Assembly: GCA_021234155.1 (NCBI GenBank) | Contig: JAJEKV010000291.1 | Location: forward strand, 188,001-252,000 | Direction of reading: 5' to 3' | Length of the DNA: 64,000 bases | DNA from: Isoetes taiwanensis | Taxonomy: Eukaryota > Streptophyta > Lycopodiopsida > Isoetales > Isoetaceae | Part shown: piece after piece, positions 1 to 64,000 of the stretch | How positions within the stretch are numbered: the stretch's first letter is position 1 | Layout of the letters: every line of letters starts with the position of its first letter | Program-made: the position numbers and the translations under genes | The notes under the pieces: generated by a model | What the model was told of the DNA's origin: nothing | Databases searched by the model: none | Seen by the model: only the letters and a program-made list of their open reading frames with translations

Positions 1-180
1 ATCCTCTCCCTCATCATCTTCCTGACCTTCCAGAAGAACATATCTGCAGAGTTTCTCGAAGGTCATCCACTTATCGGAGGGGGCCCTGTTTCCTTTAGGA
101 CGCTGAGGACAACCCAATGCTTTCCACTGTTGCCGAGCGTGTATGATCTGGTCAGGATAACGGGCTGCATTCAGTAAATG
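1..180 (-). CDS. Partial exon of an unknown protein, running off the left edge
   Basis: The minus strand is open for 60 codons from position 180 to the window edge; a TGA lies just upstream (181-183). The reading contains AARYPDQIIHARQQW, then WMTFEKLCRYVLLEG and an acidic end EDDEGED. It has balanced, protein-like composition and is too short to carry a recognisable domain. A possible splice acceptor (GAATGCAG) lies at the start of the open stretch. It may be a downstream exon of the minus-strand gene at 1096-2378, because that gene ends at what looks like a splice donor. The simple join of the two is out of phase, so at least one more exon would be needed. Function unknown. Confidence 0.4.
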
Positions 181-249
181 TCACAATGTTAGAGCATGAA
201 AGTATCTCATAACACCCGAAGGAATATAATAAATAGAAGGATGCAGGGG

Positions 250-830
250 GTTTTCTCGACTCGCGAGTCGAGAATAACCACAGGAGAGGAGAAAACATAG
301 GAGTCAAGTCAAGGCGAAGCGAAAGCAAGCATTCCCAAATCTTTGCTTTCCGCCTCTTAACGCATGCAACTTAGGATATTAACTAAGCGACATTGCCCGA
401 AGAGGCGGGGAAAGAAAGATTGGGAAGGCTCGATGCTTTCACTCTTCAACCATTAATCTCTAATGTTTTCTCTATTGCACTAGAGTTTCGACTCATGAAG
501 CGGGTAAGTCGAGGAGCACAGGAGAGGAGAAGATCGAAGGGACTTTCTCACGACTGAAGTCGAGAATACCATTAGAGAAGAGAGAACATATGAGAATGAA
601 GGCAATGAGTGAAAGCACCGGCCATTCCCAAATCCTTGCCCCGCCTCTTGAACGATGCAACTTAGGATGTAAATCCGTTTACATTGCCTCAAGAGGCTTA
701 GGGAAGACGGGGATGGGAAGGCTCGATGCTTTCACTCATCAATCATTAATCTCTAATGTCTCTCTATTGCTCGGGTATATGACTGCCGAGTCGAAAAGTC
801 GAAGCGTGAGAAAATTCGAGTAGAAGGGAC
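250..830. repeat. Two tandem units of about 288 bp with internal inverted repeats
   Basis: Positions 250-537 and 538-about 826 are diverged direct copies. Each starts with a short hairpin built on TCTCGACT, passes through a purine-rich GGAGAGGAGAA-like stretch, then a segment beginning CATTCCCAAATC that pairs with an inverted copy GGGAAGGCTCGATG further on, and ends near ATTAATCTCTAATG. A third unit seems to start at 831 but degenerates. No coding potential was seen. The paired arms inside each unit suggest a foldback or a MITE-like origin. Confidence 0.75.
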
Positions 831-1075
831 TTTCTCGACCAGCGGTCGAGAAAGCCCCTTCATGCCGACTTTCTGCGCTCTTTCGACTCGCCCAGTCCAG
901 AAAGTCCCCTTCAATCTTGACTTTCTTTACTTGCGGGGTTTCTGCCGACCGTGAGTCGAAAGCCCCGCGATCTTCCGATTTCTGTGTTCCTCACGGCTTT
1001 CTCGACTCGCAAGTCAAGATACCCCTGAAGAATGCACGAAAGTGAGCGAGGGCTTTCGACTTCGCGAATCGAAAC
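253..1075. repeat. Left cluster of short hairpin repeats (TCTCGACT...AGTCGAGA)
   Basis: Short palindromes recur here: a perfect 22-bp one at 253-274, and variants near 485-515, 541-570, 831-853, 880-910, 1006-1030 and 1050-1075. The arms are TTCTCGACT and AGTCGAGAA around a GCGA-like centre. Arms and centre vary from copy to copy. A second cluster sits at 3600-4625. Spacing is irregular, so this is not a simple satellite. Confidence 0.75.
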
Positions 1076-1095
1076 CCCCAAATCGAAACGATAAT

Positions 1096-2378
1096 TTACC
1101 TTATGTAGGCGGCACTTGCCGCTATTATGTTTAGGCGGTGGCTAATCTTTGGCGAAACTCCGTTGGTGGCATCTCCGCCGAAAGAACTGCACTCGTTTAG
1201 AATATCCGTCCTTGATCCTTTGCGGCACTTCCTTTTCCGATGCGCAATACTTGCGGCGCCCTCTTTGAATCTTTGGCCGTCAAACCCAAAACTCGACGTC
1301 TTTTCCTTGGTCTTCCTCGGGACTTCGGTGAACAACTCACCGGTCGACCTGCTGAATGGTATGACATCCGCGGGCATTGGATCTGCAACAGGATGCCGCA
1401 CCATCAAGTTCAGAATCTCCAGCATGTGTGCGGGATTAAATTCCCTGTGGTTGAACAAGACGGCATCTCCTGTGCAAACCTTGAGGGCGTCGATGTCGGC
1501 GAAGGCTTGTGTGATATCCCCAATGGATATCTTGGGCCGGCCGCTCCATCTTCTCGGGCCCCTCTGTGATTTCCTAATGCGCTCATCACGGATCAAGAAT
1601 TGGGAGTCGACCATATCTTCCTCATCTTCAGCATCTGAATCCTCCCGTGTAGTCTCATCTGCTTCATCTGCAGTCTTGTCCGGAGTTTTTTCTTTGTGAA
1701 CTACAACATCCATGGTAACTGCCGAGTGCTTTAGAGTCTTTAGCACGCTGGACATAAAGCTCCCGGTGTTGAACAGCTTCTCCCTCACCCTGGAAATCTC
1801 CATTCCAAGCTCCCGGGATGTCAGGGTTCCGGCCTCCTTCATCCCTTCCAGATCCTTCCACCCAAGGTTCTGACAATTTAAAGGCGCCGGCCTTTTGTCG
1901 GTCCCCTTCGACTTGCTCATTGAAGAGTGAGAGTAATTAGATACTGATAACTTCTTCGTGTGGTAGAACTTACCCTTCAGGCAGTCTTCCACATACAATG
2001 TAATGTGCTTCGAATCTGGCGCAGAGACGGAGAGCACAACACCGACCTTCTTGTACTTGTCGCCGGAGCTCTTCTTATCCCTTTGCCACAGAAACAGATC
2101 CTTCTCCTTCCCACTTGTTGATACTTCGACATACCACCAAGAATCTGCTGGTGTATCAAGCAGCTCTGTCTCCAATCCCTCGATAACGAAGAACGGAGTT
2201 CGGCCAGTGATCACTAGCGTCTCCGCAGTGAATGCTGCAAGACAGAAGGATGGATCAGTAAAGGTATCCTGACCGAACACAAAACCGAGAGCTCACCTGG
2301 AGTCACTGTCTTTCTTTTCTTGGTGCCGCTTGAACCAGCTTCCGCTCCGGCGCCTCGCTTCTTCGATGGAGTCGCCAT
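1096..2378 (-). CDS. Spliced gene for a lysine-rich, acidic protein of unknown function
   Basis: Exon 1 is 2297-2378 and starts MATPSKKRGAG with a second basic cluster TKKRK, resembling a bipartite nuclear-localisation signal. A 62-bp intron (2235-2296; donor CCAG/GTGAGC, acceptor CTTGCAG) joins in frame to exon 2 (2234-1096), giving about 406 residues. Exon 2 has a folded-looking first half containing SWWYVEV and LFLWQRDKK, then a strongly acidic segment DSDAEDEEDMVD in the middle, and a basic tail HRKRKCRKG. I recognise no family. The apparent stop (TAA) lies inside AAG/GTAAAT, a good splice donor, so the coding region may continue in further exons towards position 1. A second strong donor-like GGTAAGTT lies in frame near 1970. 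It could be a host gene or cargo of a transposon; the hairpin clusters on both sides favour repeat-rich surroundings. Confidence 0.55.
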
Positions 2379-2847
2379 ATCTGTATGCCCCCGCATCTTC
2401 TTGCTGCTCGGATTCCCTTGTAAATTGAGCCTCTTCCGCGCCTTGGAAGGTTTAGGACTGCACGTAAAAAAGGTCGGGCGTGTTCTTAAATTTGAAATTA
2501 AGGACACACAATGATTCAAGGAAAAAAAGTGGGCTAAGGGTACAGCACGGCCAGCTTTAGCCCGCCCAAACACCAATTCCAAATTCATTCACTTCCAGGG
2601 ACTTAGTGAGCGCAGTGGAGATTTCCGGGCGCTTAGTTCGGCAGCGGGGCGCACAGCGACCGGAGGCGGAGATCGATTGTTCAATGAAGTTCACGGATGG
2701 ATTTTAACGATGTCTTTGTAAGCTCCTAACGGCCTTTTACTGCGGTGTCTATTTCTAACTGCGTGTCTTTTTGCAAATAGTTGATTTGATCGATGTGCAC
2801 GGGGCTAAGGTAGCAAGCGGAACAGTTCCATGATCAAAACAGGGAGT

Positions 2848-3320
2848 TGTTCGCGTATTACTCCGATCCATTGTTTCCGTGCCCAGCATCTCTCAACCCA
2901 GAGAGTATATTTCATCTCTCGACGCTGAAATATGCTGGACAAGGAAACAATAAATCTGCCGAGCTTACGAGCAGTTCCATGTTCTATACACATCTGGCAT
3001 GTTCTACACACATAATGAAACACCTCTTCTCGCAAGAACTCCTTGGGCCATTGTATCACAGATCCCGCAGCCTCACCAAGAGTCTTCGCTTCTTCTGTTG
3101 GCCTCATCAACAATGCATCCCCATCAAATACTTGTATCAAAGCGATTCTCGCGTATCCCTCTTCCATGGCGCTGCAGTGTAGTGTTCCCGTGTCTTGCAG
3201 CTCATATCGACAGCTCTCCCGATTTATCGTTTCCTTGTTGAGCATATTTCAGCGTCGAGATACTCTCTACGTTGAGAGATGCTCAGCAAGGGAACTATAA
3301 ATCGGAGCAACTCGCGAACA
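2848..3320. mobile_element. Foldback element with two arms of about 110-118 bp
   Basis: Positions 2848-2965 match, inverted, 3212-3320. Shared landmarks on the two strands are TGTTCGCG at the outer edge, GCATCTCTCAAC, ATCTCTCGACGCTGAAATAT and AAGGAAACAATAAATC at the inner edge. The arms are imperfect. The 246-bp loop contains CTCCTTGGGCCATTGTATC and can be read on the minus strand without a stop, but it has no recognisable domain. This fits a Foldback or hairpin MITE. No target duplication was established. Confidence 0.7.
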
Positions 3321-3599
3321 GTTTCATCTGTCTGTATTTTTGCTTTGAATGCCTTCCATTCTGTTTAGAAGCATCGGTCCGAGTATCTGTTAGGCATGCT
3401 AGTTGTGTATAGATAATGCTAGGTCTAGGGCCTTTTTGATGTAGTTCAAAGCACCCCCCTGTGGTTAGTCCCAGAGGCCTCCACCCAGTCCGGGCCACTC
3501 CCCTTCGCAATATTCGAGGAAGATGGTTCGAAGGAGAGTGGCTCGGGGCGTGATAGAGGCACACAGGACTAAACCTAGACTAGAGGCACGAGTGAGAAT
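3321..3599. other. Intergenic stretch, nothing recognised
   Basis: No conserved reading frame or RNA gene seen. The phrase CAATATTCGAGGAAGATGG (3509-3527) recurs at 3922-3940, so this stretch belongs to the same repeat family as the hairpin cluster to its right. Confidence 0.4.
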
Positions 3600-4625
3600 A
3601 GGATGGTTAAGGGATTCTCGACTTGCGAAGTCGAGAATCCCGATGTTGGCTTGATGCCGCATTCTCACTCGCAAGCCTCGGGAATCGGTGTTGGCTTGAT
3701 GCCCCAGATCCTCGACCATAAGTCGAGAATGCCTTAGCCCCGGAAACTCTAGGTAGTACTCCCGAGTCTTTGGTGGTTAAGGCATTTCGACTCAGAATCG
3801 TGAATGCATGCCAGCCAACCTATGGCATTATCGAGTCTTGAAGAGAAAATAAAGTTGGGTGGTTGAGGCCTTAAGGATGCATTGGTTGTTGCGGAGGCCT
3901 CCACTCCAACCCCCCTCTCGCAATATTCGAGGAAGATGGTTCAAGGAGAGTGGTTCGACCGGTCGAGGAACCTACGCACTGCATTACGGGGATAATTGGT
4001 TGTCTAAGGGATTTCGACTTGGCGAAGTGAGAATGCACGAAAACATGTCGAAAGCCTCCCCGTGGTTTGGCCCGCAGGTCTAGCCAATAGGCCCTTCCTT
4101 TGCAATCGAGGAAGATAATTTGAAGGAGAGTGGCTAAGATCGTCTGTAGCGCTCGCGGACAAGACAACGTAAGAATGCACCGATTTTTCGACCAGCGTGT
4201 CTCGACTCACGAAAGTTGAGAAGGCGTACCAAGACGCTCTCGATGAAGTAGAGGCTCCACTAGTCGGGAGCCACCCAATCGCACATTCGGCTTAAGATGG
4301 TTCGCGGGAGGGGCTCTGACGGGTAGAGGCACCGGGCGACCGACACGAGCCATTGGTCATGCAGATGACATTCTCGACTGGCGAGTCGAGAATGCACAAA
4401 AGGCATTGGCTGGCTTTCGAGGACTAGAAGGACCTTGGGTAGCTGTCTGCGTTCTCGACTCACGATTCGAGATTGCCTCAACCAGCCAACAATCCGGGGT
4501 ACACAATTCTCTCCTCCGAGCGAGACGAGATTCTCGACTCGCGAAGTCGAGAAGAAGGCTTGTACTTCCTCGGATTGTTGGCAAAAGCCGAGGCATTCTC
4601 GACTCAGCGAAGTCGAAAGCCGAAA
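3600..4625. repeat. Right cluster of short hairpin repeats in diverged tandem units
   Basis: About nine hairpins of the same type as at 253-1075: 3613-3639, about 3710-3731, 3783-3808, 4012-4033, 4199-4221, 4371-4392 (near perfect), 4452-4475, 4531-4553 and 4594-4618. Between them, phrases such as GAGGAAGATGGTT and GGAGAGTGG recur, showing larger diverged tandem units. Open frames here are by-products of the repeats. Confidence 0.7.
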
Positions 4626-4679
4626 AGTGTACCGCGACCTTTCCCCGCAAGGGAGGATATTTTGTGAGTTAGAAAGATT

Positions 4680-5640
4680 TGGATTTGCTGTAAAGCAAAT
4701 CCTGTTCTTAGATCATAGTTAAAAACATTCATTCATAGTTAAGTTCTGTTATGAAACAGTCATAGAAAGTTTTGCAATTTCTGTTGTGAATCATTCATAG
4801 TAATGTTCTGTTACTGCTCTGTGGATTTTTTCTTCCTATCACCTGTCTCTGAGGATTCCTAGTTCAGTTGTCTGCCACTAGTCTTAGCACTAGTCTTACT
4901 TATGCCTGTACAAGGTTTTCAATAAAACAAAAACTAAGAAGAAGAAAACAAACACAGAAAACAAAACAAAAGCAAAACAGAAAACAATGAAAACATGTGA
5001 AATAGAGTGAAACAGTGGAGACAAAAGAGAACATATTAAAAAAGCAAACCTGGTAGATTTGCTGGATGCAGAGGAAGCTCCCGTGTTTGATTCCATGTTT
5101 GAACAGGCGTTTGCAAAGCGAGAATAGGGATTTGTCGGGCTGGAAATTGAAACAGGGGATAGTAAGAACCTCTGATAAAAGAATATAAGTAAGAGTGCAA
5201 TAAAACTAAAAAGGACTTACAGAAAACTAAAAAGAAGCAATAAAAAAAGCTATAAACTTACAGAGAAGAACCTCACTTTCTTCTCAGGCAGTAACGCCCG
5301 CTCGAACACTCAAACTATGCAAGAATCTCGGCGCTAGATGCGTCCCGATCCGTCGACCGTGTCTTCATCATAAGAAGCCGTCGGAATTGAGAGATTGGAA
5401 GGATCGCCAAGGGCGGAGCTCCAGAGACGGAATGGAAAAACAGAACAGAGAAAGAATGAATGGATGAATGGGTCGCGGGAGAAGAGGAAGAGGGTGCAGT
5501 TATTTCGGGCTGCACCCTCGAACCTCGATAAAGTGCCATTATGACACCCTGTCACGTGTGGGCCATGCGATCCGTGACATGGGTGTCCGGATTGCTGACA
5601 TGGCAATGTCAGCGGTCGCTGACGAGGCACCACGTGGGCC
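4680..5640. other. Intergenic stretch with one possible minus-strand first exon
   Basis: Position 4917-5045 is A-rich on the plus strand, as expected of a pyrimidine-rich intron on the minus strand. Just upstream on the minus strand, 5050-5096 reads MESNTGASSASSKST followed by CCAG/GTTTGC, a plausible donor, but no convincing second exon was found. Around 5550-5640 are two CACGTG cores (5553-5558 and 5631-5636) and a short CTGACATGGCAATGTCAG palindrome. None of this proves a gene. Confidence 0.3.
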
Positions 5641-5644
5641 ATAT

Positions 5645-5935
5645 TTTTAATGGTTATTATGTTTATAATGGTTAATAGATTTAATGGTTAATGGTTTTAA
5701 TGTTTTTAATGGTTAATGGTTCTAATGGTTAATGGTTATAATGGTTACATGGTTATATGGTTATAGTGTTTTAATGTTTTTGCTGGTTATATGGTTTTAA
5801 TGTTTTTAATGGTTTAATGGTTCTATGTGGTTTAATGGTCTTAAATGGTTGTATATAGTTTAATTGTTTAATGGTTTAAATGGTTGTATATGTGGATTTA
5901 ATGGTTTAAATGGTTGTATATGGTTTTAATGTGTG
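5645..5935. repeat. Low-complexity TTAATGGTT-type repeat
   Basis: About 290 bp composed of irregular variants of TTAATGG, TTATATGG and TTTAATGGTT. It lies immediately before the decayed transposase-like gene. No coding or RNA potential. Confidence 0.9.
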
Positions 5936-5944
5936 CTCTTTCAT

Positions 5945-8770
5945 TCAAGGAGCATGTGAGATGAGCAAAATGGAGCCAAGGAAGCCCAGCACAGGACATT
6001 GCCCTAGGCTCCAATGGAGGAAGATGGCCTGCTTGTTGTTGCACCCTTGCAACGAGACAGTATTTGCAGAGGGCATCATAACTGCAGTTGATCCTTTTGA
6101 TAGTGTGAATGATGAAAGGCTGGGAGATGATCATCTTGGAGTTGGCATTGTGAAGCTTCTTATCCAAGTTGATACAATCATGTCCCAGGGAAGCTCTAGT
6201 GATTGCATTGTGTGCTCTTGTTGGAGTCCCAAACTCAGTTGAGATGGCCAATTAGATATATTACACACAAGAATGGTGATAGTTTGGAATGCCCTACTGA
6301 ACTACATACCCCAAGGCCCACCCCAGGCCATGTGGAAGATTTGGTGGTCGATGAGCATCCTTTGATCACAAGGAAGAGGCACTATGTTTTTCATAAAAGG
6401 CAGCCAAGGGTGCCCAAGAGGCCTAGAAGTGACAAATATTTAGAAAGGATGGAAAGTATGGCCCCAACCAAAGAAAACCTAGGCAATTAGGGGACAAGAG
6501 TGTTGTGACCCTAGATTGCACAAAGGCATCTGATGTGTGGATGACCTCGTCAAGTGTGAGATAAGGTCCCAATACATTGGACAGCTTTTTATAAAGATAG
6601 GATTAATTTCATCTACTCCTTGTGTAGGAATTCCAGCTATGATGAAAACACAGGAAGGCTACTGTATCAATTGAGGGGCCTGAAGGTATGTATGAGAGCA
6701 TTGAGATGGATTCTTGGGGTGAGCAAGTCTTCATTCTACAGATACTAGGAGCAGGTTAGAAAAGGGCACAGTTTGTTCCAACATGACAATGCACTCACTT
6801 TGAAACCTAGAGCAAATACTCTCAAGGCCATTGCAGTCTTGAGAGCTTTGTGAGATACATGTCTCAATCTATGCCCCACAAGTCGAAGGTGAACGAAAGC
6901 ACTGTGCGAAAGTGGTGCAAAGGGTGTTGCCACAACACTATATCCAAAAGGAGTGCCTTAAAGAGGTCAACTCCATCCTAGAAACTACTGGAGGTAGGCC
7001 TCTTTCTCAATTACATTTCAGCAAGTTATGGAGCAATCACTTCTCAGACGTGAGTGTCCTGCAACACATGCCATTCTCAAAGTGCAACACTTGCATTCAA
7101 CTCAAGGATACACTTGCATCAACTGCAATAGAGAAAGAAAGAATGGCAATCAGGGAGCAATTTGCAGATCACCAAAGGGACCAAATATCATGTAGATAGT
7201 TGTATTGGCAGTGGAGAACATTTTCTCAGATGCAGCCTGACAGATTTCTGTGTATAATTCATGATAAGATGGACCAACACAAGACTTTCTTGCCAAAGCT
7301 AGATCCTTTACCCAAGCGTTGTCAAAACGCTTTTCAGATGAAAGTAAGTCTGGCGGGTGTCTTAACACATGGTCATGGAACTGGAACCTATGGTTATTTT
7401 GTGTTTGATCTATATGGAGGGATGATCCAAACTTCCATGTGAGCTCTATTTTCAAGTGCTTGAGAACACTAGAGAAAGGATCGATAGAAGGGAGGAGGTA
7501 TTCCCCATCAGCACCCATTTTTGAGGCTTTGATGGATGATCAACCGCTTTGTTACCAAAGGCAGATAAAAAAGCTCACATCCAAGGTGTCTAGTGAATCA
7601 AGGGGGACTTGGGATGATTTCCCCTTACTTGAGAAACAACTGCCAGAGGAGCTATGTGTTCAATTGGACAACTGTTGGAAAGAAAACAAGAATAGATGGA
7701 TGTTTGGGGCAATGTCATACTTGACAACAGTGGGAGTATTCAAAGTTGTGAAAGTGGGATTCATGATAGTTGGGCATACGCATGATGATATAGATGCATT
7801 CTTTGGAACTTTCTCCACCAAGCTCAAGAGAGAAAACGTGACTAGTCTCCCTGAACTAATGGATGTGTTTGAGAGCTGTTGAGAGCTGCATTGACCCCAA
7901 CCCACTGGCTTTCTTGATGGACGAGGTTGCAGATTGGAAATCATTTGTCGAGGGATACTTGCTAGATGGTAAGGATTAGTTGACAGGACACACAAAGCCA
8001 CTTCAGTTCAAGTTTTGGGTTAGGGATGGAATACCAATCATGCAATATAAGTGGAGACCAGGTGACAAGTTGTGGATGCCTGTACAAGGAATCGAATTGT
8101 GGCAACGGGGTGCTGCTGGTGAAGTTCTCATTCCTAAAGGGCAGCCAAAACCACTACCTCCCTTCAAGACTGTCAAAGACTCTAGCCAACTAGTGAAGGG
8201 CATCAAGGATTATATAACACACTGGGATGATGTTCGAAATGGAAAGCACACCTCCACTCTTAAGAAAAATCAAATGGACTCCCGAATCAAGTACTGGGAG
8301 AAAGTTGTGACATGCTTAGAAACTGAACAACCATGTGGGAGGGAGCTGAGAGACGGGTTCTTTGTGAGTCAAGATGGGAGGGTTCTCAAGGAGCAAGCAC
8401 GTCTAAGAATGTTCACTTGGGTCCTAACAAGGGTTCCAAGTGGTTTGTGGGAAGTAAGGCCTCAAAGCCGAAGTGGTTTGATCTTCCTGAGTGGGATCCC
8501 TTTGAGGACATCAAGGAAGGATACTTTGTGCTAGTAAGGCCGGATGATGAGGATTGTCCAATATGGTTAGGGGTGGCACTCTCTGATGTAACCACCACTA
8601 TGGCTGATGGAGAGGAGTTGCGTCCTGGATTCCAAATTCAATATTGGGAGCCCATTGGAAGACACAAGAAGTGCAACTTGAAGGAGCAATACACCGACTG
8701 CTGGGAGAAGAAGTGGAGGGCAAATCATGCTGGTCCTCAAAGGAGGGAATTGGTGGAGTGTGTGGTATAG
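5945..8770 (+). pseudogene. Decayed DUF7869-type transposase-like gene
   Basis: Coding traces continue for 2.8 kb in shifting frames. In order: a block with FAEGIITAVDP and DERLGDDHLGVG (about 6060-6170); YQLRGLKVCMRALRWILGVS (about 6660-6720); SKCNTCIQLKD, a Cys pair (about 7078-7110); HDKMDQHKTFLPKL (about 7260); LDNCWKENKNRWMFGAMSYL (about 7660); GHTHDDIDAFFG (about 7770); and a C-terminal block GYFVLVRPDDEDCPIWLG (about 8520). The Asp-rich motifs in this order match the DUF7869 family, which I take to be an RNase-H-like, transposase-derived fold; that assignment is from memory. At least five frameshifts or stops break it (near 6240, 6490, 7197, 7440, 7880). It cannot make an active enzyme. 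No terminal repeats were identified. Confidence 0.7.
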
Positions 8771-9322
8771 TCATATCCAAGTTCTCACATTGCAAATGAC
8801 AACACACACAAGATCCCAAAAAAGGAGATGGACAAAGCCATGAGCAACCTCCTTGCTTTGTCATTGTATGAGGGTAGATAATATTGAGAAGCTTAAAAAC
8901 TTTCCCAACTAGTGGTTTGTAAAATTTATGAGGAAAACAAGTAACCCAATTCTTTGTGTGTGATGTGTAATTCTATTCAAGCAATCAATTTTTTTCTGGG
9001 GTATGAGTCCCATTTTCAGTCCGAGTCCCAAAATTCGAGATTTGTCCCACTTTAATTAAATACGACTTCACTGCTCTTCGCCTTTGCAAAAAAGAAAGCT
9101 TATCAAATTCATTGTCAAACCACCTGTTTACAGAGCTGTGAGTGCCCCTCTTTTAGATCTTTTTCAGATATTCTTAGTTACTGCCCAGAAATACCACTCC
9201 AACTCTTCATTCTCCTAAATGCGATACAAATAGAGTATTTAGGCAGTGCAAAACCATGAGGATGTAGAAAGAAATGGATGACTCAAACCATACCGCTTTT
9301 AATGTTTTATTGTCTTATACAA
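8771..9322. other. A+T-rich intergenic DNA, nothing recognised
   Basis: Follows the decayed transposase-like gene and precedes the inverted-repeat element. No reading frame of interest and no structured RNA was seen. Confidence 0.4.
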
Positions 9323-9342
9323 ATACAACATGATTGCAAATT

Positions 9343-9370
9343 AAACGGGAGTGTTGCAGCACTCCCGTTT
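9343..9370. repeat. 28-bp near-perfect palindrome at the left terminus of the element
   Basis: AAACGGGAGTG and CACTCCCGTTT flank a six-base centre (TTGCAG). The right end has two CTCCCGTTT copies in the same orientation (13333-13341 and 13352-13360) instead of a hairpin, so the two ends differ in structure. Confidence 0.8.
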
Positions 9371-9836
9371 CAAAGATTCCCTTGAAAAAAACACCATGCT
9401 CTTAAAATTGGCCTTTTTTGGATAAACTTGAGAATTTCAAAAGGTTCAGTTTTTTTTTCCCCTCATTTTGGCTCCTCATTAAGTGACAACTTGTTTTTTG
9501 CAAAGAAGCACCCTTAAAAATGGCAAAATATAGACGTGAATACATAATCTCTAAAAATGAGATATCAAAAACATCAAAGTAGAGAAGAAAAAATAATAAC
9601 TATTTCTTTGAAATTTTTCAGTACATCAATTTGGCACTCCAAAAATTTGGTGCTATTGAACAATACGCCCTTCAGACGTTGCAACTGGGTATATATCCCA
9701 AGTCTCCACGTTTAGTTATTCCCTCAAGTATGTTTGACATGTTTTGATGTTCTATTGGCCAAATAAAAAAATAAGAAAATAATCAAGTAAACAAATGAAC
9801 ACTAGAACACATAAAACAAAAAATGTAAAAACAAAA

Positions 9837-9977
9837 GTGTATTCTGGAATACACTTGTTTTTCTAAAATATAAACGTGTATTCCAGAATACACACTTTGG
9901 ATTTTGAGAAAGCAAAAGTGTATTCCAGAATACACTTTTGCTTTCCTGATAAAGCAAATGTGTATTCTGGAATACAC
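9837..9977. repeat. Left subterminal cluster of four 18-bp palindromes
   Basis: Copies of GTGTATTCYRGAATACAC at 9837-9854, 9876-9893, 9918-9935 and 9960-9977, at steps of 39, 42 and 42 bases. Two copies are flanked by AGCAAA(A) and TTTTGCT, extending the palindrome to about 30 bp. Spacing is close to four helical turns, so bound proteins would lie on the same DNA face. The short open frames here (CIPEYTF and similar) are translations of the palindrome, not proteins. Confidence 0.9.
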
Positions 9978-10226
9978 TTTTGCTTTCCTAACACATTTGA
10001 TTGTACAAAGTTTCTACGCAAGAACGAGAAAAGGGTGCTTGTGTACTGCATGTATATCTACTAGTGTACAAAATATTTGTTGGAGAAAAGCAACTAATGA
10101 TTCTTAAACGATTAATTTAGTGGCAAAAGACTTTCTTAAGTTCTGATTGAGGCTCATAGGATAAGTTTCACAATATTAAATTATGAAGACAAATTCTTAA
10201 AAGACCAATGCGCATGCTCTGTTGTA

Positions 10227-10631
10227 GAGCATTTTGGTTAGCGAACAACTCATTGTGATTTTTTTTTAAGGGGCAATTCTTAGAGGGATTCACATGGACG
10301 ATTATAAAATAAAATTCCAAATTAACCCTTGTGATAACAACTAATGGAATGAACTAGAGCTGATCAAACGTAGTTGTTGGGCGTCCTTTCCTCCAGTTTA
10401 GAAGTAGAGCCCATTTAAATTAACGAGAGCATTTTGGTTGGCAAACAACTCATTGTGATTTTTTTCAAGGGGCAATTCTTACTTAGAAGGATTCACATGG
10501 ACTTGATTATAAAACAAAATTCCAAATTAACCCTTGTAATAACAACTATAGAGACATGTTTGTAGATTGATCAAACGTAGTTGTTGGGCGTCCTTTCCTC
10601 CAATTTAGAAGTAGAGCCCATTTAACTGTAA
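10227..10631. repeat. Tandem duplication of about 200 bp inside the element
   Basis: Positions 10227-10426 and 10427-10631 are diverged direct copies. Both contain AACAACTCATTGTGATTTT, then AAATTCCAAATTAACCC..., then TAGTTGTTGGGCGTCC and AAGTAGAGCCCATTTAA. A few indels separate them. No coding potential. Confidence 0.85.
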
Positions 10632-12461
10632 TTTGAGACCGTCCAATAGCTCTCCTATAAAACATGGTGTACAGAATCGTAATAAATTTACATTGGAAAG
10701 ATGTTCTACAGTAATTTGGCGTATGCACAGTCCCACAAATTGGTGGGTTAAAGTTGAGTTCGTCCAATCTGTCAAGTACAAAACCATCAGAGCTTCTTGA
10801 TACCTGGGAATACACTTACCAAAGAGTACTTTTGAATCACCGCTCTTCTATTAGGACGTTCATACATTTTCCATACTGTATTGCAGCAGAAAATCAGTGC
10901 AGCCAATCCACCAGAGCCCAGGATTGACTCAAAGTTCCTTAAATTGTTCTAGGTGTGTATATATTTACACCATAATCTGAATGTTCTTTCAATGTATTCA
11001 TTTGTACAAAATGCACGCTTTGTGGTAGGTATGTGCCCTGGATCAAATAACAACGAGAGAAATGTGCAGCAACCTAAGAAACCAGCAGAAACACCATGTT
11101 TAACCAGCACATGTAAATCAAGGATATTGTAGATAGAATAAGCACATTTGTCGTGTTTTGAAGAATCCATTTGCTGCTTATCTGTAAATATGGAAGGAAA
11201 AACCATGTCATACTATGTTCACAAGCTTAAACAAGATTCCTTAAAAAAGAAAGAAGATTTCTCATTTACAAGACTACAAAGATTTATATGCTATATATTT
11301 ACTTGTGAATTACATTGCACAGTTTACAATTCCATTTAACATGATAATTCTACCCTGCATCATGCAAGAATATTGTTTAACTTGCCCATTGATCTAGCTT
11401 TCTGGTTTGTGCAGGAGATCAAATAGATAAAGTCTCTGCAAGCAAATTTCAACAATGTTCAAAGTACCCAGGGGCCAGAAATGTACCTACCAATCAGATT
11501 CTGGTGCAAGGATACAAGCAGGCATGCAGCTTGTCATGATATGCATTTATTCAGGAGATTCCAAAAATCTTGCATTCATATGGTTACCAAGTACGACCTG
11601 TAGTAGCACAGCCCCTGAAGCTACCAAGCGATGGTTATGAATGTCTGTTCCAGCAGGAAGCAGCAACAAGTTTCACCTGCCAGAAGACAATAACCTCACA
11701 TAAGTAAAGCAATCCATGGACATTCTTCACAATGATTAGCATCATAGAGATCTGGTTCCCTCAAAAGCTACAACCAAAATCCAGGTGTCTAAAACCACAT
11801 GGATAATACGAACTCTAAACCAAGTGCTCTGCCATCGCCATATGATACTACAAAACCACATGCCATAGCCATGCTCTGCCAAGATCTGCTCCAACACCAG
11901 CCAAGATCTAGAAACTCCCAGGTTGAAAATCAGCATGATCTTGGGACCCCAGTGCTTTGCCGCAGTGTGACCCCGTTGTAAAGAATTTGGGATAGATGAA
12001 CACAAATATTTTCTTCTAAACACCATCTGGCAGCATACCCTTGAGAGTAGATGGCTGAAGCTTTTCAAGTTCTTGAGATGGCTCTTGAACGCTCGTGAAT
12101 GCCTCTTGCATTTGGAATCTCATCGTGGTTCAGAGTCACAGAGTCCATGGAGATATAATGAGAACCCATTGCCATAAGCCAACGCCGCCTTGCGACACCC
12201 CTAAACGAGCCAGCGCCCGCCTACTCAGGTTCCACAAGAGCATCAATCGAGCATCCGATTTCGCATCCCGACCGCTACTCGACTAACCCTAAAGGAAAAA
12301 TAATTTTCAAAGATGCGTAGCCAGCGCCTTGGCTTATCCTTTAGCCGATGCCACATTCTTTTCCAATGTGAGCATAGAATGGTGGCGCAAGGTCCACAGA
12401 CAAAGATCGCCGGAGCAAGAGAGAAAAAAAAACACGTCTCTGTCCTCCTAGAAAAAAAAAA
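10632..12461. other. Central part of the element, no recognisable gene
   Basis: 1.8 kb without a conserved reading frame. It has a more balanced, less repetitive base composition than the flanks, and could be captured host sequence, but no exon was identified on either strand. The 108-codon minus-strand frame at 11742-12068 has no family signature. Confidence 0.35.
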
Positions 12462-13010
12462 TGTATTCTGGAATACAAAGTGTATTCCGGAATACATTTC
12501 CCTCTTATGATTTGCAACCAAGATCCAGTATCCCTGGTCTTAAAAACAAAAAAATCAAAATCCCTTTATTATTTAAAACTAAAACCCTGTATCCACACAA
12601 TACAAATAAGAAAAATTGAAAGGTCATCAAAATAAATTGAAAATGCCAAAAAAAGAGTTGTTGTTGGTTTGTTTTTCCCTTTCGCTTATCTTTTCATTAT
12701 TTAGAACTCTGTTCCTGTATCCCCTTATAAAAAAAAAAAAAAATTGCAAGGTCATTCAAATCGATAGAAACAAAAAACAAATTGCATGGTCAATGAAAAT
12801 GCCGAAAACCCGGAAAACCTGGAAAATTGCAAGATCATTGTTGAGTCTCAAAAACTTATACAGCAAAAGTGTATTCCGGAATACACTTTGGATTTCGAGC
12901 AAAACCAAAAGTGTATTCTGGAATACACTTTGACTTTCAAGAAAAGCAAAAATGTATTCCGGAATACACTTCTGTTATCCTCGAATAGCAAAAGCGTATT
13001 CCGGATTACA
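12462..13010. repeat. Right subterminal cluster of six palindromes
   Basis: Copies at 12462-12477, 12481-12496, 12869-12886, 12911-12928, 12953-12968 and a degenerate one at 12995-13010. The core is TGTATTCYGGAATACA. The last four are again spaced by 42 bases. Together with the left cluster this makes ten copies, all within about 1 kb of the ends of the element. Confidence 0.88.
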
Positions 13011-13971
13011 ATTTTGGTACTTTAAAATATTATATCATTAAAAAATGATTCATTATAATTTAAAAGTATCATTTCTGGAATATAATCCAAGCTAACAAAA
13101 TGTTGTGTAGGACGTACACTTAAATTAGTGGTTTTCTCTAAAAACACACTTCAGGTAAATTCTAACTGTTAGGAAAAGTGTCACTTTGACATAGCCAATT
13201 TTCTCTTTGCACAAAAAAATGAGTGAGTTTGGGGGGGTCAAAATGTAATTTTATGACCAAAATAAAAAATTTCACCGCATTTTAGCTCTTTTTTTGGAAA
13301 AAAAAGGGAATCTTTGAGGAATATTCCTTTTGCTCCCGTTTCAATGATTTGCTCCCGTTTAATATGCAATCTTGTTATACCTGTTTGGGCTCTGCATTTT
13401 TCCTTTTACTCAAGGCAATTCACTGTAATCTGACCCAACACATCTTCGATACTACTTCTAGCAAAGACAAGAAACCTAAATATAGCACATAGACTTTCAA
13501 AAGAATGCCGATTCTAGCCCCGACTAACCTGTAACTCAACCCAAACAATGACAATGATAGCGTGGCAGAAATCTGGCATTCCAACTAACATGAAATAGAA
13601 ACTCTAACAGCGTCGCCGCTAACTTCATAGTGCTAGCTTCTATTTCTGTGCTAGAATTGGCTATAGCACCAGGGTGCTTCTGCAAAACACGCGAGAGAAG
13701 AAGCCAGACTATCCGCCACCTAACCGGTTTTGAAAGAAGTCAACGGCTCACATTACTAGCAAAAAAGATTGCAGCGAAGAAAAATTCGAATGGACGTCGA
13801 ACAAAAATGAAAAATTAGAATAGATCTAATAAAATATATTTGCATTCGTATGGCCATGAGGTCATTGGAGTTATTTAGCATTGTTGAGCCCCCCATTCTG
13901 GGTTGCAACTAGCAGCAAGGCTTAGTAATCTTTTAGCCTTTCTAGGGGCTACTATTGAGTTGGTTTACATA

Positions 13972-13995
13972 TACAAGAAATTTATCGCGGCGGCC
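13972..13995 (+). repeat. CACTA-like terminal motif (TACAAGAAATTTATCGCGG)
   Basis: The same 23-24 bp motif occurs, nearly unchanged, at 33770-33792, 51985-52011 and 55615-55637. It resembles the CACTACAAGAAA terminus of En/Spm (CACTA) transposons followed by a GC-rich box, but the leading CACTA is lost or altered in all four. No partner end was found. Confidence 0.5.
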
Positions 13996-14222
13996 TCCTG
14001 GACTTACTTCTGTAAGGGCAGATTCCTATATCTTTGGAATGGTGCGAAAGATGTTCTTGAAATCTAAGACTTAATAATGAAGAATTTGTGTTAAAAACAT
14101 GAATTTGAGGATTAGCAAACTTGAATCCGTGTTGTTGCTTCATGATTCGTGCCCATATGAGAGATGAGGATTGAGGACATGGGTTTTGTTCGAGCATGGC
14201 ATCCGCACCCATAAATATCAGA

Positions 14223-14343
14223 TGGGGTCATGCTTAAACCATGGCCATCTCCGTAGTATATCTGCCTCATTACCATGTTAAAACCATGGTTGGGGTCATG
14301 TTTAAACCACATATGCCCCTCATTATCGTGTTAAAACCATAGT
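14223..14343. repeat. Diverged tandem repeat, two units of 53-68 bp
   Basis: Both units start GGGGTCATG(C/T)TTAAACCA and end with GTTAAAACCATRGTT. Non-coding. Confidence 0.75.
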
Positions 14344-14875
14344 TACGCATATTATTGTTATGGAGAGGAAATTTTTGAGATTTAAGCTGGTTTAAACATG
14401 ATCGCGAATGATATTTACCGCTCTAGTTCTAGACACGGCATAGCAAAATTACCACAAAGAAAAATAATCCATCTCAAACTGCAGATGGTGGACTCAGGAA
14501 AATCAGCATAGGTAAAGGGTTTTAGGATGCTCTCCATCGAAAACTATGGAGCTGTGGAGCATCTAAGCAAAAAATTTCTGTTGGGTAAACCTATGAATGC
14601 CGGTGAAGCTCGTGCAGCACTACCCAGCGGTGCAACCTGGAAAAATCGGCGCCAACATGATTTCTGTTTTTCTTTGGATGCAAGATTTTTGCAAGATATG
14701 GCGGTGAGAGATCCCTGGGTTTTTCTTCAGTCATTTCTCTGTTTTTGTTGAACCGTGTGTGCCATATTTCACTCAACAGATTTACTCGAAGTCAGAAAGA
14801 GTAGGAAAAGTTAAGGAATAGCACCGCAGATGTGCCACAGATGTCCTTAATTTGTAAAAATGGGAAAAAATTGCG

Positions 14876-14972
14876 AGAGTAAGATACCGAGTTCATGTTT
14901 GTGTAAAGAATCAAAGTTTCCTTGGAGTAAGATACCGAGCTTGTGTCTGTCTAAAAAATCAAAGTATCATGC
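14876..14972. repeat. Tandem repeat, two units of about 49 bp
   Basis: Each unit begins GAGTAAGATACCGAG and ends AATCAAAGT followed by TTCC or ATCA. A third partial unit may begin near 14979. Non-coding. Confidence 0.75.
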
Positions 14973-17268
14973 GAAAGTAAGAATCCCGGATGCCACTACG
15001 GATATGTATGCGGGGATCCTGAGTTGCCCCTTTTTCTACAGACCCTTAAAAGCTGTAATATCTCCGCCCAACAAGGTTCAACCCAAAATAGAGAAAATTC
15101 ATTGCCTAGAAGTGGCATTTAAATCCATCCACGAACATCCAAAACGAAACTTGCATGTGGTAGAATAGAAGAGAATAATCTGAAAAACCACGCAAAAGTG
15201 CAGCTTAATCCGACTAAACAGAGGCATTTCTCGACCCAAGACTAGAGCTAACAGAGAATAGCAGGGAATGATCTGATTAATGCCCACAAAAGCTAATGTA
15301 TTTGCGATGCCGTAGTAGTAGAGTGCCCACGAAACAGATACAGCTTTGTGATGCAAAAGTGATCAAACCTCTGCTTATAAGTTTCTGCATGATATAGACT
15401 CTTTTGTCATGATCAATGCATATCCTTATTTTGCATATAAAGCAAATCCGCAAGTTTTCTTCCTTGAATATGCACTGCTAGAACCCAACACCGGAGTAAA
15501 GGATCTCAAAACCAGATTGCAGTAAACCGGCTTCCAAAAGTAGATTGCACAAATGGATGCAATGGATGCACTATGCTCATGATTTTATAACAGAAACAGG
15601 ATGGCGATCAAAAGAGGACCCAATGGAGGTAGGAATTTCGCGAAACATCCAGCAACATACAATGCAGAGTTTGAGAACTATTGGATCTTGCTTCTTGCCG
15701 AGAAGTGCCATAGACAGATTACCTGGAGCCGAAGCCCAAATAGATGTAGAAGAATTTGACGGAGAGGAATGTCCAACGGCCCAGACGATTCGGTCGGCAG
15801 AATCTGGCTCCTCTTCCAGGCGCTAAGCATCGACGGAGCAAATTGTCTCGAAAAAAATACGTGGCAATAAAATGAAAGAATAGATTGCGGCGCAGAAAAA
15901 TTCGAACTGCGACAAAAAAGAAAAATTACAAACTCAATTATATATGTTGTGATACTATGTACATGATAAGATCATGGCATTTATATGATCAGATCCCTGG
16001 CTAAGATGTGCTGGTTCTGGAAGAGATGAACTATGGCAGAGGTATGTCTCTTTTAACTCAAAATCCTTTAGCCAATATGAGTACAGACTATAATCTTGAC
16101 CTCAGGGCTGGGGTTGTCAATGTAGGCCATCCATTTAATTAAGTGTTTTTCCTGTTGCAAATGCTCTAGGGTGGGCTGCCCATACATGGACCAAATAAGA
16201 ATTCAAACCCCCATAACTTGCTGATCAGATACCAGAAACACACGGAGGCAGGCTCAATTGGAAGCTCTTGACATGGGCTTTTCGATGGTGTAACGATGTG
16301 GGCGGGTTCAGTTTCAAACAAGGTACTTATAAAGCCTTAAAAGGGCTGCTCTTTACGGACTAAAACTGAATCACAACATGGCCCAAAGTGAAACACAATC
16401 TCACCCTTTGTTGAATCATTTGCATGCCCTCAAATGGATCAGCATATCGATCAATTGGAACACAAAGCTGTCCTATGTTGGCATGCACATAGCCCCTAAA
16501 ATAACAATATCATTTTCTATTAACTTGCTCTAAGAGCAACAGATTACAAACAAATAAGATCACGAAAGGTGAATTTGTACCTTAGTGAAGAAATAAAAGT
16601 TTCAAGACACGACTTAAAGGGTCATCATTGAACATAGTCATTATTGTACAAAGAATTGAGGGTCCTAACCCTCTTAGATGCTCTTTCGGAAGAGCTGAAG
16701 CTCCATTCTTGTACATTCCCAACATTTGGTCCGGAGGATCAATGGACCATATTCGGCTTGGAGATTGAGAATGCCATATATCGATACATCTTGAGCAGCT
16801 GATTTTTGGGTTTGTGTACCATGGAAGCACTCGTGTGTTTCTTCTATGCTACAACTATCTTGACTTGAATTTGGGAGGTGGCGGGTTGTCTACATACATC
16901 TCGGTGGTAGCATGTAATTGGGGATCTCCTCATCACTTACATTAATGTCCTTTGTCCTCATCATTATTCATGTCCTTCTTTGGATCTGCAAACATTAGGA
17001 TCAAACATAACTTCATTGTGTACCTACTGATAAGTTGTAAACTTAGCTGCAATATATGTAATTAAACAAGCTTGCGAGAATTATATGTGACCAGAATTAT
17101 AAATGCAACACAAGCATTTTAAAAAGTTACTGTTGCCCAATGTCATCAACATCTTCTCCATCACATGAGAGGTATTCTTCATCTTACGCAACCTACACAA
17201 CCCGATGCTTTTTCAGCCAAATTTTTTGGTAAAATGAAATTCAACACAAAAGAATTACTTACTTGTTT

Positions 17269-19150
17269 TTACTTTTGTGTTGCCCTTTTCTCTTTGAGCT
17301 TAAGATAGCGTGCCCTTCTTGCATTTGCAGCTTCAATTGTAGGATGATTGGGTGGGCCAAAAGCGGGATACTTGTTGGGATTTCTTGCCCTTAGCCTCTC
17401 TTCTATCTCCTTCAATCTTTCCTCTTTCAATCTCTTTCTCTTTTCACGCAACTCCTTCTTCTTTTTGTGCGACTTCCAACCTTGCTTTCTTTTTTTCTTC
17501 CCTCTCCTTTGCCTCTTGTTCCAACACGGCAATCATATACGCTTTGGTTACCCGGGGGTGCCGAAATATCCTTTGGAACAAATGTTTTCCTCACTTTGCC
17601 CATACATTAGAAACATTCTGGCGATTGTCCTCACCACTACACGTAGCGAAGCCACATTGGAACCCAGCGGATGCAACATTAGCACTAGCATTGAATTCAA
17701 TCTTATTACATTCCGGAAGTATTGCATTGCTGGTTTGAGGCCCCAGAGCTGCATTTGGATTCTCTCCGGCTTGAATAGGCAATTCAACTCCAATTCCACC
17801 CAATTCAGGCTGAACTTTGGAAGCATCTAGAGGCCGATTTCTGTTTTCCTAAATCCAGACTTGATATTTTGTGGAGTGAGTGCTTTATCTAATGCCTCTC
17901 TCACCATTTGAGCCAAATCCTCCTTACAAGGCTCTACTCCCAAGTGAGAAATACAATAAGCATGTCTAATAAGTCTGAATGCCTCTTTAAAAGGCTTGAA
18001 ACATGCAACATCAAGTGGTTGCAAGCGATTGTGATGTGTGTGCGGGTAACTTGAGTATTTGTAAACCTGTGCTAGCAGCCAATTTCACAGTTTCTAAAGT
18101 AACATGGGATCCATGACCATCCAAAATCAGCAAATGAGGATTGGTTGGAGACACACCACCTAGTACCACCTTTTTGAAATGATTCACCCAATCTTTGAAG
18201 ATGTCATTAGTCATCCATGCCCTCCTTTGCATAGATAGTGCAGCATCGGGTTCACAGCCTTCTAGATATTCTTCCCTTGCCCTAACTCCCTTCATAATGT
18301 ATAAGTTAGGAAGCCTTTCTCCTGCTGCATTTACACATGTAAGGAGGTCATCCATTCCCTATTTTGCATCACTCTCTCTCGATACCGCTTTTGTGTTCTT
18401 TGTGGTAATCACTCTAACTCCCGCTTCTTTACCTGCTTGGACACCAGACTCATCACAATTCCAAATGTGATGAGCATCAAACCCAAAAGCAGCATAAGCA
18501 TTCTGCAATTCATTGTAAAAGGCATCAAGATTAGGTCTGCTGAGAGCAAGAGCTCTCGCATTATCTATAATTTGAGCTTTTCTCAAGCTCAGATCTGGAT
18601 GCCTATTTTTAAAGCATCTCCACCACTTCAGGCCTGGAATTCCATTTTTAAAAGGTGTTATTCGGCCTGCACATACTTCTGCAACCTTTGCCCTTAACAT
18701 TGTAACTGTTACTCCCCAGCCTTCCATTACCATTTGCAAACACCATTCCTTCAATTGCTCCTCTTCCTCAACAGTCAGCACTCTAGGTCTCTTGCCACAC
18801 TTCCTATGAGAAAGATGGAAGAGATGGTTCCTAAGCGTGGTAATAGGAATGCCATTCATCCTTGCAGCTTTTCTCATGCTGTATAGCCCTGAATGAAACT
18901 CAACCATGGCTTTCTCAAGTGCATCCTCACTCCATGAACCTCTAGCATAATTTCTAACCACCTTTTTAGGCCTCTGATCAGCATGATTTGGTTCTACAAC
19001 AGTAGCTTGTTCTTGAGGAGAGGGAGCATGAATTCTTCTACCATTTGATCTAGGCCTAGTAGAGAGCAAATCTGTGAGAATCTCTGCAGCAGCACACTCA
19101 CCATCAGAGTCAGGGCTTCTTGCAGCTCTTGCTCTAGTTCTGGGCGCCAT
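17269..19150 (-). pseudogene. pogo/Tigger-type DDE transposase, broken
   Basis: Intronless. The first 263 codons (19150 downwards) give a basic, low-complexity N-terminus, a helix-turn-helix of the Psq type (about residues 67-115, with SMRKAARMNGIPITTLRNHL), a CENP-B/Tc5-like DNA-binding domain (about 118-185) and the first catalytic Asp in WNCDESGV (about residue 232). A TAG at 18359-18361 interrupts, and the same frame then continues with LLILDGHGSH (second Asp). A frameshift near 18015-18030 precedes LQPLDVACFKPFKEAFR (third Asp). The tail is a long Lys/Glu/Arg coiled-coil (17269-17500), after a further frameshift. The order and motifs match the DDE_1 (jerky/pogo) family, normally 450-600 residues. 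The stop and frameshifts make it inactive, but most of the sequence is well kept, so it is a fairly recent loss. Confidence 0.85.
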
Positions 19151-19350
19151 AGAAAGAGAGGAATGGATGCTTTACAATACGAAGAGCTAGGACTTATATA
19201 GACAAACTTGGCGCCAGGATACACTCTAAATTGGAAGGCTGAGATAGAAGGAGATCAGGATTGATGAAGTGGCATGCATAAACACCCTTGGATTCAGCCC
19301 CTCATAAACACTCTCAAATTTGGCGGGCTGCAAGTCATCCATGCCTGTAA

Positions 19351-19452
19351 TCACTCCAAATGATCCATAAATAGGGGCTGAATGCCCTCCAAGAACGGCT
19401 ACTTTTCCTCCTTTTGCTTGTGATCACTCCAAATGATCCATAAATAGGGGCT
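19351..19452. repeat. 29-bp direct repeat upstream of the pogo-like gene
   Basis: An identical 29-base stretch starting TCACTCCAAATGATCC and ending ATAGGGGCT lies at 19351-19379 and 19424-19452. It may belong to the subterminal region of the pogo-like element. Confidence 0.8.
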
Positions 19453-19649
19453 CCTTGTGAACCACAAACGGGCATAAATCAGACCATCTAAGGTAGCCGA
19501 GTGATTATTGCAAGGTAGCTGTGTGATCATTAAAGAGGCATCCATTGATTCATACCTGGGCTGTGCGTGATTATACGAAGGGCTGGGCGCGATTGAAGGA
19601 GGGACTCCCAGTGCCATCTGTGGGCACCATCTGTGCCGACATGCAGCAT

Positions 19650-21320
19650 GCCGTTCTTCACGTTAGGGTTTTCCTAAATCGTGGTTAGGTCGTCGAACAT
19701 ACAGTTTTTGGTCACACGGTGTCCACAATTTTAGGGCACCGATTTAAGTAAGGACACCCTACCCTAGCATGCGAAACTTTCTAGCTGATGCAAACTTACC
19801 TCTTAAGAAAATTCCAGCATAAACCCAAATGAAGTTCGAGAAGTCATAAAAAATCTTTGGTAGAATGGGAAATAAATCTGCAATTTCGTGCAGAGATGAA
19901 CAAGCTGGACATTGAACCTAGACATTGTATTTATATGCATTTATTTAAGATTTTAGAGTTATTTTTTCAATGCTGACCTTGGATTTGGAGATCTTTTGGG
20001 AATCTGAGCATATAAAGCTAGATAATGTATTTATACGTAACGTATCTGTTATATATAGACAAGGGGTTGGTTACAATTCATGATTGCGACTCAAGCAAGT
20101 GATTTGCCTTTGCAATGTCATAAAGGCAAAGCAGATAAAGGTCATACAAAAAACAATTGAACAAACCTTGCCTATCTTCTATTGTAGAATATGTACATGC
20201 AACAACTCTTGAAACGGTTACAATTGTTGAGGCTAAGATTGTTTACACAATAATGTGGATTCATGGCAATGTAATAGAGATTAATCTTGTAGGATAATTT
20301 GTTGTTTCAAAAAAGATCATGAGCAACCATATCGTTTGTGACTTGCTCAGTTATTTCTTCAAAGCCTGATTTGTAGCAGGCCATTGATAAGGTTGCATAG
20401 ATATAATAATCATTTGATGCCTACCAGTAGACATCCTGTCAATGATCCCACTCACAGAGGTAACAAGGTTCAAGATGAAAATCAGAACGTGACATTCCAT
20501 ATTTCGGTCTAATTTAATTATCAACATATTTTTTATTTGTGATCTAGAACTAGCAATTGTCGATCCAGTAGTTGCAAAATTGAAGGATCACTGCTGCATT
20601 TGGTACATCTATGTGATAAGTTCACAAGTGAGGTTATGCCTTAGTGGATCAATGTAGATATTGTAGCTACTAGCACCTGACCTTTGCAAAAGCTTTTAGC
20701 ATTTTATATCTATGTATTACCTTATATTATTTGGATGAAGGCAACAAACACAACCAAAATATTGACCTGGAGATTAGCATTATTGACCTCAAAGAATGCT
20801 GCATCAACTCCAAAGGAAGAGGCTACACTATTTCTTTCCTATACTAGCTGATTTTGCTTGATATTACTCCTTCTAAGTTGTCAACCTAATGTGCATTTGG
20901 ATTAAACTCATCCAAAAAAAAAACCCTTCAAACTATAGCGGCAGCAACGCCGCCGCAGTATCGTCTTGTATCACATAATAACAAGGTAGTGGTCATGGAT
21001 GGTGGAAGGATTTAGTAGTATCAAATACTACATTAGTGAGGATATCAAGGATGTCGACTGTGACATTCAGATGTATGTCATATTGGAAGATAGTAGAATA
21101 TTCGTATTACTTGACAAGATTTAAAGAATAAGCATAATGATATTATTGAAGATATTGGGTTAGATATGATCTACCAGAGATAAGCATTCAAGTTATTCCA
21201 ATGGTTGGAATTGACCATTTAGATACATCGTACTAAGGGATATGAAAAGAATTTAAATCAGGAAAAATAGCTAGAGTAAGTCTAGCATATACGGTGATGT
21301 TACATTCAAAAACATCCCGA
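19650..21320. other. A+T-rich intergenic DNA, nothing recognised
   Basis: No conserved frame, tandem array or RNA gene seen on either strand. Confidence 0.4.
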
Positions 21321-21329
21321 GGACTGTAT

Positions 21330-22390
21330 TGCTATAGTCGATAGCTTGCTCAGGTTCAGTGTGTTGTTATCCTTCAATAGGTATCTGATAGTTCGTTTCC
21401 AAGCTCTCACCTCCATTGGTTTCTCACATGTTTCATATACCATGGTGGTCAGAGGTTTGTTTATCCTGACCTTGAATTCCTGGCAATGCCATTGCCGAAA
21501 TATACCTTCGTGCTTTTCCCATTTCCCTTCTGTTAGGCTCGATCCCCATGCCTCTGATCCGTGTAACTATGTACTTGCCACCAATGTACCAAATAGATAT
21601 GCCTTGATATCCAATGTAGAAGTTTCCAATTGCTGCTTGAAATCTTGAGTCTGCCCCCTTTTAACCATTTTCATGTACCATGGGCGTCGTATCCTAGGTA
21701 CTTGTATTCCCTTGCTTCCTCGAGATCTGATCCCATACATCTGAAGGGTTTGTGCCGTCCTTTCGTTCCAAAGATCATTATTTTTGTTTTAATGAGGTTC
21801 ACTATTAGTCCTGTCCACACAGAATTCTTGTGCATCCCTCTATTTTTTGTGCTCATCATGCTTAGGTCGTCGGCACATATCATGATTGGAACCTTGGTTC
21901 TCTCTAGGGTTGGTGCATATATATTTTCCTGCTTCTCAATGATGAATTCTAGTAGTGCATCTTTATATATTCCAAATAGCATTGGTGAAAGGGGGCACCC
22001 TTGCTTCACTCTTGTATCATAGTCGATGGCTTTCCCCTCTTGTTCCATTTTTGCGTATACCCTTTTGTATAGGTGTGCGATGGATTCTATAAGGCCGTCC
22101 AACGCCTTCAATTCTATCAATCTTTGTATTAATTTCTCTCTGGGCACTGCATCAAATGCCTTTTTAAAATCCATAAAGCAACATATGATCTTCGTGTTTC
22201 GGGCCGTCGTCTGTTCTACCAAGAAGTTAAATGTCACTAAATGGTCTGTGGAGGAGTGATTTGGTCTGAAACCTGGCCCTTGTGCCCTCAGTTGGCCTGC
22301 TTCTACTAGCTCTTTAGTTTACCGTCCAGTACTTTCCCAAACCATTTGGTGAAGATGGAGCTTACCATGATCGTTTCGTAAATTCCCCGG
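21330..22390 (-). pseudogene. LINE (non-LTR retrotransposon) ORF2 fragment: reverse transcriptase and post-RT region
   Basis: The minus strand reads, in order, SSIFTKWFGKVLDGKL, a one-base frame change near 22320, then PGFRPNHSSTDHLVTFNFLV, CFMDFKKAFDAVPR (RT motif with the first catalytic Asp), VKQGCPLSPMLFGIY, ICADDLSMMS (the catalytic ADD box, with Cys where Phe or Tyr is usual) and REYKYLG. Below 21660 the frame is lost but continues as LHGSEAWGSSLTEGKWEKHE and KPMEVRAWKRTIRYL, the conserved post-RT part. This is the C-terminal half of an L1-like ORF2, without endonuclease. It is inactive, with several frameshifts and a stop near 21670. Confidence 0.85.
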
Positions 22391-22559
22391 GTCGTCGATA
22401 TTACCCCCCTTTGTGCAAGGGTATTACCCTTTTATACTTTCCATCTTTTTGGTACAATTTTTGTTCGCACTCGATTTGTTTGTCAATTTTTCTAGATTGA
22501 CACCTTGCGAAATTTATTTGACGTTAATCTCTTCTTAGATTGACACCTGGATGCTCCTG

Positions 22560-23959
22560 CTACAGACGAAGGTCCTGGGCGGACGAAGCCAAGCTGCTTT
22601 TCTGACTGCTTTACACACTATTATGTATTCAACTTCCGTGGTTGACAGAGTAGTGATAGGCTACTTTTTGGTGCTTCTAACCATAGTATTGTTGAAGAAG
22701 AAGTAATGGCCTGAGGTTGATTTATTGTTATCAGACACCATAAAAGTCAGCATCAACATACCCAAGAATGATGTCAGTAGATGGAGGATTATCACCAAAG
22801 AGAAGACCATAGTTGTGGGTAGCTTGGATATAGCGCAAAATACACTTGAGGGCCTCCCAATGGATTACACCAGGGTTAGCCATAAACCAACGAAGGAAGC
22901 TTATGGCAAAAGCAAGTTATGGACGAGTGGAAATAGAGAGATAGTTTAAACAGCCAAGAGCATTACGGTAGGGAATGGGTGGCCATGTAGATAACTTCTT
23001 CATCAGTGGTAGGGCATAGATCAGAAGAGAGGATGAGGCTAGGATCCATGGGAATGAAATCGCATCAGCCACGCCAAATTGAGAAAAGACTTGAAGAGTA
23101 TAGGCTTGCTAGTCGAGCCAAAGGAGACTGCAAGGACGATCCCTGGTGATGCTTAGATCCAAACAACTATGGATGTCATGAATATCAATCATCTGAAATT
23201 GTTCACAAAGAAGACATTTGATGGAGTCAATAGTGGAGAGACTGTCACTCACAAGAACCAGATCATTGATGCTTGATGTAGAGGTTGGGATCTCCATGGC
23301 CACTTTGAAAGCCATTGTCCAGCAAGAAACAGTCCCAACATTCCAAGCTTGTGGAGCCTGCCGGAGAATAGACAAGGCTTTGTGCAAGCGACAAACAAGA
23401 TGCTCCTGATCGGCTTTGACATATCCAGCTGATTGATCAAGGTACACTTTTCCATTGAGGTCACATAGAGAAAGGCTGGTTGTACATTTATCTGATGAAT
23501 CCCCAATCATAAACAACGACAAAATTGAACAGGTCATGGAGAGTGACCAGTTTAACAATTGGAGCAAAAGTCTCAGTAAAATCAATGTTTGCAATCTATG
23601 AGAAGAGCTAATGAGCAAGCTTTAAACTCATTCAAAGAGCCATATGATTTGGTCTTCATCTTGTAGATCCATTTGGATCCTACAGTATGACGACCACGAG
23701 GTAAGGTGGTGAGTGTCTAAGTAGATTGCAATGGAGAGCATCTATCTCAGTGTCCATGGCTGCATGCCACTGAGTGCATGGGAATCAGTGCAAGCTTGAG
23801 TACAAGCGTCAGATGGTGGAGGGAGATTTGAACTAGTAAAGCTAGCTTGCTGAAAGGTCAGAGCATGAGCTGTAGGTTTCCAAGTACGGGTTGTGCTGTG
23901 TACTGGAGGCAGAAAGGAAGGGAGGTGATGTTACAGATAGAGGAATGGAATGAGGACCA
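22560..23959 (-). pseudogene. Older Copia element, 3' part of pol (RT and RNase H), split by a younger insertion
   Basis: On the minus strand, reading downwards from 23959: AMDTEIDALHCN, VGSKWIYKMKTKSYGSLNEF, IDFTETFAPIVKLVTLHDLF (start of the Copia RT), YLDQSAGYV..., LVCRLHKALSILRQAPQAWN, and, around 22600-22750, a decayed RNase H with STSGHYFFF and LSTTEVEY. Many frameshifts and stops. The RT YVDD box is lost: the matching place reads SINDLVLVSDSL. The missing integrase part lies on the other side of the younger Copia element, at 29171-29650, in the same orientation. The two pieces were contiguous before that insertion. Confidence 0.85.
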
Positions 23960-23964
23960 GACAT

Positions 23965-24232
23965 TGTTGCAGATCCAAACAAAGATCACCATGATGTCAG
24001 TGACAGGCAGAATCTCGGGTAGTTACACAACTTCCCGGGCTTATGAGACACAACAAACTTTCATGTTTTAGTAGTAGCCGTTCACTATCTGTCATATATA
24101 AACAGATAGAGAACCGTAGTTTATCTCAAGCTTTCTTGCAAGTTCCCATTCAGCGTCTGCGGCGTTTCCCTCTAGCAGACCTTTGTTCTTGATCCTTCAT
24201 CAATAGACAATTGCATTCCTTCTTGTTTCACA
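23965..24232 (+). repeat. 5' LTR of the Copia element
   Basis: 268 bp, TG...CA ends. Contains CATATATAAACAGATAG (TATA-like) near 24094. The sequence just after it, GGTTATGGGCCCACA from 24233, is the likely primer-binding site; the tRNA was not assigned. Confidence 0.93.
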
Positions 24233-24350
24233 GGTTATGGGCCCACACTCCATCTAATCCGCTTAAGCCGATACTGTTCTTGCAGTTCCGATTCCCTCTC
24301 GTTCATAACTTCGTTTCATTATCTATTACCTTTGCAAATTCCAATTTTTC

Positions 24351-25130
24351 TCTTCTTGAAATCATGGAGTCCGTTTTCAACACTGCTTCTTTTGAATGGC
24401 AATTGATGCCCCGATTTGATGGAAAAGATTATCAGATGTGGAGGTGGAGACTCAGAATGATTCTGGAAGACAAGGATCTTTGGGAGATTACCTCAGCACC
24501 TCACATCGCTGATGTTCCTGCTGCAGCTAACAACATGGAGATTGTTCTCAATGATGAGAACCCTGTTCTTCTTGAAAAAGATCGTAAGGCTAGATTGGCA
24601 ATCTGCACTAGCCTGGGCGATACTCCTGCACGATTGGTCAAAGGGGTCATCAGTGCTCATGAGATGCTGGTGATTCTGGATAATCACTATGCTTCCAAGA
24701 CAGCCGGAAACCGTCTTGATCTACGCAAAGCTCTGTATGACCTCCACCTTCTCTTCTTGAAATCATGGAGTCCGTTTTCAACACTGCTTCTTTTGAATGG
24801 CAATTGATGCCCCGATTTGATGGAAAAGATTATCAGAATGATTCTATAAGACAAGGATCTTTGGGAGATTACCTCAGCACCTCACATCGCTGATGTTCCT
24901 GCTGCAGCTAACAACATGGAGATTGTTCTCAATGATGAGAACCCTGTTCTTCTTGAAAAAGATCGTAAGGCTAGATTGGCAATCTGCACTAGCCTGGGCG
25001 ATACTCCTGCACGATTGGTCAAAGGGGTCATCAGTGCTCATGAGATGCTGGTGATTCTGGATAATCACTATGCTTCCAAGACAGCCGGAAACCGTCTTGA
25101 TCTGCGCAAAGCTCTGTATGACCTCCACCT
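24351..25130 (+). repeat. Direct duplication of about 400 bp inside Copia gag
   Basis: 24351-24749 is repeated at 24752-25130, almost identical, beginning TCTTCTTGAAATCATGGAG. The second copy lacks 20 bases (24436-24455 in the first, around GGTGGAGACTCAG) and has minor changes. The near identity shows that the duplication is younger than the LTR divergence would allow for a random pair, perhaps from template switching during reverse transcription or from unequal exchange. Confidence 0.92.
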
Positions 25131-28100
25131 TCCTGAAGGAGGAGATGTCACAAGTCACATATGTCGCATGAAATCCATGCTTGATGATCTGGATGCAACT
25201 GGGGTCTTGATCACCAACGATGAAAAGGTCTGTCTACTCCTTAATAGCTTTCCTGCATCCTTTGAAGGCCTCATCATCAATCTTGAAGGTCGTCTCTCTC
25301 ATTATTCTTTTGAGGCCACAATTGATTGTATACAAGCCGAAGCCTTGAGACAAGGGAAATCCAAGTCAGTTTTTGATTCCATCATGATTGCTGATGCCAA
25401 GACCCTACGCCGACCCAAGCTGGATCGAAGTACCATCACTTGTCATCGCTGCCAATGCACCGGGCACTTTGCTAAGGAACGCACTGCCCCAGCACCTGTT
25501 CCGAAGCGTCCTGCCCCTGTGGAGCACAACAATATTGTTCAAAAAGCTGATGGTATGCCTGAGCACAATACCCTGGCCAAGATTTCAGTGAATTGTCTCC
25601 TCTTCTTGAAACTCCTCCTGCCATTGAGTTTCTATTCTCTGTACAAGATTCTTCAATTCACAATCGTGACTCTGCTTGGTATCTTGACTCTGGGGCAACT
25701 TGCCATATGTCTTCATTCCGCCATCTATTCCAGAATTATAGACCTCTAGCTCCGGCTCGACCAGTTCCTATGGGCAATAACAGTCTTCAACATGGGATTG
25801 CCACTATAATTCTCTAGCTTCCTAGCGGCACTATCAAGGGAATTCGAGAGGCTCTTCATGTTCCAGGTTCGCACAAGCAACTTATTTCTGTAAGCAAATT
25901 GACCTCCAGTGCTTTTCAGGTCTCTTTTCAATCTGATCATTGCACCATCAGCGATTCCCATAACACTCCAGTCATCCGAGGCACACGAGTTGGCAATCTT
26001 TATCGCCTTTGTGTCCATCCTTACCAATGATCATGCCTATCTTGTGCAAACTCTATTCCCTAATTCTGATTCTGACCGTTGGCACCTTCGTCTTGGCCAT
26101 GCAACACACTCTAGGCTTCAGACTCTTGCCTCCAGAGGTCTCTTTCCATCCACACCTCAACCCAACCCAAGATTCCTTGCATTACATGTCTTCAAGCTGA
26201 ATCCACACGCTCTCAATTTCCCCCATCATCCAGTCATGCATCCCGACTCCTACAAATGGTTCATAGTGATTTATGCGGGCCTTTTTCAGTGCCCACCTTT
26301 ACTGGCTCTCGATACATGCTCATATTCTTAGATGACCACAACCGAAAACTCTTTCTCTACCTTTTACGTTCCAAAAGTGAGACTTTTTCCAAATTCATTC
26401 ATTTCCACACATTTGCAGAGCGCATCACAGGCACCCAGCTTGTCACACTTCGCAGTGACGGCAGGGGAGAATATATCTCCAAATCTTTTCATGAATATTG
26501 CTCATCACATGGAATTACTCATGAAGTTACTGTTACAGCTACTCCAGAGAGAATAGACGAGTGGAGAGAGCCAATCGGTCCATCCTAGAAATGATTCGCA
26601 GTCTTTTGTTCACCATGAATGTACCCCTTGCCTTCTGGGGTGAAGCAGCAGCCACAACCATTTATCTGATTAATCACCTTCCCCATCGCAGCCTCCAGCG
26701 ACAATGCCAGAAGAGACTTGGTCTGGTCAGTCCATTCGGATGCCAAGCCTTTGTTCACCTTCCACATCCTTCCTCCAAACTAGCACCCAAAGCCATTCCT
26801 TGTATGTTTCTTGGTTACTCTTTGACCAGCAAAGCCTATCGTCTATATGATCTGGCTAAACACAAACTGATCATCAGCTGTCATGAGAAATTTCATGAAA
26901 CTGTTCCTTGCCATCATATTCCTCTCTCTCTTGATCTTGTCTTGCTGGAATTTCCTGCTATACCCACCTCTGATCCATCATCTTCTATATTCCTCTCTCT
27001 CCTGATCTTGTCTTGCTGGAATTTCCTGCTACACCCACCTCTGATCCATCAACTTCTACTGCTCCCATTCCTGATCCATCAACCTCTACTGCTCCCATTC
27101 CTGATACGCCACCTTCTACAGCTTCTGTTCCTGATTTACCCTCCCACTTCATCATCTCTCAATTCCCCACTTGATTCTCCTCCCATCTCCTCTTTACCCT
27201 CCTCTCCCATCATGGAGCCTCTTGCTATTCCAACTTGCGCCCCATTCGCACACACCGAGCTCCAGTTTGGGCCTCTGACTATTCCTTTCTCTCTGAGACA
27301 CTTCCCAGTGAACCTCTATCTTATTCTCAGGCCATCACAGGACCATTCAAGCACGAATGGCAACGTGCCATGGAAGAAGAAATTGACTCTATCAAATCAG
27401 CTCACACTTGGTCTCTGGTATCTCGCCCTGCTCATATATAGACCTGATGTTTCGTCCAAATGGGTCTACAAAGTACAACACCAATGGACCAGTTGCTCGA
27501 TTCAAAGCCCGTCTGGTAGCCAGAGGCTTTAATCAAGTCGAAGGCATTGATTTCGAGGAAACCTATGCACCAGTTGCCCGCATGGTTTCAATCCGCACCA
27601 TTCTTGCTCATGCTGCTTAAAATCACTATTTCATCCATCAAATGGACATACACAATGCCTTTCTCAATGGTGACTTACATGAAGAGGTATATCTGGAGCA
27701 GCCCCAAGGTTTTCAATCCTCTGACCCCTCTGAAGTTTGCAGATTACACAAGGCTCTTTACGGTCTATGCCAAGCCTCCCAGTCATGGTATACTCGTTTG
27801 GATCAAATTCTGATCACTTTTGGTTTTTCTCGCAGTCATGCAGACCCCAGTGTCTACTACAAGCTCAAACCTTCTTTTCTTATCATTCTTTGCTATGTCG
27901 ATGATCTGCTCCTTATTGCAGCCTCTTCCTCTGATCTTGACGCTGTTAAGACCCAACTGCAGGCATCCTTCCGCATGAAAGATCTTGGCAGCCTTCACTA
28001 CTTCCTTGGCCTTGAGGCCTTCTATGATCAAACCGTTGGGAAACTCTACCTTCATCAATCCAAATACATATTTGACATCCTCGCCAAGGCCAATCTCAGC

Positions 28101-28813
28101 TCTTGTAATCCAGTATCTACTCCTCTTGAATTCGGCCTCTCTCTCATGCCAAATGATCCTCCATGCACCCCTCAGTTTCAAACTCTCAAAGATCACTACC
28201 GTACTCTCCTCGGCATGCTTAACTTTGCTGCTATATCTACCAGACCAGATCTTGCTCTTCCCTTATGCAAATTAAGCCAATTCTCAATGATCCACGTAAT
28301 TCCCACTGTGCTTCCCTCAAACATGTCCTCCGTTATCTAGCCGGGACTATCTCTCATGGGATCTACTATCATGCTGACAATTCTTCCTCCACCATTCAAG
28401 GCTACTGTGACGCCGATTGGGCAGCTGATCACCATGATAGAAAGTCTGTCTCCGGACATGTTTTTACCCTTGCAGGCGGCGCTATTAGCTGGAGCAGCTC
28501 TAAACAAAGTTGCATTTCACTCTCCAGCATTGAAGCTGAATATGTGGCTATGTCTCATGCCACAAAAGAAGCCATATGGCTACAGAGGCTTTGCACAGAC
28601 CTGCACTTCCCCAAACCCCTTCCAACTACCCTCCATGTTGACAATCAAGGGGCTATGGCTATTGCTCGGAACCCAGTCCTTCATCGCCGCATCAAACATA
28701 TTGATATTCAGTATCACTTCTTACGCAATCTTGTACAAACTGGCGCTATCACTCTTCAATATTCTCCCACAGATGACAATCTAGCTGATATGTTCACCAA
28801 GGCGTTAGCTTGA
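24364..28813 (+). pseudogene. Copia gag-pol, interrupted by stops, frameshifts and an internal duplication
   Basis: Gag starts at 24364 (MESVFNTASFEW). A near-complete 400-bp segment of gag is repeated (see the separate entry). The zinc knuckle (about 25439-25480) reads CHRCQCTGHFAKER, with Arg in place of the last Cys. The protease has WYLDSGATCHM (about 25676). Integrase follows with DLCGPFSVPTF, LRSDGRGEY and ERANRSILEMIRSLLF (to about 26890). A proline/serine-rich linker with tandem repeats (26920-27150) precedes RT, which has [40 protein letters not shown] and the intact catalytic box CYVDDLLL (about 27890). RNase H contains GYCDADWAAD and SLSSIEAEY and ends at 28813. Breaks include stops near 25816, 26028, 27618 and 28340 and shifts near 26310 and 26565. 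Not translatable as one polyprotein. Confidence 0.93.
26925..27130 (+). repeat. Tandem repeats in the integrase-RT linker of the Copia element
   Basis: A unit containing CTTGTCTTGCTGGAATTTCC and CCCACCTCTGATCCATCA occurs twice. Shorter TGCTCCCATTCCTGATCC units follow twice. They encode a Pro/Ser/Thr-rich linker, a part of Copia pol that tolerates length change. Confidence 0.8.
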
Positions 28814-28902
28814 GTCAAACATTCCAAGTTCACTCAAGTCATTGGCATTACTGATTTCAGTGGGGGTCCAGATCGAGATTCTCCCGTGTCACTGAGTGGA
28901 GG

Positions 28903-29170
28903 TGTTGCAGATCCAAACAAAGATCACCATGATGTTAGTGACAGGCAGAATCTCGGGTAGTTACACAACTTTCGGGGCTTATAAGACACAACAAACTTTC
29001 CCTTTTTAGTAGTAGCCGTTCACTATCTGTCATATATAAACAGATAGAGAACCGTAGTTTATCTCAAGCTTTCTTGCAAGTTCCCATTGAGCGTCTGCGG
29101 TGTTTCCCTTCAGCAGACCTTTGTTCTCAATCCTTCATCAATAGACAATTGCATTCCTTCTTGTTTCACA
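28903..29170 (+). repeat. 3' LTR of the Copia element
   Basis: 268 bp, same ends and same TATA-like box as the 5' LTR, with about a dozen substitutions. Followed directly by the GACAT target duplication. Confidence 0.93.
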
Positions 29171-29650
29171 GACATGACAATTTCAAGGCTTTTAAGGTTG
29201 GAAAAGGAGGGAAACGAAACAATGTCTTGTGATGAGGGAGCAACAAGAAGAGAAGAACCAAGTTGATTTTCAATGTAGATAACATTACGGCTGAAGAGAT
29301 AGGATTTTAAAAGGGATTGAATAACCGATAAGCCTTTTTGGTGAGGGAGTAGCCAACAAAAATGGCAGGGATACTTTGGGAAGTAAAGGAGCCTTGATGC
29401 AAATTGAGGGCATAGACTAAGCAGCTGAAGGTGCGGAGGTGTCCAAGTTCAGATTTGGTAGAGTGCCACAGCTCATAAGGTGTTTGGTGAGTGGTGCTCG
29501 ACATTGTTCTATGTCTGAAATAAACAACAATATGGATAAAAAAAAGCCAAAACTGAACTGGTAATTTGGCTGAGATCAAGAGGTTGCATGCTTGGTAAGA
29601 GTACAATTGGAGCATTGGATTTGATTTAAATTGATGTTATTTGGTGACTT
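29171..29650 (-). pseudogene. Older Copia element, integrase C-terminal part
   Basis: The minus strand reads NLLISAKLPVQFWLFFIHI, then TPYELWHSTKSELGHLRTFS, CLVYAL and FVGYSLTKKAYRLFNP. This is the end of a Copia integrase (the GYS..KAYR box). It continues, across the younger insertion, into the RT remnant at 22560-23959. Its upstream end falls inside the block that is duplicated at 47486, where the same integrase sequence is present. Confidence 0.85.
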
Positions 29651-31124
29651 TTGTTTTAGTGCAAAAATCACACTAAAAACACAATATCCCCAACGTAATA
29701 ATCTGTAAATTTTGGCTTAAATTATAAGATGCAATGTCTCTGCCACTTTATCGCATAACAGCGCCGCTATCCTCTGTTTCCTCTGCAGCACTCTACTCGG
29801 CAGAGTTTCCATAACTGTTTGGAGTCCCTCTGCTCAGCTCGGATGCTCGGAGTCCCTCTCCTCGGCAGGGGTTTCCATAGCAACTCGAATCAAAGCTACG
29901 ACTGCTACTAACCTTCGTTAAAGCCAAAACAAATTTAATCTTCAATTTCCATAGTTTTTATAGCTTTTCGGTTGCAAGGGCCAGACCTCCACAGCTGAAT
30001 CTCGCAAGGACCCCATAGTCTTTTTTTTTTTTTTTTTTTTTTAATATGTGTCATAATCTGAACCTTATGTTTATTACGTCCCATAATTCATCGGCAGAGC
30101 ACATAATGCCCACATAGGGCTTCTCAGCGGCATAAAGCAACTACAAACTCTAGAAACAAGAATGTTAAAATATGTATTGTTTTGGATATATCGTTTCTTT
30201 CCACAATTAATACCTGTCCTTCAGGTGTGAAATTGATACCAAGTTTCCTTGAAGCAATTATTGTACTTTTGAACCTAGAGGCTATACTTTGTCAAGTAGT
30301 CCAGAATATATGCAACAACTGAAGGTGCATTTCCTTGAACCTTAGATATAAAGACAGCCTTATGCTATAGGCACAATCTTAAACTACCAAAAGTAGATTT
30401 TTAGACAGTCTTAAGCAAAATAAGGAGTTCTCTTTGGCATTATGGTATGGTTCTCAAGCCTTGGAGAAAAGAGTGAAGTCAATGCGATAAAGAGAATCCT
30501 GAAGCATTGAGTTTGGCAACTCTTATTAAAATATTGTTGAATGTCCCTTCCAGGTATAAATTATTCTTTCGTAAAATAATGTGCATGGTTACAACAACAT
30601 TTAAGATGATGTTACCATAGAGAAGTCCATGTATGCATGTCATTTATGATAATGAGGCTATTTCATGCGCAATCAAAAATTGCCAATTTAAAATTTAAAG
30701 GTGGAAAGCTTTGTAACAAGGGAGGGTTGTTGGGTGAACCCATTGCTTGAATGGTATTGCCATCTTCATTGTAAATCCACATTAACAACTACATAACTAC
30801 ATAATTAAAAGTAGGATAGGTGCCACTTTGCATCTCAAAAAAATTAAGACCAATCAATGACAATGATAGATGCCATGTTGCATGACAGGATGTTAAATGG
30901 CTGAGTAAAAACACGTACCAGAATATTAGCCAGGCAAAGCCGTGCACACACGTTCACTAGTATATTTCTAACTTTGAAATATAGGTGACAAAAACCATTG
31001 AATTGAAGAATAAAAAATTAAGGGCCCAAGATGTAGTGTTACTCACTTCCCTAAACACACGGAAGTCACGAAAGAGAAATGTTCTCGGCGCTCGATCAAT
31101 TTTTTGTATAGGTAACTTCAAACT

Positions 31125-31715
31125 TCAAGTCTTCCTTTTTCTGCACAAACTTGCGCACTGGACAGTAAAAGTCCACTCTATGCTTTTAAGAAAAAGCATG
31201 AAGTTCTAACCTTGGATATGGTGATCCGCATGTAAATCTCTGGCCGGATTTCTTCCTTATGTGTCCATCTTCCGAACGTCCTTCATTATTTTCATTGTTG
31301 CTGGGTTGCTGGGGTTCAGTCCTCCTTGAGGTACATTTTCTGTTAAAATTAAAATGCATAGTTTAAAAATCAGTATTGATTAGTAAAAATTAGCAACCAA
31401 CCCTTTGATGCATCTAGATAGGGAGCTGTTCTTGTTATTGCGCAGATCATAAGCTCTATGAGGACTCCCATTTTGGTTAGAGCTTTGTGAACAGGTCTCA
31501 GATTTTCTAAATGCAGTGGCAGGACTAGAAAAGATTGGATCAGCGGCCATGATATTGAGTTGACGGATGACATCAGAAAATGTAATGATAATATCAATTG
31601 CTTCAACCTGGATTGATTTGGAATCAGCTGTTCCATCATCCATCATCTGTTGAACTTGATTAGCATGGCTACAACCCTTCTGAATTGCAGCATGCAATTC
31701 GTGAACAGCATCCAT
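31125..31715 (-). CDS. WRKY-related gene with degenerate heptad and no zinc finger (copy A)
   Basis: Three exons fit: 31715-31402 (MDAVHELHAAIQKGCSHANQ..., 104 codons), 31339-31211, and a tiny last one 31140-31125. Splice sites and phases match those of the plus-strand WRKY gene nearby: exon 1 ends in GG before GTTGGT, and exon 2 ends at CCAAG/GT. Exon 2 reads EDGHIRKKSGQRFTCGSPYP where its neighbour has EDGYVWRKYGRKSILGSPYP, so the DNA-binding heptad has become RKKSGQR. Exon 3 adds only KRKT before a stop, so the C2H2 zinc finger is absent. The product, about 152 residues, should not bind W-box DNA in the usual way. It could act as a decoy through its N-terminal helix, or be a pseudogene. 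The N-terminal ELHAAIQKGCSHANQVQ resembles the N-terminal region of group III WRKYs. Confidence 0.6.
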
Positions 31716-32704
31716 AGCTGCAGTTCATAAACAAAGTAGATGCTCTTCATCACCGTTCTATTCACCAGAATTTAAATATTAAGCTGATGGACCTGTTCCT
31801 TGCTCTTTGTCCATAGTTGACAATCCTTGCAGAGAAGTGTTCTTATTTGACTTGAATTATGCACCATAGCCTAACAATGTCAATGTCGCTGTTCCGGTGT
31901 TCCTTGGCATATTATCTCAACTTGAGTTATATATACGGAGTTCCATAGAAGTAAAGTTATAAAGATCTGTGCATAATGTAACAAGTTTCCATAAGATCAG
32001 ATGACATGGTCTTACATGGCACCTGAATAAATTCTGAACATGCCCAGAAACAGCTGGCTTATGGGACCTTTAGAAGAAAGGAGCATAAAAAGGAATCCCC
32101 ATCTCTAAAGGTTTCTCAAGAGGGAAGAAAAAGATTTTAGGAGTATCTAGTTTACCATAAAAAAGTTGAACAGAGTAATTACTAAAGGATTAGGTAGGTA
32201 CCCATAGAGGAGTTGTATTATTGGCCTCACATACCACTAAAATGTCTACCAAGTTTTGGGCCCTACTTGCAACTAGACTACTGTCCGTTTAATTTGTGGT
32301 ATTGGCACATGCAGTACAACCACTTGCTTCTAACTTTTAAAATGGAGGCAGATTTGTCTCTCAAAATGTCAAGTAAAGATAGAAATTGCTCCAAATTCGT
32401 TTAAATGTCATGTTAGCTACAGTTGCAAGATCTAGAAGCGCGGTTTACTGTTGTTAGAGTAAGGTATTATGATTTTTTATCTTTTAATTTTGCTAGCAAA
32501 CAACTTTTCTTATTATTTTACATTGACTTTCTTAAGGTTGGGTCAAGTGGAAGAGTAGAGATCGCGCGTTCGAGGAGCTTTGATTTGCGTATTGGCTAGT
32601 TCTAGAACAGTCAACAGGGCGGCTGGTCAAATAGATGGCACATATAATAAGCCTTTCTGTAGACTCTGCATCTGCACACAAGATCCACATTGCCATCCAT
32701 TTAG
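31716..32704. promoter_or_regulatory. Shared intergenic region of the head-to-head WRKY pair (copy A)
   Basis: About 990 bp between the two start codons. It contains TTGACT W-box cores at 31847-31852 and 32523-32528, a TATA-like TATAATAA at 32643-32650, 55 bases upstream of the plus-strand ATG, and no other gene. The same layout is found in copy B. W-boxes before a WRKY gene suggest self- or cross-regulation; this is inference. Confidence 0.5.
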
Positions 32705-33631
32705 ATGCAATTGGACATGGATGAACATCAATTTTCGATTTCGAACATCCAAAAGGTGTGCAGCTATGCAAGACAAATTGAACAGATGGGAATTGATGGC
32801 ACCCTTAACTATGCCAATTTTGCAGACATTGCATCGAATCTGGTTTCAATTTCTGACACTGCCATGGTTCAGCTCACTACCATGATTTCAAATGAGCCTA
32901 CTGCATTGCGGCCGCCCTTGGTTTCTCCTATTCCAATGACTCAAAATATTAGCCAGTATTTATCAACTGAACAATGTAGGAGCCCTTCAGGACGAAATTA
33001 TTCTAGAAAGGGGTTGGTTTTTTTTTTCCTGCTGTGAAATGCATGCAGTGCCTAATGCATTGCTCTTTCAATGTAACAGGAAATGTGTGAGGTTTGAAAT
33101 CCAGAAACCAAGGGATGACAAGAGTGAGGGACCTGTTGAAGACGGTTATGTCTGGAGGAAATATGGCCGGAAAAGTATTTTGGGGTCTCCATATCCAAGG
33201 TAGGAAGGTGACAGTTCTTTATTTCAAACATGTCAATACTAATACGAAGGCTTGATATAATTTGCAGAGACTATTATACATGTAAGGAACAAAATTGCCC
33301 AGCCAAAAAAAGGGTACAAAAGACTGAAAGGGAGGATTATGCAGTGGAATATATAGCTAAACATTGCAACCATCCCATGCAAGCAAATTCAAACAGTTTT
33401 GAGCTCTCTAGACAGATACCCCCATCTGTTTCTGACTCCAGCATATTGAGATTCTCTATTCAGACTGCTGATCAACACACTAATTTTCAGGAAGTGGGAT
33501 CTTCAATGGACTTTGATCCCGCTTTCTATCCTGCAACTCCTGACCTAGATTTGCATCATGAATGGCTGGCCTTAGACAGAAACTCTGCTGCAGAAATGCA
33601 TCTCGATATGCAATTCCATCCATTCATTTGA
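32705..33631 (+). CDS. WRKY transcription factor gene, copy A (shortened C-terminus)
   Basis: Exons 32705-33012, 33080-33199 and 33268-33631 join in frame to 263 codons. WRKY proteins are nuclear DNA-binding factors that recognise TTGAC boxes. Exon 1 encodes a Met/Gln-rich leader MQLDMDEHQF and a predicted helix SYARQIEQMG. Exon 2 carries DGYVWRKYGRKSILGSPYP; the intron interrupts after the PR codon, the position typical of WRKY genes. Exon 3 has the Cys pair of the zinc finger (CKEQNC) and the end AKHCNHP. The third exon carries a 4-bp addition (near 33617) against copy B, which shifts the frame and ends the protein at HPFI, 12 residues short. The start could also be the second ATG (32717). 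With one WRKY domain and a C-X4-C finger it does not fit the usual groups neatly. Confidence 0.85.
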
Positions 33632-33769
33632 GGCTTATGGGCCAACTAGCCCGTCTATTTTTGATATTTGATGCAAAATATCCTCTAGGGTATCGATAAG
33701 TTATCCCATGCCTCTTTTACTTAAAGCGGCACAAACTACTCGATTGCACATTTTATATTCCAAAATACA

Positions 33770-33792
33770 ACAAGAAATTTATCGCGGCGGCC
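33770..33792 (+). repeat. CACTA-like terminal motif
   Basis: Reads ACAAGAAATTTATCGCGG followed by CGGCC, the same as at 13972. It lies 140 bp after the WRKY gene and its counterpart is present after the copy B gene (51985-52011), so it was there before the duplication. Confidence 0.5.
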
Positions 33793-34594
33793 TAAATTTT
33801 TGTTTCATGGCAAAAGGAACAGCATTATTTGCACTATGCCCTACAGGATAGTAGAAAAGATTCAAACTGCATCGCAACAAGGTGCTCTCTTGGTGTTATT
33901 CTGAATTGAAAGAATAGATGCATATATACGCTTGGAAGTTTCATGTACCCTATATGTAGTTACGAATGTTTGAGAATATTTTGCCCATGTAATTGATTTG
34001 GGAATATTTTGCCCATGTAATTGATTCCTTGGACAATTTTACTATGAGAAACTGTTGAGCACTCCAGATATGAAGGATGTTCACGACGTGGCCCATGATT
34101 CAAAAAACTAGTTTAAGTTTTGTCATGATTTGCCCTACGAGATGCTGGAATTTCCAATGTGGATGGTGACTTTTATTGGACACAGTAATATGTTGTCAAA
34201 TGTTGCCCCAAAAGTGCGAAAAGCATCGCTAAGCCTTTTAACAAAATGATGAATTAATGTTCTTTTGCAGTCAACTGCAGCCTATTTTGGCTATATCTTT
34301 CAGTATGGGTACCTAACGACATGCTTGAAGGAATAGTTTTTGTGTTTCTTTTTCATACATGGAAGCACTTACTTTGCCATTAAAAGCATCTTATAATTTT
34401 AATGAGATTCAAACAGCTACAAACGATGGTAAATGCATCAACCCAATCCATTCTATCTGCGTTAAAATTCTTTGAGCCAAACATTACAAAGTTCTATTGA
34501 AGATCCTAGTGCAGAGATAGAAAGATTTTGTAAAACTATATTGAAGACCCTAGTTCAAAGAGAAAGAAGGATTTGTAAAACTAGACAATTGTCA

Positions 34595-34815
34595 GACATC
34601 ATTGAGGAAAACTAGACAATTGTCAGGGAGTGAAGTTCATGCCCATATAATTAAGGGCAACTTGGTGGCAAATGTTTTTCTTTCTAATACCTTCACAAAC
34701 ATGTTTGTGAAATGTGAGACTTCAGAAAATGTTTTCTGTTTTTTTGAGAAAACTGTTTTTTTGAGAAAATGCTTAAAGAAAAAATATGTACATGGCCAAT
34801 CATGATATAAAACAT
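34595..34815 (+). pseudogene. PPR-protein fragment
   Basis: The plus strand reads GSEVHAHIIKGNLVANVFLS, then NTFTNMFVKCETSENVFCFF, and after a frame change EKMLKEKICTWPIMI. This follows the pattern of a plant pentatricopeptide repeat (VHAHIIK, N..MY.KC, VF..M...W..MI), normally repeated many times in organelle RNA-binding proteins. Only one or two repeats are left, frameshifted near 34760 and with no flanking repeats, so it is a dead fragment. Confidence 0.65.
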
Positions 34816-36515
34816 TTCAAAGTAATGACGATTTTCTTTTCTTTCAAAAGGTATGTTCTTTGCAATGAAAGGAGGATTTTATGATGGTTATGCTTGGTTT
34901 TACAGTCAGAAGGTTTTGGTATGTGAATCAGAGACCATTTGAATCCTCCTTCTGAGTATAGAATGGAAACAATAATTTAACTTTGGTGCCTTGGGTACGT
35001 TTGTTTCTGATGGATCAATGGGTGCAGAAATTGCTCACTATGAGAGTGGAGGTAAATTAGTGATTGACGGTGTAACAGATAGTCTAGCTAAAAATAAAAA
35101 CATGAATGATGAAGAAATGGAAGTAGAAGAAGAAGACATGCCACAATCTTCCTTTATGCGTCTATGCTTTTCTTCTCATGTGAACCAACAGTAAGATAGT
35201 TTACGAGCTTCAATCAGCTCAATCAGTTTCTCAATCGACCTTCACACGATCTTCCTTTTGAGCGATGCTATTTCACTTTGTGTCACCCTTTTCAGAGGTT
35301 GCATTTTTAGCATCCATGGTAGCTGCATCTTGACTTTTAGAGCCAAACTACTCTTATCTAGCCATCTATCAGTCGGATCATGCAAATCATGCAACAATGT
35401 AGCAGCCCAAAGCTTAACAGCAGAGCATGTGCTTGAGTTAAAGCCCAGGAGGACTACAAACTGAAAACTCTGCTATGGTCGCCAATGAATATGGACCACA
35501 TATTTGTGGCTCCACAGAAATAGCACCGAATTCTATTCTGAGCCATCGAAAAAAAAAAACCTTTTGTCCTACCAGATTGCCTTTGCATTATACAGTGAAG
35601 CTCACCGGATTGGTAAAAGTCGTCCGATGCCAGTGCCAAATGTCCAATGGTAAACAATGAATGTGTCTGCTTACACAAGTTAGCAAAGAAAGGGAAGAGC
35701 ATATTCACAAAGAAGAATTGCATGTAAAGCAAAAGGGAAAGCATATTTGTCTTATAGCCAAGCGATCCTGGACATCAGAATTCTTCCTTCTGTCGTCTGC
35801 AACTACCGTCTGTACCCAACTGAGTGAAACAAAAAATTTTGTTCACAGTGCCCAAGATCTACTGACTCACTTATTGGTTAGAATTTTGTCTAGTAGTAGA
35901 ATAGTTATAGATGATCTAGTTGTGTGCGTTGTGTTATAGTTTAGATGACTGGCGGAATTAAATGCTCCATGTGCGCATCTAGAATGGTATTTGACTTACT
36001 TTTCAAATCTAAATGCTTTGTGTGCGTAGTTACAATGGTATTAGACTTACTTTACAAAGGTCTTAGTTCAAAGGAACCAATCTAGCTAGGTCAAATGCCT
36101 CAATTCATGAGAATTACTCATAAAGCCTAAGGATAAGTGTTACCCTAAGGACCCATTTAACTTGAGGCCCCCTAACTTGGCACTAACAAGCCTATGGTTA
36201 GTTCATACATTCAAAACTGAACCATGGTGCAATCTTGCTCCACTTGCTTAGCAATGGATTTTTATCAGTGCAGAGTGATTAAGAGGCTCACATTCCTAAT
36301 CTCAAAGTTTATCAAGTCCAAATCTAGAACATCTAGCTACCAATCTTCATTTTTTCTTTTCTTTTTAGAATAAGGTTATTCAATGGTTAGAATTCCATTA
36401 CATAACGAAAGCACAACTGTTGAATGTTATGTTATGGGTGTGTTAAAAAAAAAAAGGGAACGAAAGAGGGGCATTGATTTTTTTTGGTAGGCCAAGGTGC
36501 TTCAGGTAATCATTA
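34816..36515. other. Intergenic, no supportable gene
   Basis: Contains a tandem repeat listed below. The plus-strand frame at 34991-35194 is acidic (NDEEMEVEEEDM) but has no family signature. The minus-strand frame 35454-35744 was also examined and has none. Confidence 0.35.
35959..36059. repeat. Tandem repeat, two units of 51 bp
   Basis: Both units start AAATGCT and contain AATGGTATT(T/A)GACTTACTTT. Non-coding. Confidence 0.8.
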
Positions 36516-36747
36516 TTGTTGGCACCCGAAAGTTCCAAAAAGAATCCAATAGGAGGAACTCGGAATTTGTTCCCTTATAGTTATATCATGGCAGTCGCCA
36601 TAGCCAATTCTAGCAGCACTCTGGGGCAAAGCCAGTCATCGCTATTTTTGCGCGGAAGGCCGAAGCTTCGGTGCCTGCGCTTTCCAGGCAGCTTTTCTGC
36701 CTAGCTCCTATTTCTTTGCGATTTTTAAGCCTAGGCTATCTGTAACA

Positions 36748-36887
36748 GAGATTCTTGGGGCTTTCAGTTTCCTTCCAGGCTGTATTATTAGGATGATTCG
36801 GCAGAAGGTAATATAATTGAGATTCTTGGGGCTTTCAGTTTCCTTCTAGGTTGTATTATTGGGATGATTCGGCAGAGGGTAATATAA
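36748..36887. repeat. Tandem repeat, two units of 71 bp
   Basis: Units 36748-36818 and 36819-36887, both starting GAGATTCTTGGGGCTTTCAG and ending GGTAATATA. About five differences. Follows a short frame, MAVAIANSSSTLG (36588-36704), that looks superficially like a transit peptide but stops after 38 codons. Confidence 0.85.
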
Positions 36888-38136
36888 ATTTTCTTTGATT
36901 CGTCAATGTTTGTTTGTTAAAGCCCTATATACATGCTCGTAGCCTCACAGCCGTCAGCCATAGCAGTAACAAAGGCCAGCTGAGGGAAGCGCTACACAGC
37001 AGCAGCTTGTTCCAAGAACAGGACTCCGTTTTAATCAGCCCAAAACTGGCCTAGAAAACTGCAGAGGCCCATCTATTGGATCTATATCTGGCACGACAGA
37101 TCATGAGAAGCTCGCATAAGATTAAATGGCCCCAGTATTTTATCCTGATAGTCTGGAAGGGTAGGGTTTGTATAGCCTGGATTTGCAAGGTCAGGCCAGC
37201 CGGTAGGACTAGAATGGTTACCTCTGTTATACCAAAATTAGATTGCATCTTAAGCCAGCTTCATTGAAGCAAAAGCAGAATACTAACACACAAAGCAAGA
37301 GCATTCAACTGAGGCCAGCTATGGGACGGCAAACTGAGCTGGATCGTCCATACCCTGCAAAAGGACACTTCAAGGAACTTAGCAAACAACATCTAACGCC
37401 GTTCAAGCACTGAGAACATGGCAGAAAGAGCAAAGGCAAGAAAAACTAAAACAAAGAATAGGCCAGAAAGATATGTGCCAGATCTGCGCTGTGAATTATT
37501 TTCGCTATCTTTGTGAAGTTAAACTCCAGGCTGAACTCAGTGCTCTGATTTATTGTCTAAGTTTCTGAAGGGGAACTACAGTCTACGGATTTGCAAATGT
37601 CAGCAATAGTCTACTGAAGTAGATAGATGAATGCTTGCCAATTTTTTCTTCCCAAGAGACCCTTAGCAATGCAGAGGCCAGATGGAAACTTATAAGGTAA
37701 ACTTGTTTGTGATCTAAGCCAAGGTAAACTTGTCGTGCAATATATGGAAGACGGAATTCAAATACATCAAAAGGAAATATTGGCTTGCGCTACAGATGGT
37801 GGTAACCATAGCTCTGCTTTTAGCTTGATGTACATTGCTGGAATATGGTGGATCCCGTCGCAATGGCATAAAGCCCCAATTACTTGATTGGAAGCAAAGC
37901 TTCTTGTTGATCTCTAAAAGACATTGATCGCAGACGATCTACCGAGGAAACCAGATGTCTTAGATGGTTCAACAAATCCACAGCAAGAAATTGCCAGGAT
38001 GTCTTAATTGGCTCTGATTATGAAAAGGACAGATACAACTGTTATGATTAATACAACAGACCCCTAATAAAGGCGGCGGAGAAACCTCCATAATACGTGT
38101 CAAATTGAGAAGCATTTTAATTGGCGGCGGAGAAAC

Positions 38137-38168
38137 ATTGAACAAAATAATAATAATAATAATAATAA
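38137..38168. repeat. (AAT)n microsatellite
   Basis: About ten AAT units in a row. Confidence 0.9.
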
Positions 38169-39104
38169 TGAAGACTCGATTATATATGTGTAGATAAGGA
38201 ATACAAAATAACCATAGGGGAGGGTGGCCAATGGGTGCTCACTTTAGCACATAAATGAAATGGCAGCCATGTATGCATTTCAAATGCTATGCATACTACA
38301 TACAACGCGCCCAACGAGATAACCTGCACTGCAAACTTAATAGCATGCCAAGTAGATAATGCTACTTTAAGTTATAAGCTGCCAAACAGGTGGGGGTACT
38401 GGTACCACCAAGGCTGAGCTGGCAGCCTCCATAGGATACCAGGCATCCCATTGAAGGCAGCCCGTTAAAGGCTACAATGAAATATAATGACAAAGTTAAA
38501 GAGGATCAACTGTTAGCAGCAATTATGATCAAATTTTTTAAATAATCTGTAAACAACAATGTCTATAATCATCATTGAATTTACAAAGTCCTCATTTATA
38601 TTATCAAATTCTTGTAAAGTCAAACAATACGTTCAATAGTGTTTATGAGAAAACTAAAATGAGAATGAATTTGCAGTTGAACATCTCAAAAAACCTACAA
38701 TGATACAACTAATTATGATAATCTAACACAAGGCGCCCAAAAATGAACTGCTATATAAAAATAGTACCAGAAAATCTAAAAACCATGATAGACATGGTTT
38801 TTTATACAACAATTTATTTGATAGCATAAAACCACATGCTATAGTGGTTTGTCAAAATGAATAGTGGTTTACAATATAGTTATTTATATCAATTTTTAAT
38901 AAGATAGTGGTTTGCTAAAACTAGTTGTAGTTTATGGGATCATTTCAATACAGGATAAAATTAGTAGTGGTTTATTAAACTAGTAATGTATTTTTAAGAC
39001 CTCTAAATGAATCATGGAATGGTTGAAGATTAATACATTGTCTACGAGAACCATAGATGACAATATGGTCCATTAGCTATATTAAGCATTATTTTTCACA
39101 AGAT

Positions 39105-39262
39105 AGATATGCATTGTTTAGAATCACAAATTGCATATTTTTACAATAAAAAGGTGTAATGGTTTTTAATAGCATTACTAATGGAAATCTAGTAAGTTTT
39201 ATAAGATACCTATGCATTGTTTAGAATCACAAATTGCATACTTTTGCAATAAAAAAATGTAA
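39105..39262. repeat. Direct repeat of about 60 bp, two copies
   Basis: Both copies contain GCATTGTTTAGAATCACAAA then TTGCATA and TGTAATGG; the copies are about 98 bases apart. Non-coding. Confidence 0.75.
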
Positions 39263-40085
39263 TGGTATGCGCAATGGTAGGCAACATCCAACGGTTGGAA
39301 GTGCTACAACACAACGGCCCTTGAGGACAAGGGGATGCAACACTGGATGATCACCCCAGACACTCCGAGACAACGAACTGAATGTGCCACATTGTTCAAA
39401 CTGTCATTGTTACCCTAGGGATCAAGTTTTGTGGGGAATGGAGAAGGGAAGAACAACGGGGGTGCAATCCAGTCCGAAGTCTAGAACAACCACAATAATG
39501 CATCGTGTCCTATGTTCAACGGGGAGTCGAGCACGTGGAGGCGCCGATGAATTAGATGATCACAAAATTTGGTCTCTAGGGTATTATCGGTAGTCGAAAT
39601 GCCATGGAGCAATCGATTCCTCATGTCAGAGTGCCTGGAATGGTCGTACATTGCTCTCCACCCATTGTCCGCAAGGGCTGATGTGCGTTTGTAGCACTTC
39701 CAACCGTCGGATCTTCCTAAAGTTTTGCGACTACTTGCTTTTCACATATATTGACTTTTCAATAGTGGATCTGGGAATTGGGCTATCTGATCATGCACCA
39801 TAAAAAAACCTATTTCTGGTGTAGGGGAGTCTGGAAAGGCAGCCTGTGCTTAGAGTTTTGGTTTCATGGACAACATACACTTAGAGATTCAATTTCATAC
39901 TTAGAGATTTAGCTTCAGGGGTGAGAGTGTGGGCTCATGCTTCCACTTCGAGATTCAATTTCATGTGTGAGAGTACCTCACCACATATAAGGGTAACTTG
40001 GCACTATGGGATTGGTTGGCAGGGTGACTTGGCAGTGAGTAGACAAAACTAGGAGTAGGTAGGCATGAGAGGGCTCATACAATGG

Positions 40086-40660
40086 GAGGACCATCACATA
40101 CATAGGGGGACTCGTACCACCACTAAGCGTACAATATATGTCTAGGGTTTGAACCCTAGGCCATGTAGCCTTAGGGAATGCCTCTTGGCTACACGCCACA
40201 ATCAAGACAGTTGGGCATGGAAAACTAATAATGAAAATCATAGCTCCCTCCACCGTGAAAAAAGTACAAGTATCCTACGGTCAACTCACTCCATCTTGCA
40301 TTAGTCCAACCAATACATGGGGGACTCATACCTCCACCATGTACTCAATACAAAGACCCTAAATCTAGTCCATGTGCCCTTGGGGCATACCCCTCGGAAC
40401 AGAACCATAACTACTATAAGAGGGGATTCTTACCGCCATAGAGTCATAAGGGTTTGAAGATTAAGATACACTTGATGCTTTCCCTCACCTCCATTGAATC
40501 AAGAGTTTCAACCCTTGATCAAGAAGCCTCGAGCCATACCCCTTGACTTAGCCCTTTAACCATGAGGAGATTGTGCTATGCAATGAAAGACCAATGAAAC
40601 CAAAACTTGAAGGACCAAGAAAGATAACACAAAATTCATATGGGAGGACTCCTACATCCA
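40086..40660. repeat. Diverged repeats around GGGGGACTCRTACC
   Basis: Units starting near 40106, 40320, 40424 and 40640 share a GGGRACTC-TACC-CCA pattern followed by a CCCTAGGCCATG- or CATGTGCCCTTGGGG-like stretch. Strongly decayed, no coding frame. Confidence 0.5.
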
Positions 40661-41308
40661 CCATCCCCATATTCTTGTCTTGATTGTCATGCATTATCCC
40701 TGTCATCACCGTTATGCCATCATCTATTACTCATCGCCATGACTCACGATGCTATATTCTGTCACTACATGTTAAGCGTTCATATGTCATTATCTCTATA
40801 TGCATTCTTATATAGACCGTAGAATCTCTATGAGATAGTGAATAAATTACATTACATTACATATCACAACTAGCCCAAATTATTTGCTTTAAATTTATGG
40901 GAGATAACATGGTATGAGCATGGTTGAGATGGCAAAGATTGAGTGATGGGTGTGGCAAAACATGAAGGGGTGTGATAGAAATTGATATCGAAGTTGCCAA
41001 TCTTTGGTTATGAAGGTTCAAAAGCCTCCAAGTTAGATGGTTGGGATCTCTAGATCCCTCCTTGGTAATGACCTATAGTCTTTTGCCAAAATTTAAGACA
41101 AAAAATTGGCTTTATATATAATAATCTTGAAACAATAAAGCTTGAGTCCCTAATAACAATGAGAATGAGAAACCATTAATCATGGGTATTGCCATTACTT
41201 GTCAAAAACATATTAAAATATTGATTAAAATAAAAAATATAGTGAGGAATTAATGTTTTTGTAATGTGATATAGAATCCACTGGCTGAGATGAGCGATCA
41301 AAATGGTG

Positions 41309-41400
41309 ATCCTTGTCCCATGATCTTATTGGCTCCCATTAACGGTCAAGATCATGATCCTTGTCGAATGATCTTATTGGCTCTGATTAACGGTTTAAAT
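41309..41400. repeat. Tandem repeat, two units of about 46 bp
   Basis: Each contains GATCCTTGTC, then ATGATCTTATTGGCTC and ATTAACGGT. Non-coding. Confidence 0.85.
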
Positions 41401-42600
41401 TAATGGAAAATTCGCTACTGTGTTTTTTGAGCCATGGCTTGTCCCAGTTGCCGCCTTGGTTGCCGCCTTGGTTATGCGCCTTGGTTGGCAGAGACCACGA
41501 AGGAGATTGTTAGGGCAGTTGTTCAGGCAGTTTAGCCACGTTCAGGCAGCCACTTTCGAGATTTGGTGGAGCAGTTGTCTTGTATTCGGCTATTTTTCTG
41601 TGTTTGGTTTGTTTTCTTGCAGATCGGGGTGATAGGGATGCCAGGGACTTTTTTTGTAGTAGGACTTTCTTATTAAATGCTTTTGTTGCTAGAAACTACC
41701 GCCTTTGAGTTTTTTGATTGCGCACCTGCTTCAAAAATCCATCTCCGGTATTATGATCCCTGTCAACACATGAGCTATGGTATCTCCAGTCGGATATGCA
41801 CTACTTGCAGATATACCAGCTTACCCATACAAGACCAGAATCCTGGTCGACTTCCCTGCCTACAGTCACGACTTCTGCAGTGATCCAACGTCAGCTACAC
41901 AAGGTCTTCGGCTACAGAAGGGCTGCTGGATCCGTTCACACCAGCTCCCATTCACAAGAAAGCTTCCCCGGTCTGATTCTTCTGATTACCGTTCTCTTAC
42001 TGCAGACAAATTCTTCTGAGGCCTTTTGGCTGCCAAGACCAGTTGAATCGAACTACCGAGTCTGGTGTTGAATAGATCATTCAAATTCTCTGTTCGCTCC
42101 TATCTAGTCAAATTTTACCGTCTGTCCCCTCGTCCACAAATCATTTCTGTTATATATCAAGTTTCCCCTTTTCTGATTAATTAGAGATGATGATCATATA
42201 TAGGTCCATGGCTTGTGTTCTATTATTAAGATTGATAGGCTTTCATCCATTTTTTTCCGTTTTTTTTTCAATGTAATATTGTTATAATATTGTGCCTGAA
42301 TGAATGGATTTATCTCTGGGTTCGATTCCTAGAAGGCTTTTAAATAAAAATTGAAAATTAATTTGCACAAAAACAATAACTATGGAAAACCTTTTATCTC
42401 AAGTTATTATTTCATGTTGTTTTTTTCTTATGTCTTTCAATATATTGTTTTTGAGAACTAGTGTCTTTATGTGAGGAAGACCACTTGAGGAACAACTACT
42501 GTTATAGAAAATCACATGTTCCATAAAGGAAAGGAAAGGAAAGGAAAATTTTTTAACGTCCACGGAACCCAACGGGTTATGGGACCAGAACACAAGAAGA
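41401..42600. other. Intergenic; frames seen but no family recognised
   Basis: The plus strand has overlapping frames at 41420-41632, 41677-41883 and 41777-42019 with fairly balanced composition, but no motif links them. A (GGAAA)n run lies at 42530-42547. Confidence 0.3.
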
Positions 42601-42602
42601 GG

Positions 42603-42710
42603 GAATGAGCCCCAACAGAACTCGGGGGCTGAGCCCCCTAACAAATCACAATACTGAGAACAAAACCAGCGGGCATAAGCCCAAGCAGAACTCGGGGGCT
42701 ATGCCCCATG
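42603..42710. repeat. Two copies of a motif around CAGAACTCGGGGGCT
   Basis: The motif occurs at about 42615 and 42686, each time between a short GAGCCCC/AGCCC pair of inverted arms. Lies at the downstream end of the minus-strand LINE ORF1 fragment. Confidence 0.7.
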
Positions 42711-42774
42711 TCAAATAATAATATAGACAATAAAACGAGGAGTTAAAAGCCAAACCAAAACCGAAACCAAAATG

Positions 42775-43090
42775 GAACCGCAAAGCACAGGGCTATACAG
42801 AAATTGCCCACGGATCAAGTGGCCAGCGATCTCGGATGATAGCCTGGCCCCCTCTGTATACGGCCCACTTCCGCTGTAGGCGCGCCTCACGAACCCGACA
42901 TAATTCTTCCTTTCGTCTGCAGAGCTGTGCGGGGGTGAGGTCTTCCTGGACGGAGAAGGCGGTTCCTTTCAAGTGATTGCCATGCCGTAGAATGTGCAGT
43001 CTGGACAGGGCATCTCGAAAACAAACTAGCAGGTGTCGGGGGCGATCGGGTCGTGCCGCTCCAACTCGATGTGCTGAAAGGATCTACTCC
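42775..43090 (-). pseudogene. Probable LINE ORF1 C-terminal fragment
   Basis: The minus strand reads LSAHRVGAARPDRPRHLLVC, LSRLHILRHGNHLKGTAFSV, then QEDLTPAQLCRRKEELCRVR and KWAVYRGGQAIIRDRWPL before a stop. The order LKG, EDLTP, RR.EL and KWAVYRG matches the end of L1-type ORF1 RNA-binding proteins as I remember them. It is short, with one stop in the upstream part. A LINE ORF2 fragment on the same strand lies 2 kb upstream (44763-45955), and may belong to a related element. Confidence 0.45.
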
Positions 43091-43139
43091 ATGAAACCAT
43101 TGTGGTTTCATTGGGCATGCCACCATGCACTCCAAATGC

Positions 43140-43890
43140 ATTAAAGCTAAAGCTATTATTGGTTTACAAACGAGACACTAGATCGTACAATATAAGACAT
43201 TGGTTTACTTCTAACGCAAAATATATTTGAAGATACATAGTCAAATTTGTTTTGATGGAAAGCTTGTTCACATTTTGGTAATAAACTTGAACCATTTATC
43301 CCGTAGAACAACAATGGTTTTATTTAACAACCACCACAAATTGCAAATCCCTTGAAGCTAAAGCTACTATTGATTTACAAATGAAGTGTCTTAATTTCTT
43401 TATTAAACTAACATCAATTGTTTAATCTAAGATACAATTAGTTTGTTTCCAGCAAAAATATTATAAAGATACAAAGCCACGACTAGTTTGATGGATAAGT
43501 TGTTAAATCTTATAATGAAAAAATGGAAGCCTTTATTCTATGCGACAATAATGGTTCATGTAACAAGAAATTCATGAGGTGATTAACATACCACTACGAG
43601 TTGCACAATTCTTTAAGGCTAAAGCCATTAGTGATTTATAAAGTATACTACTAATTGGCCGACATGTCACATAGCAACAAACCAAGGAAGAACCATGGTG
43701 AAAAACTATAGCAACAAGCCACAATGAAAAAATCTAGATATTTACGATATAGATATACCACGTTGAAAAACCTTATATGCAAACCACACTATTTAACTGC
43801 CTATGGTTATTCAACACATTAACCCACTTAGTAACATTAGTTTATTTTAGTGGTTTAATACAAAAAATAACTATAAAACTGATAACAGTC
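43140..43890. repeat. A+T-rich repeat with recurring GGTTTA / AAAGCTA motifs
   Basis: Phrases GCTAAAGCTA(T/C)TATT and TTGGTTTAC recur at about 43146, 43366 and 43617, at steps of roughly 220-250 bp, suggesting three highly diverged tandem units. No coding frame. Confidence 0.5.
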
Positions 43891-44760
43891 TTTTTTGGGG
43901 GGCCTTGTGTCTAAGTTCCAAAAAAATTTGAAAGCAATATTAAAGTGAGCATACTTATCATCACATGCATTAGTTCGATGCACCTTCCCTCTTCCTCTTC
44001 AATAGCATATACCTCTTCTTCCCCTTATCATATGCCCTCATCTCGAATTCTCTTGGCTGAGAAAGAGAGATATGAGGTCACCTCACACCATACAACTAGT
44101 TCAATCTCCTGGTGCCAAACTCCCATTCCACTTTTGCATGCTTTTGTGCCCCTCTCTCGTCTTTCCTTCTTTTCCTAGCTACCTCGATCAGTTCCCTCTG
44201 CTTTCTCTTTCGTGCTTTGCTCTACCTTGTTATGATCTGCTTTTTGCTTCTAAATCCCACCTGAGAATTCTTCATATATGGACCACTGGTCCCCTTGCAA
44301 TTGCTTGCACCTCAATGGCTTCTAGCTCCAAGAACCAAACTGCAGAAGACTATACATAGTGCAGTCAATTCTGACTCAGCTTCACTCTTTTTGCCATATC
44401 TCCCTAATACGGACAAATTTTAGCCTGAACCGACCAATCTAGAATGCTAATTCAAGAATCTTTCCAAAGTAAGAATCAAAGGATCTCTGGTTGCTGAGAT
44501 ATGATCCTCCATGATAGATGTCATGAAAGACAATGATGAGGAAAATGCCTGCGCTATTTTTCTTGAAATTTTTGTTCTTTTCCTCCTTTTTCTGTTTGAA
44601 TTCGTTTCTTGGCAAAAATCTACTGTAAAGCTTGAAATTGTGTCGGATTTAAAAGTAATTTCAAGAAATTAAAAGTGGCTGCCCTTGTAGAGGGCCAGCT
44701 CTATTGATTTACTTATAATTTGCTCTCTTATATGGAATCAAATTTTTTTGCAATTATCAA
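43891..44760. other. Intergenic, nothing recognised
   Basis: Pyrimidine-rich in its first half. The frames at 43945-44178 and 44072-44359 have no family signature. Confidence 0.35.
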
Positions 44761-44762
44761 AT

Positions 44763-44788
44763 AGAATAGAATAGAATAGAATAGAATG
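44763..44788. repeat. (AATAG)n microsatellite at the LINE 3' end
   Basis: Five or so AATAG units. A similar short run occurs in copy B of the WRKY block at 49264-49282 but not in copy A. Confidence 0.85.
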
Positions 44789-45955
44789 TTGATTATTTCG
44801 TCTTTGAGACCATCAGGTCTAGAAGACATAGCAGTAAGAAAAATATGTACAATCGTCAGTCATGAAAGTTCTATTTCCAAAGTGCCTTCAATGGAGGCAT
44901 CATTGGACTCTCTACTCTCATCTTCATCATATAAATCAAGTAAATGTTTATAATTTGAAATAGACATCTCTCGCATTTTCAGCACCTCTATTAGAAAGTC
45001 TCCAATAGTGGTAGCTTCAAGCGCAAAAAATTCAAGAAGCGTTTTAACATTAGGTGAACCCGGAATCGTGCCTTATGTTCGATAGGCGGGGCATAGCAGT
45101 ATCAAATGTTCTTCATCCTCAATCTCGTCACAGCCGCATACTTTGCATGTTCTTCTACTTCTAGGAAGGTTCCCCCATCTTCCTACTTCCACTCCCAAAT
45201 GGTGAGAGCTGAGCCTTAGTCTGCACACAGTTTGCCTTTTATATGGAGAGAGATTTCTGCTAAGGTGCGGTGCTTCTTGCAAAACGCGATTTATGATCCT
45301 CCTATAGAAGTCCATTTTCGTGCCAGCGGTGTGCCATAATTTCCATTGCACATTCGCATGTATCCAAGCTCTTATGTTGTTTCCTTCATTAGGCATTTCA
45401 TCTAACGACATCCCCCATTTAGTTAGCCACTCTTGAATATTTGTAAACCAACCTTGTTGGCTGCTTTGACTCATAGAAAGGCGGGGAAGACTATTGTCGT
45501 CCATCTTGAGCACCTTTTTCACATACCTCAATGTCGACATAATGCTTACGCTTGAGGGGCATCATGCACGCTACGCTAGCAAACATAGGATAAGGTGTTT
45601 GCATTTTACAACCTAATTCTGTCATCAAAAATTTCTTTTGTACCTTCTCGATCCTTTTCCAAGCATCTAGAGAGAGACCTGGCCCCCATACCTCACATCC
45701 ATATAGGATAATGCTTTGGACAAGTGCATAATACAGTTTTTTCTTCAATCCCCAATCAAAAATTTCTGCTTTTTTACATTTCCTCTGCAAAGCATACAAT
45801 GCTTTCAACCCCCATCTGCTCTTTGTTCTGCTAGGGACAGAAACTGATTTGTGGATTTCTTTGTAGCCCTCCTGCTGATCTTTGGAATTTGTTCTTATCA
45901 GAGAACTTCTTCCCGGACAATTATTTCTCACAAGAATACTCCTTTGTACCAAGCT
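44763..45955 (-). pseudogene. LINE ORF2 3' part (post-RT domain and zinc finger) with a pentamer tail
   Basis: The minus strand reads GLKALYALQRKCKKAEIFDW, LKKKLYYALVQSIILYGCEV, WGPGLSLDAWKRIEKVQKKF and CMMPLKRKHYVDIE, a frame change near 45540, then WIHANVQWKLWHTAGTKMDF and the terminal zinc-binding motif CKVCGCDEIEDEEHLILLCP. This is the conserved end of a plant L1-like ORF2. The element stops near 44763-44790 in a run of ATAGA units, which on the minus strand is a 3' tail (TATTC)n. The reverse transcriptase itself is missing. It belongs to the same family type as the RT fragment at 21330-22390, though the overlapping part differs. Confidence 0.85.
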
Positions 45956-46379
45956 GTATTGAATTTGAAACAGAGATCATTGATTCTTGGTTGGAGGAAT
46001 TTGTCGGAAGCAGAAGAACTCAAGCTACTGCAATATTTAGAGTGCATTGTGACTGGTCGGATGAGAAAATTATTGTCAAATTGTACTCCCCATCTTGATC
46101 AATTCTGTTTTCTGTGATCTAGTTATGACTAATTTCTACAGTTTAGCATTTGAAGGTAATTCGTTCCACCTGCATTGTGAAATTTGCCTCCCTGCTATCT
46201 TTTAGCCTGATTTTTTCCCTATCTTTGGCTTTTCCCTGTTTTTCACGTCCAATTTTTTCCCCTTGTTGTTCTCTCCTAATGCAATTATGAGTTCTAGTGG
46301 CTCGTTAAATCTAAATTCTTCGACATTGTCCTTTCTCCATTGCTTCTTTGCGCTTCCGAAGGCGGATTAGATCACTCTT
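45956..46379. other. Region between LINE pieces, unknown frames
   Basis: A plus-strand frame (45889-46098) reads SCIEFETEIIDSWLEEFVGS, which is protein-like but not recognised. The start overlaps the minus-strand LINE fragment, so it may be a chance frame. Confidence 0.3.
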
Positions 46380-47240
46380 TTGTCAAATCTTTGGAAAATT
46401 TCTGCTGATCCTTTGAATTTCATCCCTTTTGGAAATTTTAAGGATCTTACTTTTCTTTCTGATAAGACTCCAATTTGGGATAATCTTTCAAAGGATCCAA
46501 GTGCAATTGGTAATCGACCTCAAATTAACCCTGCAACTGGAGTTCCTTTTCCTTATGGGGTCGTGAGGCCTGTTAATGAAGTAAACTCTGATGAAACCTG
46601 GGATTCAATTCTTCAAAAAGGGCGACCAAATATTTCCTCCAACCTTGCTACTGTTCATGGTATTTACCTTAACTCTCCAATGGTGCTTGAAAAAATTGAA
46701 ATGTCTCTCGAATATTGATGTTACTGTTAAGGTCAACAAAGTTGGCATCAGTATTGAAAAGTTATGGTCATTCCTGCTCTCTCTTCAAAAAGGTCTTTCA
46801 ATCAAGATAGTTTATTAGCTTAATTATCCTTATATTATGATTGAATGTGGTAGCCAAAGGTCTGCAAATTTTCTTCTGCACAGTGGTATTCTTGTCTTTG
46901 AGAATATCCACTTATCCTTTATAAAATGGAATCCCAAGCTCTCAACTGCTGACCTCAACAATTTCTATGTAGCCGCAACATCTTTATTTGGCTTAAATCC
47001 AATTTATTGGAATGAAGAATCTATCAGGAGTCTGTTTAACTCTATTGGGAACTATGTCTCCACTGTTTATGCTCCCTACAAGCCCCTTGTTGTTTATGTC
47101 CAAATTGACCTCTCCAAAGAAATTCCTATTTCTATTCCTTTCACAGATTGTTTTGGCCAAAAAACATCCTTGGATCTCAGGTGGAATGGATTACCTCCTA
47201 CTTGCTCTACTTGTGATTCTAGGTATTTCTAGTACACTAA
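46380..47240 (+). pseudogene. LINE ORF1 relic with DUF4283-like domain and zinc knuckle
   Basis: First block: MSNLWKISADPLNFIPFGNF ... NPATGVPFPYGVVRPVNE, ending at a stop near 46716. After a frame change the plus strand reads SANFLLHSGILVFENIHLSF, YWNEESIRSLFNSIGNYVST, YVQIDLSKEIPISIPF and LPPTCSTCDSRY. The order 'write-in block, YW..ES, IG.YV, V.V.L....P, CP.C' is that of the DUF4283 domain of plant L1 ORF1 proteins, followed by the start of a zinc knuckle. It is on the opposite strand to the ORF2 fragment at 44763-45955, so the two come from different insertions or from a rearrangement. Confidence 0.6.
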
Positions 47241-47948
47241 TTGTAACGAGAATGAAATTCCATACAATAACTCAAATGGGAATAATGCTGATATAAATAA
47301 TGCACTCTTGAATTCAAAAAATCTGACTATTTTCTCTCACTGTTTGTTGTTTGTTCTTTTCTGTTTCCTTCCTTCTGTTCTTTTGCAAAATCCCACGTGA
47401 TACTCAGCCAAGATTCTCCTGTTTGATCTCAAGGCCCTCATAGGTTGTCTTACAGGAGATCCCAAACCCAGACCCTAAACAATAAAAGCCAAAACTGAAC
47501 TGGTAATTCGGCTGAGATCAAGAGGTTGCATGCATGGTAAGAGTACAATTGGAGCACTTCGTTCTTGCATTCTAAAGACCAACTCACGACTTAGACATTC
47601 TATTTGTTACAAGGTTTCTTAGATTGCTATGCAATTTGATTTAAATTGATGTTATTTGGTGACTTTTGTTTTAGTGCAAAAATCACACTAAAAACACAAT
47701 ATTCCCAATGTAATAATCTGTAAATTTTGGCTTAAATTATAAGATGCAATGTCTCGGCCACTTTATCGCATAGAAGCGCCGCTATCCTTTGTTTCCTCTG
47801 CAGCACTCTACTTGGCAGAGTTTCCATAGCTGTTTGGAGTCCCTCTGCTCAGCTCGGATGCTCGGAGTTCCTCTCCTCGGCAAGGGTTTCCATAGCAACT
47901 CAAATCAGAGCTACGACCAAAACAAAGTTAGTCTTCCAGTTTCTATAG

Positions 47949-48060
47949 CACTACAAGAGAATGGGTTGTTTGCGACGTGAGTTTGCGACATATCTCAAAC
48001 ATCCACGTCGCAAAATTCGCATACGTTCCTATGATTTTATTTTATTTTTGAAAGTAAGAG
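47949..48060 (+). mobile_element. CACTA-type terminal sequence in copy B only
   Basis: Begins CACTACAAGAGAATGGG and continues with TTTGCGACGTG, repeated inverted as CCACGTCGCAAA about 40 bases on. A CACTACAAGAAA-like start with subterminal CGACG repeats is typical of En/Spm (CACTA) elements. It falls exactly where copy B departs from copy A. The other end was not found, so this may be only one terminus. Confidence 0.55.
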
Positions 48061-48249
48061 ATGGTTTTATCATTAATTATAAATCCTCAAGTACATAGCA
48101 AAGAACATGCTTTTGATATAAGAGCATGCCAAAAGATAGAAATTTATAACCAGTACAGAGCCTCATAGTACATCAGAACTATGACCCCTTGAAATTATCA
48201 AAAAGACTATAAAGTGTATGAGATAAATAACTATAGATTCCTGAATGTC

Positions 48250-48860
48250 ACAGCCTCCTAGAATGTCCAACTGCTCCAGAAGATCATGAAGTGAATAACC
48301 AACTGCTATCTCAACTCTTAAATCCTGTCAACAGGTTAATAATCCAAAATAGTGAAACTATATAAAAAATTAGACAAGAGCACAAGTATGTTCAGGGAAT
48401 AGCAAGAAGGATGGAATGTTTAGAAATCAGCAAAGAAAATGGAGTTAAAATAGGCATTGAAGGCATCAGTAGTTCCAAAGGAGTAGTGCTCAGCAGGCCA
48501 ACTATTGTTGTAGAACAGACGAAATTTGTCCTTACCCTCCAAAAGAATCAGAAAGGATCCATACATATCAGCAAGAAGCTTATGATTATTATACATGGAC
48601 CTGTATCTTTGTTAGCTGCCTCTCAGTGAGAATAAGGTTATTGTTCACAAAAAATGTTCACAAGTAATGAATTTGTACTACCTCCCTGCAGAAGATAGCA
48701 GCCCACAAATCTTCACTGTCTTTCTGATATTTTCTGTGCCCTTCTCTCATTAGAAAAGACTCCATTAAAGTTGCTAAGTTGCTCTGAAGAACAGGATTCT
48801 TTGGTGACTGACAGAATGGAGAGTGATCATCAAATTTATTTCTCCAGATCCACGAAGGAA
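48250..48860 (-). pseudogene. Exon cluster of an unrecognised gene inside the copy B insertion
   Basis: Three exon-like open segments follow each other on the minus strand: about 48858-48690 (WIWRNKFDDHSPFCQSPKNP ... EDLWAAIFCRE, then GAG/GTAGTA, a donor-like end), about 48590-48430 (LLADMYGSFLILLEGKDKFR ... FGTTDAFNAYFNSIFF) and about 48330-48250 (RVEIAVGYSLHDLLEQLDIL). They read as one protein broken by introns, with no stop inside each piece. I do not recognise the family. Their location between a CACTA-like end and the resumption of the duplicated block suggests a captured host-gene fragment. Confidence 0.45.
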
Positions 48861-49333
48861 CTCAAGATATTCTAGGATCATCAGAAAAAAGAAAAAGAGA
48901 ATCCTGAAGCATTGAGTTTGGCGACTCTTATTAAAATATTATTGAATGTCCCTTCTATGTATAAATTATTCTTTCGTAAAATCATGTGGGTTACAACAAT
49001 ATTTAAGATGATGTTACCATAGATCTCAAAAAAATTAAGACCAATCAATGACAACGATAGATGCCATGTTGCATGACATGATGTTAAAAGGCTGAGTAAA
49101 AACACATGCCAGAATACTAGCCAGGCAAAGCCGAGCACACGTTCACTAGTATATTTCTAACTTTGAAATATAGGTGACAAAAACCATTAAAGAATAAAAA
49201 ATTAAGGGCCCAAGATTAGTGTTAGATATGTACTCACTTCCCTAAACACACGGAAGTCACCAAAGAATAGAATAGAATAGAAGAGAAATGTTCTCGGCGC
49301 TCGATCAATTTTTTGTATAGGTAACTTCAAACT

Positions 49334-49922
49334 TCAAGTCTTCCTTTTTCTGCACAAACTTGCGCACTGGACAGTAAAAGTCCACTCTATGCTTTTAAGA
49401 AAGCATGAAGTTCAAACCTTGGATATGGTGATCCGCATGTAAATCTCTGGCCGGATTTCTTCCTTATGTGTCCATCTTCCGAACGTCCTTCATTATTTTC
49501 ATTGTTGCTGGGTTGCTGGAGTTCAGTCCTCCTTGAGGTACATTTTCTGTTAAATTTAAAATGCATAGTTTAAAAATCAGTATTGATTAGTAAAAATTAG
49601 CAACCAACCCATTGATGCATCTAGATAGGGAGCTGTTCTTGTTATTGCGCAGATCATAAGCTCTACGAGGACTCCCATTTTGGTTAGAGCTTTGTGAACA
49701 GGTCTCAGATTTTCTAAATGCAGTGGCAGGACTAGAAAAAATTGGATCAGCGGCCATGATATTGAGTAGACGGATCACATCAGAAAATGTAATGATAATA
49801 TCAGATGCTTCAACCTGGATTGATTTGGAATCAGCTGTTCCACCATCCATCATCTGTTGAACTTGATTAGCATGGCTACAACCCTTCTGAATTGCAGCAT
49901 GCAATTCGTGAACAGCATCCAT
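49334..49922 (-). CDS. WRKY-related gene with degenerate heptad and no zinc finger (copy B)
   Basis: Exons 49922-49609, 49546-49418 and a possible last one 49349-49334, at positions equivalent to copy A. Exon 1 is 314 bp and exon 2 is 129 bp in both copies. The same changes are present: the heptad reads RKKSGQR and no zinc-finger exon is found. The reading frame is kept open in both copies, although several residues have changed (for example MMDGGTAD against MMDDGTAD, VRLLNIM against VRQLNIM). The second donor is GTTTGA here, GTTAGA in copy A. Open frames and conserved splice sites in both copies argue for some selection or for a recent duplication. Confidence 0.6.
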
Positions 49923-50908
49923 AGCTTCAGTTTATAAACAAAGTAGATGCTCTTCATCACCGTTCTATTCACCAGAATTTAAATATTAAGCTGATGGACC
50001 TGTTCCTTACTCTTTGTCCATAGTTGACAATCCTTGCAGAGAAGTGTTCTATTTGACTTGAATTATGCACCATAGCCTAATAATGTCAATGTCGCTGTTC
50101 CGGTGTTCCTTGGCATATTATCTCAACTTGAGTTATATATACGGAGTTCCATAGAAGTAAAGTTATAAAGATCTGTGCATAATGTAACAAGTTTCCATAA
50201 GATCAGATGACATGGTCTTACATGGCACCTGAATAAATTCTGAACATGCCCAGAAACAGCTGGCTTATGGGACCTTTAGAAGAAAGGAGCACAAAAAAGA
50301 ATCCCCATCTCTAAAGGTTTCTCAAGAGGGAAGAAAAAGATTTTAGGAGTATCTAGTTTATCATATAAAAGTTGAACAGAGTAATTACTAAAGGATTATG
50401 TAGGTACCCATAGAGTTGTTGTATTATTGGCCTCACATACCACTAAAATGTCTACCAAGTTTTGGGCCCTACTTGCAACTAGACTACTGTCCTCATGCTT
50501 GTCCGTTTAATTTGTGGTATTGGCACATGCAGTACAACCACTTGCTTCTAACTTTTAAAATGGAGACAGATTTGTCTCTCAAAATGTCAAGTAAAGATAG
50601 AAATTGCTCCAAATTAGTTTAAAGGTCATGTTAGCTACAGTTGCAAGATCTAGAAGTGCGGTTTACTGTTGTTAGAGAGACAATGCAGAGTAAGGTATTA
50701 TGATTTTTTATCTTTTAATTTTGCTAGCAAACAACTTTTCTTATTATTTTACATTGACTTTCTTTAGGTTGGGTCAAGTGGAAGAGTAGTGCGTATTGGC
50801 TAGTTCTAGAACAGTCAACAGGGCGGCTGGTCAAATAGATGGCACATATAATAAGCCTTTCTGTAGACTCTGCATCTGCACACAAGATCCACATTGCCAT
50901 CCATTTAG
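49923..50908. promoter_or_regulatory. Shared intergenic region of the head-to-head WRKY pair (copy B)
   Basis: 986 bp. Keeps the TTGACT core (50754-50759) and the TATA-like TATAATAA (50847-50854) in the same places relative to the plus-strand ATG. A short stretch around the GATCGCGCG element of copy A (32566) is deleted here. Confidence 0.5.
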
Positions 50909-51879
50909 ATGCAATTGGACATGGATGAACATCAATTTTCGATTTCGAACATCCAAAAGGTGTGCAGCTATGCAAGACAAATTGAACAGATGGGAATTGA
51001 TGGCACCCTTAACTATGCCAATTTTGCAGACATTGCATCGAATCTGGTTTCAATTTCTGACACTGCCATGGTTCAGCTCACTACCATGATTTCAAATGAG
51101 CCTACTGCATTGCGGCCGCCCTTGGTCTCTCCTATTCCAATGACTCAAAATATTAGCCAGTATTTATCAACTGAACAATGTAGGAGCCCTTCAGGACGAA
51201 ATTATTCTAGAAAGGGGTTGGTTTTTTTTTTCTTGCTGTGAAATGCATGCAGTGCCTAATGCATGAAAATGCTGCTCTTTCAATGTAACAGGAAATGTGT
51301 GAGGTTTGAAATCCAGAAACCAAGGGATGACAAGAGTGAGGGACCTGTTGAAGATGGTTATGTCTGGAGGAAATATGGCCGGAAAAGTATTTTGGGGTCT
51401 CCATATCCAAGGTAGGAAGGTGACAGTTCTTTATTTCAAACATGTCAGTACTAATACGAAGGCTTGATATAATCTGCAGAGACTATTATACATGTAAGGA
51501 ACAAAATTGCCCAGCGAAAAAAAGGGTACAAAAAACTGAAAGGGAGGATTATGCAGTGGAATATATAGGTAAACATTGCAACCATCCCATGCAAGCAAAT
51601 TCAAACAGTTTTGAGCTCTCTAGACAGATACCCCCACCTGTTTCTGACTCCAGCATATTGAGATTCTCTATTCAGACAGCTGATCAACACAGTAATTTTC
51701 AGGAAGTGGGATCTTCAATGGACTTTGATCCCGCTTTCTATCCTGCAACTCCTGACCTAGATTTGCATCATGAATGGCTGGCCTTAGACAGAAACTCTGC
51801 TGCAGAAATGCATCTCGATATGCAATTCCATTCATTTGAGGCTTATGGGCCAACTAGCCCGTCTATTTTTGATATTTGA
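50909..51879 (+). CDS. WRKY transcription factor gene, copy B (intact)
   Basis: Exons 50909-51216, 51292-51411 and 51480-51879 give 275 codons plus stop. The WRKY domain is DGYVWRKYGRKSILGSPYP (exon 2) plus YTCKEQNCPAKKRVQKTE and VEYIGKHCNHPMQ (exon 3). The heptad is WRKYGRK, a known natural variant of WRKYGQK. The finger is C-X4-C followed by 21 residues and H-X2-H, one residue more between the last ligands than the usual H-X-H. The C-terminal half is Ser/Asn-rich with an acidic-aromatic end EAYGPTSPSIFDI. All splice sites are canonical and no stop interrupts it. It is the best-preserved member of the three copies. Expression is likely from the TATA box about 55 bp upstream. Confidence 0.88.
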
Positions 51880-51984
51880 TGCAAAATATCCTCTAGGCGA
51901 TAAGTTATCACATGCCTCTTTTACTTAAAACGGCACAAACTACACGATTGCACATTTTATATTCCAAAAGGTTGAAAAGTAATC

Positions 51985-52011
51985 TACAACAAAAAATTTA
52001 TCATGGCGGCC
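51985..52011 (+). repeat. CACTA-like terminal motif (changed copy)
   Basis: Reads CTACAACAAAAAATTTATCA then TGGCGGC. It is the counterpart, in copy B, of the motif at 33770. Confidence 0.5.
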
Positions 52012-52319
52012 TAAATTTTTGTTTCATGGCAAAGGAACAGCAGTAAAAAAGATTCAAACTGCATCGCAACAAGGTGCTCTCTTGGTGTTATTCTGAATTG
52101 AAAGAATAGATGCACATATACACTGGGTGTATATATGAAATGAAAGTTTCATGTACCAGTTACGAATGTTTGAGAATATTTTGCCCATGTAATTGATTCC
52201 TTGGACAATTTTACTATGAGAAACTGTTGATCCTGTATGAAGGATGCTGTTCACAAATTTTACTAGATATGAAGGATCCTGTGCACAGGATCTATTTGTG
52301 CACAGGCTCTGTTCATGCT

Positions 52320-52432
52320 TCATGCTTCCGGATTTCTTCTTTGCAGGTCCGTTCTTTGCAGATCCGTTCTTTGCAGATCTATTCTTTGCAGGTGCAGATC
52401 TTCGCAGGTGCAAGTGCAGGTCCGAGATTCAT
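52320..52432. repeat. Short tandem repeat of TTCTTTGCAGATCCG type
   Basis: About four units of 15 bp (TTCTTTGCAGRTCYG) followed by GCAGGTGCA variants. Found only at the junction of copies B and C. Confidence 0.8.
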
Positions 52433-52492
52433 AGCTTGATCTCATAGAGCAGATCCCCAACTTCTATATTGTAGGGAAACTGCAGTTCGTCT

Positions 52493-52617
52493 ACCATTCC
52501 GGCACACGAGAGACCCGCTCCTGGCTACCGCCGGTCGCGGGGGCCCTCCCTATGTGCCGGAATGGCATCCCAACTGCCATTCCCATCCCCATAAAATGGC
52601 TTCACATCCCCATAAAA
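52493..52617. repeat. Inverted repeats at the junction of copies B and C
   Basis: CCATTCCGGCACACG (52495) pairs with TGTGCCGGAATGG (52553), and GGAATGGCA with TGCCATTCC around 52560-52586. CCCCATAAAATGGCT follows twice (from about 52588 and 52608). Suggests a small MITE or a recombination junction. Confidence 0.6.
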
Positions 52618-54000
52618 TGGCTACCAAGTTTTGGGCCCTCCTCATGCGTGTCCGTTTAATTTTGTGGTACAACCACTTGCCGCTAGCATCTAAAATGGAG
52701 ACAGATTTGTATTTCAATATATCAAGTTTAAAGGTCACGTTAGCTACAGTTGCAAGATCTAGAAGCGCGGTTTACTGTTGTTAGAGAGACGATATTATGC
52801 TGTTTTTTCTTTTAATTTCGCTAGGAAACAACTTTTCTTATTATTATACATTGACTTTCTTAAGGTTGGGTCAAGTGGAAGAGAAGAAATCGCGCGTTCC
52901 AGGAGCTTTGATTTGCGTATTGACTAGTTCTAGAACAGTCAATGGGGCGGCTGGTCAAACAGATGGCACATATATAAGCCTTTCTGTAGACTCTGCATCT
53001 GCACACAAGATTCAAAGCATTGCCATTAATTTAGATGCAATTGAACATGGACGAACATCAATCTCCGATTTCGAACATCCACAAGGTGTGCAGCCATGCA
53101 AGACAAATTGAACAGATGGGAATTGATGGCACCCTTAACTATGCCAATTTTAAAGACATTGCCCTGGTTCAGCTCACTACCATAATTTCAATCGAGCCCC
53201 TCTTTGCATGCAGCCCTTTGCTTTCTCCTATTCCAATTACTCAAAATATTAGCCAGATTTATTATCCGAACAATATAGCAGCCCTTTCGGTGAAATTATT
53301 CCGTAAAGGGGTTGGTTGTTTTTTTTCCTTTGTTTGATGCTGCAGAATTGCATAATGCATGAAATGTCTTTGCTTTTAGGAAATGTGTGAAATTTGAAAT
53401 CGTAAAACCAAGGGATGACAAGAGTGAAGGACTCGGGATGATGGTTATGTCCGGAGGAAATATGGTAGGAAAAGTATTTTGGGGGTCTCCATATCCAAGG
53501 TAGTAAGGTGACAATTCTTTATTTCAAACATGTCAATTACTAATAGAAGACTTGGTATAATGTGCAGAGACTATTATAAATGTAAGGAACAAAATTGCCC
53601 AGCCAAAAAAAGGGTACAAAAAACTGAAAGGGAACATTATGCAGTGGAATATATAGATAAACATTGCAAACATCCCGTGCAAGCAAATTCAAACAGTTTT
53701 GAGCTCTCTAGACAGATAACCCAGTCTGTTTCTGACTCCAACATAGGATTCCCTATTCAGACTGCTGATCAACACAGTAATTTGCAGGAAGTGGGGTCTT
53801 CAACGGACTTTGATCCTGGTTTCTATTCTGATTTTGCATCATGAATGGCTGGCCTTAAACAGAAACTCTGCTGCAGAGATGCATCTCGATATGCATTTCC
53901 ATTCATTTGAGGCCTATGGGCCAATTAGCCCGTCTATTTTCGATATTTGATGCAAAATAGATTGCACATTTTGTATTCCAAAAGGTTGAAAAGTAATCTA
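52618..54000. repeat. Third, shorter copy of the WRKY block (copy C)
   Basis: Begins at CTACCAAGTTTTGGGCCCT and covers only the plus-strand WRKY gene and about 400 bp upstream of it; the minus-strand partner is absent. It is more diverged than A and B are from each other, so it comes from an older duplication. It keeps the TTGACT core (52851-52856) and a perfect TATATAAG (52971-52978). Confidence 0.88.
53035..53955 (+). pseudogene. WRKY pseudogene, copy C
   Basis: Aligned with copy B, exon 1 (from 53035) lacks about a dozen codons after ANFKDIA and changes frame before its end. Exon 2 (about 53381-53500) has a deletion just before GATGGTTATG, has CGG where copies A and B have the TGG codon for the WRKY tryptophan (giving RRKYGRK), and has one extra G in the following G run. 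Exon 3 (53568-53844) keeps the Cys pair, has DKHCKHP in place of GKHCNHP, and ends early through a deletion near 53833. Several independent lesions make it a dead gene. The former C-terminus is still visible up to about 53950. Confidence 0.88.
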
Positions 54001-54317
54001 CAATAAGGAATAAAGGAATACAAAATAACCATACTATAACAAAACAACACAAATCCATACATGCAATATCATCTATTTGTACAAGAAATTAGCGCTTGCT
54101 GAGCCAGCACCAATTTCTTGTGAGTCTAGTTGTAGTATTGGTTGTGTGCGCCCTTCGGAGTCGAACCCAAGTTGCCCCATTGGCGTGTTGCCTATGGTGT
54201 AGAGGGACATTGCAGTGCTCCACCTATATCGTCGGCGTGGAAGTGAATGTCATGTTCTCTCTCTCACTCTTTTTTCTTTTCCTCCTGTTCTGGTGAAGTG
54301 AGAATCTCGTACCTTGG
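54001..54317. other. Intergenic, nothing recognised
   Basis: Contains TACAAGAAATTAGCGC (54081), possibly another decayed CACTA-like terminus. The frame 54096-54296 is hydrophobic without a signature. Confidence 0.3.
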
Positions 54318-54399
54318 TCATGGAAGTAGCTCCGTATAGACGACGTTGCTCGTAGTCTTCATCTTATTGTCTTCTCTTCTATCTATCTTTTTTTGTATG

Positions 54400-54551
54400 C
54401 GAGTGAGTGTTGTATAAAGCTGTCCATGTGCTAAGACTTCACTGCACAAATCAATTTCAATTTTATCGTGAGCCCAAGGCAGCTGTTGAACGTTATTGAG
54501 AACGTGAGTCATAGTAGGAGTTGGCGTCTGGCTGACTGAAAAAATCAACAC
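54400..54551 (-). pseudogene. Helitron (Pif1-like) helicase C-terminal fragment
   Basis: The minus strand reads VQQLPWAHDKIEIDLCSEVL followed by AHGQLYTTLTRIQKK. The phrase HGQLY..L(S/T)R is the well-kept last motif (VI) of Pif1-type helicases in plant Helitrons, normally HGQLYVALSRV. Only about 35 residues are left and no Rep domain or terminal hairpin was seen. Confidence 0.5.
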
Positions 54552-54632
54552 GTGATATGAGGTGGATGTTGTCTCTCTGGTGTGGGTCCCATGCGAGTAG
54601 CTTGACCTGGACGAATCTGTTGTGTAACGAGA

Positions 54633-54799
54633 TATCTATCCATCCATCCATCCATCCATCTTATGTTGTCATAAAAAATCTATCTATGTTGTTATGTTGT
54701 CATAACAACTATCTATCTATTTATCTATCTATCTTATATTGTCATAAAAAATATCTATCTATCTATCTAACCTATGTTGTCCTGAAAAATAGGTCGTTG

Positions 54800-54867
<68 letters not shown>

Positions 54868-55014
54868 ATGTTGTCATAAAAAATATCTATCTATCCTATA
54901 TTGCCATAAAAAAATAGGTCGTTATCTGCATGGAACTTGGTCTTCGGGTGGAACTTGGTCTTCCTGTTTTAGTGTATACTTGTCTATCTATCTATCTTAT
55001 GTTGTCATAAAAAA

Positions 55015-55097
<83 letters not shown>

Positions 55098-55260
55098 GTT
55101 GTCATGAAAAATAGGTCGTTGTCTATCTATCCATCCATCCATCCATCCATCCATCCATCCATCCATCCATCCATCCATCCATCCATCCATCCATCCATCT
55201 ATCTATCTATCTTATGTTGTCATAAAAAATATCTATCTATCTATATATCCATCCAATGTT
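54633..55260. repeat. Compound TATC / ATCC microsatellite with embedded unit
   Basis: Long runs of TATC (54798-54865, 55015-55095) and ATCC (55127-55198) alternate with a 20-25 bp non-repeat insert TTATGTTGTCATAAAAAAT, which appears at least six times. A longer segment GCATGGAACTTGGTCTTCGG is repeated at 54928 and 55282. The 185-codon frame through it (Y-L-S-I repeats) is a by-product. Confidence 0.95.
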
Positions 55261-55730
55261 GTCATAAAAAATAGGTCGTCTGCATGGAACTTGGTCTTCG
55301 GGGGGAACTTGGTCTTCTTGTTTTAGTGTATACTTGGTGGTCTTCAAACGAATAACTAAAAAATATTACTTTCCAACATTTGTACAAAAAGATGGATTTG
55401 GCCTTCTTCAAAGAGGGAAATCTTCTAATGTTACATTAGAGGAAGAATCTAGATGGGAATATTCTCTAGACGACATGAATGTTACATGAAGCATAGTGCA
55501 TAGTATACAATGTATATTCGACATCATGATTCATTAAGGGTGTGGTGTTGTGTGTACAAAATATGTGTTTCTAACTTGAAATATAGATGACACAAACCAT
55601 TAGAGAATAAAAAATACAAGAAGTTTATCGCGGCGGTCTTGGCCGCCAACATTTTTCTTCTCCAACCCGCTGCAAAAGAAGTTTTGTGCTAAGTCGAATA
55701 GATCTCAATTCTGGACATCCTTGAGATGCG
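55261..55730. other. Relic of the WRKY block flank
   Basis: 55545-55620 resembles the stretch downstream of the minus-strand WRKY-related genes (30958-31005 and 49143-49200): TTTCTAACTTGAAATATAGATG then ACCATTAGAGAATAAAAAA. It ends in a CACTA-like motif (55615-55637). It may be the remains of a further copy of the block. Confidence 0.45.
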
Positions 55731-55732
55731 GC

Positions 55733-56080
55733 TGTGACGTTCCACGTATTTATATGGTATACGTATAAATATACTGACACGTCACGTAGTAGGCATACGC
55801 CACCATGGGGTATGTTAACCTAGGGGGTTGACCTAAAAGGGATTAATTTATTAAGGGTATTTTTGTCTTAATTAACCTAATTAGTTAATTAGTTAATTAA
55901 TGACATGCCACCTGGCCCAAATCGATTGGGGGCGCGGGGTTTCAATTGGGACACCCAAATTAGGGCTTTGGGGCCCCAATTCGAATTAGGAGCAGTTGGA
56001 GATGGAGGAGGAGAAGCAGCAGCCAGGCACCCTTCAGCTAGTCGGGATGGAGCAGCTCCAAGACCGATTTGACGGTTAGT
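55733..56080 (+). other. Possible LTR start or upstream region of the second transposase relic
   Basis: Begins TGTGACGTTCC, like the start of many plant Gypsy LTRs. A frame at 56002 reads MEEEKQQPGTLQLVGMEQLQ and ends at GACG/GTTAGT, a possible donor. Neither an LTR pair nor a second exon was proven. Confidence 0.3.
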
Positions 56081-56600
56081 CAGTAGATTACTTTGTTGAT
56101 CTATAGCAGGGTGTGTTTTTTATTTACATACTCAATCTCTAGTGTGGGCGACGCATGTGCTGGTTGAGTGCTGGACCCGTCACATTACATTTTCGCCGCA
56201 CGTCAAAGGCCTTCACGCGTCATTTTCTCTTGAAGCCAAATTACGTTGGTTGATCCGGCACGGAATTTGCTACTTCAAAATCAGGTGGTCTTTGCTAATC
56301 CGTGGTCTTTGATCCAGAGGTTGTGACCACCTGATGCAAAATGAATTTTAAAATTAGATTTGGCGTTTTTGTGCATCCCACGACAATAATTTCATGAGTT
56401 TCTTTGCTGCTAATTTTCTCCGGTTCCGCTATGGGCGACCGGGAGAGGCATTTTGTGCATCGTGTGCAAGACACATGTTAATTTTGATGTGGACAAACTG
56501 CTATCTAGCCTTCAATTTTTTTTGAGGAACAGGTGAAAACTTCTACGCCATTTGTTCTCGAATTGTCGATGCAATTTCTCGGCAATCTGCAATTGAAGAT
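56081..56600. other. Non-coding stretch before the transposase relic
   Basis: No supportable frame. Could be an intron or 5' region of the element that follows. Confidence 0.3.
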
Positions 56601-59600
56601 TCCATTTCGGGGATAAATACAGTTTAATTTGTGCAAGAATTGCGGCATGGTAACCCGATACTCATAATTCATTACATATTATTTGGGTGTGACAAGCAAA
56701 ATAGACACAATTTGAATGATAAGCAACTTATTTGTGAATCAAGATGCGAGAACAAAGAGATCCCACTTTGCTACAACGGATCCCATACATCCGGTACTAA
56801 TTTACTTCATAGTTGTTGGGAAGCTGCTCTCCTAATTTGTTGGTGTTGGTTGTGTTGATGAACCTGCTTTCATGTTTAGAATCTTTTCCGAACCTTATGA
56901 ACAAATTGAATCAAATGCCAATTACACCAAGGCAATGAATGTCCACAGTTTTTTGACCTTGTTTCCAAAGGTAATTTCAAGTCTTTTCTTTTCTTTCAAT
57001 CTTTTTACTTAATTTAAGTAATTTTATTTCTTATCCATCTTTAGATTCTTTTCCCCAAGACTTTGAAGATTATGAAGGTTGGCCAACAAAGCACTCAAGA
57101 AACCCAATGTCATGAAGAACCTTGTTTTGAAGGTAAGTAAGTTTAGCAATTTACTCGAACACGAAAGATTTCTCTAATATTGAACTTCAAAAATATTTTT
57201 GCAGATGGTGATGCTTTTAGAAGGTATAGAGTGAGTTAAGGAGAAAGGAGAGGAGTCTTAAAGGGAAAAGAGAGCTTGCAAAGCAGATGAAGAAGCCTTA
57301 CTACAAAGGAGATCTCAAAGACATGGAAAAAGAGAAGGTTATCAAAAGAGTTGCACTCAAGGTAAAAAGGTTCTTCAAAGTGCAAATTTTAAAGATAGAA
57401 AGGAGATACTTCAATCTCTGCAAGACAAAGTGGCTTCACGAACTTCTTTGTTCCAAGCAAACAAGGAAGAGTCTGTATTGAAGAGTATTGTAGAAAATTT
57501 AAAAAATCTTTTTGCACTCATAAGAATGAGAAGAAAAAGATATTAGGAGGGCAAGAAATCTTTGCCATGGTTTATCTTTGTCAATAGTGACATCAACAAA
57601 TCAGCATTCTCTAGAACTCTATGTTTGAACAGAAAAGATTGTTACAAGCTAGCCAGAAGAAAGGAGAGTATGTCTTGAACATGGTGATGGACCATGGTCC
57701 ATGTTCAAGAATAAGATTAGATGTGACAAACTATCTTACAATGAGAGAAAACTAGTTGTTGACTTTTGGAGGTACAACACAAGGGTTTCTTCATGTAAGA
57801 AGCATGTCATCAAGATTAAAGCCTCATCGAGGGAAAGAAGATCTTGCATGCACTTCACTTTCTTGAGGAGACCCGGGTAATTTTAAGAAAATTGTTACAA
57901 TGATGAAAAGTTTTATCACACATGCGACATGCCGACCATTTCTCGGGTAGTTTTTACCAACGCTTTGTAAAACAATATCCGAATTTCAAATATCATTTTC
58001 AAGCATTCCATGCTCAAACCTCCATATGTGAGGAAGGTAAAAGATAGAGAAACTTGCTGCTGTATCTATCATTTGAGAATTGACTTTGTGAGACTGGCCA
58101 TAAACAAAGTAAGACTAGATCAGAACATTCATGGTACCAATTGCACATGCAATTGTGATTTATGTGGTCCAGGACCAACTTGCAATGCGTCTATATTTAC
58201 ATACACTTCAACCTCGAGCTTTGGAGAGCTATGGTATGTTCTAAGGATGATTCTTAAGAGTGGCATCAACATAACATGTCACTCTTGAAATGCAAAACAT
58301 GTGGAACAAAAAAGATCCCAACTTGTCCACAAGAAAGAGATTACAAGTTGGACCATCAAGTAGAGTGGAAGACATTTGTTAAGGTGATGCACATGTTCTT
58401 GACACGTTCTTGTGAAATGTACATGAATTGAAACTGTTTTTTATATGGCGAGTGTTTATGGCGACAAGGTAACATTTTGCACACTTATAATCAACTAAGA
58501 ACAATTGCCATTCTTATAGAAATAGTTATTATGGGGCGAGAACATAGTTGAAGAACCCATTAAGAAGGTCTTTGAGAAGGTGAAAAATGTGAAGAAGAAA
58601 AGTGCGACAATAGCGGATTCCTTGAAGACCGCAAAGAGAATTGGTAAAGCAAACCTGTTGTTGAGCAGCACGGGTCGAAAAGAAGTTTCAATAGCTACTA
58701 AGAAGGCACTATATTTGCTAATGAATTGCTTATTCCAAGAAGGTGGTAATGACATGTGTTTATTGTCATTTCTGACAAGCTCCCAAACACGTCAACAAGC
58801 TTGTGTACAAGAAAAACACCGATTGCGAGTTATTTCAATTTTCGTGACACCTTTCTTAATGCTTTTATTCCTCATAATTATGAAGCAAGATGGCAAGCAA
58901 AACAGTCGGGGAGTGCTTGGCAACCTTTCCAAAGGACACTATAGTTTCGAGTCATTGACTTTGCAGAGAACTATACCTTCAAAATTCAACAAGAAATACA
59001 AAGCCCGCATTAGAGGAATGACCAATGCACCATTTTGGTGCATATCACTTATAGGCATGCTACCAATTCTCTGAGCAAAAAGAAAAGATCGTTAAGGAAA
59101 CACATTTCTATATAAGTGATAATGAGAGAACATGATGTTCTGTTTGTTCAACATTGCTTGCAAAACATGCTATTTTTCTTGTTGATAGAGGTGTCAACTA
59201 CAAGAATCATGTCATGTGGTCCGATGGTTGTTCCCATCAATTTAAAGGTGCAAGGATGTTCTACTTCCTTGGCGATTCTTTTCAAAAACAGGAATACCAA
59301 TAAACTGGAACTTCTTTGCATCATATCATGGCAAAGGTAAATACTTCAACTTTACTCTATTGTTTTATCTTTTCTTTTTTTTTTGTTCTTTAGATTTTTG
59401 TAATGAACAAATGCGTGTGAACATGATGGTCTTTGAGTTTGTAATAAAAAGAGCACTCACACATGAGATGTTGAAGAGGAATTCAGTACCACTAAGGAAT
59501 GCACATGATGTAGTTGTGTTTTGCATTTCACATTTTAAATCAGATTGTGAGATAGAAGGAGAGGAAAAAATATAGGTATGGTTCTAGTATGGAAATTAGT

Positions 59601-60310
59601 TGTGTTTAAAACAATATTGAACATTATTTTTACGTGTTTTTGGGAGATAACTATCAATGATGTTGATAGGAGTGATAGCCATGATTGTAAGACATTAACG
59701 GGATCAAGAAAGTTCCATTGTATCGGGAGCCTGTTCATGCCAATGACCCTACTCGGGTAGCTCATATGGATTTCGGGTTGCTTTTTGTCGTCTTTCTTTG
59801 GGCAAGAAAGTATGGGAAGTGCATAAACAAAAAGCGAGAATAGGATCTTGGGTTTATTCTCAACTAAGTCCCGGTGTTGAAGAGGTCTTTGGAAACTCTG
59901 CGCAGGGTCCTATCTATGAAGGGGATCATGAATGGGTATCTGATGTAGTTGATGTTGGGGATAATTTTGCAGTACCATCTGAGGCCAACAACAAAGAAAA
60001 AGTGGACTTTTATATTATCCGATGCACTAAACCTAAGCACATTGTGGAAAAGGCATTTAAAGATGCATGGGGTGCTAAATTTGCAAGAAGAGAAGTGGTT
60101 TTGTCAGGCAAGTATTACAAGTTCATGGGAGGAAATCAATATGAATTGCTTGAGGATGCACCAGAATGCCATGCATATAGCCACTTGGTCATGTCATGTT
60201 GTTTTGATATGTTACATGCAAATGATAACATATATGAACTTCCAATGGATGTTCATGATCATCTTCTGACCGAAGTTTTGGAGTACAAGAGTAGTCTATA
60301 TCTTTGAATA
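56600..60310 (+). pseudogene. Second transposase-like gene, RNase-H-like, broken
   Basis: Coding traces, in order: NERKLVVDFWRYNTRVS (about 57745); LKPPYVRKVKDRETCCCIYH (58013); HGTNCTCNCDLCGPGPTCNA, a Cys cluster (about 58130); VSIATKKALYLLMNCLFQEG (58690); VIDFAENYTFKIQQEIQSPH (about 58950, first Asp); FVQHCLQN; HVMWSDGCSHQFKGARMFYF (about 59215, second Asp); IPINWNFFASYHG (about 59290); IKRALTHEMLKR (59445); and a C-terminal block VDFYIIRCTKPKHIVEKAF to GKYYKFMGGNQYELLEDAPE (59800-60310, the longest intact frame, 169 codons). This motif order recurs, to my memory, in unclassified DNA transposons of early land plants and animals. It is related to but distinct from the gene at 5945-8770. Stops and frameshifts break it in many places. 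Confidence 0.6.
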
Positions 60311-60410
60311 GCATAATTGATGATGATAAGGCTGCACCAAGTTGCTGAAGAAAGAGTACCAAATGAATATTTTACTGACATAATCTCATTGCTCTTACAA
60401 ACACCTCATG

Positions 60411-60616
60411 TACATTCATTTGATAATGAAATCATATACAACATTGTAGTATATTCAGATTGCAGATTGCAGATTGTATTCATATTTGCATTGCGATTGT
60501 ATTCATATTTGCGGTTAAGATTGTATTCATATTTTGCATTGCGCATTGCATTGATTGTATTCATATGTACACATTCATTTGATAATGAAATCATATACAA
60601 CATTGTAGTATATTCA
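60411..60616. repeat. 46-bp direct repeat with TTGTATTCATATTTG units between
   Basis: ACATTCATTTGATAATGAAA starts both copies (60412 and 60571), which end GTAGTATATTCA. Between them GATTGTATTCATAT occurs three or four times. Confidence 0.88.
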
Positions 60617-60763
60617 AATGAATTATGGTTCTCATTCATTTGGTGATTGAGATATGAATTGGCATAATTGTGAAGTTAATCCCTCACCAAACAATCAATC
60701 ATATACAACATTCATTTGCAGACATTGCATAAACGAACCGGTACCATAAATGTGGAAACTTAC

Positions 60764-60873
60764 ATGCCTTCAAAAAGTTCATACTTAATATCAATTATCT
60801 TACATGTAAAAAGTTACATGCCTTCAAAAAGTTACAAAAGTTACATGCCTTCAAAAGTTCATACTTAATAGCG
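60764..60873. repeat. Tandem repeat around TTACATGCCTTCAAAAAG
   Basis: Three copies of the motif in 110 bp, two of them followed by TTCATACTTAATA. It lies between the two convergent broken genes. Confidence 0.88.
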
Positions 60874-60959
60874 GTACATACTTGGATCGGTAGAAACATA
60901 ACAAAATATAAACAAGCTTCAAACTTAGGACACGAAGATCTTTCAAACCCGCAAATCCT

Positions 60960-62402
60960 TTAATATTTCCTTATCCGGCCTCTTTATGAACCCGTGCAAG
61001 AGTAAGACCTTCCTCCTCAGATTGAATATCTGAATCCACAGGTGACTTCACAGGGGTAGGAATAACATCATCACTAACAGTTGGCACAGAACTTGCGGGA
61101 TCTCATGTTCGAGGATCCACCACTTTTTAAGACTTGGTGGACCAGGTCTTGCTTTCTTGCTGCTCCTAAGAATCTTCTTCTTACCTTTCCTCTTGGCAAC
61201 AAAATTTGTAGCCATAGGTTTTGCATACTCAGTTGCACTGGAATTAGAATCCTCAGCCTTCTCAACCTTCACGGGTTTTTCTTAACCTTTGTCACTTTCA
61301 CATCCGAGATCAAGATTCATTCTCCTCGGATATTTCATGTTCATCGACTTGAAGTAGCCAAGTTCTTCTTGTAGCTTCTACGGTACTTCTATGCCACAAC
61401 GCCATTTGTACAATGCATAGTGTCCAAAAGCGAGAACCAAAGCAATACACATGGAACTTATGGTCACATGATAACTTGATAATAAGAAAACTATAATCTC
61501 GAAAGCTAAAAGATAAACCACAACCTTCACATCTTCGACAAAGAACCGATCTGAGGCAGATCATAAATACCCATATGAACATTCAAAACCTTCTTACCTC
61601 GATGAGCAACCGCAAAGCGCATAATATGTTTGCACTTTGCATGCGGAAAAGTCATCCTATGACCATAAGCTTCTATATTAACTTCAAAAGGCGTTATTTC
61701 CTCCTTCAACTTACGCTCGCCGGATATACTAGCACTCCCAATGGTGGCGAGAAAGCATGGCCATCGATTTTCTTCCTCCTTCTTCAAATACTCCACCAAA
61801 GCCGAATTGTTAGGTAAATCAGCACCTTGTAAAGCTTAATAGCTTTTTCTTCTCGGATATCGTATGTGTATAACGGCTTGCATGTAGCATCGGACAGTTC
61901 ATAGCTCCTTCTAGCCTTAACAAAGTTGCTTTTTTTGTAGTTATATCTTCTTGACTTTCTTACTCATATCCGAAAAGACTTCTAATGTGATTCATAATTA
62001 CATTCAAGTTAACATCAAAACAGTTAATTTCTTCCTTACTTTTGTGAACTATAGAATATCTATGAGAATCTGCAGCCAGAGATGCCCAATTCACCTTATA
62101 ATTTTCTGGATCAGCCAAGGCTTTGGGGGTGTTCTGCCATACAAATGCCCTTGCAAATCGTGCCGAACTTCATTATTAGTAGGGCCATTCTGGTAAACTT
62201 TTCGAAGCAGATCATTGAACTTCTGCTCAAAAGCCGGCTTGATCTCTTTCACATTTATCTTCCCCGACCTTAGTGGTACCACGAAAAGCGATGAAACTTC
62301 AAGAAATGATACCTCATGTGACTTGATTTGACTCGGTTTCCTTCCTTCACACTCCACATTCCTAAACTCAGCAAATTCATACTGTGTTCTTGCAGGCTTC
62401 AG
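60960..62402 (-). pseudogene. Unrecognised multi-exon gene, broken, convergent with the transposase relic
   Basis: Reading from 62402, after a clean acceptor (ACTTTTTCAG/CTGAAG): LKPARTQYEFAEFRNVECEG, VSFLEVSSLFVVPLRSGKIN, LLRKVYQNGPTNNEVRHDLQ, a one-base shift in a C run near 62127, then ADPENYKVNWASLAADSHRY, NCFDVNLNVIMNHIRSLFG, a stop near 61962, NCPMLHASRYTYD, a shift near 61833, SALVEYLKKEEENRWPCFLA, EVNIEAYGHRMTFPHAKCKH and GIYDLPQIGSL. A basic tail with FVAKRKGKKKILRSSKKARP lies at 61090-61230. A possible first exon or 5' UTR (pyrimidine-rich intron 62410-62520) precedes. No known domain recognised. It may be an accessory gene of the same element as the transposase. Confidence 0.5.
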
Positions 62403-62639
62403 CTGAAAAAGTAAAAAACAATAAAAAAATAAGCACAAACAAGATTTCTGAACAAAGGAAAAAAGAACTGAGCACAAAGAAAAACAAACATTTCTGATCA
62501 AAGGAAAAAAAAGTAATGTGAGTATCTCTGCCACAGGCGTAGAACTCATGGTAGCGACCTCGAATTGTGCAAGAAAAAAACAGAGCTGGGTTACTACTCC
62601 AAACTTCGTTCGGTCGATTGCCGGAGTGCAAGAGAAAGG

Positions 62640-63961
62640 ATTATAGCGCGAAAATTGAAGCTCATGATTCCTTGAATCAGAGAGGGAATGATTCGCCGTG
62701 AGAAATGAATAACCCGTCAGTACCCGTCAGCGCCCGTCCGTGTTCGCTAATAAAGGTGCTAACAAGGTGCTGGAACTCCTAAAAGTTGGGTAGGTTAAGT
62801 AAAAACATACCCAGCATAGCGCCTCTCTGTGGTGTGTTCTCTCTCTGTTTTCTCTGTGGTTTACCTGTTAGGCTAACCCTTGATTGATATGGTGAGTATT
62901 CTTTTCTCTAGTCTCTGTATGTGCTTTGGTTGATGGTTTAGTAGTTCTTTGCTTAGTTAGCACTCCGGAGATGGGGGATTACGAGGGGTAAAGACCTCTG
63001 AGCCCATGTATTATAGTATGCTCCTAGATAGAGCCCTGTATTATTCCCATTAGTTGCGGCCTGTGCACAAGATCCCACCGAGCTGTGGAAGCTATGGCAT
63101 CATTGAAGCACCAGATAAGGGGCCATAGTGATGAAGTGTGGGGTGGGGTCTCCCCTGAGCATAAAAGGCTATGGGGACTCCTATAGTGAGCTAGACCTGA
63201 TAGCCAGTCACGTAGAGGGCCGGGTATGGGTCTGACACTCCCTGGGTACAGAGGTGTGATCATCTTGTACTTTGAAGATAAAGTTAGGGGAGTAAGTCGG
63301 GTACGGATGCGGGGGTCGCTGATGCGGCACGTATCCTCTAGCTCACCCATGGATTCACTGCGACTATGGGAGGAGACGCCTCTCTGACCTGCCTCATCGG
63401 ACCGGGGAGATGTAACCCGGAGTAGTCCCGTAGGGTGATTCCTTGGGATTGCGTCTCCGGAAGGCTACAATGGCGCCATAGCTTGATTCAGCTCATCTGC
63501 AAAGTGTGCACAGGAGGGGCGGATGGAGTGGACTACCCTAGCCACTGTTCTATGCCAGCCAACGCCAGGTTATACCTCTGTTTGCTGATCTCTTGAGACC
63601 GAGCCATCAGTCCATCCTCACAGGAGTCTGAGCCGGGGTAGAACCTGGGGTTTGGGGCGTTTTTCTTAGGATTAGATGCATCTTCTTTGCCGTTAGTACT
63701 TGGATGGATGTGCCACCCTTCGTGGTGGTTAGTTATGTATGATTTATGATGTATGCTAACATGTATTCACGCTTCCGCGACTTAGGAGTCCCATTGAAGG
63801 CGTGGGCCGAATGACACCTCCGTGTCCTTCACCCAGGCATCTTTCTATGGATGGTCCGAGTTAGACGGAGAGCCCTGCTCATGGTGAGCTGATTGCCATG
63901 GGAGGGGGGAGTCTCTGTATGTATACGTCCGGAGCGCCGTATATATTTAGGAAGCGTCACA
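62640..63961 (-). other. GC-richer right edge, possible LTR in minus orientation
   Basis: The minus strand starts TGTGACGCTTCCTAAATAT at 63961, a plant-LTR-like beginning, and is GC-rich over about 1 kb, unlike the rest of the window. No coding frame is convincing (63024-63350 on the minus strand was examined). A partner LTR would lie outside the window or further left on the same strand; none was found. The TGTGACG at 55733 is in the opposite orientation. Confidence 0.3.
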
Positions 63962-64000
63962 GCGGCGATAGAGATGTATGTTGATTGCAGTTCACATACT

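Follow-up and report, generated by a model that had tools for sequence, protein, structure and literature searches.

Tandem clusters of WRKY genes with damaged members have been described in many plant WRKY surveys. The locus considered here, in the lycophyte Isoetes taiwanensis, is like them in its local multiplication and in the presence of damaged copies beside intact ones. It differs from them in that one damaged member is far older than the array and lies head to head with an intact gene. Another comparable system is RPS4/RRS1, a head-to-head pair of NLR receptor genes, one of which bears a WRKY domain. The divergent layout with a WRKY-bearing gene is the same, but RPS4 and RRS1 are both NLR receptors, whereas the two genes found here, called P and M, are both WRKY relatives in which a profile search gave no Pfam domain besides WRKY. 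By tree placement (97/93), P and M resemble the group III WRKYs, such as OsWRKY45 (PDB 6ir8) and the WRKY domain of RRS1 (PDB 5w3x), and their phase-2 introns lie at the same places. Conversely, group III WRKYs have a zinc finger of the form C-x7-C-x23-H-x-C, whereas that of P is C-x4-C-x21-H-x2-H; by sequence, the best match of P is to group I structures and not to group III, and M, unlike group III WRKYs, is without a complete WRKY domain. The promoters of tomato group III WRKY genes carry W-boxes, and auto- and cross-regulation has been proposed for them (PMC5055730). A head-to-head pair of two WRKY genes was found in none of the titles and abstract openings listed by a literature search, and the word WRKY is absent from the main text of PMC8566536 and PMC10541799.

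The window, that is, the whole stretch of 64,000 nucleotides that was analysed (C856:188001-252000), belongs to an assembly of 1,658,258,908 bases in 1,110 contigs; its features are collected in Table 1. The preferred reading, with a probability of about 0.62, is an ordinary local duplication of WRKY genes together with an old, probably decaying neighbour, rather than clear shared control. That figure is a joint one: it covers P as a gene for a transcription factor, whose atypical WRKY lineage is related to group III and which sits in a local cluster, and also the decay of M and the copying of the block. The P lineage would have multiplied into a local cluster, and W-boxes are most likely the target of its protein, among them the ones in the promoters of P itself and of its sisters, which would amount to auto- and cross-regulation. 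M would be an old paralogue of P on the opposite strand whose frame was long kept open, which has lost its WRKY DNA-binding domain and which would now be in decay. A block of about 3.3 kb would then have been duplicated recently, with M carried along; M and P would have been copied together because M adjoins one P lineage, and not from mutual need. Taken in this way, the pair and the cluster may form a small, well-preserved record of the growth and decay of a regulator cluster in a lycophyte. If M is expressed, the three near-identical pairs and the seven copies without a known M would provide a natural experiment on the effect of a degenerate neighbour, and the P lineage, with its altered zinc finger, offers another testable point.

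Table 1. Positions of the WRKY features (window coordinates unless a contig is named).
Feature	Position	Strand	Description
P1	32717-33631	+	Intact WRKY gene; reads through three exons; stop included
P1 exons	32717-33012, 33080-33199, 33268-33631	+	Gene model
M1	31715-31099	-	Degenerate WRKY relative, head to head with P1
M1 exons	31715-31402, 31339-31211, possible third 31177-31099	-	Gene model
Intergenic region P1/M1	31716-32716		1,001 bp between the ATGs
P1 upstream region	32201-32716	+	Four W-boxes (TTGACY); counterpart at all ten P copies
Duplicated block	30832-34079		Counterpart at 49023-52246
P2	50921-51879	+	Second P copy; all exons open
M2	49308-49922	-	Second M copy; second intron of 31 nt
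P3	53047-53844	+	Third P-type copy in the window; damaged; without M alongside
P-type copies on C856	176, 221 (P1), 239 (P2), 241 (P3) and 262 kb; fragment at 254 kb
P-type copies on C1033	17.420, 17.508, 17.529 and 17.567 Mb
P-type copy on C344	79 kb
M copies	C856 219 kb, C856 237 kb, C1033 17.530 Mb		Each head to head with P

The original prediction described a head-to-head WRKY pair with starts about 1 kb apart. This was borne out by P1 on the plus strand and M1 on the minus strand, whose separation of 1,001 bp is measured between start codons rather than transcription start sites. On the M side of the intergenic region, TATATAT occurs at 31928-31935. Both introns of P1 (67 and 68 nt) are in phase 2. 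The two genes had also been said to share splice positions and phases. This holds for intron 1, which has the same place and phase (2) in M and P, and for the donor of intron 2, which is likewise common to both; the remainder is weaker, as intron 2 of M is just 31-33 nt long and its splicing is doubtful.

P is recognised by the Pfam WRKY profile with 64.7 bits (E 8.9e-18), above the curated cut-off of 21. Its heptad is WRKYGRK in P1, P2, P4, P5, P6 and P7, WRKYGQK in P8 and P9, and WKKYGQK in P10, and it is gone in P3. The zinc finger spacing given above is that of P1 and of the copies with an intact exon 3; it departs from the group III form, whereas group III genes of the same genome show C-x7-C and end in HxC. 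The first zinc His lies one position earlier than in usual WRKY domains, which holds for each of the three P subgroups (KHCNH, KHCKH, EHSDH).

The claim that the pair was copied as a unit about 18 kb away was confirmed: a second pair lies at 49308-51879, and the two copies of the block are 92.6% identical, gaps counted. This comparison supports the copying of both genes within one short unit of about 3.3 kb. Duplication of the whole 18-kb stretch is ruled out, the duplicated block being merely about 3.3 kb long. A third complete pair is present on contig C1033; over 2.56 kb, both the second and the third pair share 96% identity with the first. The C1033 pair, P3 and seven P copies outside the window had been missed earlier. 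The genome contains ten or more P-type copies, spread over three contigs, plus one fragment. Five of them (P1, P2, P4, P6 and P7) are open through all three exons, with an exon 1 shorter by 30 bases in P7; in P8, P9 and P10 the domain is open and the C-termini are altered; P3 and P5 are damaged. The frame of P3 terminates early within exon 3. In exon 2 of this copy, the shifts cancel in length yet delete the WRKY heptad, and the zinc finger exon stays in frame. M was found at three of the ten P copies and at none of the other seven. The retention of an M remnant at these seven was considered and rejected, as tblastn with M to an E of 1 in partial flanks gave P-type matches alone.

The count of separate genes depends on the nature of the three contigs. 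The odds are about even that C856, C1033 and C344 represent alleles which the assembly has kept separate, in which case the third pair and some of the ten copies would not be separate genes; this is compatible with the other readings. C856 is collinear with C1033:17.416-17.570 Mb and with C344:76-82 kb at 90-96.5% identity, and the segments may be alleles or recent segmental copies. With C1033 reversed, the identity to C856 is 92.6% over 6.1 kb and 94.6% over 1.2 kb (90.1% in a partly overlapping stretch), while C344 and C1033 are 96.5% identical over 1.75 kb. An allelic origin would also be in keeping with the genome paper, which gives 1658.30 Mb in 204 scaffolds with a scaffold N50 of 17.40 Mb and 909 unplaced contigs, and which describes many low-Ks syntenic genes on separate scaffolds, for which its authors suggest possible recent segmental duplications (PMC8566536). 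However, a divergence of 4-10% is high for alleles, and the two window pairs share a contig and are separated by unlike DNA, so that their duplication stands, unless there is a misassembly.

Judged by dS, the split of M and P is old (dS about 2) and preceded the duplication of the pair (dS 0.03-0.05) by a wide margin. Between M and P, dS ranges from 1.7 to saturation and dN from 0.59 to 0.65 (P9 and P10, among others, are left out of this dS table), and the P genes among the pairs give a dS of 0.032-0.046. For the P half, the tree unites the two pairs of the window as sisters (99/96) and leaves the C1033 pair outside them; both other groupings are rejected (p 0.007 and 0.012). In the M half, the differences private to single copies number 14, 18 and 13. 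Of the differences in each half, those private to C1033 make up 32 of 56 for P versus 13 of 45 for M (p 0.005); this excess on the P side is suggestive of conversion or of histories that differ between the halves.

The original prediction went on to propose linked regulation from a shared promoter. According to this proposal, M and P would be co-expressed from a true bidirectional promoter within their common 1 kb and held together by selection, which now appears unlikely. W-boxes (TTGACY) occur three to five times per copy in the 423-516 bp upstream of all ten P copies, where shuffling gives an expectation of 0.4-0.7; as the P copies are related, the ten counts are not independent. The same W-box-rich stretch is retained over 0.4-0.5 kb upstream of every one of them, including the seven at which M was not found. 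Since the P promoter is kept at those seven, P seems not to need M, and an obligatory shared promoter is presumably absent; M itself looks degenerate, and linked regulation is not supported in its original form. On the other side, each of the three M copies retains the arrangement. Among the pairs, the intergenic DNA next to M (31716-32200) differs by 1.0-1.9%, whereas the flank beyond M differs by 4.2-5.0% (p 0.06, 0.002 and 0.006). This low divergence is the one hint of a kept M-side regulatory region, but conversion would explain it as well, and the C1033 counts reported above raise the possibility that the M half was evened out in that manner. Moreover, the pairs are so young that their co-retention requires no selection.

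The state of M is consistent with loss of function in DNA binding. Against the Pfam WRKY profile M reaches 14.8 bits, below the cut-off of 21. The WRKY heptad is gone, its position reading IRKKSGQ, and the possible third exon keeps one zinc Cys and ends ahead of the final His pair. The second intron measures 33, 31 and 32 nt in the three copies. The least intron length known for plants is about 60-70 nt, above that of the M intron, and it is doubtful that the M intron can be spliced. Read without the second intron, the frame of each copy stops within about 30 codons (by eye). Among the three M copies, 13 changes are replacing and 2 are silent, and among the P counterparts 13 and 9, all being half of the summed pairwise counts (P3 and P5 do not enter this table). 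The M ratio fits an absence of constraint (p 0.37) better than it fits the ratio of P (p 0.024); a direct comparison of M and P is not significant (p 0.14). M seems on these grounds to be an old paralogue that is now decaying.

M could alternatively be a working protein that does not bind DNA and that modulates P; it might, for instance, pair via their common N-terminal region and act as a decoy or small interfering partner. Stops and indels were absent from the 522 modelled exon bases in the three M copies, and the N-terminal exon is still P-like. In neutral runs with a frame of the length of M, 0.3% stay open at one change per site; as drift would rarely leave such a frame open, M has probably been kept for long. 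Against decay of M, its exons also differ less than the 3′ flank among the pairs (p 0.02, 0.05 and 0.05), as does the intergenic DNA on its side. Nevertheless, a modulating role is improbable: the recent differences in M are mostly replacing, P thrives at the seven sites without a known M, and pairing via the N-terminus is putative for WRKYs.

The relationship of M and P was assessed from 93 WRKY matches in the genome, of which 20 regions were taken for comparison. Common ancestry is supported by the N-terminal exon, which gives z 9.4 for M1 versus P1, a score that none of 1000 shuffles reached, and z 8.4 for M1 versus P8, reached by 1 of 1000, compared with z 4.7 for the best other group III gene, L020. 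The second exons are also similar at the DNA level in inverted orientation (116 bp, 66%, E 5e-4), and M, searched against the genome to an E of 0.1, gave 13 matches, all of them M and P copies. The original prediction implied that the two members should not fall in distant WRKY groups. In a tree of 26 WRKY domains, all from this genome (L016, L019, L026, L029, L030, P2, P3, P5, P9 and M2 excluded), both are placed with group III against groups I and II, as noted above; this agrees with the expectation, except that M is on a very long branch and its placement with groups I/II is not rejected (p 0.16). With L028, P4 and P7 excluded additionally, M and P form a clade (94/92) versus six group III genes of this genome when the N-terminus and the WRKY domain are joined, with a warning from the program that two long branches meet, and the N-terminus alone gives 86/93. 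A gap of 13 columns in the alignment of these regions is common to M and P versus the six group III genes. The two are probably more closely related to each other than to anything else among the sequences compared, and an inverted duplication event would have given rise to them.

Shared splice positions had been put forward as evidence of this origin. As proof of a private M/P duplication they are rejected, because the shared introns are family-wide in this genome: of the 19 intron-bearing WRKY domains examined, 18 share the phase of the donor at the PR codon (the remaining one has GC instead of GT), and a candidate exon-1 donor at the same phase is present in seven of seven group III upstream stretches. 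Of the claimed descent from one ancestor by inverted duplication, the common ancestry is retained, whereas sisterhood is unproven, given that the WRKY remnant of M does not by itself place it with P and that a grouping of M with L020 on the N-terminus is not rejected (p 0.20). M might be another group III gene which came to lie beside P. The best tree from the WRKY domain only does place M within group III apart from P (51/83), and M1 bears some likeness to L020; the joined and N-terminal clades, the higher z values against P1 and P8, the common gap and the exclusive genome matches all speak for sisterhood and make such a neighbour rather improbable. Likewise improbable is an activator-plus-modulator cassette, copied as a unit with one divergent promoter, in which M, without DNA binding, would modulate P or its sisters via the N-terminus.

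The preferred reading of local WRKY duplication concerns one part of a window that contains other features. An open frame at 7409-7879 on the plus strand matches DUF7869 (Pfam E 1e-31), and another, on the minus strand at 18359-19168, includes a DNA-binding domain of the Tc5 transposase type (Pfam E 5e-7). The frames at 24193-28813 on the plus strand resemble a copia-type retroelement by eye; the sole piece of this stretch that was searched, 28223-28813, gave no Pfam match. A large repeat occupies 57200-62700, with at least 65 genome matches among those listed, many of them 85-94% identical over kilobases (32 of 1282 candidates were scored). Elsewhere in the genome, six loci, L038 (C1040), L039 (C543), L040 (C985), L041 (C963), L042 (C1049) and L043 (C919), make up one dispersed repeat family and are pairwise mostly 80-98% alike, in pieces. 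Each contains, near its middle, a P-type WRKY piece of 63-81 bases, which corresponds to exon 3 in five loci and, in L043, spans the junction of intron 2 and exon 3. From its sequence, this family looks like a mobile element that has captured a gene piece.
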